A stretch of 64,000 nt of DNA. Origin: Loxodes magnus (Eukaryota > Ciliophora > Karyorelictea > Loxodida > Loxodidae). The translations under genes and the position numbers were made by a program. This document shows positions 1 through 64,000 of the stretch, piece after piece. How positions within the stretch are numbered: the stretch's first letter is position 1; each line of letters opens with the position of its first letter. The DNA is taken from the NCBI GenBank assembly GCA_946699065.1, contig CAMPDV010000148.1:496001-560000 (forward strand), written 5' to 3'. The notes under the pieces were generated by a model. That model saw only the letters and a list, made by a program, of their open reading frames with translations, ran no database searches and was not told the origin of the DNA.

Positions 1-459
1 TCTTTATTATAAATATTTATTAATATTTTATTGTGCAATTTAATTATATTAATAAAATTAAAAAAATTTTAAATATTACATTGTCATAATTCATTTAAAC
101 ATAAAATTAAAGCTATTATATCAACTATATATATTTAAACATTTTAAGACATTTATTAAATAATTTAACTCGTTAGCATAAATTTTAAATTTTTAAATAT
201 AAGTATTAAAATATTATTCATCTCTTATGAACATTTAATCATTAATCAATCTATAATTCACTCTTTGGCAAAAAAGTAAAAAAATTGATCTGCTAGTATA
301 ATAATTTACTCTCCTAACTTCTTCCTGTCTTGTATTTAATCTCAAATTTTATTTATTTCTTCAAATTTTTCCAGTCATGAGAGGTAAAATTTAGCATTCT
401 ATCTTTCAATTCCTAGAAGTTAATATTTCGTCAGAAGTTATTTCTTATTCTTTTTTGTT
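1..459. other. A+T-rich stretch without a recognised gene
   Basis: This is simple A+T-rich sequence with many homopolymer runs. The right half is pyrimidine-rich on the plus strand and may be the 3' part of the minus-strand ORF1 that follows. I see no domain motif or structured repeat in it. Confidence 0.5.
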
Positions 460-1155
460 TTTGACATTTCCACCATAAATGTCATGTGCTATTGCAAATG
501 TAGCATCTTTTTCTAGATCTATGAAGTGTTCTTTCTTTTATTTCTATTTCCATATAGGTCCCTTCTGAAGTCTTTTGCAATTTAATGGATTTTGAATCTA
601 GATAAACTCAATTTTTCTCGTCTTATTCTCCTCATAATTCAAATATATTCTCTAATCCTGTCATTCATAGATTTCAACTTTAGTTCTTCGGTCTACCATA
701 TGAGCTTCATCATCATCTTCATAATTTATTAAATCTTTACTAATTTCAAATATTCCTTATTTCTATGAGTTTAAGTCCTCTGCGTTTTTTATATTTGTAT
801 AATTTAGTTGTTTCATCTATTAAGAGTCCATTTGCTCTATTTCAATATTATCTAAATAAAAGGTCAGGATCTATATTGAATTATCTTATTTTGTCTTATT
901 CATTTATTTTTTATATTTCTTTTAATGAATCCGTTGAGTGATTTTTTTTATAGGTTTCCAATGGAGGTGTCGAGAGTTTTGGTAGCTTTCGGTTCTTAAT
1001 TTTTTCTTTAGGTCTTCTTCTTTGTTTGTTATTTGTTTGTCTGAAGAAGATTGGACTTGTTGAAGTTAAGACGTGGTAAGAGAAATACTTCTAGTTTCTA
1101 GTTTTTTTCCTGCTCTGAGGAGGTAGTGAAATAAACCCTTCTTGAAGCTAGTCAT
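460..1155 (-). mobile_element. Retroelement ORF1 (gag-like, zinc knuckle), type beta
   Basis: The start is an ATG at 1155 followed by MTSFKKGLF. This matches the M-[AT]-x-x-x-[KRQ]-[KQ]-G-F start of the ORF1-like genes at 3755, 21961 and 56942. The middle is rich in Lys, Glu and Gln as in a coiled coil. Near the 3' end, 464-505 reads CYICNSTWHLWWKC, a C-x2-C-x4-H-x4-C zinc knuckle once TGA is read as Trp. Such proteins bind the element RNA in a ribonucleoprotein with reverse transcriptase. The copy looks decayed, because the knuckle and the start are not in one frame. A LINE ORF1 is the best reading, given LINE reverse transcriptases elsewhere in the window; an LTR-type gag cannot be excluded. 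Confidence 0.55.
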
Positions 1156-1369
1156 TTTATATTAGATGGCTTATAAACATTTACTCTCCTTTTAATTTCG
1201 ATGCTAAAAAATGTTTATTAATTTAAAAATTTATAATTTAATCAAAAAATTAAGAAATTTTTAAAATTAAGGTCTTAAATTTAAATTTACCAAAATATTA
1301 ATTACGCTAAAATATTAGAATTTTAGACTTCCAGAAATCGGTTAGTATAAATCACATTATCCTCAAAGA

Positions 1370-1615
1370 AATTATGTTTATTAATTGATCTTCTTTGCAT
1401 AATCTTTAGGCAATGCCAAACTACCATCGAATAAGCAATACAATGCTTATATTAGGAAAGAGATTCCAATTATCCTTATCGCAGCCTCAACTTCTCGGAA
1501 TAATTAAATAGACACGTCATCTCAAAAATAATCTAAAGAGCACATTAATCAAACTAATAATTTGTAGTTTGATTCCTAGTACGATTCATTTTCGGTATCA
1601 TGTTAAGTTATATTA
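1370..1615 (-). repeat. Dispersed module D, copy 1
   Basis: This stretch is clearly homologous to 59900-60180 in the same orientation; both contain the block ggaataattaaatagac. In both copies it lies upstream of a minus-strand ORF1 start (1155 and 59665). Read on the minus strand, both copies keep a W-x-VYLIIP-x-x-WG segment in which both Trp codons are TGA. It may be the 5' part of the ORF1 transcript or a short reading frame of its own. No known domain is recognised. Confidence 0.5.
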
Positions 1616-1783
1616 TCAGTTCTAATTTATTTTTTAAATACTAAAACATTTTTAACGAAAAATAATATGCAAATTTAAATTTTTTTCTTGATCATTCATA
1701 TTTTTTTTAATTATGGAACATTAATAGATTTAAGTAGAATAGTATATATAAAAATTCTTTGAAGTAATAATAAATATGATTAT

Positions 1784-2182
1784 AGAGCGCGTAGCACCTC
1801 GTTGGCGCGCAGCTCTTTCAGTATTAATATTTAATATTAAAAAAGCGTTCTCAAAAGCTTGATTTCATTCTTTTCGTCCATAGAGCCACTTCAACTTCTC
1901 CAAATGGTAATCTTCTAATTAGAAATTACTCTTAAATCTTGAATCAAAAGCTCAAGTTTTCTTGAATAAGGTCCAAATAAGAATTAGTTATTAAGTCATT
2001 AATTTGAAGGCCCGTCAGTCAAACTTTCATACTGCTAGAGAGAATCCACTGGGCAAGTTAGGCATGTCTCAACAGAGCTTATCCACCCTTCTCCGCGGTG
2101 GCATCTAGTGCGAGATTATTCGCAATGCAGTATACACTGCACCAGATTACCTACTAGTTTTTCTGGTGCAGCCGACATCCAT
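1784..2182 (-). repeat. Retroelement head module, copy 1
   Basis: This is a ~400-bp module, much richer in G+C than its surroundings. It recurs at 15239-15624 (three tandem copies), 19341-19835 (three copies), 45864-46375 and 53159-53551. On the minus strand each starts with ATGGAT right after a TATA-rich run. It contains two adjacent stem-loops (TGCGA/TCGCA at 2109-2124 and TGCAGT/ACTGCA at 2126-2141) and ends in a third (AGAGC/GCTCT arms, 1784-1816). Compensatory changes in other copies suggest the stems matter. It could be the structured 5' end of an ORF1 transcript or a small independent element; the protein reading is unproven. Confidence 0.6.
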
Positions 2183-2559
2183 TTTATATAATAAAATATT
2201 TATAAATTGTAAACTATATAATCTTATTTAAAAATAAATAATTAATGTTCTTATGTTTTAATTTTATTTTAAAATCTTTTATCTATAATGTTATTTATTT
2301 AAGAAAGATTAATAGAATAAAATTTTTAATTTAAAGTAATTTATTTTTGTATCAATGATAATTAAAAAATTAATTTAATTTACTAAATAATATTTATTAA
2401 ATTTAAACATTTTTTGCAACAAAATGTCAAAAGCCAAATTGCTTTTATTTCTGATAAAAAATTAAATAAAAATTTTTTAATTTAAAAAATGAAAAATAAT
2501 ATTAAAAAGCATTATGATTGTTTATTAAAATAACATAACATAATTTATTAATTTGACGT
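2183..2559. other. A+T-rich spacer
   Basis: The sequence is very A+T-rich with poly-A and poly-T runs, and I see no motif or repeat in it. Confidence 0.5.
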
Positions 2560-3196
2560 CGCCTTTTTTTGGTCCTTTCCAAGTCTTTACTTGGTTCTTC
2601 TTTTTTAAGTATTTACTAATTACTCGAGTAATTTTTTTCCATAAATGATTTTTCTTCCATATTGTTCACCTTTAGATTAAATCTTGGTTAGGTTTTTACA
2701 GAATTTTTAATTTTCCCATTTTTACAAATTTTAAAATCTCAAAAAGGAACTTCTTATGTGTCCTAGTTTTCTACAGAATCAACACATAGTTGATCTTTTT
2801 TTTTTGATATTTGATTAATTATCTGATTATTTATGTTTATTAATATTTTCATTTGGTTGCTCTATATCCGTTGGATCATTTATATCTTTAGTCATGAATT
2901 GCTCGTAGTTTATCTAATCGAGAATTCGAATTTCTTATATTTTTTCTTCTGTTCTTTTAAATTCTTAGCTAAATAGATGTTTAGAAGCTTTTAAACTTAT
3001 TTCTGTATTCAAGATTTTATTATCATTTTAGAGTTAGTTAATTTTTAAATCTACGCTGTTTATCTACTAAATTATCTGCTGCATTGCATTCTATAGTTTT
3101 TTATTATCAACCTATAACAAATAAATTTCAATCAATAAATGTATCTTATTGTTAGTTAGGATATTGGTTTTAGGTTAATTGTTTCTTAGGTGCCAT
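2560..3196 (-). mobile_element. Retroelement ORF1, type alpha, zinc knuckle
   Basis: The ATG at 3196 starts MAPKKQ, nearly the same as the starts at 59665 (MAPKKQ) and 45819 (MANKKQ). Downstream, the block NDPTDIE followed by MCWFCRKLGHIRSS corresponds to NDPTDVE and YCWYCRKYGHILRQC in the ORF1 of the 8.8-kb tandem unit. This is therefore a gag-like RNA-binding protein with a C-x2-C-x4-H knuckle. The last Cys of the knuckle is not conserved, and start and knuckle are in different frames, so the copy is decayed. The Trp of the knuckle is TGA here (2779-2781) and TGG in the 8.8-kb unit, one line of evidence for TGA as Trp. Confidence 0.6.
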
Positions 3197-3239
3197 TTAT
3201 ATCTTAATAATATTTAGATATTATTCATTAAAATATTAT

Positions 3240-3720
3240 TTACCTTTCGGATGAATCTAAAATCCTATATTTATTTCTTTCAAGTCAAAAGGGTAAGTTA
3301 ATTATTGAGACCAATATCTTTTGCAAGTAAACTCTTATTTGTTATTCAGAGTTTATTTATTTATTGTCAATTCTTACAGGCATGGTCTAATCGTATTTCG
3401 ATTATTTTTTTCTTTATTTCCTTTTTACTTTATAATGTCAGCTGTTCTTTGCAGATCTCTTTAAGATTGTATCTAATAACATTTCTTTCTTAAGTTTCTC
3501 ACTTGTGCGGAAGTTTCTTATCTTGTTTATATTGTTAATTCATATTTTTTTGATGATAGTTTTTTGTTCCATTCCTAAAATGTTTAATATGATTGCCCAA
3601 CCTTAATATAGCTTAAGCTTTTCTTTTTCTTGGTTTTCTAAATGTTTCATTAAGTTTTTGTTGAGATTAATAGATTCTTCTTTTCCGAAATCTTCCAACT
3701 CCTGTTTTTAGTTGAAATGT
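3240..3720 (-). other. Coding-like coiled-coil stretch of unknown family
   Basis: With TAA/TAG as Gln and TGA as Trp, one minus-strand frame gives a charged, helix-prone protein with segments such as EESINLNKNLMKHLENQEK and SEKLKKEMLLDTILKRS. Composition is far from the A+T-rich spacers, and the strand is purine-rich as in the other genes. No domain is recognised. It lies directly upstream of the type alpha ORF1 at 3196 and may be the 5' part of the same element. Confidence 0.35.
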
Positions 3721-3754
3721 TCGTATTATCAAATATTTTTAGTTGAGGGAAAAA

Positions 3755-4250
3755 ATGGCAAAAGGTCTCTAGAAGGGTTTTTTGCAGGCTACATGGATAA
3801 AGGAGCGAAAAGCAGAGCCTTCTAATTCTTCATTCACCATGTCTCCTTTACTAAAATAAAAATTTTCTTAATCTTAACAACCTTCAGCAGTAGAAAATTG
3901 AAGAAAATCTTAAATAAAATAAGAACTTAAATAAACAGAAACAGAATAAAACGAATAGTAAAATATTGACTTTCTTTCAAAACTAAGACCAAGTAATTAA
4001 ATGAAATTCGATAATGCAAAAAATATGCAAAAACAGATAAATAAAGAATAAATACTAATTGAAAATCTTTTGAAATATGTTCGAATTCTGTAAGAAGAAA
4101 TCAAAATATTAAGGTAAGAAAACAAAAAACCATTAGAAAAAAGTTAAAATAATGAAGAAAGATTAGTCTAATAAGAAATCGAAGTAAAGTAACTTGGACA
4201 AAAAAGAATAGAACCTTTAATATAAGAAAAAAAAACAAGATTATAGTGCG
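3755..4250 (+). mobile_element. Retroelement ORF1, type beta, plus strand
   Basis: The ATG at 3755 starts MAKGLQKGFL, matching MAGGFKKGFL at 56942 and MAGIRQGFF at 21961. The following ~165 codons stay in one frame with a Gln/Lys/Glu-rich composition. A likely coiled coil lies near residues 90-140 (segment LKYVRILQEEIKILRQENKK). Many of its Gln codons are TAA or TAG. No zinc knuckle is visible before the sequence runs into a hairpin at 4251. The gene is divergent to the type alpha ORF1 starting at 3196, with a 0.56-kb spacer. Confidence 0.5.
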
Positions 4251-4262
4251 CGTAGTACTACG
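4251..4262. other. Perfect 12-base palindrome at a module edge
   Basis: CGTAGTACTACG is a perfect palindrome. It sits in a context (ttatag-gcgcgtag) that matches the terminal stem-loop of the head modules at 1784 and 53159, so it probably is the end of a diverged minus-strand head module. Confidence 0.5.
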
Positions 4263-4560
4263 ATAGTTCAACTCTTTATCTAAAATCTTTTAGAGTTTAA
4301 AAGCGAATTACGATATATTATTCCCTGTGTTAGCTTCCCTTGGAAATTTTTTTCTCCTATAAGGACAGTTTCGGAGTGCTTCCCTAAAGAGACCTTAATC
4401 TCAGGTATCGTTCAATATATTGTTACTTGATGCCTTGGTCTTGACATAATTGGCTCCAGCCAAGATTCTTTTTATGTCTTCACAAAGGGTACTTCCTAGT
4501 TACTGAGTTTCTTTCAATCATAGCGAGAGGATTCCTCCTCCGTATTTAAAAGCAATTATA
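4263..4560 (-). repeat. Diverged head-like module with coding-like minus strand
   Basis: This segment is G+C-richer than its surroundings and ends at 4251 in the same motif as the head modules. A minus-strand frame gives a protein-like reading, for example TEEESSRYDWKKLSNQEVPF near its start, with TGA at Trp. Beyond the terminal hairpin I could not align it to the other heads, so it is either a diverged head or unrelated sequence next to a head end. Confidence 0.35.
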
Positions 4561-5130
4561 TATAAGAAATAAAAATGGAAGTAGAAGACTATAGGTAAAT
4601 AGAAACAATTAATATTAGAAGAACTCTCAAGAGATGTTACCTGTGATAATCAAGATTCCGTAATTACAAGAGATGCAAGATATACAAGGAAAATATAAAG
4701 AGAATTAACAAGAAATTATATGACGAATGACGGAAGAATTTACAGAAAGAGAATTTTCGAATAAAATTTCGGAACTCCGAAAAAACTGTATGACCCGAAC
4801 ATTTATTTTAAGCCCCCAAAAGCGATCACTGATTGACAGTAGAAATGAGGTTGAGATTCCTCAAAGCCAATAGCATTCAATTTAGTATATTATTATTATA
4901 TTTTTAGTTGAAAATATTTAGTGAATTTTAAAATTTAATTTTTTTCTAGATCTAATCAAATTCACATGAAAACTGTTAATGTTTTACTGAGGCTTTGTGA
5001 AGAGAATATCAAGAATATCTGAAATTCGTTTCTTCTTTTAAACTTCCTCTAAAATTCCTTTCGAATTCCTGTCGTTTTATTTTATTTGATGAATAGATAT
5101 ATAACATTTTTTCTATTTTAACTTTTAAAA
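4561..5130. other. Spacer before the 2.74-kb array
   Basis: The first 250 bases are purine-rich on the plus strand and could be the tail of an ORF1. The rest is A+T-rich and featureless up to the first base of the tandem repeat. Confidence 0.4.
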
Positions 5131-7870
5131 ATATTTTAAATTAAAAAAATAATTTTTCAGAATGCTTAAAATTAAAAAGAGCAAGATAATTATTCTTACG
5201 TTGAAAATTTCATGTTTTATTTGTAAGCTAGAAATAAAAATCACTAAAATTATTTGTTAGCTTTATAAAGCTATTGAGGGTAAATTTATTTGAGTTGAAT
5301 AGCAAAATTTATTTCTTTAAAACAAATAATATCTAAATTTAACAGAATAAATCTAAAGTAAAATTTTAACTATAATTTTTAAGAATAAAATTAAAAAAAA
5401 ATTAATAATATTTTTAAATATAATTACAAGTTCAAAAATAATAAAACTGAATAGTCTTTTTAAATTGAAATCACAGATTAAAAAATATAAATGAAAAAGA
5501 ATAAGTGCTAATAACAAAAATTTTAAATTTTTTTACTTATAAATTTACTTTTCGTAATAATAATAAAACAGAAAATATATAATTTAAGAAATCAGCATTA
5601 CAATATTGAAGATCTTAGTTGAAAAAATATTTCGCTTTTAAACGATATTTTAACAAAAAAATTAATTTTTATTCTATTATTTACTCTCTAGAGATACACT
5701 ATTTTTAAAAATAGTATTCAAAAACGTATTTTAATTAAACGCGCAAAATAATTTATTAAAATACATAATTAATATATCTTTTTAAAATAAAATAAAAAAT
5801 TGGGAAAAAGTTAAATTTCAAAAAATTGTTTTTTGCTTTATAATAAAATATTTATTTTTCTAAATTTTTCTAAATAAAACCTTGCATAAACTTTATAATA
5901 ATATATTTTTAATAACAGCATAAAATAAAATTTTTCTTTATTAAAGCATTTTTCGAGATATGATATGAACATTTTTTTTAAATTCATAGCTTTATAAAAC
6001 ATAATTTATTGATTATTAATTTAATTTTTAATTTTTAGACTTGATTTTTACAGTACTTCTAGCGTTTATTTAAATTTAAACACTTATTTTAAAACTTAAG
6101 CATTTGAGTTTAAAGTTGTTTAAGATCTTTTTTAAACGTTAAAATTTATGTTTATAATTTTAAAATATTTTCTCATAAAAGTATTTCAACTAAAATATAA
6201 TAAAAATATTTACTAATTTAAATTAATTTTATTATTTATATATTTAACAGAAAAACCTTATAAAATCATATTTGTTTGCTTTTTTGATTCCACGTTATTT
6301 AATACTATTATTTAGTAATATAAAATTTTGTTAAGTTATTTAATTCTATAAACTATATTTATATTTTTTATTTTAATCTACTTTTTTAAATAAAATTTAA
6401 AATGCAATATATAACTGAATCTTTAATGTTCTTATTTAAAATAAGGTTAATAAAAGTAAAAATAAATATGAATAATAAATTAAAATTATGTTTAAAGATC
6501 ATAATTCATTATAAGCTTCAAGTATTGTAACTTCTTTTCAGAATAAAATTATATTGGATTATTTTGTGATTTTTTAATATTTTCTTAATTTAAAAAGATA
6601 ATTAATTTTAAATTTAAGAAGCAACTGGTTTATATCTTATTTAAATTAGGTCTTTTAGATAAAAGTTCTATTATAAAGTAGTTTGCCATTTAAAAAATGA
6701 AAAAATATCAAAACACTTACTTCGGAAGCTTTAAATTTACAATAATAAATTATTTTGATGAAGATTTATTTTAAAGTATAATAAAATCAGTTTTAATACT
6801 TTAATTTTTTCATAAAACTAAATTGTTGCAGAAAATTATTATAAGCATCTTATAACTTTTTTCTTTTTCATGATTATACTTCAGTAAGCTATATTCATCA
6901 AATCATAAAAAATGCTTTTAAATTTTAATTGATTTATTGACTTATTGCAATTTAATTAAAATCTTCTATGAAATGTACTCAAAATAATAAAATATCTCTA
7001 TTTATATAATATAAATTAATTTTCAATAATAAAACCTAAAAAATTATTTTTTAAATTTTAAATTTTAATTTAAAATACATTTTTTTTGTTATGTTAGTAA
7101 AGATTAATAATAAATGCTTATTAAGTTTTGAAGTTTAAAAATTAAAGTAACAAAAGTAGATTATCAAGTTAAGTCAATTTTTTCGTGTTTTTTTAATCAT
7201 TTATTCAATTAATCTTAGTTGATATATAAAATAAAAGGCTAGCTTTTATATATTTTTCTTGTTAAGAATCCGATTTACCTTCAGAATTTTAGTAATATAT
7301 TAAAATTTAATATAACTGTTATTTATTATTTCTACTTTGCATAATATGTATGAAGATATATATGCAGTTATGCATTATAAGCTAATAAATTACAAAACTA
7401 TATTTTTAAATTAATTAAAATTGTTAGTTTGAAAGCAGATAAAAATGTTTCTAGATTATTTTTTATTTAATTTCTTTATAAAAGCTATTATTTGCTTTTT
7501 ATTCATGTATAATTGTAATAATTTTAAATTAAATTTTATCTAATATTCCTCTATAATTTATTTTTGAAGATAAGTAAATAACATCAATATTTTATGTATA
7601 TAGATATTTTAACTGTTTTAAAGCTTTTTACTAGAATATAAGTATTAGCCTTAAAAGTTAAACATTTTAAGTTTTTTCTCATAGAAATATAAAAAATTTA
7701 TTATATTTTTATCATTTTAATCGCTTAATAACGAAAAATATCAAAATTTAAATATAAAAAATTATATTCAAATTTAAAATAAAACACCAAAACACACATT
7801 AGAATTATCAATAATAATGAACATAATAATTTTTTAATTTAATATTGATTATTGTCATAATATTTACAAA
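5131..7870. repeat. 2.74-kb tandem repeat, copy 1
   Basis: This is the first of three head-to-tail copies. The unit begins atattttaaattaaaaaaat and recurs at 7871 and 10612. A+T content is very high and I find no protein motif on either strand. Copy 1 differs from copies 2 and 3 mainly in its first ~0.85 kb, where small indels and substitutions cluster; the rest is almost identical. It behaves as a large-unit satellite. Confidence 0.95.
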
Positions 7871-10611
7871 ATATTTTAAATTAAAAAAATAATTTTTCAG
7901 AATGCTTAAAATTAAAAAAACGCAAGATAATTATTCTTACGTTGAAAATTCAATGTTTTATTTGTAAGCTAGAAATAAAAATCACTAAAATTATTTGTTA
8001 GCTTTATAAAGCTATTGAGGGTAAATTTATTTGAGTTGAATAGCAAAATTTATTTCTTTAAAACAAATAATATCTAAATTTAACAGAATAAATCTAAAGT
8101 AAAATTTTAACTATAATTTTTAAGAATAAAATTAAAAAAAAAATAAAAATATTTTTAAATATAATTACAAGTTCAGAAATAATAAAACTGGATAGTCTTT
8201 TTAAATTGAAATCACAGATTAAAAAATATAAATGAAAAAAAAAAAGTGCTAATAACAAAAATTTTAAATTTTTTTACTTATAAATTTACTTTTCGTAATA
8301 ATAATAAAACAGAAAATATATAATTTAAGAAGTCAGCATTACAATATTGAAGATCTTAGTTGAAAAAATATTTCGCTTTTAAACGATATTTTAACAAAAA
8401 AATTAATTTTTATTCTATTATTTACTCTCTAGAGATACACTATTTTTAAAAATAGTATTCAAAAACGTATTTTAATTAAACGCGCAAAATAATTTATTAA
8501 AATACATAATTAATATATCTTTTTAAAATAAAATAAAAAATGGGGAAAAAGTTAAATTTCAAAAAATTGTTTTTTGCTTTATTATAAAATATTTACTTTT
8601 CTAAATTTTTCTAAATAAAACCTTGCATAAACTTTATATTAAAATATTTTTAATAACAGCATAAAATAAAATTTTCTTTATTAAAGCATTTTTCGAGATA
8701 TGATATGAACATTTTTTTTAAATTCATAGCTTTATAAAACATAATTTATTGATTATTAATTTAATTTTTAATTTTTAGACTTGATTTTTACAGTACTTCT
8801 AGCGTTTATTTAAATTTAAACACTTATTTTAAAACTTAAGCATTTGAGTTTAAAGTTGTTTAAGATCTTTTTTAAACGTTAAAATTTATGTTTATAATTT
8901 TAAAATATTTTCTCATAAAAGTATTTCAACTAAAATATAATAAAAATATTTACTAATTTAAATTAATTTTATTATTTATATATTTAACAGAAAAACCTTA
9001 TAAAATCATATTTGTTTGCTTTTTTGATTCCACGTTATTTAATACTATTATTTAGTAATATAAAATTTTGTTAAGTTATTTAATTCTATAAACTATATTT
9101 ATATTTTTTATTTTAATCTACTTTTTTAAATAAAATTTAAAATGCAATATATAACTGAATCTTTAATGTTCTTATTTAAAATAAGGTTAATAAAAGTAAA
9201 AATAAATATGAATAATAAATTAAAATTATGTTTAAAGATCATAATTCATTATAAGCTTCAAGTATTGTAACTTCTTTTCAGAATAAAATTATATTGGATT
9301 ATTTTGTGATTTTTTAATATTTTCTTAATTTAAAAAGATAATTAATTTTAAATTTAAGAAGCAACTGGTTTATATCTTATTTAAATTAGGTCTTTTAGAT
9401 AAAAGTTCTATTATAAAGTAGTTTGCCATTTAAAAAATGAAAAAATATCAAAACACTTACTTCGGAAGCTTTAAATTTACAATAATAAATTATTTTGATG
9501 AAGATTTATTTTAAAGTATAATAAAATCAGTTTTAATACTTTAATTTTTTCATAAAACTAAATTGTTGCAGAAAATTATTATAAGCATCTTATAACTTTT
9601 TTCTTTTTCATGATTATACTTCAGTAAGCTATATTCATCAAATCATAAAAAATGCTTTTAAATTTTAATTGATTTATTGACTTATTGCAATTTAATTAAA
9701 ATCTTCTATGAAATGTACTCAAAATTATAAAATATCTCTATTTATATAATATAAATTAATTTTCAATAATAAAACCTAAAAAATTATTTTTTAAATTTTA
9801 AATTTTAATTTAAAATACATTTTTTTTGTTATGTTAGTAAAGATTAATAATAAATGCTTATTAAGTTTTGAAGTTTAAAAATTAAAGTAACAAAAGTAGA
9901 TTATCAAGTTAAGTCAATTTTTTCGTGTTTTTTTAATCATTTATTCAATTAATCTTAGTTGATATATAAAATAAAAGGCTAGCTTTTATATATTTTTCTT
10001 GTTAAGAATCCGATTTACCTTCAGAATTTTAGTAATATATTAAAATTTAATATAACTGTTATTTATTATTTCTACTTTGCATAATATGTATGAAGATATA
10101 TATGCAGTTATGCATTATAAGCTAATAAATTACAAAACTATATTTTTAAATTAATTAAAATTGTTAGTTTGAAAGCAGATAAAAATGTTTCTAGATTATT
10201 TTTTATTTAATTTCTTTATAAAAGCTATTATTTGCTTTTTATTCATGTATAATTGTAATAATTTTAAATTAAATTTTATCTAATATTCCTCTATAATTTA
10301 TTTTTGAAGATAAGTAAATAACATCAATATTTTATGTATATAGATATTTTAACTGTTTTAAAGCTTTTTACTAGAATATAAGTATTAGCCTTAAAAGTTA
10401 AACATTTTAAGTTTTTTCTCATAGAAATATAAAAAATTTATTATATTTTTATCATTTTAATCGCTTAATAACGAAAAATATCAAAATTTAAATATAAAAA
10501 AATTATATTCAAATTTAAAATAAAACACCAAAACACACATTAGAATTATCAATAATAATGAACATAATAATTTTTTAATTTAATATTGATTATTGTCATA
10601 ATATTTACAAA
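7871..10611. repeat. 2.74-kb tandem repeat, copy 2
   Basis: This unit is almost identical to copy 3, with only isolated single-base and homopolymer-length differences. That points to very recent duplication or ongoing homogenisation. No coding or structural RNA signal is visible. Confidence 0.95.
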
Positions 10612-13350
10612 ATATTTTAAATTAAAAAAATAATTTTTCAGAATGCTTAAAATTAAAAAAACGCAAGATAATTATTCTTACGTTGAAAATTCAATGTTTT
10701 ATTTGTAAGCTAGAAATAAAAATCACTAAAATTATTTGTTAGCTTTATAAAGCTATTGAGGGTAAATTTATTTGAGTTGAATAGCAAAATTTATTTCTTT
10801 AAAACAAATAATATCTAAATTTAACAGAATAAATCTAAAGTAAAATTTTAACTATAATTTTTAAGAATAAAATTAAAAAAAAAATAAAAATATTTTTAAA
10901 TATAATTACAAGTTCAGAAATAATAAAACTGGATAGTCTTTTTAAATTGAAATCACAGATTAAAAAATATAAATGAAAAAAAAAAGTGCTAATAACAAAA
11001 ATTTTAAATTTTTTTACTTATAAATTTACTTTTCGTAATAATAATAAAACAGAAAATATATAATTTAAGAAGTCAGCATTACAATATTGAAGATCTTAGT
11101 TGAAAAAATATTTCGCTTTTAAACGATATTTTAACAAAAAAATTAATTTTTATTCTATTATTTACTCTCTAGAGATACACTATTTTTAAAAATAGTATTC
11201 AAAAACGTATTTTAATTAAACGCGCAAAATAATTTATTAAAATACATAATTAATATATCTTTTTAAAATAAAATAAAAAATGGGGAAAAAGTTAAATTTC
11301 AAAAAATTGTTTTTTGCTTTATTATAAAATATTTACTTTTCTAAATTTTTCTAAATAAAACCTTGCATAAACTTTATATTAAAATATTTTTAATAACAGC
11401 ATAAAATAAAATTTTCTTTATTAAAGCATTTTTCGAGATATGATATGAACATTTTTTTTAAATTCATAGCTTTATAAAACATAATTTATTGATTATTAAT
11501 TTAATTTTTAATTTTTAGACTTGATTTTTACAGTACTTCTAGCGTTTATTTAAATTTAAACACTTATTTTAAAACTTAAGCATTTGAGTTTAAAGTTGTT
11601 TAAGATCTTTTTTAAACGTTAAAATTTATGTTTATAATTTTAAAATATTTTCTCATAAAAGTATTTCAACTAAAATATAATAAAAATATTTACTAATTTA
11701 AATTAATTTTATTATTTATATATTTAACAGAAAAACCTTATAAAATCATATTTGTTTGCTTTTTTGATTCCACGTTATTTAATACTATTATTTAGTAATA
11801 TAAAATTTTGTTAAGTTATTTAATTCTATAAACTATATTTATATTTTTTATTTTAATCTACTTTTTTAAATAAAATTTAAAATGCAATATATAACTGAAT
11901 CTTTAATGTTCTTATTTAAAATAAGGTTAATAAAAGTAAAAATAAATATGAATAATAAATTAAAATTATGTTTAAAGATCATAATTCATTATAAGCTTCA
12001 AGTATTGTAACTTCTTTTCAGAATAAAATTATATTGGATTATTTTGTGATTTTTTAATATTTTCTTAATTTAAAAAGATAATTAATTTTAAATTTAAGAA
12101 GCAACTGGTTTATATCTTATTTAAATTAGGTCTTTTAGATAAAAGTTCTATTATAAAGTAGTTTGCCATTTAAAAAATGAAAAAATATCAAAACACTTAC
12201 TTCGGAAGCTTTAAATTTACAATAATAAATTATTTTGATGAAGATTTATTTTAAAGTATAATAAAATCAGTTTTAATACTTTAATTTTTTCATAAAACTA
12301 AATTGTTGCAGAAAATTATTATAAGCATCTTATAACTTTTTTCTTTTTCATGATTATACTTCAGTAAGCTATATTCATCAAATCATAAAAAATGCTTTTA
12401 AATTTTAATTGATTTATTGACTTATTGCAATTTAATTAAAATCTTCTATGAAATGTACTCAAAATAATAAAATATCTCTATTTATATAATATAAATTAAT
12501 TTTCAATAATAAAACCTAAAAAATTATTTTTTAAATTTTAAATTTTAATTTAAAATACATTTTTTTTGTTATGTTAGTAAAGATTAATAATAAATGCTTA
12601 TTAAGTTTTGAAGTTTAAAAATTAAAGTAACAAAAGTAGATTATCAAGTTAAGTCAATTTTTTCGTGTTTTTTTAATCATTTATTCAATTAATCTTAGTT
12701 GATATATAAAATAAAAGGCTAGCTTTTATATATTTTTCTTGTTAAGAATCCGATTTACCTTCAGAATTTTAGTAATATATTAAAATTTAATATAACTGTT
12801 ATTTATTATTTCTACTTTGCATAATATGTATGAAGATATATATGCAGTTATGCATTATAAGCTAATAAATTACAAAACTATATTTTTAAATTAATTAAAA
12901 TTGTTAGTTTGAAAGCAGATAAAAATGTTTCTAGATTATTTTTTATTTAATTTCTTTATAAAAGCTATTATTTGCTTTTTATTCATGTATAATTGTAATA
13001 ATTTTAAATTAAATTTTATCTAATATTCCTCTATAATTTATTTTTGAAGATAAGTAAATAACATCAATATTTTATGTATATAGATATTTTAACTGTTTTA
13101 AAGCTTTTTACTAGAATATAAGTATTAGCCTTAAAAGTTAAACATTTTAAGTTTTTTCTCATAGAAATATAAAAAATTTATTATATTTTTATCATTTTAA
13201 TCGCTTAATAACGAAAAATATCAAAATTTAAATATAAAAAATTATATTCAAATTTAAAATAAAACACCAAAACACACATTAGAATTATCAATAATAATGA
13301 ACATAATAATTTTTTAATTTAATATTGATTATTGTCATAATATTTACAAA
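10612..13350. repeat. 2.74-kb tandem repeat, copy 3
   Basis: This is the last copy. Similarity stops at the phase where a fourth copy would begin: the shared tatttacaaaatatttta is followed by unrelated sequence. The array therefore holds almost exactly 3.0 units. Confidence 0.95.
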
Positions 13351-14480
13351 ATATTTTATGTTATAAAACATTGAAAATTTAAATTCTTTAAGTATTTTTA
13401 ATATTTTTCTTTTAATCCCTACTTTTTTAATTAAAGCAAGTAAAATTATTTTATAACTTTTATTTCTATTCAATCATATTTTACATTTAAAGTAGCAAAT
13501 ATTTAAACTATTTTAAGTATAAAATATATAATTATGCAAGAAATATTAAGATTTTTATTTAGTTTACCATTTTGCTGATAAATAACGGTAAAGTAATCTT
13601 TTGTATACTTATTCACTATTTTATAACTCAATTCTTTTCTTCTGTTTTTAAATTTTAAATTTTAAAATTCTTTTTAGAGATATCTAGCTTTTAGAAAAAT
13701 TTGCATTAAAAATTCAATTTATGTTATCTTTTTAAAATTTTGTATTCTTTTAATAAATCAAGAATTAGAGTATAATTATTAAAATAAAACTTTACTTTAG
13801 TTTATTTTTATCATTTTAGCAAAATCAATTTCTTGAAATATAATATTTATCAATTAAAAATATAACTAATATAGCTATTTCATTTTTAATCTTTGCATTT
13901 ACAACTTTTTTTTGAATTGCATGCATAACTATTTAAACTTAAAAAATTTCGTTTTAAAATTTCCTTTTTTTAATTTAAAATAGCAGTAAATAAAAAATTT
14001 TATAACTTAGCAAGAATAAATAAAATTTTTTAAGTAAAATAGATCAAAATTTTAAATTTGCTATTTCTATTTTATTACTGAATTTTTAAGTTTATTTAAT
14101 AGGAATGAATTTATGAAAATTTTTTTTCTCAAATTAAAATACCTTTTTAAATTTAAGAGCTGATAATAGTTTAAATTAATATATCCTATAAGAAATTCAT
14201 CCGTCAAATTATATTAAAGAACTTAAAAATGTTATAAGAATTTTTAATGATATTAATAATAATTTAACGTGATTTATTTTAGCTTAACCTCCAAGGTTAA
14301 ACTTATTAAAAATTTCAGTTAAACTCTATATAAGATGCAATCTTATAGTTATTAGCTAAAAATTTTTATTTTTCATAGTTTTCTTTCATAAGATAAAAAT
14401 TTACTGGTTTGTTGAAATTGGAAATGTTACTCTTTTTTATTATTTTCAACAAATTCTTTATGAAAAATTTAATGAATAAT
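13351..14480. other. A+T-rich spacer between the two arrays
   Basis: I see no gene, repeat or structured element here beyond homopolymer runs. Short open frames in the standard code are chance products of A+T-rich sequence. Confidence 0.6.
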
Positions 14481-14489
14481 AGTGATTCC

Positions 14490-15624
14490 ACCTATCCATA
14501 AGGTTCATCACTGTAATTTAAAGTTGTGTTAATTATAATTTATTTCCAGGCTTCCTTGGTCTTCTTCTTAAAGTATTTATCTTCCATTACTATTTTAACC
14601 CTTTTTAATAAAAGGTATCTCACTCCAGTCGAGTTCGATTCATTCGTATTCGAATTTCTTCTTTGCTAAGTAAATGCGATGTTCTTCAAGATTTCATCCC
14701 CTGTGTACATCTTTTTCTGTATATTGAACCTTCCTGAGTACAGTATAGTTTGCTTATGGATCTCCATAGGATAAAGCTTTCAAGTTTTTATTTGTATTCG
14801 AATTTTTAGCATTATCTTAAAATATGACCATATTTCCTGCAATACCAGCAATACTTTCTATTCTTTATTATCGGAATTTTTGCTGCCTGTAGATTTGGTT
14901 CCACATCCGTGGGATCATTTGCTATTGTATTTTTTAGAAATAAGCTTTCAGTCAATTCTGCTAATTGATTGAATTTGACTTCCATTTGTTAAATTCTCAT
15001 ATTGACTGGTTAGGAATTTTCATTTTTTAGTATTTATGTATTAGACATTAGGTATGCAATTTTTCCTTCTAACTCTTATACGTTTCTTAAAGTTTAAACT
15101 TTTCCATTTGCATAATTTTGAGTTCTTGGAGTATGTTGTGCCAATCGTAATTTGATTGGGACGGGTTCTGTTTAGAAGAGACTTTTTACAAGAAATTAAC
15201 CATTTTTTATATTATTATAATAATTAAAGATTATTATTGAAAGCGAGTCATATCGCGGTAAAGTCCTTTCAATACTAAAAATAAAAAATGTGTTCTCATA
15301 TTTTTTTATCATTCTATTCGTCCAATGAGTTATGTAAGCTTCTCCAAATGGGGAATCTACTTTCTGAAGATTATTCTCAAATCTTGAACCAAATGATCCA
15401 CTCTTCTTGAATAGGATCCAAATAAGAATTAGTAGATAAGTTGATAGTAGACCCGTCAATCAAACGTTCAAACTGCTAGCGAGAACCCTCAGGCAAGTTA
15501 GGCTTGTCTCTTCTCTAGCTTTTCTAATCTTCTCCGTGGTGGTATTTAGTACGACATTACTCGCAATGCAATGTACACTGTACCAGATTTCAAAAAAGTT
15601 CTTTTGACTACATTCGATATCCAT
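14490..15624 (-). mobile_element. Retroelement ORF1, type gamma, zinc knuckle (copy 1)
   Basis: One minus-strand frame runs from ATGGATATC at 15624 through the head module into the zinc knuckle YCWYCRKYGHILRQC (14809-14850), about 375 codons. It passes TGA codons as Trp and TAA/TAG as Gln. Order: a head part with hairpins (residues 1-130), a helical Gln-rich part (about 150-210), the block NDPTDVE, the knuckle (about residues 258-272), then a basic tail. The reading ends near a TGATGA pair around 14505. An alternative start is the ATGG at 15203, but that frame does not reach the knuckle. The role is gag-like RNA binding for a retroelement, most likely a LINE. No reverse transcriptase lies within the unit, so the copy would depend on one elsewhere. 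Confidence 0.6.
15239..15270. other. Terminal stem-loop of the head module
   Basis: Arms GAAAG and CTTTC (15239-15243, 15266-15270) occupy the place where the heads at 1784 and 53159 have AGAGC and GCTCT. Both arms changed together, so pairing is kept. Tandem copies occur near 24039 and 32835. It may act in the RNA, as a 3'-end or template-recognition signal, or as a DNA cruciform. Confidence 0.5.
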
Positions 15625-15639
15625 TTCATTACATCACAA

Positions 15640-16585
15640 TAAATCTTCCAGCCTTCACCTTTTCCATACTTACCGTACTTTTTTAATAGGTCTAAGATGA
15701 CTTACGACATATTTCTAAAATTTCATTTTTTTAAATACGATATTTTTTTTATCAAATTGTTTTTATTTATTCTACCAAATTATTGAGTAGTAAAAATTGA
15801 TTAATTAAGGGGCATTAAAAAACGAATCTGACTCTTCTATCTCATTGCTTCGATTTTTTTAAGTCTTCTGCTGCATGAGTAGTTGAAAAATAACTTTTTT
15901 CTCAAGATCTAATAAGAAAAAATTTGAAAAAATTCTTCCATATAATTACTCCCAGTGCTTAATGTCTTTAGCATTTTACTGAAATTAACAGGTTATAGGT
16001 GATATCCTGATAAACTAAGACATAATTAAAAATTATATGTTCTAATAAATAATTTATTTTCAGTATTTCAAACTATAATTAATTAATTTAGAACAATTTT
16101 AAGTGGAATAGCAATTAAGATATTTATATAAAATATTTCAAGTAAAAACAGTTCAGCATTTTATTTTTCGAATTTTATTTCTTAAAATATATCATATAAG
16201 CATCAGAATAACTATTTGTAATCTTTTTAATTTTAGATAGTATTTCTAGAATTTAACAATGCTTTTAATAAAATTATTTACAGTTTAATTATTATATATT
16301 TTTATTTAGATATATTACAGAAATTTACCATTTTTTTTAGAAGATTTTAGAAAATAAAGAAACTAGAAATAATTTAAAACTTTTTTTAATTACTTAATAT
16401 TGATCAATTTATATTACATGTCTATTAAAAATAAGCTTTGAACTTTTTTAATCTAAAAATATTGTGAGCTATTTAATTTTTCTATTCTTTATTAAATTAA
16501 GCTTAATTTGAAAAATATCAGGATATGAAGTTTTAGTAAATGCTCATTTCATATTTGATAAAAATTAAATTTAGAATCTATAAAG
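15640..16585. other. A+T-rich spacer within the 8.8-kb unit
   Basis: I see no recognisable gene between the ORF1 start and the 3' end of the GTPase-kelch gene. Tandem copies lie at about 24440-25380 and 33235-34180. Confidence 0.5.
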
Positions 16586-16589
16586 TTTT

Positions 16590-18860
16590 TAATTATTTTG
16601 ATTCCATGAATCGTAATTCTTCCACTACCTTAATTTCATATCATAAAAATTCATGAAGTTCTCACTTCCATCAAACATAAATATTTTATTTTCTTAATAA
16701 AGTGCGTTTCAACATAGTCATTAGCCTGATTAATTATATGGCTATCCATGAATATTAAAATCTTTTAAATCATAATAGTAAGTGCGTTATAAGCTTCCAT
16801 AATTGTCGAACAGAAATCCTAAATTTTAATTTTAAGCGAATACTGCATAGCAATGTTACACATTTTTTGGCATTAAATTAGAAAATTGCCTTCATTTGTT
16901 TTGTGTTACATCATAAAAGCATACTTCTTCTTCTGCGTTTACTCCTCCAAATGTTCATATTTAATCTTAACTATAAAATACTCCATTACATCTCATTTAA
17001 AACGGATGATCATCAATTTCTTTATTTTTTTTACTTTTTAAATCAAAGCATTCGCATTTTTTTGAAAATTCTTAATATGGATTCATTCCATCAATAATAT
17101 AAACATATTTATCGCTTTCATATGACAAAGCTGTATAACTTTTTGGAAATTGCAAATTATACTTGCATACTTAATAACTGTTTACTCATAATATATTATT
17201 TTAATGTTGTTAAGGCTTTGCTCCTCCAGCTAGAACCATTGTTGTATTATTAATTTAAATTGAATTAGTCTAATTATCCTATGTAGTTTCAATAGAAAGA
17301 TTTTCATTTTTAATTTATTTTGTTTAGAGATCATACATTTGCAAAATATTGCTGCCTTTTTTTATTTTTATATAGTTAGTTCATTATATATTTTTTTTTT
17401 CGGTTACTTTAATATTTTTAGGATTTAGTTTTTTTAATGCTTTGAAAAAAGAGTCGAAGCTTTATTAACGCTTTTCAAAATTTTTCTATTATTAATTTTG
17501 ATCGATATCTATATCATTGTTATCAAACGTAAAATATTTTAGCTCAGTAGATTTTTTTATAATTTTGCTAAGGCTTGTTTAGGAGTTTTTAATACTTTAT
17601 ATAATGTTTTAATTTTATAAATTCCAAAAAGTGAATACAAGTATTATATTTTCAGCAATATCGTTCCCAAACTCATTTATTATTTTGTCTATTACTTACT
17701 TAGAATATTGCGTTACTCTATTACTGTTAGATTTAATTACAAATACCATGGCATCTATCTAATTAATTTTGTTTTGAAAAAAGTTACTTAATTGCTAAAA
17801 TATCTTCTCATCTTCTTGTTAATCATTCATTTTACTAAATCCAGGAGTATCCATTATCAATATGTTTGGAATATCTATTTTTTTACTTTGTACTTGGTAG
17901 CAGTTAATTTCTTTATTTTAGTTTTATTAACCTTTTATAGGTCCAGTTATAAGTTAATATCTTAAATTATCTTTAAAACTCACACCTTACATATAATTAG
18001 TAAGAGCGTTTAAGAGAGAAGACTTTCCACATTCTTTTTCTCCTAAAAACAAAATATTTTTCTATTTTACTCCTTAATTAGAAAAGTTTGTGCTTTCATA
18101 TTTTATTATGTAAATTTGCTCAGTCTATTATTAATTCGTTTTCCATATGTTTCAAGTGCTAATGATATTATTATATTACTATTAGTTGGCTTTAAATGTA
18201 AATAAACTTCCTTATTCTTTATATAAAAATTGCTTAAAGTTCTTTTCCTTTAAAAACTATTAGAATCATTAAACTGGTTCTTATTTTATTTAGATTGAAA
18301 ATTTCTTTGATTCATTCAAGTTATCTTAGTGGCTTTCCTAGTTTTCCTTTATTTATATCTATGAACATACTTTTTTGATTAAGTTTATATGCTCTTACTA
18401 AATTACCTATTGATTCTTTATAGAAATTAGATGCAAAAAATCTAAACTTTCTACTTCTATTTCTATCAGATCTTATAGTGTTAATCCTATCTATATTATT
18501 TCATTCTTCATTGAACTTAGTCCATATTTCTCAATTCAGCTAATGTCTTAGTAAATAATTTCTGGTTTGAATCCTAAAGAGTATTTATGAGTACATCAGA
18601 TACTTTTTAAAATTATAATTTCAATAGTCTTAAATAAATCTTCTTAAGTTTTTTAGTTCTTAGTTCTTCTCAGTCCTACTTCCAAAAATTCCCAAGCTAC
18701 ATTATAAAAGTTCTACTCCTCTGCTATATCTCATTATTCTAATCACTTTTCCAGATGTTGTATATTATTTCTTTAAAGCCAATTATTCTATTAATTTCCC
18801 ATTTATTATTAACTTAATAAAATTACTTAAATTATGTTTAGATTTGTGTAAAATAAAATT
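16590..18860 (-). CDS. GTPase-kelch protein (copy 1)
   Basis: This is a fusion of a GTP-binding domain with a C-terminal kelch domain. The P-loop GEKECGKSS lies at 18017-18043 and the G3 motif DTPG at 17840-17851. The stretch FGNDIAENIILVFTFW, just after, resembles AIG1/IAN-like and septin-like GTPases. After a linker come kelch repeats: LAGG, the TFGGVNAEEEV block with Trp as TGA (16955-16957), FYDVTQNKWRQFS with TGA at 16892-16894, and a last repeat ending near RQWKNYDSWNQ. The final part is paralogous to the kelch domain of the RING/B-box gene at 48160. The part 18180-18860 reads as a helical N-terminal region in other frames, which may mean short introns or frame breaks; the true start is uncertain. 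The expected role is a cytoplasmic GTP-dependent switch with a kelch propeller for binding partners. The gene is present three times in tandem. Confidence 0.7.
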
Positions 18861-19340
18861 AAAGCAATCTAATCAAAGAAAATCTAATAAAGATAAAATA
18901 AAATTGATATAGTTTTATGATCTAGAAATAGGAATAAGTCTAATAAGATATGATAAGCTTAATTATTATTAATAATAATAAGAAAGAATCAACTAATTAG
19001 AGAGCTAGCAATCTTACAATAGCCATTATAAGAATAGAATGTAAAGGAAATTAGATAAAAATTTGATATAATCTTAAAACTTTCTATTTATCATAATTGA
19101 ATATTATTTAATAGAATCTATTTTTTAATAAATTCTTACAATAAGTTTTAATAGTAGTAATGATAAAAGTTTAATGTTGAAGAAGTAAACTAAAAAATAT
19201 TCCTTTCTTACAATAAAATAAAAAATGTATGATACTAGGGATGTATTTATTCCTATGGCTTAAAATTATAACTATTAATATGCCTTTATTGTATATAAAT
19301 ATGAAAGATATAGATAAACTTATTAGTTAACGTGAATCCA
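18861..19340. other. Purine-rich stretch upstream of the GTPase-kelch gene
   Basis: This is A+T-rich and purine-rich on the plus strand. Some plus-strand frames look weakly protein-like, but there is no motif I recognise. It could hold the promoter and 5' end of the minus-strand gene. Tandem copies lie near 27660 and 36457. Confidence 0.35.
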
Positions 19341-19835
19341 CTTTTATTTATCTCAAAACGATAAATAAAAGAAATCAAATTTTATTCTTAATAAAAGTCT
19401 AGTAATGCTCTATCTTCGCCTTATCTCTTTGTTCATTTTTTCTTATTTTCTCCGTATTTAAAATAAAATTGATTACTTTCTTCCTAATTTCTTATGAATC
19501 AGTCCGAAGGCAGGAGCTCGAAGGGATTAAAGGATAATCCGATACTTGGTTCAAATGCCACAGTTATGTTAAATTTTTCTAAATAAAAAATAATTTCTTA
19601 TCTAAGTATGTTTTTAGATTTTCGAATTCCTGACAAGATTAACGCATGTAAAGACAGGATAATTCTAGACCTGGACTTCAGTGCTTCCTAGTCAAATTAT
19701 CGTACTGATAGAGAGAACCCCCAAATAAGTAAGGCTTATCTAACAAGGGCGCTTCCTTATTTATTTGTAGTGGCATCTATTACTAGAGTACTTATAATAC
19801 AGATACCAACTCTGGTGACTAGAGTCAAAATCCAT
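19341..19835 (-). repeat. Head module, second type (unit copy 1)
   Basis: This module is homologous to 45864-46375: both have the block gatagagagaaccc, then taaggcttatc and atctatt. It starts on the minus strand with ATGGAT at 19835 and ends in a perfect hairpin (CTTTTATTTATC / GATAAATAAAAG, 12-base arms, 7-base loop, 19341-19371). On the minus strand it keeps an ISLT-L-VLSI-T segment shared with the 46-kb copy. No domain is known. Confidence 0.6.
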
Positions 19836-19839
19836 CCGA

Positions 19840-21005
19840 AAAATGAATATATAATACTTATGTTGAAATACTCAGTACAAGTTTCGATACAAATTTTAGG
19901 TTAAGATTCGTCATAATTTTAATCATAAAAATCTATAAATTAGCTAATGTATTTGCTCAAAATCTCAAATGATTACAAGAGAAATGTAATTATAAAAATA
20001 ATTGATATGACATATTTTCTTTTTCATTATGTTGAAATAATTTACTTAAATTTAAAGAATTAAAATAAAAGTTTTTATTCAATTCTTTTTATTTAAAATA
20101 CTATATTAATAAAAAAATGTTTACGATTAATTTCTAGTTGGTAAATTAATATACTTATTGGATTTATTTAGTGATAAAATAGCTTTTAATATATGTAAGA
20201 GTTTATTTGAAATTTACATTCTTCTTTTTAGCTTAAAAAGAAAAAATTTAACAGAAATTTAAATTAGTTTGGAAATGCTAATATGTGGAACCACCGTCTC
20301 TAATTTTTATACTATTTTATTTCGTATTAAATTAATAAAAAAGTTATTAATAATTAAATAATCTATAATCGTTATTTTTCAGTTTTTATTTAAAATAGCA
20401 TAAGATCAATAAATTTTTTAAATATAATATTGCAAAAATATTAATAGAAAGCTTATTAATGTTTTCAGCTTGCAAAATTAATGAATTTATAAATTCAGAA
20501 TTTTCAAAGACATTTTAAATCTTGTTGTTTTGCTTTCTTGAGAAGACATTTTATGTAAAAGTGAAGAAGATCTGTTGATTAATTTTTCCAAATAGAATTA
20601 TCATAAGTAATGAATGCATAATCCAAATCATAACTTCAAGCTTCTAAAAAGAAAAAAATTTATAAAAATCAAGCTTCTGCCATTTTTTATAGGATATCTA
20701 AATTATTCAAATTCATAAATATTAAAAAATTTTCTCATGCAAATAAATTTATTTTTAGCAAAGATAAAAACTTAGAATTAACTTATCTCTATTTTTTCGC
20801 CCTTATAAGAAATATAAATATAAAAATGAAACCTAAGAAAAAATTAAAAAAATTAATCTTCTAAAAAATATTAAACATTTTGATTGAGATATACTTGATT
20901 TAGATTGAGAACATAAAAAATAAGATTTAATGCAGTAACTGAATCAGTAAATAAATAGCCAAGATATAAAAATTAACTAACTCTAAAATGATAATAAAAT
21001 CATTA
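19840..21005. other. A+T-rich spacer within the 8.8-kb unit
   Basis: The sequence is very A+T-rich with no motif recognised on either strand. Tandem copies lie near 28635-29800 and 37435-38600. Confidence 0.5.
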
Positions 21006-21009
21006 TTTT

Positions 21010-21961
21010 ATATTATTAAATTATATATAAATGCTTCTCCACTATTAGGGAATTTCATCCTGTTAGGAGTACAGCACTTAAATCTCCTCGCTGTTTGTTA
21101 AAATGTTCGACCAAGGGAAGATTACGTGTTTCTATCCGCAAGTTTTTTTAGTTGGCTTTTCATCCTACATTTCTGTCAAGTCTTGTTTATAGTCTGTCTT
21201 CTGCCTCTTGTACATGCTTCCATTTTTGCTGCAGAAAATCTTGTTTAATCTGCCTTTTTCTGAACACTTTGTTTGTCGAAAATTTGTTGCTATTAATTGA
21301 ACTTCCGACAGTTCGATTTAGGTACTGTTGGCTTCCGCAGCAGAATAATCTCTTCCTGATCGAAATTAAACTTGTCTGAGGTGTGGCTTTGGATTAAACG
21401 GTCATAGAGATAGATTTAGTATTCAACTATTCCATTATTTATTCTTTTAGAAGTTGAACTTCTTATTCTTGCTTCACTACTAAATCCTTCAGTTAGTCGT
21501 GCTCTTGTCTTAATGATGCTGGATGCCGAAGAATGCCTCCACTTAACGCTCATAGTTACCTATACCAGCCTCGCCCTATTAGTTCTTTTCTTCCAACTTG
21601 AACATTAGTTTTTCAAACAAGTACTTTAATTTTTAAGGCTCTTCTTAGAGATTTACCGCCATCAATGGAGCTATGATACATCAAATTTCTCTGAGTTGAA
21701 TCAAAGTATATATTTAATCATGAAGTATTATCTCTTGCTATATTAGAGATCTCTCTTCCATGTTTCGGGTTTGACAAGTTTATTTCTGACCCTTGCCCAA
21801 TATTAGAAATTGTTAAATCTAAGGTTAGGATTAAGTTTTTTGCTGATCAGAAGGTTGGGCTTATTAAAGCTAATATATGAAGATATAAGAAGTTACATTT
21901 CATTCCCTCTCTTCTTTTTTAATGAAGAGGTGTTAAAGAAGCCCTATCGAATCCCTGCCAT
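21010..21961 (-). mobile_element. ORF1-like gene, type beta (unit copy 1)
   Basis: The start at 21961 reads MAGIRQGFF, the type beta ORF1 start, preceded by a TATATAA run. Base composition rises to about 40% G+C. One minus-strand frame from about 21903 gives a protein-like reading with a coiled coil (segment HDQLKDLVVKQEQEVQLLK) and Gln codons that are TAA, TAG, CAA and CAG alike. No zinc knuckle or catalytic motif is seen. The start and the coiled coil are in different frames. It is probably a decayed ORF1 of the same retroelement group. Confidence 0.45.
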
Positions 21962-22149
21962 TTTTTATATAATAAAATAATTAACATAGATATAAGCTTA
22001 AAAGCTTCTACGTATCTATTTATTTAAGAGATTAAAAAAGAAAAAGTAAAAATATAAAAAATTCATAATCTCAATTAAGTAACCAGAAGCATTTTATGAT
22101 TAATGCCATGTATGATCTAATGGAGAATTAATAAATCAAACTAAAATAT

Positions 22150-23040
22150 TAAGCAGGCAAAAATAATTAGACAATTAATAAAGAGCTTAAAAGAATATCG
22201 ATTATGTAAACATTTTATACCATATTAAAATATTAAAATGAGGTTAATTGACCCAAACTATTTTATTAAATCAGTAACTGCGAAACAAAGATAAAATATA
22301 GAAAAAACGAAGATAATTGCATGATTAAAGAGTCATTAATAAGAAAATAAAAAGCAATTAATTTTATAAAAAAAATTAGATTTAAGAAATAAAAGTAAAA
22401 GAGTGATATGATGGCAGATGAAAAAAATAATTAACAGAATTATATATTATAAAAGAGAAATAAGAGCATTTAGATTATATAGAAAATATGTCTAAATTCT
22501 AATTAAATAATTAAAAAAGGAAGAAAAAAAATTAATTTATAGTTCAAGAAAATATATAAAACTTAAATGATAAAATCTTAGATAACTTAAATATTAAAAA
22601 ATTATTTATAGTAGAATAAAAATAAAATTAACTTCAATTATTGTATTTAGAATCACTCTATCTAATATAAAAGAAATTTTAGGAGTTTAATAGCATTTAT
22701 TTAATATTTTAATAATATTAAGCATTAAAATCTAAACTAATAATTGAAAAGATGGTGGGAGCTGAGAATGACCTTCGTGACAACACTTTCTGGCTTTATG
22801 GCTAGGAACAAGTTCCTTTCCTGTCGCTGAGAAAGTCCCTAGTTAGACGTTTTCTGAAGGGAACGCTGTCTTTGAGATTATCCACTCTTAGTAGGGGCTT
22901 GAAGCCTGGCTGCACATAAGCGATGGAGCTCCCTAGAAACTGTGCCTGGAGCAAAACATGATATCCCCGTTATTCCATAAAAAGAGGCGTCGGGTCGTGC
23001 AATCAGAAAGGAGTTTTCGGTTCAAAAACTTTTTTAGTTG
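22150..23040 (+). other. Coiled-coil coding-like stretch ending in a G+C-rich island (unit copy 1)
   Basis: One plus-strand frame from about 22390 to 23040 gives a long helical protein (segment ENIQNLNDKILDNLNIKK). It then passes into the G+C-rich island 22752-23035, where it reads MVGAENDLRDNTFWLYGQEQ and a basic tail. The island is near 50% G+C against about 20% around it. I recognise no domain. It is divergent to the ORF1-like gene starting at 21961. Short indels in the third copy shift the frame inside the island, so either that copy is broken or the island is not protein-coding. Confidence 0.4.
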
Positions 23041-23289
23041 AAATTAATTAAAATCTAAACTATTTTATTGTAAAAATTGATAGAAAATAAATTTGATTAA
23101 GTATAAAAATCATAACAAAAATTATAGTAATCTATGAAAATATGAAAAATAAAGTCCTAATGAAACTTAAAATCCTTAAAGGAAATATAAAAATAAAATA
23201 ATTAATTCAATATTTATCTTATCATTATAGCTTGATTTGATAAATAGAATTAATTAAATTACTATAATAATTATTATTTTAGTGATTCC

Positions 23290-24424
23290 ACCTATCAATG
23301 AGGTTCATCACTGTAATTTAAAGTTGTGTTAAGTATAATTTATTTCCAGGCTTCCTTGGTCTTCTTCTTAAAGTATTTATCTTCCATTACTATTTTAACC
23401 CTTTTTAATAAAAGGTATCTTACTCCAGTCGAGTTCGATTCATTCGTATTCAAATTTCTTCTTTGCTAAGCAAATGCGATGTTCTTCAAGATTTCATCCC
23501 CTGTGTACATCTTGTTTTGTATATTGAACCTTCCTGAGTACAGTATAGTTTGCTTATGGATCTCCATAGGATAAAGCTTTCAAGTTTTTATTTGTATTCG
23601 AATTTTTAGCATTATCTTAAAATATGACCATATTTCCTGCAATACCAGCAATACTTTCTATTCTTTATTATCGGAATTTTTGCTGGCTGTAGATTTGGTT
23701 CCACATCCGTGGAATCATTTGCTATTGTATTTTTTAGAAATAAACTTTCAGTCAATTCCACTAATTGATTGAATTTGACTTCCATTTGTTAAATTCTCAT
23801 ATTGACTGGTTAGGAATTTTCATTTTTTAGTATTTATGTATTAGACATTAGGCATGCAATTTTTCCTTCTAACTCTTATACGTTTCTTAAAGTTTAAACT
23901 TTTCCATTTACATAATTTTGAGTTCTTGGAGTATGTTGTGCCAATCGTAATTTGATTGGGACGGGTTCTGTTTAGAAGAGACTTTTTACAAGAAATTAAC
24001 CATTTTTTATATTATTATAATAATTAAAGATGATTATTGAAAGCGAGTCATATCGCGGTAAAGTCCTTTCAATACTAAAAATAAAAAATGTGTTCTCATA
24101 TTTTTTTATCATTCTATTCGTCCAATGAGTTATGTAAGCTTCTCCAAATGGGGAATCTACTTTCTGAAGATTATTCTCAAATCTTGAACCAAATGATCCA
24201 CTCTTCTTGAATAGGATCCAAATAAGAATTAGTAGATAAGTTGATAGTAGACCCGTCAATCAAACGTTCAAACTGCTAGCGAGAACCCTCAGGCAAGTTA
24301 GGCTTGTCTCTTCTCTAGCTTTTCTAATCTTCTCCGTGGTGGTATTTAGTACGACATTACTCGCAATGCAATGTACACTGTACCAGATTTCAAAAAAGTT
24401 CTTTTGACTACATTCGATATCCAT
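23290..24424 (-). mobile_element. Retroelement ORF1, type gamma (copy 2)
   Basis: This is a near-identical tandem copy of the ORF1 at 14490-15624, with its zinc knuckle at 23609-23650. The frame and all knuckle residues are kept. Confidence 0.6.
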
Positions 24425-25387
24425 TTCATTACATCACAATAAATCTTCCAGCCTTCACCTTTTCCATACTTACCGTACTTTTTTAATAGGTCTAAGATGA
24501 CTTACGACATATTTCTAAAACTTCATTTTTTAAATACGATATTTTTTTTATCAAATTGTTTTTATTTATTCTACCAAATTATTGAGTAGTAAAAATTGAT
24601 TAATTAAGGGGCATTAAAAAACGAATCTGACTCTTCTATCTCATTGCTTCGATTTTTTTAAGTCTTCTGCTGCATGAGTAGTTGAAAAATAATTTTTTTC
24701 TCAAGATCTAATAAGAAAAAATTTGAAAAAATTCTTCCATATAATTACTCCCAGTGCTTAATGTCTTTAGCATTTTACTGAAATTAACAGGTTATAGGTG
24801 ATATCCTGATAAACTAAGACATAATTAAAAATTATATGTTCTAATAAATAATTTATTTTCAGTATTTCAAACTATAATTAATTAATTTAGAACAATTTTA
24901 AGTGGAATAGCAATTAAGATATTTATATAAAATATTTCAAGTTAAAACAGTTCAGCATTTTATTTTTCGAATTTTATTTCTTAAAATATATCATATAAGC
25001 ATCAGAATAACTATTTGTAATCTTTTTAATTTTAGATAGTATTTCTAGAATTTAACAATGCTTTTAATAAAATTATTTACAGTTTAATTATTATATATTT
25101 TTATTTAGATATATTACAGAAATTTACCATTTTTTTTAGAAGATTTTAGAAAATAAAGAAACTAGAAATAATTTAAAACTTTTTTTAATTACTTAATATT
25201 GATCAATTTATATTACATGTCTATTAAAAATAAGCTTTGAACATTTTAATCTAAAAATATTGTGAGCTATTTAATTTTTCTATTCTTTATTAAATTAAGC
25301 TTAATTTGAAAAATATCAGGATATGAAGTTTTAGTAAATGCTCATTTCATATTTGATAAAAATTAAATTTAGAATCTATAAAGTTTT

Positions 25388-27658
25388 TAATTATTTTGAT
25401 TCCATGAATCGTAATTCTTCCACTACCTTAATTTCATATCATAAAAATTCATGAAGTTCTCACTTCCATCAAACATAAATATTTTATTTTCTTAATAAAG
25501 TGCGTTTCAACATAGTCATTAGCCTGATTAATTATATGGCTATCCATGAATATTAAAATCTTTTAAATCATAATAGTAAGTGCGTTATAAGCTTCCATAA
25601 TTGTCGAACAGAAATCCTAAATTTTAATTTTAAGCGAATACTGCATAGCAATGTTACACATTTTTTGGCATTAAATTAGAAAATTGCCTTCATTTGTTTT
25701 GTGTTACATCATAAAAGCATACTTCTTCTTCTGCGTTTACTCCTCCAAATGTTCATATTTAATCTTAATTATAAAATACTCCATTACATCTCATTTAAAA
25801 CGGATGATCATCAATTTCTTTATTTTTTTTACTTTTTAAATCAAAGCATTCGCATTTTTTTGAAAATTCTTAATATGGATTCATTCCATCAATAATATAA
25901 ACATATTTATCGCTTTCATATGACAAAGCTGTATAACTTTTTGGAAATTGCAAATTATACTTGCATACTTAATAACTGTTTACTCATAATATATTATTTT
26001 AATGTTGTTAAGGCTTTGCTCCTCCAGCTAGAACCATTGTTGTATTATTAATTTAAATTGAATTAGTCTAATTATCCTATGTAGTTTCAATAGAAAGATT
26101 TTCATTTTTAATTTATTTTGTTTAGAGATCATACATTTGCAAAATATTGCTGCCTTTTTTTATTTTTATATAGTTAGTTCATTATATATTTTTTTTTTCG
26201 GTTACTTTAATATTTTTAGGATTTAGTTTTTTTAATGCTTTGAAAAAAGAGTCGAAGCTTTATTAACGCTTTTCAAAATTTTTCTATTATTAATTTTGAT
26301 CGATATCTATATCATTGTTATCAAACGTAAAATATTTTAGCTCAGTAGATTTTTTTATAATTTTGCTAAGGCTTGTTTAGGAGTTTTTAATACTTTATAT
26401 AATGTTTTAATTTTATAAATTCCAAAAAGTGAATACAAGTATTATATTTTCAGCAATATCGTTCCCAAACTCATTTATTATTTTGTCTATTACTTACTTA
26501 GAATATTGCGTTACTCTATTACTGTTAGATTTAATTACAAATACCATGGCATCTATCTAATTAATTTTGTTTTGAAAAAAGTTACTTAATTGCTAAAATA
26601 TCTTCTCATCTTCTTGTTAATCATTCATTTTACTAAATCCAGGAGTATCCATTATCAATATGTTTGGAATATCTATTTTTTTACTTTGTACTTGGTAGCA
26701 GTTAATTTCTTTATTTTAGTTTTATTAACCTTTTATAGGTCCAGTTATAAGTTAATATCTTAAATTATCTTTAAAACTCACACCTTACATATAATTAGTA
26801 AGAGCGTTTAAGAGAGAAGACTTTCCACATTCTTTTTCTCCTAAAAACAAAATATTTTTCTATTTTACTCCTTAATTAGAAAAGTTTGTGCTTTCATATT
26901 TTATTATATAAATTTGCTCAGTCTATTATTAATTCGTTTTCCATATGTTTCAAGTGCTAATGATATTATTATATTACTATTAGTTGGTTTTAAATGTAAA
27001 TAAACTTCCTTATTCTTTATATAAAAATTGCTTAAAGTTCTTTTCCTTTAAAAACTATTAGAATCATTAAACTGGTTCTTATTTTATTTAGATTGAAAAT
27101 TTCTTTGATTCATTCAAGTTATCTTAGTGGCTTTCCTAGTTTTCCTTTATTTATATCTATGAACATACTTTTTTGATTAAGTTTATATGCTCTTACTAAA
27201 TTACCTATTGATTCTTTATAGAAATTAGATGCAAAAAATCTAAACTTTCTACTTCTATTTCTATCAGATCTTATAGTGTTAATCCTATCTATATTATTTC
27301 ATTCTTCATTGAACTTAGTCCATATTTCTCAATTCAGCTAATGTCTTAGTAAATAATTTCTGGTTTGAATCCTAAAGAGTATTTATGAGTACATCAGATA
27401 CTTTTTAAAATTATAATTTCAATAGTCTTAAATAAATCTTCTTAAGTTTTTTAGTTCTTAGTTCTTCTCAGTCCTACTTCCAAAAATTCCCAAGCTACAT
27501 TATAAAAGTTCTACTCCTCTGCTATATCTCATTATTCTAATCACTTTTCCAGATGTTGTATATTATTTCTTTAAAGCCAATTATTCTATTAATTTCCCAT
27601 TTATTATTAACTTAATAAAATTACTTAAATTATGTTTAGATTTGTGTAAAATAAAATT
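25388..27658 (-). CDS. GTPase-kelch protein (copy 2)
   Basis: This is a tandem copy of the gene at 16590-18860, shifted by 8798 bases. P-loop, DTPG motif and all kelch TGA-Trp positions are the same. Only scattered base changes separate it from copy 1 (for example a TGT to TTA-type change in the 5' part), so all three copies were probably equally functional until very recently. Confidence 0.7.
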
Positions 27659-28138
27659 AAAGCAATCTAATCAAAGAAAATCTAATAAAGATAAAATAAA
27701 ATTGATATAGTTTTATGATCTAGAAATAGGAATAAGTCTAATAAGATATGATAAGCTTAATTATTATTAATAATAATAAGAAAGAATCAACTAATTAGAG
27801 AGCTAGCAATCTTATAATAGCCATTATAAGAATAGAATGTAAAGGAAATTAGATAAAAATTTGATATAATCTTAAAACTTTCTATTTATCATAATTGAAT
27901 ATTATTTAATAGAATCTATTTTTTAATAAATTCTTACAATAAGTTTTAATAGTAGTAATGATAAAAGTTTAATGTTGAAGAAGTAAACTAAAAAATATTC
28001 CTTTCTTACAATAAAATAAAAAATGTATGATACTAGGGATGTATTTATTCCTATGGCTTAAAATTATAACTATTAATATGCCTTTATTGTATATAAATAT
28101 GAAAGATATAGATAAACTTATTAGTTAACGTGAATCCA

Positions 28139-28630
28139 CTTTTATTTATCTCAAAACGATAAATAAAAGAAATCAAATTTTATTCTTAATAAAAGTCTAG
28201 TAATGCTCTATCTTCGCCTTGTCTCTTTGTTCATTTTTTCTTATTTTCTCCGTATTTAAAATAAAATTGATTACTTTCTTCCTAATTTCTTATGAATCAG
28301 TCCGAAGGCAGGAGCTCGAAGGGATTAAAGGATAATTCGATACTTGTGTCAAATGCCACAGTTATGTTAAATTTTTCTAAATAAAAAATAATTTCTTATC
28401 TAAGTATGTTTTTAGATTTTCGAATTCCTGACAAGATTAACGCATGTAAAGACAGGATAATTCTAGACCTGGACTTCAGTGCTTCCTAGTCAAATTATCG
28501 TACTGATAGAGAACCCCCAAATAAGTAAGGCTTATCAACAAGGGCGCTTCCTTATTTATTTGTAGTGGCATCTATTACTAGAGTACTTATAATACAGATA
28601 CCAACTCTGGTGACTAGAGTCAAAATCCAT
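28139..28630 (-). repeat. Head module, second type (unit copy 2)
   Basis: This is a tandem copy of 19341-19835, with the same 12-base-arm hairpin at 28139-28169. It has short deletions relative to copy 1 (gatagagaacc instead of gatagagagaacc). Confidence 0.6.
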
Positions 28631-29805
28631 CCGAAAAATGAATATATAATACTTATGTTGAAATACTCAGTACAAGTTTCGATACAAATTTTAGGTTAAG
28701 ATTCGTCATAATTTTAATCATAAAAATCTATAAATTAGCTAATGCATTTCCTCAAAATCTCAAATGATTACAAGAGAAATGTAATTATAAAAATAATTGA
28801 TATGACATATTTTCTTTTTCATTATGTTGAAATAATTTACTTAAATTTAAAGAATTAAAATAAAAGTTTTTATTCAATTCTTTTTATTTAAAATACTATA
28901 TTAATAAAAACATTTTTACGATTAATTTCTAGTTGGTAAATTAATATATTTATTGGATTTATTTAGTGATAAAATAGCTTTTAATATATGTAAGAGTTTA
29001 TTTGAAATTTACATTCTTCTTTTTAGCTTGAAAAGAAAAAATTTAACAGAAATTTAAATTAGTTTGGAAATGCTAATATGTGGAACCACCATCTCTAATT
29101 TTTATACTATTTTATTTCGTATTAAATTAATAAAAAAGTTATTAATAATTAAATAATCTATAATCGTTATTTTTCAGTTTTTATTTAAAATAGCATAAGA
29201 TCAATAAATTTTTTAAATATAATATTGCAAAAATATTAATAGAAAGCTTATTAATGTTTTCAGCTTGCAAAAATTAATGAATTTATAAATTCAGAATTTT
29301 CAAAGACATTTTAAATCTTGTTGTTTTGCTTTCTTGAGAAGACATTTTATGTAAAAGTGAAGAAGATTTGTTGATTAATTTTTCCAAATAGAATTATCAT
29401 AAGTAATGAATGCATAATCCAAATCATAACTTCAAGCTTCTAAAAAGAAAAAAAAATATAAAAATCAAGCTTCTGCCATTTTTTATAGGATATCTAAATT
29501 ATTCAAATTCATAAATATTAAAAAAATTTTCTCATGCAAATAAATTTATTTTTAGCAAAGATAAAAACTTAGAATTAACTTATCTCTATTTTTTCGCCCT
29601 TATAAGAAATATAAATATAAAAATGAAACCTAAGAAAAAATTAAAAAAATTAATCTTCTAAAAAATATTAAACATTTTGATTGAGATATACTTGATTTAG
29701 ATTGAGAACATAAAAAATAAGATTTAATGCAGTAACTGAATCAGTAAATAAATAGCATAGATATAAAAATTAACTAACTCTAAAATGATAATAAAATCAT
29801 TATTT

Positions 29806-30757
29806 TATATTATTAAATTATATATAAATGCTTCTCCACTATTAGGGAATTTCATCCTGTTAGGAGTACAGCACTTAAATCTCCTCGCTGTTTGTTAAAA
29901 TGTTCGACCAAGGGAAGATTACGCGTTTCTATCCGCAAGTTTTTTTAGTTGGCTTTTCATCCTACATTTCTGTCAAGTCTTGTTTATAGTCTGTCTTCTG
30001 CCTCTTGTACATACTTCCATTTTTGCTGCAGAAAATCTTGTTTAATCTGCCTTTTTCTGAACACTTTGCTTGTCGAAAACCCGTTACTATTAATTGAACT
30101 TCAGAGAGTTCGATTTAGGTACTGTTGACTTCCGCAGCAGAATAATCTCTTCCTGATCGAAATTAAACTTGTCTGAGGTGTGGCTTTGGATTAAACGATC
30201 ATAGAGATAGATTCAGTATTCAACTATTCCATTATTTATTCTTTTAGAAGTTGAACTTCTTATTCTTGCTTCACTACTAAATCCTTCAGTTAGTCGTGCT
30301 CTTGTCTTAATGACGTTGGATGCCGAAGAATGCCTCCACTTAACGCTCATAGTTACCTAACCAGCCTCGCCCTATTAGTTCTTTTCTTCCAACTTGAACA
30401 TTAGTTTTTCAAACAAGTACTTTAATTTTTAAGGCTCTTCTTAGAGATTTACCGCCATCAATGGAGCTATGATACATCAAATTTCTCTGAGTTGAATCAA
30501 AGTATATATTTAATCATGAAGTATTATCTCTTGCTATATTAGAGATCTCTCTTCCATGTTTCGGGTTTGACAAGTTTATTTCTGACCCTTGCCCAATATT
30601 AGAAATTGTTAAATCTAAGGTTAGGATTAAGTTTTTTGCTGATCAGAAGGTTGGGCTTATTAAAGCTAATATATGAAGATATAAGAAGTTACATTTCATT
30701 CCCTCTCTTCTTTTTTAATGAAGAGGTGTTAAAGAAGCCCTATCGAATCCCTGCCAT
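29806..30757 (-). mobile_element. ORF1-like gene, type beta (unit copy 2)
   Basis: This is a tandem copy of 21010-21961. It carries a few more substitutions in the middle (around 30070-30130) than the other two copies. Confidence 0.45.
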
Positions 30758-30945
30758 TTTTTATATAATAAAATAATTAACATAGATATAAGCTTAAAAG
30801 CTTCTACGTATCTATTTATTTAAGAGATTAAAAAAGAAAAAGTAAAAATATAAAAAATTCATAATCTCAATTAAGTAACCAGAAGCATTTTATGATTAAT
30901 GCCATGTATGATCTAATGGAGAATTAATAAATCAAACTAAAATAT

Positions 30946-31836
30946 TAAGCAGGCAAAAATAATTAGACAATTAATAAAGAGCTTAAAAGAATATCGATTA
31001 TGTAAACATTTTATACCATATTAAAATATTAAAATGAGGTTAATTGACCCAAACTATTTTATTAAATCAGTAACTGCGAAACAAAGATAAAATATAGAAA
31101 AAACGAAGATAATTGCATGATTAAAGAGTCATTAATAAGAAAATAAAAAGCAATTAATTTTATAAAAAAAATTAGATTTAAGAAATAAAAGTAAAAGAGT
31201 GATATGATGGCAGATGAAAAAAATAATTAACAGAATTATATATTATAAAAGAGAAATAAGAGCATTTAGATTATATAGAAAATATGTCTAAATTCTAATT
31301 AAATAATTAAAAAAGGAAGAAAAAAAATTAATTTATAGTTCAAGAAAATATATAAAACTTAAATGATAAAATCTTAGATAACTTAAATATTAAAAAATTA
31401 TTTATAGTAGAATAAAAATAAAATTAACTTCAATTATTGTATTTAGAATCACTCTATCTAATATAAAAGAAATTTTAGGAGTTTAATAGCATTTATTTAA
31501 TATTTTAATAATATTAAGCATTAAAATCTAAACTAATAATTGAAAAGATGGTGGGAGCTGAGAATGACCTTCGTGACAACACTTTCTGGCTTTATGGCTA
31601 GGAACAAGTTCCTTTCCTGTCGCTGAGAAAGTCCCTAGTTAGACGTTTTCTGAAGGGAACGCTGTCTTTGAGATTATCCACTCTTAGTAGGGGCTTGAAG
31701 CCTGGCTGCACATAAGCGATGGAGCTCCCTAGAAGCTGTGCCTGGAGCAAAACATGATATCCCCGTTATTCCATAAAAAGAGGCGTCGGGTCGTGCAATC
31801 AGAAAGGAGTTTTCGGTTCAAAATTTTTTTTAGTTG
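30946..31836 (+). other. Coiled-coil coding-like stretch with G+C-rich island (unit copy 2)
   Basis: This is a tandem copy of 22150-23040, island 31548-31830, almost identical to copy 1. Confidence 0.4.
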
Positions 31837-32085
31837 AAATTAATTAAAATCTAAACTATTTTATTGTAAAAATTGATAGAAAATAAATTTGATTAAGTAT
31901 AAAAATCATAACAAAAATTATAGTAATCTACGAAAATATGAAAAATAAAGTCCTAATGAAACTTAAAATCCTTAAAGGAAATATAAAAATAAAATAATTA
32001 ATTCAATATTTATCTTATCATTATAGCTTGATTTGATAAATAGAATTAATTAAATTACTATAATAATTATTATTTTAGTGATTCC

Positions 32086-33220
32086 ACCTATCAATGAGGT
32101 TCATCACTGTAATTTAAAGTTGTGTTAAGTATAATTTATTTCCAGGCTTCCTTGGTCTTCTTCTTAAAGTATTTATCTTCCATTACTATTTTAACCCTTT
32201 TTAATAAAAGGTATCTTACTCCAGTCGAGTTCGATTCATTCGTATTCAAATTTCTTCTTTGCTAAGCAAATGCGATGTTCTTCAAGATTTCATCCCCTGT
32301 GTACATCTTTTTTTGTATATTGAACCTTGCTGAGTACAGTATAGTTTGCTTATGGATCTCCATAGGATAAAGCTTTCAAGTTTTTATTTGTATTCGAATT
32401 TTTAGCATTATCTTAAAATATGACCATATTTCCTGCAATACCAGCAATACTTTCTATTCTTTATTATCGGAATTTTTGCTGGCTGTAGATTTGGTTCCAC
32501 ATCCGTGGAATCATTTGCTATTGTATTTTTTAGAAATAAACTTTCAGTCAATTCCACTAATTGATTGAATTTGACTTCCATTTGTTAAATTCTCATATTG
32601 ACTGGTTAGGAATTTTCATTTTTTAGTATTTATGTATTAGACATTAGGTATGCAATTTTTCCTTCTAACTCTTATACGTTTCTTAAAGTTTAAACTTTTC
32701 CATTTGCATAATTTTGAGTTCTTGGAGTATGTTGTGCCAATCGTAATTTGATTGGGACGGGTTCTGTTTAGAAGAGACTTTTTACAAGAAATTAACCATT
32801 TTTTATATCATTATAATAATTAAAGATGATTATTGAAAGCGAGTCATATCGCGGTAAAGTCCTTTCAATACTAAAAATAAAAAATGTGTTCTCATATTTT
32901 TTTATCATTCTATTCGTCCAATGAGTTATGTAAGCTTCTCCAAATGGGGAATCTACTTTCTGAAGATTATTCTCAAATCTTGAACCAAATGATCCACTCT
33001 TCTTGAATAGGATCCAAATAAGAATTAGTAGATAAGTTGATAGTAGACCCGTCAATCAAACGTTCAAACTGCTAGCGAGAACCCTCAGGCAAGTTAGGCT
33101 TGTCTCTTCTCTAGCTTTTCTAATCTTCTCCGTGGTGGTATTTAGTACGACATTACTCGCAATGCAATGTACACTGTACCAGATTTCAAAAAAGTTCTTT
33201 TGACTACATTCGATATCCAT
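32086..33220 (-). mobile_element. Retroelement ORF1, type gamma (copy 3)
   Basis: This is a near-identical tandem copy with its knuckle at 32405-32446. It differs from copy 2 by a few bases, for example one Asn to Asp change just before the internal ATGG. Confidence 0.6.
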
Positions 33221-34184
33221 TTCATTACATCACAATAAATCTTCCAGCCTTCACCTTTTCCATACTTACCGTACTTTTTTAATAGGTCTAAGATGACTTA
33301 CGACATATTTCTAAAACTTCATTTTTTAAATACGATATTTTTTTTATCAAATTGTTTTTATTTATTCTACCAAATTATTGAGTAGTAAAAATTGATTAAT
33401 TAAGGGGCATTAAAAAACGAATCTGACTCTTCTATCTCATTGCTTCGATTTTTTTAAGTCTTCTGCTGCATGAGTAGTTGAAAAATAACTTTTTTCTCAA
33501 GATCTAATAAGAAAAAATTTGAAAAAATTCTTCCATATAATTACTCCCAGTGCTTAATGTCTTCAGCATTTTACTGAAATTAACAGGTTATAGGTGATAT
33601 CCTGATAAACTAAGACATAATTAAAAATTAGATGTTCTAATAAATAATTTATTTTCAGTATTTCAAACTATAATTAATTAATTTAGAACAATTTTAAGTG
33701 GAATAGCAATTAAGATATTTATATAAAATATTTTCAAGTTAAAACAGTTCAGCATTTTATTTTTCGAATTTTATTTCTTAAAATATATCATATAAGCATC
33801 AGAATAACTATTTGTAATCTTTTTAATTTTAGATAGTATTTCTAGAATTTAACAATGCTTTTAATAAAATTATTTACAGTTTAATTATTATATATTTTTA
33901 TTTAGATATATTACAGAAATTTACCATTTTTTTTAGAAGATTTTAGAAAATAAAGAAACTAGAAATAATTTAAAACTTTTTTTAATTACTTAATATTGAT
34001 CAATTTATATTACATGTCTATTAAAAATAAGCTTTGAACATTTTAATCTAAAAATATTGTGAGCTATTTAATTTTTCTATTCTTTATTAAATTAAGCTTA
34101 ATTTGAAAAATATCAGGATATGAAGTTTTAGTAAATGCTCATTTCATATTTGATAAAAATTAAATTTAGAATCTATAAAGTTTT

Positions 34185-36455
34185 TAATTATTTTGATTCC
34201 ATGAATCGTAATTCTTCCACTACCTTAATTTCATATCATAAAAATTCATGAAGTTCTCACTTCCATCAAACATAAATATTTTATTTTCTTAATAAAGTGC
34301 GTTTCAACATAGTCATTAGCCTGATTAATTATATGGCTATCCATGAATATTAAAATCTTTTAAATCATAATAGTAAGTGCGTTATAAGCTTCCATAATTG
34401 TCGAACAGAAATCCTAAATTTTAATTTTAAGCGAATACTGCATAGCAATGTTACACATTTTTTGGCATTAAATTAGAAAATTGCCTTCATTTGTTTTGCG
34501 TTACATCATAAAAGCATACTTCTTCTTCTGCGTTTACTCCTCCAAATGTTCATATTTAATCTTAACTATAAAATACTCCATTACATCTCATTTAAAACGG
34601 ATGATCATCAATTTCTTTATTTTTTTTACTTTTTAAATCAAAGCATTCGCATTTTTTTGAAAATTCTTAATATGGATTCATTCCATCAATAATATAAACA
34701 TATTTATCGCTTTCATATGACAAAGCTGTATAACTTTTTGGAAATTGCAAATTATACTTGCATACTTAATAACTGTTTACTCATAATATATTATTTTAAT
34801 GTTGTTAAGGCTTTGCTCCTCCAGCTAGAACCATTGTTGTATTATTAATTTAAATTGAATTAGTCTAATTATCCTATGTAGTTTCAATAGAAAGATTTTC
34901 ATTTTTAATTTATTTTGTTTAGAGATCATACATTTGCAAAATATTGCTGCCTTTTTTTATTTTTATATAGTTAGTTCATTATATTTTTTTTTTTTCGGTT
35001 ACTTTAATATTTTTAGGATTTAGTTTTTTTAATGCTTTGAAAAAAGAGTCGAAGCTTTATTAACGCTTTTCAAAATTTTTCTATTATTAATTTTGATCGA
35101 TATCTATATCATTGTTATCAAACGTAAAATATTTTAGCTCAGTAGATTTTTTTATAATTTTGCTAAGGCTTGTTTAGGAGTTTTTAATACTTTATATAAT
35201 GTTTTAATTTTATAAATTCCAAAAAGTGAATACAAGTATTATATTTTCAGCAATATCGTTCCCAAACTCATTTATTATTTTGTCTATTACTTACTTAGAA
35301 TATTGCGTTACTCTATTACTGTTAGATTTAATTACAAATACCATGGCATCTATCTAATTAATTTTGTTTTGAAAAAAGTTACTTAATTGCTAAAATATCT
35401 TCTCATCTTCTTGTTAATCATTCATTTTACTAAATCCAGGAGTATCCATTATCAATATGTTTGGAATATCTATTTTTTTACTTTGTACTTGGTAGCAGTT
35501 AATTTCTTTATTTTAGTTTTATTAACCTTTTATAGGTCCAGTTATAAGTTAATATCTTAAATTATCTTTAAAACTCACACCTTACATATAATTAGTAAGA
35601 GCGTTTAAGAGAGAAGACTTTCCACATTCTTTTTCTCCTAAAAACAAAATATTTTTCTATTTTACTCCTTAATTAGAAAAGTTTGTGCTTTCATATTTTA
35701 TTATATAAATTTGCTCAGTCTATTATTAATTCGTTTTCCATATGTTTCAAGTGCTAATGATATTATTATATTACTATTAGTTGGTTTTAAATGTAAATAA
35801 ACTTCCTTATTCTTTATATAAAAATTGCTTAAAGTTCTTTTCCTTTAAAAACTATTAGAATCATTAAACTGGTTCTTATTTTATTTAGATTGAAAATTTC
35901 TTTGATTCATTCAAGTTATCTTAGTGGCTTTCCTAGTTTTCCTTTATTTATATCTATGAACATACTTTTTTGATTAAGTTTATATGTTCTTACTAAATTA
36001 CCTATTGATTCTTTATAGAAATTAGATGCAAAAAATCTAAACTTTCTACTTCTATTTCTATCAGATCTTATAGTGTTAATCCTATCTATATTATTTCATT
36101 CTTCATTGAACTTAGTCCATATTTCTCAATTCAGCTAATGTCTTAGTAAATAATTTCTGGTTTGAATCCTAAAGAGTATTTATGAGTACATCAGATACTT
36201 TTTAAAATTATAATTTCAATAGTCTTAAATAAATCTTCTTAAGTTTTTTAGTTCTTAGTTCTTCTCAGTCCTACTTCCAAAAATTCCCAAGCTACATTAT
36301 AAAAGTTCTACTCCTCTGCTATATCTCATTATTCTAATCACTTTTCCAGATGTTGTATATTATTTCTTTAAAGCCAATTATTCTATTAATTTCCCATTTA
36401 TTATTAACTTAATAAAATTACTTAAATTATGTTTAGATTTGTGTAAAATAAAATT
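34185..36455 (-). CDS. GTPase-kelch protein (copy 3)
   Basis: This is the third tandem copy, shifted by 17595 bases from copy 1, with the same motifs and TGA-Trp codons. Near identity of three copies of a ~750-codon gene suggests recent amplification or gene conversion. Confidence 0.7.
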
Positions 36456-36935
36456 AAAGCAATCTAATCAAAGAAAATCTAATAAAGATAAAATAAAATT
36501 GATATAGTTTTATGATCTAGAAATAGGAATAAGTCTAATAAGATATGATAAGCTTAATTATTATTAATAATAATAAGAAAGAATCAACTAATTAGAGAGC
36601 TAGCAATCTTACAATAGCCATTATAAGAATAGAATGTAAAGGAAATTAGATAAAAATTTGATATAATCTTAAAACTTTCTATTTATCATAATTGAATATT
36701 ATTTAATAGAATCTATTTTTTAATAAATTCTTACAATAAGTTTTAATAGTAGTAATGATAAAAGTTTAATGTTGAAGAAGTAAACTAAAAAATATTCCTT
36801 TCTTACAATAAAATAAAAAATGTATGATACTAGGGATGTATTTATTCCTATGGCTTAAAATTATAACTATTAATATGCCTTTATTGTATATAAATATGAA
36901 AGATATAGATAAACTTATTAGTTAACGTGAATCCA

Positions 36936-37430
36936 CTTTTATTTATCTCAAAACGATAAATAAAAGAAATCAAATTTTATTCTTAATAAAAGTCTAGTAA
37001 TGCTCTATCTTCGCCTTATCTCTTTGTTCATTTTTTCTTATTTTCTCCGTATTTAAAATAAAATTGATTACTTTCTTCCTAATTTCTTATGAATCAGTCC
37101 GAAGGCAGGAGCTCGAAGGGATTAAAGGATAATCCGATACTTGGTTCAAATGCCACAGTTATGTTAAATTTTTCTAAATAAAAAATAATTTCTTATCTAA
37201 GTATGTTTTTAGATTTTCGAATTCCTGACAAGATTAACGCATGTAAAGACAGGATAATTCTAGACCTGGACTTCAGTGCTTCCTAGTCAAATTATCGTAC
37301 TGATAGAGAGAACCCCCAAATAAGTAAGGCTTATCTAACAAGGGCGCTTCCTTATTTATTTGTAGTGGCATCTATTACTAGAGTACTTATAATACAGATA
37401 CCAACTCTGGTGACTAGAGTCAAAATCCAT
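36936..37430 (-). repeat. Head module, second type (unit copy 3)
   Basis: This is a tandem copy of 19341-19835 with an identical terminal hairpin at 36936-36966. Confidence 0.6.
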
Positions 37431-38605
37431 CCGAAAAATGAATATATAATACTTATGTTGAAATACTCAGTACAAGTTTAGATACAAATTTTAGGTTAAG
37501 ATTCGTCATAATTTTAATCATAAAAATCTATAAATAAGCTAATGTATTTCCTCAAAATCTCAAATGATTACAAGAGAAATGTAATTATAAAAATAATTGA
37601 TATGACATATTTTCTTTTTCATTATGTTGAAATAATTTACTTAAATTTAAAGAATTAAAATAAAAGTTTTTATTCAATTCTTTTTATTTAAAATACTATA
37701 TTAATAAAAAAATGTTTACGATTAATTTCTAGTTGGTAAATTAATATACTTATTGGATTTATTTAGTGATAAAATAGCTTTTAATATATGTAAGAGTTTA
37801 TTTGAAATTTACATTCTTCTTTTTAGCTTAAAAAGAAAAAATTTAACAGAAATTTAAATTAGTTTGGAAATGCTAATATGTGGAACCACCATCTCTAATT
37901 TTTATACTATTTTATTTCGTATTAAATTAATAAAAAAGTTATTAATAATTAAATAATCTATAATCGTTATTTTTCAGTTTTTATTTAAAATAGCATAAGA
38001 TCAATAAATTTTTTAAATATAATATTGCAAAAATATTAATAGAAAGCTTATTAATGTTTTCAGCTTGCAAAATTAATGAATTTATAAATTCAGAATTTTC
38101 AAAGACATTTTAAATCTTGTTGTTTTGCTTTCTTGAGAAGACATTTTATGTAAAAGTGAAGAAGATTTGTTGATTAATTTTTCCAAATAGAATTATCATA
38201 AGTAATGAATGCATAATCCAAATCATAACTTCAAGCTTCTAAAAAGAAAAAAAAATATAAAAATCAAGCTTCTGCCATTTTTTATAGGATATCTAAATTA
38301 TTCAAATTCATAAATATTAAAAAAATTTTCTCATGCAAATAAATTTATTTTTAGCAAAGATAAAAACTTAGAATTAACTTATCTCTATTTTTTCGCCCTT
38401 ATAAGAAATATAAATATAAAAATGAAACCTAAGAAAAAATTAACAAAATTAATCTTCTAAAAAATATTAAACATTTTGATTGAGATATACTTGATTTAGA
38501 TTGAGAACATAAAAAATAAGATTTAATGCAGTAACTGAATCAGTAAATAAATAGCCAAGATATAAAAATTAACTAACTCTAAAATGATAATAAAATCATT
38601 ATTTT

Positions 38606-39557
38606 ATATTATTAAATTATATATAAATGCTTCTCCATTATTAGGGAATTTCATCCTGTTAGGAGTACAGCACTTAAATCTCCTCGCTGTTTGTTAAAAT
38701 GTTCGACCAAGGGAAGATTACGCGTTTCTATCCGCAAGTTTTTTTAGTTGGCTTTTCATCCTACATTTCTGTCAAGTCTTGTTTATAGTCTGTCTTCTGC
38801 CTCTTGTACATGCTTCCATTTTTGCTGCAGAAAATCTTGTTTAATCTGCCTTTTTCTGAACACTTTGTTTGTCGAAAATTTGTTGCTATTAATTGAACTT
38901 CCGACAGTTCGATTTAGGTACTGTTGGCTTCCGCAGCAGAATAATCTCTTCCTGATCGAAATTAAACTTGTCTGAGGTGTGGCTTTGGATTAAACGGTCA
39001 TAGAGATAGATTCAGTATTCAACTATTCCATTATTTATTCTTTTAGAAGTTGAACTTCTTATTCTTGTTTCACTACTAAATCCTTCAGTTAGTCGTGCTC
39101 TTGTCTTAATGACGTTGGATGCCGAAGAATGCCTCCACTTAACGCTCATAGTTACCTATACCAGCCTCGCCCTATTAGTTCTTTTCTTCCAACTTGAACA
39201 TTAGTTTTTCAAACAAGTACTTTAATTTTTAAGGCTCTTCTTAGAGATTTACCGCCATCAATGGAGCTATGATACATCAAATTTCTCTGAGTTGAATCAA
39301 AGTATATATTTAATCATGAAGTATTATCTCTTGCTATATTAGAGATCTCTCTTCCGTGTTTCGGGTTTGACAAGTTTATTTCTGACCCTTGCCCAATATT
39401 AGAAATTGTTAAATCTAAGGTTAGGATTAAGTTTTTTGCTGATCAGAAGGTTGGGCTTATTAAAGCTAATATATGAAGATATAAGAAGTTACATTTCATT
39501 CCCTCTCTTCTTTTTTAATGAAGAGGTGTTAAAGAAGCCCTATCGAATCCCTGCCAT
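38606..39557 (-). mobile_element. ORF1-like gene, type beta (unit copy 3)
   Basis: This is a tandem copy of 21010-21961, very close to copy 1. Confidence 0.45.
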
Positions 39558-39739
39558 TTTTTATATAATAAAATAATTAACATAGATATAAGCTTAAAAG
39601 CTTCTACGTATCTATTTATTTAAGAGATTAAAAAAGAAAAAGTAAAAATATAAAAAATTCATAATCTCAATTAAGTAACCAGAAGCATTTTATGATTAAT
39701 GCCATGTATGATCTAATGGAGAATTAATAAATCAAACTA

Positions 39740-40625
39740 AAATATTAAGCAGGCAAAAATAATTAGACAATTAATAAAGAGATTAAAAGAAGATCAATTA
39801 TGTAAAAAATTTTATACCATATTAAAATATTAAAATGAGGTTGATGGACCCAAACTATTTTATTAAATCAGTAACTGCGAAACAAAGATAAAATATAGAA
39901 AAAACGAAGATAATTGCATGATTAAAGAGTCATTAATAAGAAAATAAAAAGCAATTAATTTTATAAAAAAAATTAGATTTAAGAAATAAAAGTAAAAGAG
40001 TGATATGATGGCAGATGAAAAAAATAATTAACAGAATTATATATTATAAAAGAGAAATAAGAGCATTTAGATTATATAGAAAATATGTCTAAATTCTAAT
40101 TAAATAATTAAAAAAGGAAGAAAAAAAATTAATTTATAGTTCGAGAAAATATATAAAACTTAAATGATAAAATCTTAGATAACTTAAATATTAAAAAATT
40201 ATTTATAGTAGAATAAAAATAAAATTAACTTCAATTATTGTATTTAGAATCACTCTATCTAATATAAAAGAAATTTTAGGAGTTTAATAGCATTTATTTA
40301 ATATTTTAATAATATTAAGCATTAAAATCTAAACTAATAATTGAAAAGATGGTGGGAGCTGAGAATGACCTTCGTGACAACACTTTCTGGCTAGGAACAA
40401 GTTCCTTTCCTGTCGCTGAGAAAGTCCCTAATTAGACATTTTCTGAAGGGAACGCTGTCTTTGAGAATATCAACTCTTGGTGGGGGCTTGAAGCCTGGCT
40501 GCTCATAGCGATGGAGCTCCCTAGCAGCTGTGCCAGGAGCAAAACATGATATCCCCGTTATTCCATAAAAGAGGCGTCGGGTCGTGCAATCAGAAAGGAG
40601 TTTTCGGTACAAAAACTTTTTTAGT
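39740..40625 (+). pseudogene. Coiled-coil coding-like stretch with G+C-rich island (unit copy 3, diverged)
   Basis: This is the tandem copy at the array end, island 40349-40620. Compared with copies 1 and 2 it lacks 8 bases at the phrase ctttatgg and has several single-base indels and substitutions. The plus-strand frame is not kept through the island. Confidence 0.45.
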
Positions 40626-40865
40626 GGAATTAATAAAATCTAAACTATTTTATTGTAAAAATTGATAGAAAATAAATTTGATTAAGTATAAAAATCATAA
40701 CAAAAATTATAGTAATCTATGAAAATATGAAAAATAAAGTTCTAATGAAACTTAAAATACTTAAAGGAAATATAAAAATAAAATAATAAATTCAATATTT
40801 ATCTTATCATTATAGCTTGATTTGATAAATAGAATTAATTAAATTACTATAATAATTATTATTTT

Positions 40866-41592
40866 AGTGATTCCACCTATCCATAAGGTTAATCACTGTA
40901 ATTTAAAGTTGTATTAAGTATAATTTATTTCCAGGCTTCCTGGGTCTTCTTCTTAAAGTATTTATCTTCCATTACTATTTTAACCCTTTTTAATAAAAGG
41001 TATCTTGCTCCAGTCGAGTTCGATTCATTCGTATTCAAATTTCTTCTTTTCTAAGCAAATGCGATGTCCTTCAAGATTTCATTCCCTGTGTACATCTTTT
41101 TTTGTATATTGAACCTTCCTGAGTACAGTATAGTTTGCTTATGGATCTCTATAGGATAAAGCTTTCAAGTTTTTATTTGTATTCGAATTTTTAGCATTAT
41201 CTTAAAATATGACCATATTTCCTGCAATGCCAGCAATACTTTCTATTCTTTATTATCGGAATTTTTGCTGGCTGTAGATTTGGTTCCACATCCGTGGGAT
41301 CATTTGCTATTGTATTTTTTAGAAATAAGCTTTCAGTCAATTCTGCTAATTGATTGAATTTGACTTCTATTTGTTAAATTCTCATATTGACTGGTTAGGA
41401 ATTTTCATTTTTTAGTATTTATGTATTAGACATTAGGTATGCAATTTTTCCTTCTAACTCTTATACGTTTCTTAAAGTTTAAACTTTTCCATTTGCATAA
41501 TTTTGAGTTCTTGGAGTATGTTGTGCCAATCGTAATTTGATTAGGACGGATCCTGTTTAGAAGAGACTTTTACAAGAAATTAACCATTTTTT
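40866..41592. repeat. 8.8-kb tandem unit, partial copy 4
   Basis: Only the ORF1 type gamma part is present. Similarity ends just beyond the ATGG at 41587, and the following 25-base inverted repeat leads into LINE copy 1 on the plus strand. This copy is the most diverged of the four. Confidence 0.9.
40875..41587 (-). mobile_element. Retroelement ORF1, type gamma (partial copy 4)
   Basis: The 3' two thirds of the type gamma ORF1 remain, including the knuckle at 41194-41235. The head part upstream of the ATGG at 41587 is replaced by the start of LINE copy 1 in opposite orientation. Confidence 0.6.
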
Positions 41593-41609
41593 TTATATAT
41601 AATATAATT

Positions 41610-41634
41610 AAACAAATTTATCTTAAATTTGTTT
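41610..41634. repeat. Perfect inverted repeat at the LINE 1 boundary
   Basis: AAACAAATTTA and TAAATTTGTTT form 11-base arms around TCT. It lies between the broken edge of the fourth 8.8-kb copy and LINE copy 1, and may mark an insertion or rearrangement point. Confidence 0.6.
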
Positions 41635-41639
41635 AAAAA

Positions 41640-44060
41640 ATAATTCTTTGAAAAAGCCTTATTAAGGAAAAGATATAGACTTCTAAAAATATTTTAAGAA
41701 AAAATTCTTATTAAAATTAAGAAGATTAAAGTGAAAAATTGAAAGATTTAAATAATTTAAATATAGTAAATAGTCTTCACTAAATTATTTAAAATTACAA
41801 AGGAATTAAATGAATTTTAATGAAGAACTTAGTAACTCCTTTATTGATAACTGAGAAACCTTTTGTTAAACAAACATTAAAATGTAACTTAAGAACAACT
41901 TAATTTTAGTAAACGGTAAATAGATCTTATTTATAGAAATCCTTAACTTATCAATTACCCGACTTCTCACTTATAAAATTTTGAAATTTTAAGAAATTTA
42001 AAAAATTATTCAACATATTCCAAATGGTAAGACAGCTGGACCAGATGGAATAAAGGTTGAACTCATCAAGTACGCTGGAGAAGAGTTACAATAAATAATT
42101 CACTGCTTTATCAATAATATGAAGCGACTTTAATAAATTCCATAAAAGCTGAATACCTCCATTATCATTCCTATTTTCAAGAAATGTAGTAAGAGTGATT
42201 GGAACAACTGAAGACCAATTTCCCTTATGAATACTATATTGAAGATCTACGACAAGGCTTTAACAGAAAAGATTTACAAAATTCTTTAAGAACGAAACTT
42301 CATACATCCTGCATAAATGGAATTTCTCAAGAAGAGACAAACAGCCCAGTAAATATGATAATTGTAGCAGATAATTGACCTCTATTAGAGTGAAGGGAAA
42401 GGCTACAATGATACTTGCTCCTCTTATTGATGTTGAGAAGATGTTTGATAGTATTGAGATAAGAACACTTTTTCAACATCTAAGGAGAATAAAACTATCT
42501 TTGGGATTGATACTGGCACTAGAGTCTTTCTACAGTAACCTGAATTCCTCTTTTCTATTCGATGGGTAAACAACTCGTCGACTTCATTACAACAATGGAG
42601 TTATGCAAGGGAGTTCACATGGTCCTGTACTCTCCCTCCTATATTATGATATAGTAATCAGACATTTATAGGAAAGAAATACACATCTAGGTATCAATTT
42701 GCACAATTTGAACTTTGCATACAGAGCGGGCAGATGACCTTATACTCCTTTCTTGTTCTGCTTAAAGGATGTAATAACTCATAGATTAATGCAACAATTT
42801 TTCAGTGAATTTTTCTGTAAATTAACACTAGTAAATGTGAAGCAATACAATTTGTTAAAAAAAGAAGAGCTAAACAAATCGAATTAAACTTGAAACTGGA
42901 AAGTTAACATATCAAACAGAAGAATCAAGTGACATATCTTGAGTTATAATACAAGAAAATGGTATTTTGATCAATCATTGTAAATAGAGAATTTAAACAT
43001 ATTTAGAATCGGTAAAAAAATGCCTTTATACTCTCAGCCGATACAAGAATGTTACTCCCCTACACTTTAAAATGCTTTGTCGCATGTTTACGTTGTCTAA
43101 GGCTGAATACGGTGGAGAATTGGTTCCTTGAACTATAATGAGAGGCTCATAGTCTATGAAAGAGAAGATAAACAAAGCCATGCGTATAATTGCGAGGAAG
43201 GTTTTACAGTTGCCTATCTCTGTCTTTAATGAGTACTGTTACATAGATTTTAACTGCCTCCCTTCTGAACATATTATGGTTAGTGCTTTTTTCCGTTTCT
43301 ACTTTAAAATACGGAAAGAAGCTAGGACTTATCCGGAATCCGATATAGGAAAACTCTTTGAATGCAATTGAAACTAAAAATCTTTGTACTTTTAGTAAGT
43401 TAAAAGGATGTTTTAATATTACGGAATTACGACCAAACCATGATTTCTAATTAACTTTCTTTTGAGAATCTTATTGTAGAAAAATAAGAAACAAATTCTA
43501 TTAAGAAGCAACTATACGATATAGAGACACGCCCACTGCACAGATATTTAGAGAGAAACTTGGAGGACTTTTTAAATTTCCTGAAATAAATTACAGTAAA
43601 CTAAACAAAGATTATAAAAAAGAAATCATCTCAATCTTTAAATTACGAACTAATTCTTACAGTTTTCAATATGACTTACATATGCGTCGTTATCCTGTAA
43701 AAAATTACCTCTGCAAATGTGGTGGAAAAGACACGTTTAGACATATCTTCGAATGTGTCTACTATTAGGACATAGTTAGAAATATCTCTGATAAATTTCC
43801 TGGAAAAAACTTGGAAAAGCTAGTAACTTACGATTAACTCTATATAAACTATCAGTTCACTTCTCATAAGTAAATGTATGCAGATCTTCAGATAAAAATT
43901 TTTCATAAGAATCTACGAAAAAAAAGAATTTAAATTGTAGAACAAAACACAGATAATTGGTTGGAGCCTAAAGAAGAACAATAAAAAAGCACAATAAACA
44001 ATGGGGAAAAGTTGGAAGATGGAAAGAACGATGCTTTTGAACATAATTAAAATGAAGTAT
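41640..44060 (+). mobile_element. LINE (non-LTR) reverse transcriptase, copy 1
   Basis: This is a reverse transcriptase of a non-LTR retrotransposon. In order: NGKTAGPDGIKVELIKYAGE (from 42024), IIIPIFKK, the motif DWNNWRPISL with the second Trp as TGA (42209-42211), HPAQMEFLKK, then in another frame the palm motif LIDVEKMFDSI (about 42425), GVMQGSSHGPVLS (about 42597) and ADDLILLS (42730), in a third frame relation. The C-terminal zinc motif CKCGGKDTFRHIFEC lies at 43712-43756. At least two frame changes separate the motifs, so the copy is dead unless short introns explain them. No endonuclease domain is recognised upstream. Conserved Gln in HPAQ is TAA. It abuts the fourth ORF1 gamma copy in divergent orientation. 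Confidence 0.85.
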
Positions 44061-44999
44061 CTGATTTATATCAGTAACTTCATTTCATTAACATTTTTAT
44101 TAAAGTGATTTCTTCTTCCATTTAAAATTACAATTAAATTAGAGAAAAAGATTAAATATCATAATTAAAAAAAATTAAATACTTTGATTCTGCTACTTAA
44201 AAGTTTAAAATCACGAAAAAAACTAGTATTTATGTAGGATAATTGGAATCTAAATTAATTTCCTGCAATTGCTTATTCAAAATTGAATAAGATATTCAGA
44301 AGGAAATAATTAATATTTAACTATGAACCTAATCTAATAATTTTTGTAAACGTTTTCAATAATAAATATTCTATTAATAATTCCTATTTTATGTGAAAAA
44401 TGTGAAGCATTATAACTTATAATAAAATATCCATGCTAGTCTTAAATAAGGAAACAACTGCAGTTAAAGGATATTAATTAGACTTAGCACTTCTTATACT
44501 GTATTAACAATGCAGAATAAACTTTTTTCAATTTTTTAATTGTAGTAAAGATTCATAAATAAAAATATTTCAAGGTAATGTCAAGAATAAATTAATTGTT
44601 GAAATTGAAAAAGGATATAAAAAATTCTAAAATGAGAAATAGTTGAATATCAAAGAAAAGATGAGTTCAACATGATGTTTAAAAAGCTAGTAATTTTGTA
44701 AATTTAAGAAAATAATTTAAACGATTAAAAACGTAAAAATTGTTTTACTATAAAATTTAGTATTAAAAATTTTGGTATTCTTAAATTTTTTTCTTAATTT
44801 ATTTAAAAAGTAAAATAAAAAACATGTCTGAGATTATGTATTTTAAATAATTGGAAATAAAGTTTTAGAATAACGAAATAATAAGAAAATTAAAGAGGTG
44901 GATATAATTATGAATATTTAAATTTATTTAACGTAAAAGAAGTAAAATAAAAATTAAATGCCTAATAAATCTTACACTACATCTTACGAAGGGTTAAAT
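44061..44999. other. A+T-rich spacer
   Basis: I see no gene or repeat here. It is purine-rich on the plus strand, possibly the 3' untranslated part of LINE copy 1. Confidence 0.5.
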
Positions 45000-45819
45000 A
45001 TTTTTTAAATGGTAAAAAAAATTTATAGCTTTAGGAGAAAGCCTCGAAAACGTCTAAATTTTGTATCTGCATTCTCCTTAGCCAAAGGATTACGCAGGTC
45101 TTGGTTAGTCCGAAATCCTTTTTTTGAACATTAGTTATTGGGTGTAGTCCTAACACTTGTACAAACTATTTTTAGCTTAGCCAAGTCTTGGATTGTAGAA
45201 CTTCTTCCTATATATTAGTTCGGTCTTTGTTGACCATATCACAAATAAATCATTCAAAATGGCCTATATATTTTTGTTATAAATTCTTTAATTATTCCAA
45301 TATTTTTTCTAATTATGTTACTTTTATCATATAGCAACGAATTTTTCTTCTTAAATCTTCTTAAGATTCGTTTTATACTATTTCCATAAGTAAAAATCCT
45401 TGCTATACGAAGGCTTTTAAATAATTTCCTATTAAAAGTTAGCTTTTTCTATAATTATTTTATTTAATATTAGAATTAAGAAAATTAAATCATTTTAGGT
45501 ATTTTATTGAATTATTAATCAATTTCATCTAGTTTTCATCTTATTGAGATTAAATATCATTAACCACTTCTTCTATAGATGGAAATTAAATATTTATATT
45601 TTATAATAATATATCTAATTTCTATTCTAATAGCTCAATTTTCAATCTTTATTATTTAAATTTATTGTAGATTTTATATTCTTTAATACACTGATTATGG
45701 AAAAGAACCCTGAGATTATAATTCTTTATTTTATTGATATTATTATTCAATTAAGTTAGTTTATTATTCTTATTTTTCAGGTTTTCGTTGAGAGAGGCCT
45801 GTTATTTCTTATTCGCCAT
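45000..45819 (-). mobile_element. Retroelement ORF1, type alpha (46-kb copy)
   Basis: The start at 45819 reads MANKKQ with a likely coiled coil after it. Farther on come FPSIEEVVNDIQSQ, matching FPSLEEAIDKFESQ in the 59665 copy, and NKDRTNIQEEVLQSK, matching NRDRTNLQKEIIQFK there. The matching blocks are spread over more than one frame, so it is a decayed copy. No zinc knuckle is seen. Its head module lies directly upstream. Confidence 0.55.
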
Positions 45820-45860
45820 TTTATTTATATATAATTAAATAAAATATAATATAATAAATT
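45820..45860 (-). promoter_or_regulatory. TATA-rich run before an ORF1 ATGG
   Basis: A run of TATATAAAT / TATAATAT lies 5-40 bases upstream of the ATGG at 45819 on the minus strand. Similar runs precede the ATGG at 2182, 21961, 53551 and 59665. A core promoter with a short 5' leader would fit, but in an A+T-rich genome this is weak evidence. Confidence 0.3.
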
Positions 45861-45863
45861 AGC

Positions 45864-46375
45864 GTGGTACCACCATTGTTTGGTTCACCACAAAAAATAA
45901 AGAAGCCAAATTTAATTATTAATAATGGGCTAGAAATGTTTCTAGATTCATCTGGTCTCTTTACTTCTAGTCTTCTTCTCTCCGTTTTCATAATCAAAAT
46001 TGATTACCTTCACTCTTCAAATTTTTGCAATTCTTCCAAAGGCTGGAGTTAGAGAACATTTCAATATTGGTGTCAAATAACTTAATTAGGTTAATTCTTC
46101 TAAGTAATAATTATTTTAATCTCAGTCATGTCTTTGTTGTTTTCTATTTCCTGATCAGAATAGTGACATGTAGAATCAAGATAACTCTGGGATCTAGATT
46201 TTGGTTCCTCTAGACTACCCCTCGTACCGATAGAGAGAACCCTTAAACAAGTAAGGCTTATCACGCAATGGGCCCTTTCTTATTTGTTTGTGGTGTCATC
46301 TATTGCAAGAGTACTTGCAATGCAGACATGACTGCACTGGATCATCTACTCGGTAGACTAGAAGCCAGAATCCAT
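45864..46375 (-). repeat. Head module, second type (46-kb copy)
   Basis: This starts with ATGGATTCTGG at 46375 on the minus strand. It contains two neighbouring stem-loops, ATTGCAA/TTGCAAT at 46302-46321 and TGCAG/CTGCA at 46321-46336, and ends in the perfect palindrome GTGGTACCAC at 45864-45873. Homologous to 19341-19835. The minus-strand reading SLTCLRVLS is also found in the type gamma head, which links the two head types. Confidence 0.65.
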
Positions 46376-46379
46376 TTTA

Positions 46380-46899
46380 AAAATGAATATATATAATAAA
46401 TATTTAAGTTTTTATTGATCAACAAAATTAAGAAATCAAGGTTAGTAGAAAATATAGGATTGCTTGTAAATTTTAATAAGAGTATGATAAGTTGGTAATA
46501 AGTCTCAAGAAAAAAAATTAAAAAATGTTAGAAGCAGCAATTTTTAAAAAAGTTACGGTTCGTAAAAATGCACTAAAATAGCATAATTATTATATCTAAC
46601 ATTATGAATCTTTTTTAAAATAATTTTAAATTTCAAGAGATAAAGCAAAAATAAGAAATTGCGTATTTTTTATTTAAATTAAAAAAACAAAAATAAAAAT
46701 ATAAATATTTTAATATTTAAGTTTATTAAATAATTACATATAAATTTTTAAACGTTACTCCTGGAACAGAAAGCTTAACCAATTATCCTATCAAACCAGA
46801 TAATCTAAGAAATTTTAGAACCTGAAACAATAGTATATAAGAACCGTATTTTAAACATTTTTTAATTAAATTCAAATAAAAATACAAAACTAAATGTTT
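46380..46899. other. A+T-rich spacer
   Basis: No gene or structured repeat is seen. Confidence 0.5.
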
Positions 46900-47230
46900 A
46901 GCGTTCATTGAGGTATTTCAATCTCTTTCCTACCAACCTCCAAATTTATCTAGAGGCTAAATATAAATGTTTGAAATCTCAACAATTCTTCTCCTTACCA
47001 AGCAAGACATCCTTAAATTCTTCTTTCTGCTATATGCTAGATATCTTTTTTCTTGTAAATTTCTCAAAATTCGTTACAATATAATCTTTCTCTTGGTGGC
47101 TTTAGTTGTTATTGTCTCTTCTTTTTACTCTCATATTAATTCTACTAGTTTCAGTATTTATTTACTACTATGTTGTGAGATTCGAGATTCCGTGCACATT
47201 ATATTTTTAGCTTTTCTTCAGGAGTGAGAG
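46900..47230 (-). other. Coding-like minus-strand stretch of unknown family
   Basis: This is G+C-richer than its flanks, with a basic helical minus-strand reading (segment LRNLQEKRYLAYSRKKNLRM). The open plus-strand frame over the same bases is hydrophobic and looks like its shadow. It may be an ORF1 fragment; no motif ties it to a family. Confidence 0.3.
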
Positions 47231-48155
47231 ACTCATCTTGATAGGCGACCTTTTTTGTACCTTTTTACTTGCCCTAGTCATTCTAAGATGTAGTTAACTC
47301 TTGCTCTTTTTGAGTTGCGAAGAATCCTAGCTTTAATCCTGAAATTTTTTTAATGTCTTAAATTCGGCTAAAATTTCTCTGCTTGATCTAGTGAACATCT
47401 ACTTAGTAAAAGATATTTTAATAATTTTTGGTAAAATCGTGAAAAAAACTTGTTGTAACTCTGTATAGAAATTGGGTCAAAGTTGGAAGTTTAAAAACGG
47501 ATATGAATGGTAGATTATTAATATAAAAAATTATTTAGCTGATGTCAATAAGCAGAAGTTCTTGATTAAAATGCAAGCAAATCAAAGGATAAAAGGATAA
47601 ATATTATATTAGATCTTTATATTATACATAATAAATTTTGTCAAACTTGCTAAGGTGGCGTCACTATAACTTATAATTATAATGAGTTAAGAGAAAAAAA
47701 TAAAATAAATTTTAATGAAAATTGAAGGTATATTCAAAGATTCAAATATATAGAAATAACTTTGCTATTATTACATAAGGACAAAAATAAAAGAAATAAA
47801 TCTAAATTTAATTTGACAAAAGCTATTAGATTTTAAGGAAAAAGATTAAGAAGAAATTAAAGGAAATTTAACTTTATACTATCAAACTTGAATCATATCC
47901 AAATTTTATTGATAATTTTAATAAATTAAAACTGTTTCAATCCAATAAAAAAAGAATTCATTTTAATTCATTATTATATGAAAATTTTTAGATGTCTAAA
48001 TCTAATCAAAATTTTAATCACAATATCTATTTTTCTTTGACTTATTAAAGGTGAAATTTTTAATATATAAATAATAATAATAAAATTTTAAAGAAAATTT
48101 TTTTCAATTAGATATGACAATTTTTTAATTTTTATTAAATAGAAAAATTAAATAG
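47231..48155. other. A+T-rich spacer
   Basis: No gene or repeat is recognised between the coding-like stretch and the kelch gene end. Confidence 0.5.
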
Positions 48156-48159
48156 ATTT

Positions 48160-50049
48160 TTATTCAAAACGTTTCCACTATTTATCTTTCACATCGTAAA
48201 AATTTAAAAATTATTCACTTTGGTCACACATAAATATTTTACTTTCTTAATAAATAGCATTTCAGCTTAATCAAGAACCCGATTTCGGAAATTATTGTCC
48301 ATGCTCGTAGAAATTCTTAAAATCAAAAGAATAAGTCTTTTGTAATTCTTCATAATTATCAAATAAAAAGCTCAATTCTATATCTGGTGCATATACACCA
48401 TAACATCAACCTGCATTTTTAGGCATTTATTTTGAAAACTATTTTCATTTGTTTTATTCTATGTCATAAAAACTAACTTCTTCTGCAGCATTTACTCCTC
48501 CAAATGTTCATATGAAATCGTAAGCATAAAATATTCCATTACACATTAGTTTACAAAGATGGTCTGCAATTTCTTTTTAATCACTGATTTAGTTATCTTT
48601 TACATTGAATTTCTCACATTTGTTAGAATATCCTTGTGAGTTTTTTCCACCAATAATAAACATTTGCTGAAAATTATCATAAGATAAGCTTGGATGTTAT
48701 TTTGGTATTAATAGATTATATATTTATGTTTATGAATTGTTAACTTTTATTATACTTTTTAGATGTTTATTAGCATCTTATCCTCCTGCTAAAATTATAG
48801 TTTCATTACTAATCTAAATTGAATAGGTACAATTACTTGAAACAGCTTAAATATTAAGATTATTAGTTGATATTTATTTATTCGTAAGATTAAATATTTA
48901 TACAATATTGCTGTCTCTTTTTATTTTTAAATAGTGTGTTCAATTTACTTTTTAGTTATTATTTCGTGTTTTTATTAGCATTTCATTTTAAGGATCTATT
49001 CTTTGCAATTCATTTAATAGTTCATTATATTATAATTACAGATTACTTTGCTTCTAATTAGCTTAATTAACATCCTATAATAGCTTTTTATTATTTTAAG
49101 TCATTTAATCATTTTGCTCTTATAATAATTTATTTTCTTCGATTTTTTATTTAACTTATTCTTGCAATCCATTTACTTAATTATTTAATTCAGATATTTA
49201 TTTTTCTTGATTTTATAAAGATTAAGTTATATCTTAAAATATTTTATTTTAAATTTTAATTTTTAATATTTCTTTTATTTAAGATTTATCTTATCTAACT
49301 GTTTTTTTTATTTCATCTTTTTAAAATTATTTTTCACATAGTTATTTTATTTACTAAATTTATTATAGTTTTATTTCACACTTTTCAATTGTTTTATCTT
49401 CTAGTTTACCTATTATAGTAATCTAATTTTATAAATCTTTTAATTCTTATAGTTTTTGCATCTTTTATTTTTATAAATCTTCAATTTATGTAAATTATTT
49501 TTAGAGCTCCAAAGCACATTAAAACTAAATTTAAGTGAATAAATTATTTTGAAAGTTTGTTATTGATTCTCTTCATTCATTTTTCTGCAAATTCTATTAA
49601 TTTAAAGAAAGTAAAGATTCTTTAATTCTTGAATCAATATTTAATTTCTCTAACATTTCTTAAAGTACTTTTTTAATCTAATTCTAGAGATCTTTTAGTT
49701 TTTCTTCAAGAAACACAAATTAATGTCCTTAATGAGTTGTAATTGCACATGTTCCACATATTAAGATATTATCAGTTAAACAGATCAAATCTTTAACTTT
49801 TTGATGAGTTTAGCAACAGTTATTTTCCTAAATTTAAGGCTTTTCTTCTTAAAATTAATTAGCTTTCTGTAATTCTTCTATTGGTTTTCTAGTATTTTAG
49901 TTGTGAATTTCACAATAAAATTTATTTTGTGCTTTATAAACCAGTTTTAAACATTTTTCACATCTAATACATTAGCAATCAAGTATTAATGGTTTTCTTT
50001 TATCTTAATCAAATATTTTTTCACATATTTTACAAATGTTTTCTTACAT
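48160..50049 (-). CDS. RING / B-box / coiled-coil / kelch protein (TRIM-like), copy 1
   Basis: The ATG at 50049 starts MQENICKICEKIF, an atypical RING finger (C-x2-C, then CQCIRCEKC and YCEIH). A canonical B-box 2 follows, CCQTHQKVKDLICLTDNILI continuing C-x2-C-x4-H-x2-H. Then comes a ~230-residue coiled coil rich in Gln coded by TAA, and a kelch domain of at least four repeats (LAGG, FIIGGKN, TFGGVN, FYDVKDKQWKRFE). This is the order of TRIM/RBCC ubiquitin ligases with a kelch substrate-binding end. About seven Trp are TGA and one is TGG; TGA sits at the canonical kelch Trp (48445-48447) and in IWTFGG (48508-48510). The frame stays intact over ~630 codons and matches copy 2 with mostly conservative changes, so it is probably a working gene. 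The likely end is TAA at 48160-48162. Confidence 0.8.
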
Positions 50050-50579
50050 TTTAATTAAAGAAATAATATTAAATGTAGTTAACTTAAATTTATTAAATAA
50101 TTAAAAATTTATTTTGCAAAAATAATAAAAAATATAATTTTTAATATTTAAAAACAGGGATTTTTCATTTATAATTTTATTATGATAAGAGTAATTTCAA
50201 ATATTTAGAAAATTACTATCAATGTACTGCTTACGCTAAAAGATTACTTATGGACACAACTGAGGTATTCTGTAGACTAGCTCTGAAAATAGGGACCAGT
50301 TTATAATTAAGCGATTATTTAATAATCGTAAGATTCAAGCCCATTCAAGGTCAATAATCTTTCAGATACGTTCCCTTTCATATTTTGGATCCAACCAGAA
50401 TATTTTTAAGTTAGAAATAAAATATAATTTTTTTTAATTTTTTCATCTTTTTTACAACATTTTTTTTACATAATTTGGAAATAAAATTGTTTCTCATAAT
50501 ATAATTAAGCGTATAAAGAAATTCAAACTTAACTTGGGAATTAATTAATTAATAAATCATTAACTTTCATAATTAAGCA
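50050..50579. other. A+T-rich spacer upstream of the TRIM-like gene
   Basis: No gene is seen. The first ~100 bases upstream of the ATG are very A+T-rich and may hold the promoter. A G+C-richer patch at 50220-50400 has no recognised motif. Confidence 0.4.
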
Positions 50580-52750
50580 AGTAAGCTATGAAAAAATCTT
50601 GAACTCTCTCTGTGAAAATTTGGAAAAATAAAGCAAGCAAAAGTTCTTCTTTCTCAATAAAAATCACAAAGATATGCTTTCACAAGCTTAAAAATTCTTT
50701 ACCCTAGATAAAGAAATAAAATTAATTTTAACCAAGAAAAATAAAAAATATTTTATAATTCAAGAGAAAGTTTAGTTTTAGAAAACAATTAAACTTGCCA
50801 TAGCAATAGATTGAATTTAGAAATCAAGGAATAAATAAAATATATAAAAATAATTAAGAAATTCTTAGCTAACCATCATATGCTTATAAGATTTTGAACA
50901 TTTCACTTTATAAGAAATTTAAGAAGTCCCAAATGGATAAACAAATGGCCCAGATAGAATTAATGGAAAGTAATTGAAATATGAAGGAGATTATCTCACT
51001 ACGATACTTCACTCTTTTATAAATAATATTCTTAGACTTGGAAGAATATCTGATAAATTTAACATTTCAATCATTATTAAAAATTTTTAAATATAATAAA
51101 AATAACTGCAAAATTGGCGTCCAATTTCACTTATCAATTCTATACTAAAATTGTATGAAAAGGCTCTACCAAAGAGATTATGCATTTTAATTTACTAAGG
51201 AAACTTAATTCACCCCAAGTCAAATAGCATTCATAAAAAGTGACAAAAAGCTTAATGGATATTGGTAATCTATTAAATAATAGATATCTTCCACAAATAA
51301 ACTTAAGGAAAAACTAATTTATAGTAAATTTTATAGATGTCAAAATAATATTTGGTTCTATATGGAGGAGATTGCTATTGAGTTAACTTAGAAGAATTAA
51401 ATTACCATTTAAACTTATAAAAGCATTTGAATCTTTCTACGAAAATTTTAGTTCATCGTTTCTCATAGAAAGATAGAATACTAAAAACTTTATTACAGCA
51501 ATAGAGTTATGCAGGGAAGCTCGCAATGACCTGTTAACAAAATTGTATAATGATATCTATTCATTATTTAAAAAATAAACATAATTTTATAGGATTTATA
51601 TACTCAAAATTAGATAAAAGTTTCACACATAGAAGATGGTTAGACAACTTAATTTTTTTATCAAAATTAAAAAATATGGAAACCTTAATAAACGAAAAGA
51701 ATATAATTTTACTTTAACCTGTTTAAAGATAAATAAGCCTAAATGTGAAGCTATCTTACTTTAAAAAAGAATCAAAATAACGAATAAAAATTAAATCTGA
51801 AGATTGATGACTAATCAATTATTAAAAATAATAAGCCACTTTTTTGGGAGTGCTTCTACACTAAAAAGAAATTTGAAAAATCACTGAACGAAATTGCGTC
51901 TAGGTATTTAATGCTATGAAAAAACTGTATTTGATTGCTAAGGTATAAAAACGTGACTTCATGCATTTCAAAACTTTATGTAGATTTTTAACTCTTCCAA
52001 AAGCTGAATATGGTGACGAGCTAGTACTTTGAAGTACTTAATATGGAATCTCTGTTGCAATAAACAAAATAGATGAAAATATATGGTTTACTTCAAGGAA
52101 AGTTCTAATCATCAGAATACAAATTTAAAGAATCATGCTATATAGATTTGATTTTAATGCCCTTCAAGTACTTACAGCTCTGAGATCCTATAATTTTTTT
52201 TTAATAAGAAGAGAAAGTATTGATTATCCATAATAAAATATAGTTATGCTATACTAGACTAAATGGAGCATATAGAAGATAAATTATTAGTTTTGATAAG
52301 ATTAGAACCCATTCATTCTATTTCCGAAAATATCTTTAAGGCCATCATTGCCCTGCTAATAGCCCTTTTTGTATCTGTGGAGATTATGATATTTTCGACC
52401 ATATAATGGAATGTAATTACTATTTAGATATAATGGAATTATTATAGTAAAAGATAGGGAATTTCAAAATAAAACATTTGATTCTCTATAATCAAATTCA
52501 TATAAGCATGTTTCTTAGTAGTCAAGCAATAGAGATAGATTTACAAATCAAAATACTTCACCGATTGTTACTTGATCGAAAAATGGAGTTATTTAAAATA
52601 GAAAAGAACGAATAATCAGAAGATATTTAGATAAGATTGAAAATGAAGAGGAAATCATGTGATGTGATGAAACTTTTAAAATTAAATGTTTTTAATTCAA
52701 GGAAGAAACTCTGACAATTAAAGATTTCAAAAATCTTTGTAGTTTTCATT
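50580..52750 (+). mobile_element. LINE reverse transcriptase, copy 2
   Basis: This is homologous to LINE copy 1 and somewhat more complete upstream of the palm (helical segment from about 50590). Motifs: VPNGQTNGPDRINGK (about 50930), QNWRPISLINSILKLYEKAL with Trp as TGG at 51115-51117, FTPSQIAFIK with Gln as CAA where copy 1 has TAA, and FIDVKIIFGSI in which the second catalytic-site Asp is replaced. Next come SFYENFSSSFLIE and the zinc motif CICGDYDIFDHIMEC at 52370-52414. The region of the A-D-D-L motif reads LDNL. Several frame changes and lost catalytic residues show that it is dead. No endonuclease domain is recognised. Confidence 0.8.
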
Positions 52751-52829
52751 TAAATTTAATTTTTTATAATAATAATCATTTAAATGTTAAATTATTTCTT
52801 TTCCCTGGACTTTTAACCAGGTGCCTGCA

Positions 52830-53130
52830 ACTATTTTATTTAAGTGAATTGATACCAAAAAATTTTTATGTGATAGAATGCTACTAATAGCTTTATACAT
52901 TTCTTGGATTCATTTTCTATTTGTAAACTCCAGATTTAGTTATTCATAGTTAATTTAAAATCCTTCATGTTCTTTATTGTTCTCTTATATATAATTTTTC
53001 CAATTTCAGATTTATTACAAGGCTTTTTTTATTTTTATCTTGCAGTCTATCGCTTTTTCACTATTTTTCCATGTATCTTTTTCTAAAAAACTTTTTTCTA
53101 ATTTCTCTATTTTTTTAATTTATGTTAATT
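52830..53130 (-). other. Coding-like minus-strand stretch after the head module
   Basis: It lies where other heads are followed by an ORF1. One frame reads as a charged helical protein (segment LEKSFLEKDTWKNSEKAIDC). I cannot assign it to a known ORF1 type. Confidence 0.3.
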
Positions 53131-53158
53131 TTTTCTTATAATAAATAAAGATGATTAT

Positions 53159-53551
53159 AGAGCGCGTAGCACCTCATTGGCGCGCAGCTCTTTCAATATT
53201 AATATTAAGAAAAATGTTCTCATGTTTCTTGTTAAAATTCTAGAGGTCCAATGAGTCATGTCAGCTTCTCCAAATGGGGAATCTTCTTATTAAAAATTAT
53301 TCTTAAATCTTGAGTCAAATGTTTCAGTCTTCTTGAATAAGGTCCAAATAAGAATTAGTTAATAAGTCGGTTAGTAGAAGATCCGTCAGTTAAACTTTCA
53401 TACTGTTTGAGAGAACCATCGGGGTAAGTTAGGTATGTCTCAAAGGAGATTACACCCTTCCCCGTGGTGGCATCTAGTGCGAGATTATTCGCAATGCAGT
53501 ATACACTGCACCAGATTACCTATTAATTTATCTGATGCGACCGACATCCAT
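53159..53551 (-). repeat. Head module, first type (53-kb copy)
   Basis: This is the closest relative of 1784-2182. ATGGATGTCGG begins at 53551; the two stem-loops TGCGA/TCGCA and TGCAGT/ACTGCA are identical to that copy; the terminal AGAGC/GCTCT hairpin spans 53159-53191. Confidence 0.65.
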
Positions 53552-53849
53552 TTGATATTATATATAATAATAATAAACTATAAAAGTTTCAATATTTGAA
53601 ATATTGAGGCATAACTGCATAATTATTAGTAAATAATCAAGTAAATTATGTTAAATTTAAAATTTTCTGCATTTTCAATCATGGCTCTCTTTCACTCTCG
53701 TCTTGATAAGGATTCGATTATTTCTTTAAATCTATTTATTATTTTCTTTTAATAGGATCTATTTTTTCACTCTAGACTCTAAAAATCTTTAATCTTCTTC
53801 TAAATAATTACAGATGGAATATTTTTATGTCTATATCTACTTTAATCAT

Positions 53850-56340
53850 CTTACTTTCTGTAAATTATTGATTAATATAGTTTTAGCCATATATAATTAG
53901 TCTTCTTTAATCTTCTCCAGTAAATATTTTGTGTTTATTAAAATTCTAAAAATATCTGAATAAAGATTACATAGGAAAATGTGCTCAAATGTATCAAATT
54001 CCTATCCGCATAAACAAAGTTAGCTGAATTATGTTTCGACATATCATTGATTCAGTCCATATTAAAAATTATAAGTATAAGTCCTTAGTTTATGGATTGA
54101 AATAGTTCCTTAGATTAAATGTCTATTGTATTTGGTGTATGTTATTAAAGGGAAAAATTTTAATTACTTTCTATTTAATCAATAAATCTTTTTGCTGTTC
54201 TCATTATTGCATTCCTTTACAAGCATTCTGAAAAGAAATGTTTAGATTTAAATATTGAGATGCTTATTAAACTCTTTGAAATCATAAGTTCTATAAATAT
54301 CTAAATCATATTTTTCAATGCTTTTATCTATATATTTCTTGTAGGGAAGGTATTATACTTTTGAAGTAAAAAGGCTATATCTGAATTAGGATTTTCCTAA
54401 CTGATTCAAGTTAATTTTCAATAAAAACGCATAAATTTTTATGTCGAAGAGTGGATGAATAGAAGTCAATTTAGATCAATAAAACAAGATTCATTAAATG
54501 AAGATTAAGAAGATTTGAAAGCTAATCTTGATAAAAGTCTTTAAGATCTAGTAATTTTTCTAATCCTTCCTTTAATTCCTGACATTACTGCTCAAAGAGT
54601 TATATTGCTTCCATATTCTACTTTGGGTAAAATGAAAGTTCTACAAAGGTTTTTATAACTAATTGGAGATAAAATACCATATTTGGAAAGTACAGCGTCG
54701 TTTTAAAAATAGTTCTCCTGTATACAGAAACCTTTTCTTCACAATGCTTTTTATAATTTTACTTACTACCCAATTTGTAACCTAGATAAGTGATTGAGTC
54801 TTTCTATAGGATTGGAATTCCATTAATGTTTAAGTTAATTTCAGTTTCTTTTTATTTTTTTTCAAAAATTAAATCTTTTCACATTTCATTGCGTTTATGT
54901 TAAGTCTTACTCAAGAAAAATATTGATTGTGGCTTTTAATAGTTTCTGGGCATTTTTTTAAGAATCTGCAAATTCAATTAAATGCTCAGCAAAACAACGC
55001 ACAACGAAAGATCTGGAACAAACATTAAATCCTAGTTTCTTTTAATTATCTTCTAAATATCTTACTACAATGTCATAGTATAGAATTGCAAGTACAGGAC
55101 TATAACTACTTCCTTATAGAACACCATTATTAATCTTTATTGTTCTAGTAAGATATCCATCAATAATAAACTTAGCATTAATGTTTTTATAAATTGATTC
55201 TAGAGCAAGAATTAAGTAGAAGAAGCCTCAGTCTTCTTAAATGAATAATAAGTAATTTCCTATGTATACTATCAAACATTTTTTCTACATCAATTAAAGC
55301 TGCAATTAATTATTTCTTTCTTGATCATCTACGATGTAAATCAATGATTTATTTAATTGTTCAGATTTATTAAGTAGTAGAACATTTACGGAGAAATCCA
55401 ACTAAGCTGAGTGTAAAATATTTCGCTCATATATATAATAACAAAGTCTTTAAGTAATTGCTTTATCATAAACTTTTAACAAAATATTTAGCAAAGCAAT
55501 AGTCTCCAATTACTTCAAATATTTTTACTTCCTTATTTGAAAATAATAAGTATATTAACTTTTTTCAAATTATTCTGTATATTAAACGTTCTTAACATAT
55601 TATTTATAAAACAAGTAATTATTTTATATAATTCTTACCCTCCATATTTTATAAGTTCAGCTTTAAGACCATCACAACCTGAGGCTTTATTATTTGCTAG
55701 TTAAGATATTATTTTTTTTTAATTTCAAGATCCAAAAAAAGAGGCATAATCTAAAGATGACTCAATTCATAGTTGTTGATAAAAGACTTAGTTTTATATA
55801 TTCCATTTATCTTATTATTGGAAAATTCTATTTCTTCTTAACTAAGATTTGAATGCTTATTAAAAACTAGGTTTCTCAACTGTTACTAAATAATTACTGT
55901 TAGTTTTAATTGTAATTCATTTAGTTACTAATTTTTGGGTTTATTAGATTCTTAGCTTATTTAAACATTATTTAAGCATCTTTATTAAGATCATAATATC
56001 TTTTCTTGGCTTTTATTTTTTTCACTTTCAAAATTAGTATAAATAATACCTTTAGGATTTATTTTTAATCTAGAATAGATTTCTAACCTCTTAATTATGC
56101 CTTCCATACAAAAGCAAGCTATTTTAATATGAAAAATTGTATTTTTTAGCTTAGATAAATAATTAAGTTAAATAACTTGGCAATCTATAATAATTGCTTT
56201 TCTAGTTTTGCAATCCAATAGCTATATCAGCATTATAAGTAATTAGGTCACAAATAAAATTATACTAACTCTCGACATCAACTTGCTCAATCAATTAAAA
56301 TTAGTAATATTATCCTATAAATAGACTTTAATAGCAGTTT
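53850..56340 (-). mobile_element. LINE reverse transcriptase, copy 3
   Basis: This is a minus-strand homolog of LINE copies 1 and 2. A pre-palm helical segment with RYYDLNKDAQIMFKQAKNLI lies around 56000. Next are NNKASGCDGLKAELIKYGG (about 55690-55640) and NIWSNWR with TGA then TGG (55515-55517 and 55506-55508), the reverse of the TGG/TGA order in copy 1. AALIDVEKMFDSI lies near 55290 and INNGVLQGSSYSPVLAILYY near 55130. At the A-D-D-L position the sequence reads FAEHLIEFA, so the catalytic Asp pair is not visible. The zinc motif CLCGQEFDTFEHIFLC is at 53969-54016. Some frame changes are present. The copy looks inactive. Confidence 0.8.
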
Positions 56341-56397
56341 TTTGTATTTAGGTCTTAAAATTTTGAAATTTTAAACAACAATTGCTGCTTCTATTAT

Positions 56398-56592
56398 TAA
56401 ATATATTTTTTAAAACCGCCATAGTTGTTCGAAGTGAACAACAAGGTCATCTTCATCAGAGGTTGGGGAAGTTAAGTACCCATAATCGACTTTATGTCTT
56501 CCTCTGCTTTGGTTTGACCTCGAGACATAAGATTCTTAGACCTTCGACACTGGCTTGGCTTCGATTATATTTAATTCTGGAAATCTCCTACT
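56398..56592. other. G+C-rich island between divergent LINE copy 3 and an ORF1
   Basis: About 45% G+C in a 20% background. It contains a TTGTTC/GAACAA stem. The minus-strand reading HKVDYGYLTSPTSDEDDLVV faintly recalls the end of an AP-type endonuclease domain, and VGDFQN resembles its GDFN motif, which would fit the 5' end of LINE copy 3. This is a weak similarity by eye only. Confidence 0.3.
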
Positions 56593-56941
56593 AAATTAGG
56601 TTTCCGTTTAAATATAATCTTACTATTATTTTTATTAATACAAATATAATCAAGATTAAGAAATTATTTAAAAGACCATCGAAGAAAATGAAAGATAATA
56701 AATTTATGATGAACTTTAAAAAGATTGTACAGTAATAATGAGTAATGATATAGAAGACATTTGTACCTTGCTATTCATAATATTAATTGCTATATGCAAA
56801 TTCAACTAAATCTATACAGAAGAAGGATAGATTAAAAAAAGAAGAGTTTAAGGGGATTTTAAATTTTCTTGGGGTCTAAAATCTTATTATATTTTTCTCT
56901 TTTCACCAAATTTTTTCTTCTTTATATCTCTTTAGGAAAAG

Positions 56942-57960
56942 ATGGCAGGTGGCTTCAAAAAAGGCTTTTTACCCTCTTCCAAAAGTATTATAGAAAGCAA
57001 GAAACTTCGAATAATTACCTTACATTTTTTTCAAATTAATCCCTTCTTTAATAGCTATAAAATAAAAAAAATAAGTAATAAAAACTGAAAAGAGAAAGAA
57101 AAAACATATGATAATCTAGGAAAAAATAGGAAATCGTTATGAAAGTTACACTAAGAGCATTTAACTCAAAAATAGAGCAAATGAACTTTGCCTAATTAAC
57201 AATGATGGCTATCAATAAGAATAAATATAGAAAATGAAAAAAATAATCAGAAAATCATGGAAGGATTGGAAAAAAGGAGGAACAGTAAAATCTTCGAATA
57301 ACATCCTAGAAATGGGAGACGATAAATTATCTAAAATATCAAAAGTAATGTAGTCAGTAAAAAGCTAAGTTCAGAAAAAGATAATTAAATAAAAAAATAA
57401 TATGAGAAAATAAAAGAAGAATCAAATAAATAAGTTATTGTGAAAATAATTGCTGAAATTTAAAATTATGTTTCTAAGAAACAGATGAAAAGCCTCAAAT
57501 AGCTTGCATTATTGTGGTTTGAAAATCATGGAAATAATAGTGTATAAATTTAACGAATACAAGTAGAGGTATTGGAATACATACTATAAAAAGCCTTAAA
57601 ACTTTACTATACAATGAAGGGAGTAATTCACAGCATGAAATTACTCCCTTAAATCAGATTGAAAATGAAGGAACAGGAAGGATAAATTGAAGAATTTTGA
57701 GTTTCCAAATTTTTAAAAACAGTATATCCCAAACTTTTATTAAACAAAAAAGAACCCAATATGATTAAATTAAAACTCAGTTTTCACTTATTTTTCGCTC
57801 ATAATAAATTCTTATGAACATAAGACGCTGTTCGATTGGCTTTTAAGTTAATAGTCAAAAAATTCAAATCTTTGAAGCAAAATATACAAATATCTCAAAA
57901 ATCAGGGTAATTTAAAATGCAATCTTTAAATCAACTTGATATTTCTTTTATACTCGTCCA
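56942..57960 (+). mobile_element. Retroelement ORF1, type beta (57-kb copy)
   Basis: The start MAGGFKKGFL matches the type beta ORF1 start. The region remains purine-rich and protein-like over ~1 kb, with segments such as SNNILEMGDDKLSKISKVM and a later Trp/Tyr-rich stretch, but these are in more than one frame. No zinc knuckle is recognised. It is divergent to LINE copy 3. Confidence 0.45.
57619..57648. other. Perfect stem-loop inside the 57-kb ORF1
   Basis: GGGAGTAATT and AATTACTCCC form perfect 10-base arms around a 10-base loop, with four G/C pairs in a very A+T-rich setting. It may be an RNA structure or a trace of an inserted element. Confidence 0.6.
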
Positions 57961-58865
57961 AGTTATAAGTAATTTAAAATGTAAAAAATGCACAATTTTT
58001 TATTATTACTTAAATTAAATAATTTAAATTTTTTAATTAGAATCAATAAAAAAGTGAAATAATTTGATTTTATTAAAAAATTATTTTATTTTAAGTAAAC
58101 TTTATTTAGTTTAGATTAAATAGAAAAAAATTATTAAGCATACTTTTTGCTATTTTAATTTCATTTTAAATTTACCTTTGAATAAATTGTTATAGTATAA
58201 AGTTTTATACTAAAGAATAAAAATTGAGTTATATTATTATGACTAAATTATATTAAAAACTAAATTAAAATAATTAATTTAAACTTATTTATAAATAGTT
58301 ATTATTCTTTCTTTTTTGTTAAATTATACAGTAATTATGATTTTTAATAAATTCTTATAATTTTAAAGAGAAAAAAAAGTTTTGCATAAGATAAAAATTA
58401 TCTGAGAAGTATTTAGAGAAATGGTTTATAATATCATAAAAATAATAGAAAAATAAAATTTTGTAATTTGGAATGTTTTAATCAACTAGCTTATAATAAT
58501 TGGATAAAATTAGATTTCTATTAAAATAAATTATTTTTATATTCGAAAAAATGAATAATTATGGTATTAACTTAACCTTAAAAAAATAAAATTATAAGTG
58601 AAAACAAAAATACTAAAAAAATAATTTTTATATATAACACTGATCTAAACTTCTTACAACTATGCACTTCAAGTTTTGTCATTTAGTAATTAATTATAGA
58701 CATTTACTATTCCTTAATTAAATATAAATTAATTTAAAATTTTAACTTTTTAATAATTTAAACAAAAAAAGGCTTATTATAAATTTTAAATTAATAATCT
58801 AGTAAAGTTTTAAAATAGAAATAAATATGTTACCTAAATTTGAAATTAGATAAGAGAAAAATTAA
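57961..58865. other. A+T-rich spacer
   Basis: No gene or repeat is recognised. Confidence 0.5.
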
Positions 58866-58869
58866 GTTT

Positions 58870-59665
58870 ATAGTCTTAGAGAAGAGCTCCACAGTTAACT
58901 TCTATTTGTTCCTGCTCTCTCCTAAGCTAAAGGATGTCGTTGGACTTCATTAGTCTGACTTCCTTGTCTCTCCCTTAAAAAATAATTTTCTGTTTAGTTT
59001 CTTCTCCAGTTGTTATTTTCCTCGTTGAATCTTGAATTATATAATTTCTTTCTGTAAATTTGTCCTGTCCCTGTTGGTCAGAAGCAGAAGAGTTCTTCTA
59101 ATATTTTTTTCTTATTGATTCTTTCAATTCTGCTTTCTTTCAGCATTTTCTTCAGCAGTAATACTTCTAGCATATGTAGCACCGGATCTTTCTACTTTAG
59201 GAATATATCTTCTTTGTCTCTTATTATTAATATTCATTTCGATTTCCATTGGAATATTTGATTATTTTTTTTATTATTCTTATTTTTCCTAAATATATTT
59301 TATTTCGTATTAATGTTTAGAGAATTGGAATTAAAACATTTGAGGAATTTCGTTAAATTTTTTATCAATTTATTCCAATTTAATTTCTATTTACGATTCG
59401 AATTTATCGATTGCTTCTTCCAATGATGGAAATTAATGATCTAGTGATTAAATCAATTCTCCGTACATTTTTTAAAGTTTTTCTATCCTTTATCTTTGTT
59501 ATTTTAATTCTAATTATATATTAGTAATTCATTGCTACACAGATTATGCAAAAGCTTCCTTATATTATATTTCTTAATATTATTGATGCTCTTATTCATT
59601 TATGTTAGATTATTATTCTGAATTTTTAGGAAATCACCAAGAGAGGATTATTTCTTAGGTGCCAT
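58870..59665 (-). mobile_element. Retroelement ORF1, type alpha (59-kb copy)
   Basis: The ATGG at 59665 is preceded by a TATATATAATATAAT run. A single minus-strand frame, offset from that ATG, reads through a coiled coil (LEEAIDKFESQIEIKLEQID, about 59450), then RRYIPKVERSGATYARSITA (about 59220) and NRDRTNLQKEIIQFK (about 59080). The long constant frame suggests the ORF comes from farther upstream, in the D module, and that the MAPKKQ start is not used. No zinc knuckle is seen, so the 3' part may be missing. Gln codons are mostly TAA. Confidence 0.55.
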
Positions 59666-59899
59666 TTTATATATATAATATAATAAAATAATTTTTAACT
59701 ATGATGAAATTTATTAAATATTTAACTTTAAATTGATGTTATTCTTTTATATTTTATATAATATATAATATATTTAGCAGATGAGTAGGCTTAAATAAAT
59801 TTAAAAGAAAAGTTTCTTAAAATATAAAAAATGATCAGAATAAGATAAAAATTAGGTATGCTTAAGAACTTGGATTTTGGTAATCCAGAAGTTATTTAT

Positions 59900-60180
59900 T
59901 ACAATAAATCAGGTCCTCACGAGAAGCTTTGTTTGAAGATTAATCTTCTCTGCTTAATCTATAGGCAATGAAAAGCCACTATCGACTCTGTAATTAAACG
60001 TAGATATTGCAAAAGATTAGATTCAAACTTCATTATCAAAGCCTCATCTATCTGGAATAATTAAATAGACAAGTCACCTCGCGAAACAATCCAAAGGACA
60101 AAATTAGCTAAAATAGTTATTTGGATTAAGGCTCCTTATATAATTCCCCTTTGATACCATATTTATTAATATAAATAATC
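59900..60180 (-). repeat. Dispersed module D, copy 2
   Basis: Homologous to 1370-1615. The minus-strand reading from about 60160 (MVSKGNYIRSLNPNNYF and later WLVYLIIPDRWGFD) keeps the same TGA-Trp positions as copy 1. It lies upstream of the type alpha ORF1 and may be its 5' end. Confidence 0.5.
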
Positions 60181-60680
60181 AAAAGATAGTAAAAAGTTTT
60201 ATTTTTTACTTATTCATTAATCATAACATTATGAAATTTTTGAAATTTATAATCTTGAAATATTAAAACTTTAAATTAAGCATATCAAGTAGCATTTCAC
60301 CTATATAGAATAGTAATATCATAAGCCATATATAATTTATATGTAATCGTGTAAGTAATAAAAGATTTATGGATTTATCCATTAATCTAAATTTACAAAA
60401 TGTAGACAAATAAAATTTAAATAAAATAGTTTTATGAAGAAAATAAAATATAGAGATAAGTTAGTTTTAGTTATTACTTTAGTTATATTAAGTGCAAAAA
60501 ATTAAAAAATTAAATTATTTAATATTTCCTAAGATTTATAGAAAGATAAGAATGGTTAAACATATCCATAAGAAAACTTTAAAAAAATACTATTCATATA
60601 TAGAAAAATAAACTAAGATATTTTCAACATTATTATTTGAAGGAAAAATTTAGCATTTATTTCAAGTATATTTGTAATTT
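60181..60680. other. A+T-rich spacer
   Basis: No gene is seen. It separates two divergent ORF1 genes. Confidence 0.45.
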
Positions 60681-60689
60681 AAATTAAAA

Positions 60690-61230
60690 TCCATAAACAT
60701 TTTATTTCAGAATTGAACAGATAGAAATTAAACTCAACTAATTAGCTTAATTGACTACAATTGATTTCTTTAAAATATTGTAGAACGATCCTATGAGATT
60801 TGAATTTGACACTTAGTCAGTTAAAACTACTCAGTTAAAGAGAAGAAAGTAATGATGGTATTGTAGAAAATATGGACACATTTTAGGATAATGCTGAAGA
60901 TGATTAAAAAAATTAGAAAGCTTTAAGATATGGAAAAAAATGATCTATACTGTAATCTAGAAGATCTTTTATTTGGGGAAAAGTATACAAAGCGAGTGAA
61001 TTCTTGATGGACATTGCGATTGTGTAATCAAAAGAAACAAAAATAGTTTGAATTTAATTAGATGGAAGCAAGATACCAGTAATTATAAAGGATAAATGCA
61101 ATACAGCTAGATGTTTACTTAAAGAGGATGATTCAGACCAAGGACCAGACAATATTCAAAGAGGAGAGTCAGATAACTTTCAAAATTTCCTTGTTTTGCT
61201 ATATTCTTATTTTTATTGCTATATAGAACG
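60690..61230 (+). mobile_element. Retroelement ORF1, type gamma relative (plus strand)
   Basis: EIKLNQLAQLT and then WWYCRKYGHILGQC (about 60860-60895) match EVKFNQLAELT and CWYCRKYGHILRQC of the 8.8-kb unit ORF1. The first knuckle Cys is not conserved, so zinc binding is doubtful. The region after the knuckle (LKKLESFKIWKK) also matches. The copy is decayed and diverged. Confidence 0.6.
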
Positions 61231-61649
61231 ACAATTTTAATTGCAATAAAAATAAAAGCTGAAAAAATTAATTAGAACTTTAACTTTTTTTTAAATTAAA
61301 TATTGTATTAAAAAAATATGGTTCCGTAAAACAATAATCTCCCGAGAAAAATTCTATAACTAATAAGACTTAACTAACGATTATATCTGCAATAAATAGA
61401 AAATAAGAAGCTAGAAAAAGAAGTTTAAGATTTTAAGCAAATTATTTAATATCTTAGTAAATATTAACAAATTAGCTCAAGAAAGATCGCAATTTAGGAA
61501 ATTTTTTAATAACTTCTTTCTTAGCAGTTGGAAAAGTAACTCAATTTATCTGAAAGGAGAATTTGACAATAAAATATGCTAACTGGAGAATAATTAGTAA
61601 AACTTACGACCCGATCCATAGTCAATTGAAAATAGAATTCGTCCTTAAA

Positions 61650-61990
61650 TTTGTATTTATAAAAAGAAAAGTAAGATGATTATACTGCAAAAAATATGGG
61701 CATTGGTAAATAAATGCAATAATATTAAGAAAAAATAAACTTCAAAAATAGAAAAAGGAACTTATAGACTATTCAAAGCCTATTGGTCATAAAGAGGAAA
61801 ATTTTATTAGAAAATAATATTTTCACCATACTTAGAAACACCAAAAATTACGGAGTAATGGGATGATACAAAAGGCGACAATTAGGATTGACTTTCAAAC
61901 AATTGTAAGAAGAGAAAAGAAGTAATTTATAAGGATCTATGAAGCAGAAAAACCAAGATATCAAAGATTACAGATAAGAAAAGACATCTA
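61650..61990 (+). mobile_element. Second zinc-knuckle relic
   Basis: YCKKYGHWQ at about 61697 resembles the type gamma knuckle YCRKYGHIL. Surrounding sequence is purine-rich and protein-like (segment around 61860-61980), but no further motif is kept. Confidence 0.4.
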
Positions 61991-62159
61991 AAATTGAATT
62001 TGTGACTAACCAAATAAAGGTGATTACTTTAATCTATTATGTTATGCTATTCAAAAATTAAAATATTATAAAATATTTTAAGATATTTAATGCTTATAAG
62101 ATTCTTTTAAATTATTTTGTTTTAAATTAAAAAAAATTTAAAGAAAATTCTCATTTCAA

Positions 62160-64000
62160 TCATAGCGTTTCCACTCTTTTACTTTCACATCATAGCAATT
62201 CATATAGTTTTCACTATCGTCACACATAAATATTTTACTTTCTTAATAAATAGCATTTCAGCTTAATCAAGAACCCGATTTCGGAAATTATTGTCCATGC
62301 TCGTAGAAATTCTTAAAATCAAAAGAATAAGTCTTTTGTAATTCTTCATAATTATCAAATAAAAAGCTCAATTCTATATCTGGTGCATATACACCATAAC
62401 ATCAACCTGCATTTTTAGGCATTTATTTTGAAAATTATTTTCATTTATTTTATTCTATATCATAAAAACAAACTTCTTCTTCTGCATTTGCTCCTCCAAA
62501 TGTTCATATGAAATCGTAAGCATAAAATATTCCATTACATATTAATTTACAAGGGTGGTCTGCAATTTCTTTTTAATCACTGATTTAGTTATCTTTTACA
62601 TTGAATTTCTCACATTTGTTAGAAGATCCTTGTGAGTTACATCCACTAATAATAAAAATTTGTTGTAAATTATCATATGATAAGCTTGGATGTTATTTTG
62701 GCATTAATAGATTATATATTTATGTTTAGGAATTGTTAACTTTTATTATACTATTTAGATGTTTATTAGCATTAGCTCCTCCTGCTAAAATTATAGTTTC
62801 ATTACTAATCTAAATTGAATAAGTACAATTACTTGAAACAGCTTCAATATTAAGATTATTAGTTGATATTTATTTATTCGTAAGATTAAATATTTATACA
62901 ATATTGCTGTCTCTTTTTATTTTTAAATAGTGTGTTCAATTTACTTTTTAGTTATTATTTCGTGTTTTCATTAGCACTTCATTTTAAGGATCTATTCTTT
63001 GCAATTCATTTAATAGTTCTTATTTTAATATTTACAGATTACTTTGCTTCTAATTAGCTTAATTAATATCTTATTATAACTTTTTATTATTTTAAGTCAT
63101 TTAATCATTTTGCTCTTATAATAATTTATTTTCTTAGATTTTTTATTTAACTTATTCTTGCAATCCATTTACTTAATTATTTAATTCAGATATTTATTTT
63201 TCTTGATTTTATAAAGATTAAGTTAAATCTTAAAATATTTAGTTTTAGATTTTTAGTTTTAATATTTCTTTTATTTAAGATCTATCTTATCTATCTATAT
63301 TTTTTATTAATTCTTATTATAATTACTTTTCACATAGCTCTTTTATTTATTAAATATATTATAGTTTTATTTCACACTTTTCAATTGTTAAATCTTCTAG
63401 TTTATCTATTATAGCAATCTAACCTTTTAAATTTTAAACTTCTATTAGTTTTTACATCTCCTATTTTTATAAATCTTCAATTTATGTAATTTATTTTTAT
63501 AGTTCCTAAGCGCATATAAACTAAATTTGATTGAATAAATTCATTTTAAAGCTTGTTACTGATTCTCTTCATTCATTTTTCTGCTAATTTTATTAATTTA
63601 AAGAAAATAAAGATTCTTTAATTCTTTAATCGACATTTAATTTCTCTAACATTTCTTAAATTATTTTTTTAATCTAATTCTAAAGATTTTTTAGTTTTTC
63701 TTCGAGAAACACAAATTAATGTCCTTAATGAGTTGTAATTGTACATGTTTTGCATATTAAGATATTATCAGTTTTACAGATCAAATCTTTAACTTTTTGA
63801 TGAGTTTAGCAATAATTATTTTCTTAGTTTTGAGATTTTTCTTCTTTAATTTCATTAATTGTAGGCAATTCTTCTATTTTTTTATTAGTGTGCATATTAT
63901 GATGCTCGCAATAAAATTATTTATATGCTTTTAAAATCGGTTTGAGACATTTTTCACATCTAATACACTAGCAATCCAGTATTAATGGTTTCCGTTTTTC
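62160..64000 (-). CDS. RING / B-box / coiled-coil / kelch protein (TRIM-like), copy 2, 5' end cut by the window
   Basis: This is the paralog of 48160-50049, partial only because the window ends inside the RING region (CQCIRCEKC is present, the start is not). The B-box reads YCQTHQKVKDLICKTDNILI with C-x2-C-x4-H-x2-H after it. The kelch domain is nearly identical to copy 1 from about 62220 to 62480, but the last repeat differs strongly (CDDSENYMNCYDVKVKEWKR). All TGA-Trp codons seen in the part of copy 1 it covers are kept, and changes such as Ser TCA to Gln TAA keep the frame, which supports a working gene. The likely end is TGA at 62156-62158, at the codon where copy 1 has TAA. Confidence 0.8.

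Follow-up and report, generated by a model that had tools for sequence, protein, structure and literature searches.

The window (the whole stretch of DNA that was analysed, 64,000 nucleotides) is AT-rich and carries five copies of kelch-repeat genes, three copies of a reverse transcriptase (RT) element, and both direct and diverged repeats. All five gene copies lie on the minus strand and belong to two families. The first family comprises two B-box-kelch genes. Gene A (48160..50049), placed by Pfam matches and codon counts, encodes a weak RING domain (E 0.02), a B-box (E 4e-7), and kelch repeats, and gene B (62156..64000), placed by Pfam matches and comparison with A, encodes a B-box (E 6e-8) and kelch repeats and is cut by the window end. 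The second family joins an MMR_HSR1 GTPase domain (E 3e-9) to kelch repeats and is found at 16589..18802 (copy 1, placed by Pfam matches and codon counts), 25387..27600 (copy 2, offset +8798), and 34184..36397 (copy 3, offset +17595). Each of these GTPase-kelch copies lies within an 8.8-kb direct repeat, which is present in three copies plus a partial fourth at 14400-41600 and whose divergence is concentrated at 14.4-15.4 kb and beyond 19.4 kb of the copy.

The Pfam scans translated TAA and TAG as Gln and TGA as Trp. They omitted 4991-13999 and 23791-41989 (both largely repeats) as well as 52601-53499, and they covered a single strand at 41990-43899, 50801-52600, and 53500-55999 (regions of the RT elements) and at 48891-50499. 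In the scanned regions, the only matches with E <0.05 were the RT of the first element (LINE 1) and the minus-strand GTPase-kelch and B-box-kelch frames. Additionally, a codon model for which A, B, and GTPase-kelch copy 1 served as training frames selected only A, B, and the three GTPase-kelch copies. When aligned to PDB entries with X at TGA, the B-box matched TRIM-type proteins, and the kelch part gave no kelch match; the predicted kelch structure (pLDDT 40) was too poor to use. The PDB alignment was set aside as a means of reading residues at TGA, since only one gene B TGA lies near the B-box and none within it. Long open reading frames (ORFs) under the table-6 ciliate code at 48609-49535, 49539-50588, and 62605-63531 (plus strand) stand wholly or partly opposite the kelch genes and are probably shadows of real genes. 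Long table-6 ORFs in general were rejected as genes, being at chance level, and the absence of long standard-code ORFs is uninformative, as chance predicts the same.

Each of the five kelch copies holds one frame through 54-59 TAA, 10-18 TAG, and 7-12 TGA codons. Gene A, with 633 codons in frame, has 59 TAA, 12 TAG, 7 TGA, and 1 TGG; gene B, with 613, has 55 TAA, 10 TAG, 7 internal TGA, and 1 TGG; and the GTPase-kelch gene, counted over 741 codons (18802-16580), has 54 TAA, 18 TAG, 12 TGA, and 6 TGG. Despite 177 nucleotide differences, the alignment of A with B is ungapped over 617 contiguous codons. When gaps were made cheaper in a nucleotide aligner, it opened them in pairs that cancel each other, so that the frame is kept either way. 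Single-base changes between the two genes over 614 codons are 39 synonymous and 64 nonsynonymous, against 28 and 75 expected without selection, which gives a dN/dS of ~0.61 (P 0.012) in the true frame; the remaining two sense frames yield 1.20 and 1.82, and the antisense frames 0.86, 0.74, and 1.59. The GTPase-kelch copies are near-identical: within the gene, copy 1 differs at 3 sites from copy 2 and at 5 from copy 3. This low divergence was rejected as a sign of selection, as the nearest flanks are about equally low.

The placement of TGA is conserved both within and between the two families. All 7 internal TGA codons of gene A are also TGA in gene B. The kelch part of the GTPase-kelch gene could be aligned to B over 300 codons with 152 identical residues (~50% identity), the gaps of the protein alignment being of whole codons, and differences between the families are only slightly biased by codon position (101/84/114). 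In this aligned part the two genes have 6 and 7 TGA codons, of which 5 are shared (hypergeometric P 6e-9 against random placement, homologs sharing codons by descent anyway), which argues against independent nonsense mutation and nothing further. As a class, TGA is conserved in 10 of 13 cases when the GTPase-kelch gene is compared with B, the highest value of any codon class in that pair, and in 10 of 12 when it is compared with A, second only to TGG-coded Trp (2 of 2). The exceptions are a GTPase-kelch TGA that faces Lys in both B-box-kelch genes and a TGA common to A and B that faces His in the GTPase-kelch gene.

One of the conserved codons stands in YDIEQNK-TGA-KQFS of gene B (62441..62443, minus strand) and is also TGA in gene A (48447-48445) and in the copies of the GTPase-kelch gene (16894-16892 for copy 1); we take this position to be the kelch consensus Trp. 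In gene B, 16 residues (Ala, Asp, Ile, and Pro were omitted) were substituted at TGA and scored on Pfam models. Trp was the best of the 16 on Kelch_4 (43.2 bits; next Phe, 37.9), Kelch_6 (29.2; next Tyr, 26.5), and Kelch_KLHDC2 (37.0; next Tyr, 36.7), and barely the best on Kelch_1 (12.5; next Cys, 12.4). With five residues compared (Trp, Phe, Tyr, Cys, and Arg), Trp was the best in gene A on Kelch_4, Kelch_6, Kelch_KLHDC2, and Kelch_1, and in the GTPase-kelch gene on Kelch_4, Kelch_6, Kelch_1, and Kelch_FKB95; on Kelch_KLHDC2, the latter gene scored higher with Tyr (36.2), Cys (33.6), and Phe (32.9) than with Trp (30.3). The original prediction had proposed counting the residues opposite TGA in RT and kelch homologs, and for the kelch homologs of the window the outcome was in its favour, with the five shared TGA columns and Trp as the best residue on most kelch models. 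The comparisons indicate that in-frame UGA would specify Trp in the kelch genes. Under this reading, the two families (gene A plus one GTPase-kelch copy) have 19 TGA and 7 TGG codons for Trp, and UGA makes up 1.1-1.6% of the codons in kelch genes, a share drawn from two gene families, which are too few to generalise.

These genes bear directly on the possibility that the window follows the table-6 code (UAA/UAG, or UAR, as Gln and UGA as stop) and has decayed, the TGA codons in the RT and kelch frames being nonsense mutations. We regard this as improbable. The kelch genes stay in frame for 613-741 codons that include 7-12 TGAs. Two families that are ~50% identical have 5 TGA columns in common, and A and B have all 7 of their internal ones in common; decay is not expected to put the same nonsense codons into paralogs that are otherwise in frame. 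What speaks for decay under table 6 is the chance level of the long table-6 ORFs and the state of the RT elements.

The three RT elements are frameshifted remnants, referred to here as LINE 1 (41806..44045, plus strand), LINE 2 (50612..52607, plus strand), and LINE 3 (53719..55924, minus strand), the extents of LINE 1 being set by alignment. LINE 1 matches PF00078 (RVT_1) in two frames, at 32.1 bits in one and 26.4 in another (cut-off 29.6), and its best PDB matches are L1 ORF2p and R2. An RVT_1 domain with LINE-type relatives identifies it as a non-LTR retrotransposon (LINE) RT. No Pfam matches were found for LINE 2 and LINE 3, both of which rest on alignment to LINE 1; LINE 3 additionally matches L1 ORF2p and R2 at E 0.003-0.04. 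In every copy, the aligned RT pieces are spread over all three frames.

It was in these elements that a reciprocal swap of TGA and TGG was first flagged, at an RT motif before RPISL, and the letters are as the original prediction described them. LINE 1 reads TGG-AAC-AAC-TGA (42200..42211, plus strand; TGG at 42200-42202 and TGA at 42209-42211); by alignment, the corresponding motif of LINE 2 (51106..51117, plus strand) has TGG at 51115-51117 and CTG at its other position (51106-51108), and that of LINE 3 (55506..55517, minus strand) has TGA at 55517-55515 and TGG at 55508-55506. In the PDB alignment, the residue of human L1 ORF2p opposite the flagged TGA is Phe, so the column is aromatic and not strictly Trp. 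A further TGA column, overlooked in the original prediction, is common to all three copies (43129..43131 and 52030-52032 on the plus strand, 54594-54592 on the minus strand; alignment and letters) and stands after GELVP, DELVL, and SNITL.

To what extent the LINE copies speak for UGA as Trp can be judged from a tally of 12 best-frame pairwise matches with an identity of at least 30%, taken best frame first and comprising 1062 codon pairs. The 23 codons facing TGA comprise 3 TGG, lying in 2 columns, and 2 TGA, which are a single pair counted from both sides; the remaining 18 are other codons. TGG occupies 12 of the 2124 aligned slots, and its occurrence opposite TGA exceeds the random-codon rate. 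An unfiltered tally (3 TGG and 16 TGA among 111) was discarded, as it contains wrong-frame matches. The signal beyond chance that the LINEs suggest by themselves is only weak; the swap at two columns is weak evidence because a single TGG to TGA transition during decay could yield it. The claim that random nonsense mutation would hardly produce such a swap accordingly fails for copies that are broken and in which 18 of 23 TGA partners are neither TGG nor TGA. Judged by the refutation proposed in the original prediction, TGA codons falling at random relative to conserved Trp, the LINEs would be a poor witness for the code, and the RT swap was given up as its chief proof, the copies being frameshifted and most of their TGAs lying opposite non-Trp residues. 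The same observations, namely the split over three frames, the 18 of 23 partners, and the ordinary nature of a TGG to TGA transition, are the points in favour of nonsense mutation under table 6.

The reading of UAA and UAG draws on both the kelch genes and the LINE copies. A substitution test of TAA/TAG on the kelch and B-box Pfam models of gene B tried Gln, Glu, Tyr, and X only, and Gln was the best of these four. Gln scored above Glu on Kelch_4 (43.2 vs 38.8 bits), Kelch_KLHDC2 (37.0 vs 35.4), the B-box (34.0 vs 33.2), and Kelch_6 (29.2 vs 26.1), and barely so on Kelch_1 (12.5 vs 12.2), while Tyr scored lower and lost Kelch_6. In the LINE copies, CAA/CAG, TAA, and TAG interchange at two RT glutamine columns. 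The first was part of the original prediction and is confirmed: HPA-TAA in LINE 1 (42314-42316) faces PSQ with CAA in LINE 2 (51221-51223), to which LINE 3 adds TAG (55404-55402), so that the column reads TAA, CAA, and TAG across LINE 1, 2, and 3. The second is the glutamine of the QG(S) motif, encoded by CAA in LINE 1 (42606-42608), CAG in LINE 2 (51512-51514), and TAA in LINE 3 (55114..55116, minus strand). Where TAR changes between A and B, the partners are Lys (6), Glu (5), Leu (4), Gln (3), and others, with no clear preference for Gln. In-frame UAA and UAG would, by these comparisons, be read as Gln.

A code of the Blastocrithidia type, with UAR as Glu and UGA as Trp, can be weighed against the same data. 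The changes between A and B include more UAR/Glu (5) than UAR/Gln (3) cases, the Glu scores are not far below those of Gln, and Glu alone adds a weak propeller model (Beta-prop_ATRN-LZTR1, 12.8 bits, E 0.07). Against it stand the advantage of Gln on five kelch and B-box models, narrow on some, and the interchange of TAA/TAG with CAA/CAG at the two RT glutamines. Table 31 of Blastocrithidia (PMC12153298) likewise reassigns all three stops, with UGA as Trp, and differs in UAR as Glu and in a much higher coding GC (ORF GC 38.7-46.4%). Taken together, these points make a Glu reading of UAR in the window highly improbable.

In our view the window is very probably nuclear DNA of a ciliate-type eukaryote in which, within genes, UAA and UAG are read as Gln and UGA as Trp, a code claim carried by two gene families. 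The proposal that all 64 codons can be sense is thus supported, and its support, which is at the level of sequence, comes from the kelch homologs and not from the flagged RT motif. This kind of code is already known, from a few single-celled organisms, and is rare; to the known cases the window contributes two gene families, each in several copies, whose Trp would mostly be encoded by UGA. For annotation it carries a caution, namely that the standard code would miss these kelch genes.

Karyorelicts and Condylostoma had been named as precedents, which holds, and to these Blastocrithidia (with UAR as Glu) and Amoebophrya ex Karlodinium veneficum are to be added. The karyorelict code (table 27), described in Seah et al. 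2022 (through PMC11441545), likewise assigns in-gene UAA/UAG to Gln and UGA to Trp in Loxodes magnus (PMC11441545) and Parduczia sp. (PMC4967479). A karyorelict resembling Loxodes is the likeliest source of the window, L. magnus being the closest fit through its RVT_1 copies, tandem repeats, and table 27, although coding GC is 21-24% in the window genes vs 33.5% in L. magnus (PMC11441545). UGA accounts for 0.120% of codons in Parduczia (PMC4967479) vs 1.1-1.6% in the window kelch genes. Condylostoma magnum (table 28; PMC4967479) likewise has 64 sense codons, with UAR as Gln, UGA as Trp, and mixed stops possible; unlike in the window kelch genes, UGA is hardly used there, at 0.042% of codons. 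In the nonstop code of Amoebophrya ex K. veneficum, a dinoflagellate parasite that is AT-rich for its genus, all three stops occur in frame, with UAR likely Gln and UGA Trp (PMC12005148); the word "retrotransposon" is absent from the main text of that source. The window code fits a mode of operation shared with karyorelicts, Condylostoma, and probably Amoebophrya ex K. veneficum, in which termination would depend on context.

Which codons terminate can be approached at the ends of the kelch genes. On the minus strand, homology between A and B ends at GAA-TAA in A (TAA 48162-48160) and at GAT-TGA in B (TGA 62158-62156), and after these codons GC drops from ~21-22% to 12% (A) and 10% (B). Beyond its TAA, gene A has the next in-frame TGA 64 codons on, in sequence of 12% GC. 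The GTPase-kelch gene ends either at TAA (16591-16589) or at the next TGA (16546-16544), 15 codons later. The last internal TGA lies 34 codons before the end in A and B and 40 in the GTPase-kelch gene (counted to TAA 16591). None of the three ends has a TGA in its last 20 codons; in gene A, a TAA lies 17 codons from the end, and the GTPase-kelch gene, if it ends at TGA 16546, also has TAAs within its last 20 codons. Depletion of coding UGA and UAA in the last ~20 codons is a feature of karyorelict table 27, to be compared here with three ends only.

Gene A appears to end at TAA, whereas the karyorelict rule has UGA as the only stop (PMC11441545). Across the three ends, a UGA-only stop agrees with B as it stands, with the GTPase-kelch gene once it is slightly extended, and with A only on the assumption of a lost stop. 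The strict karyorelict code, a narrower form of our preferred reading in which UGA is Trp internally and the sole terminal stop, stands at about an even chance. In its favour, the TGA of gene B falls exactly at the end of homology to A, is followed by sequence of 10% GC, and lies 34 codons downstream of the last internal TGA; moreover, the LINEs and tandem repeats of the window fit the LINE- and repeat-rich DNA of L. magnus, with ~2,700 RVT_1 copies and many tandem repeats (PMC11441545). Its difficulties are the TAA of gene A, with no in-frame TGA for another 64 codons, which one stop-loss mutation would reconcile, and the TAA at 16591 of the GTPase-kelch gene, with the next TGA 15 codons later.

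The homologous ends TAA and TGA, with a sharp drop in GC after both, speak for a second narrower form, a Condylostoma-type code (table 28) in which UAA, UAG, and UGA are all sense internally and any of the three can stop translation close to the mRNA end. We consider this form possible, if rather unlikely: there is only one such pair of ends, gene B might run on to a TAA, given the likeness of its YD-TGA-NENFL-TAA to YDSWNQNN-TAA in the GTPase-kelch gene, and UGA makes up 0.042% of C. magnum codons (PMC4967479) vs 1.1-1.6% in the kelch genes. More doubtful still is a code of an unsampled lineage in which UGA would be the main Trp codon and genes would end at UAA, or at UAA and UGA, and not at UGA alone; if true, it would be a fuller reassignment of UGA than tables 27 and 28 describe. 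As duplicated genes with differing homologous end codons (TAA and TGA), A and B offer a direct place to test which codons terminate.

For the reading that we prefer, the decoding apparatus can be sketched by analogy. UAR would be read by tRNA-Gln with UUA and CUA anticodons, and UGA by a tRNA-Trp, probably one with a CCA anticodon whose anticodon stem is shortened, as in other organisms with such codes; the UGA reader proposed for these is a tRNA-Trp(CCA) whose anticodon stem has 4 bp (PMC13092985). Release factor eRF1 would terminate only near the mRNA 3' end, where the same triplets could still act as stops. The three LINE copies may then be decayed elements that spread while using this code. 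ARAGORN found 0 tRNA genes in the 64-kb window, in which there were also no Rfam matches. The original prediction would have counted the lack of a tRNA able to read UGA and UAA/UAG as a refutation. A missing tRNA-Trp(UCA) would be unsafe in this role because searches of the nuclear genomes of C. magnum, Blastocrithidia, and Amoebophrya Kv did not find it either (PMC13092985; PMC4967479).

Relatives of the window were sought among other contigs. Protein scans of viral contigs returned none, a weak result in that the back-translated patterns may exclude TAA and TGA. Genome contigs were scanned with a DNA pattern, and among the pattern matches (7 in viral and 56 in genome contigs) six-frame blastp at E 1e-3 found no relative of the window. 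Several further repeats are present within the window itself. A direct repeat of 2.74 kb occupies 5240-13380 in three copies that are ~99% alike and have 15% GC, and diverged repeats at 1757-2164, 53108-53453, 15264-15606, and 60680-61132 show similarity, in several frames, to one another or to the 8.8-kb repeat. Within the 8.8-kb repeat, a CCHC zinc-knuckle-like frame was seen by eye at 14689-15459, 23489-24259, and 32285-33055 (minus strand) and is perhaps a retroelement ORF1; in the 32-kb copy its motif is CWYCRKYGHILRQC, with the Q encoded by TAA.
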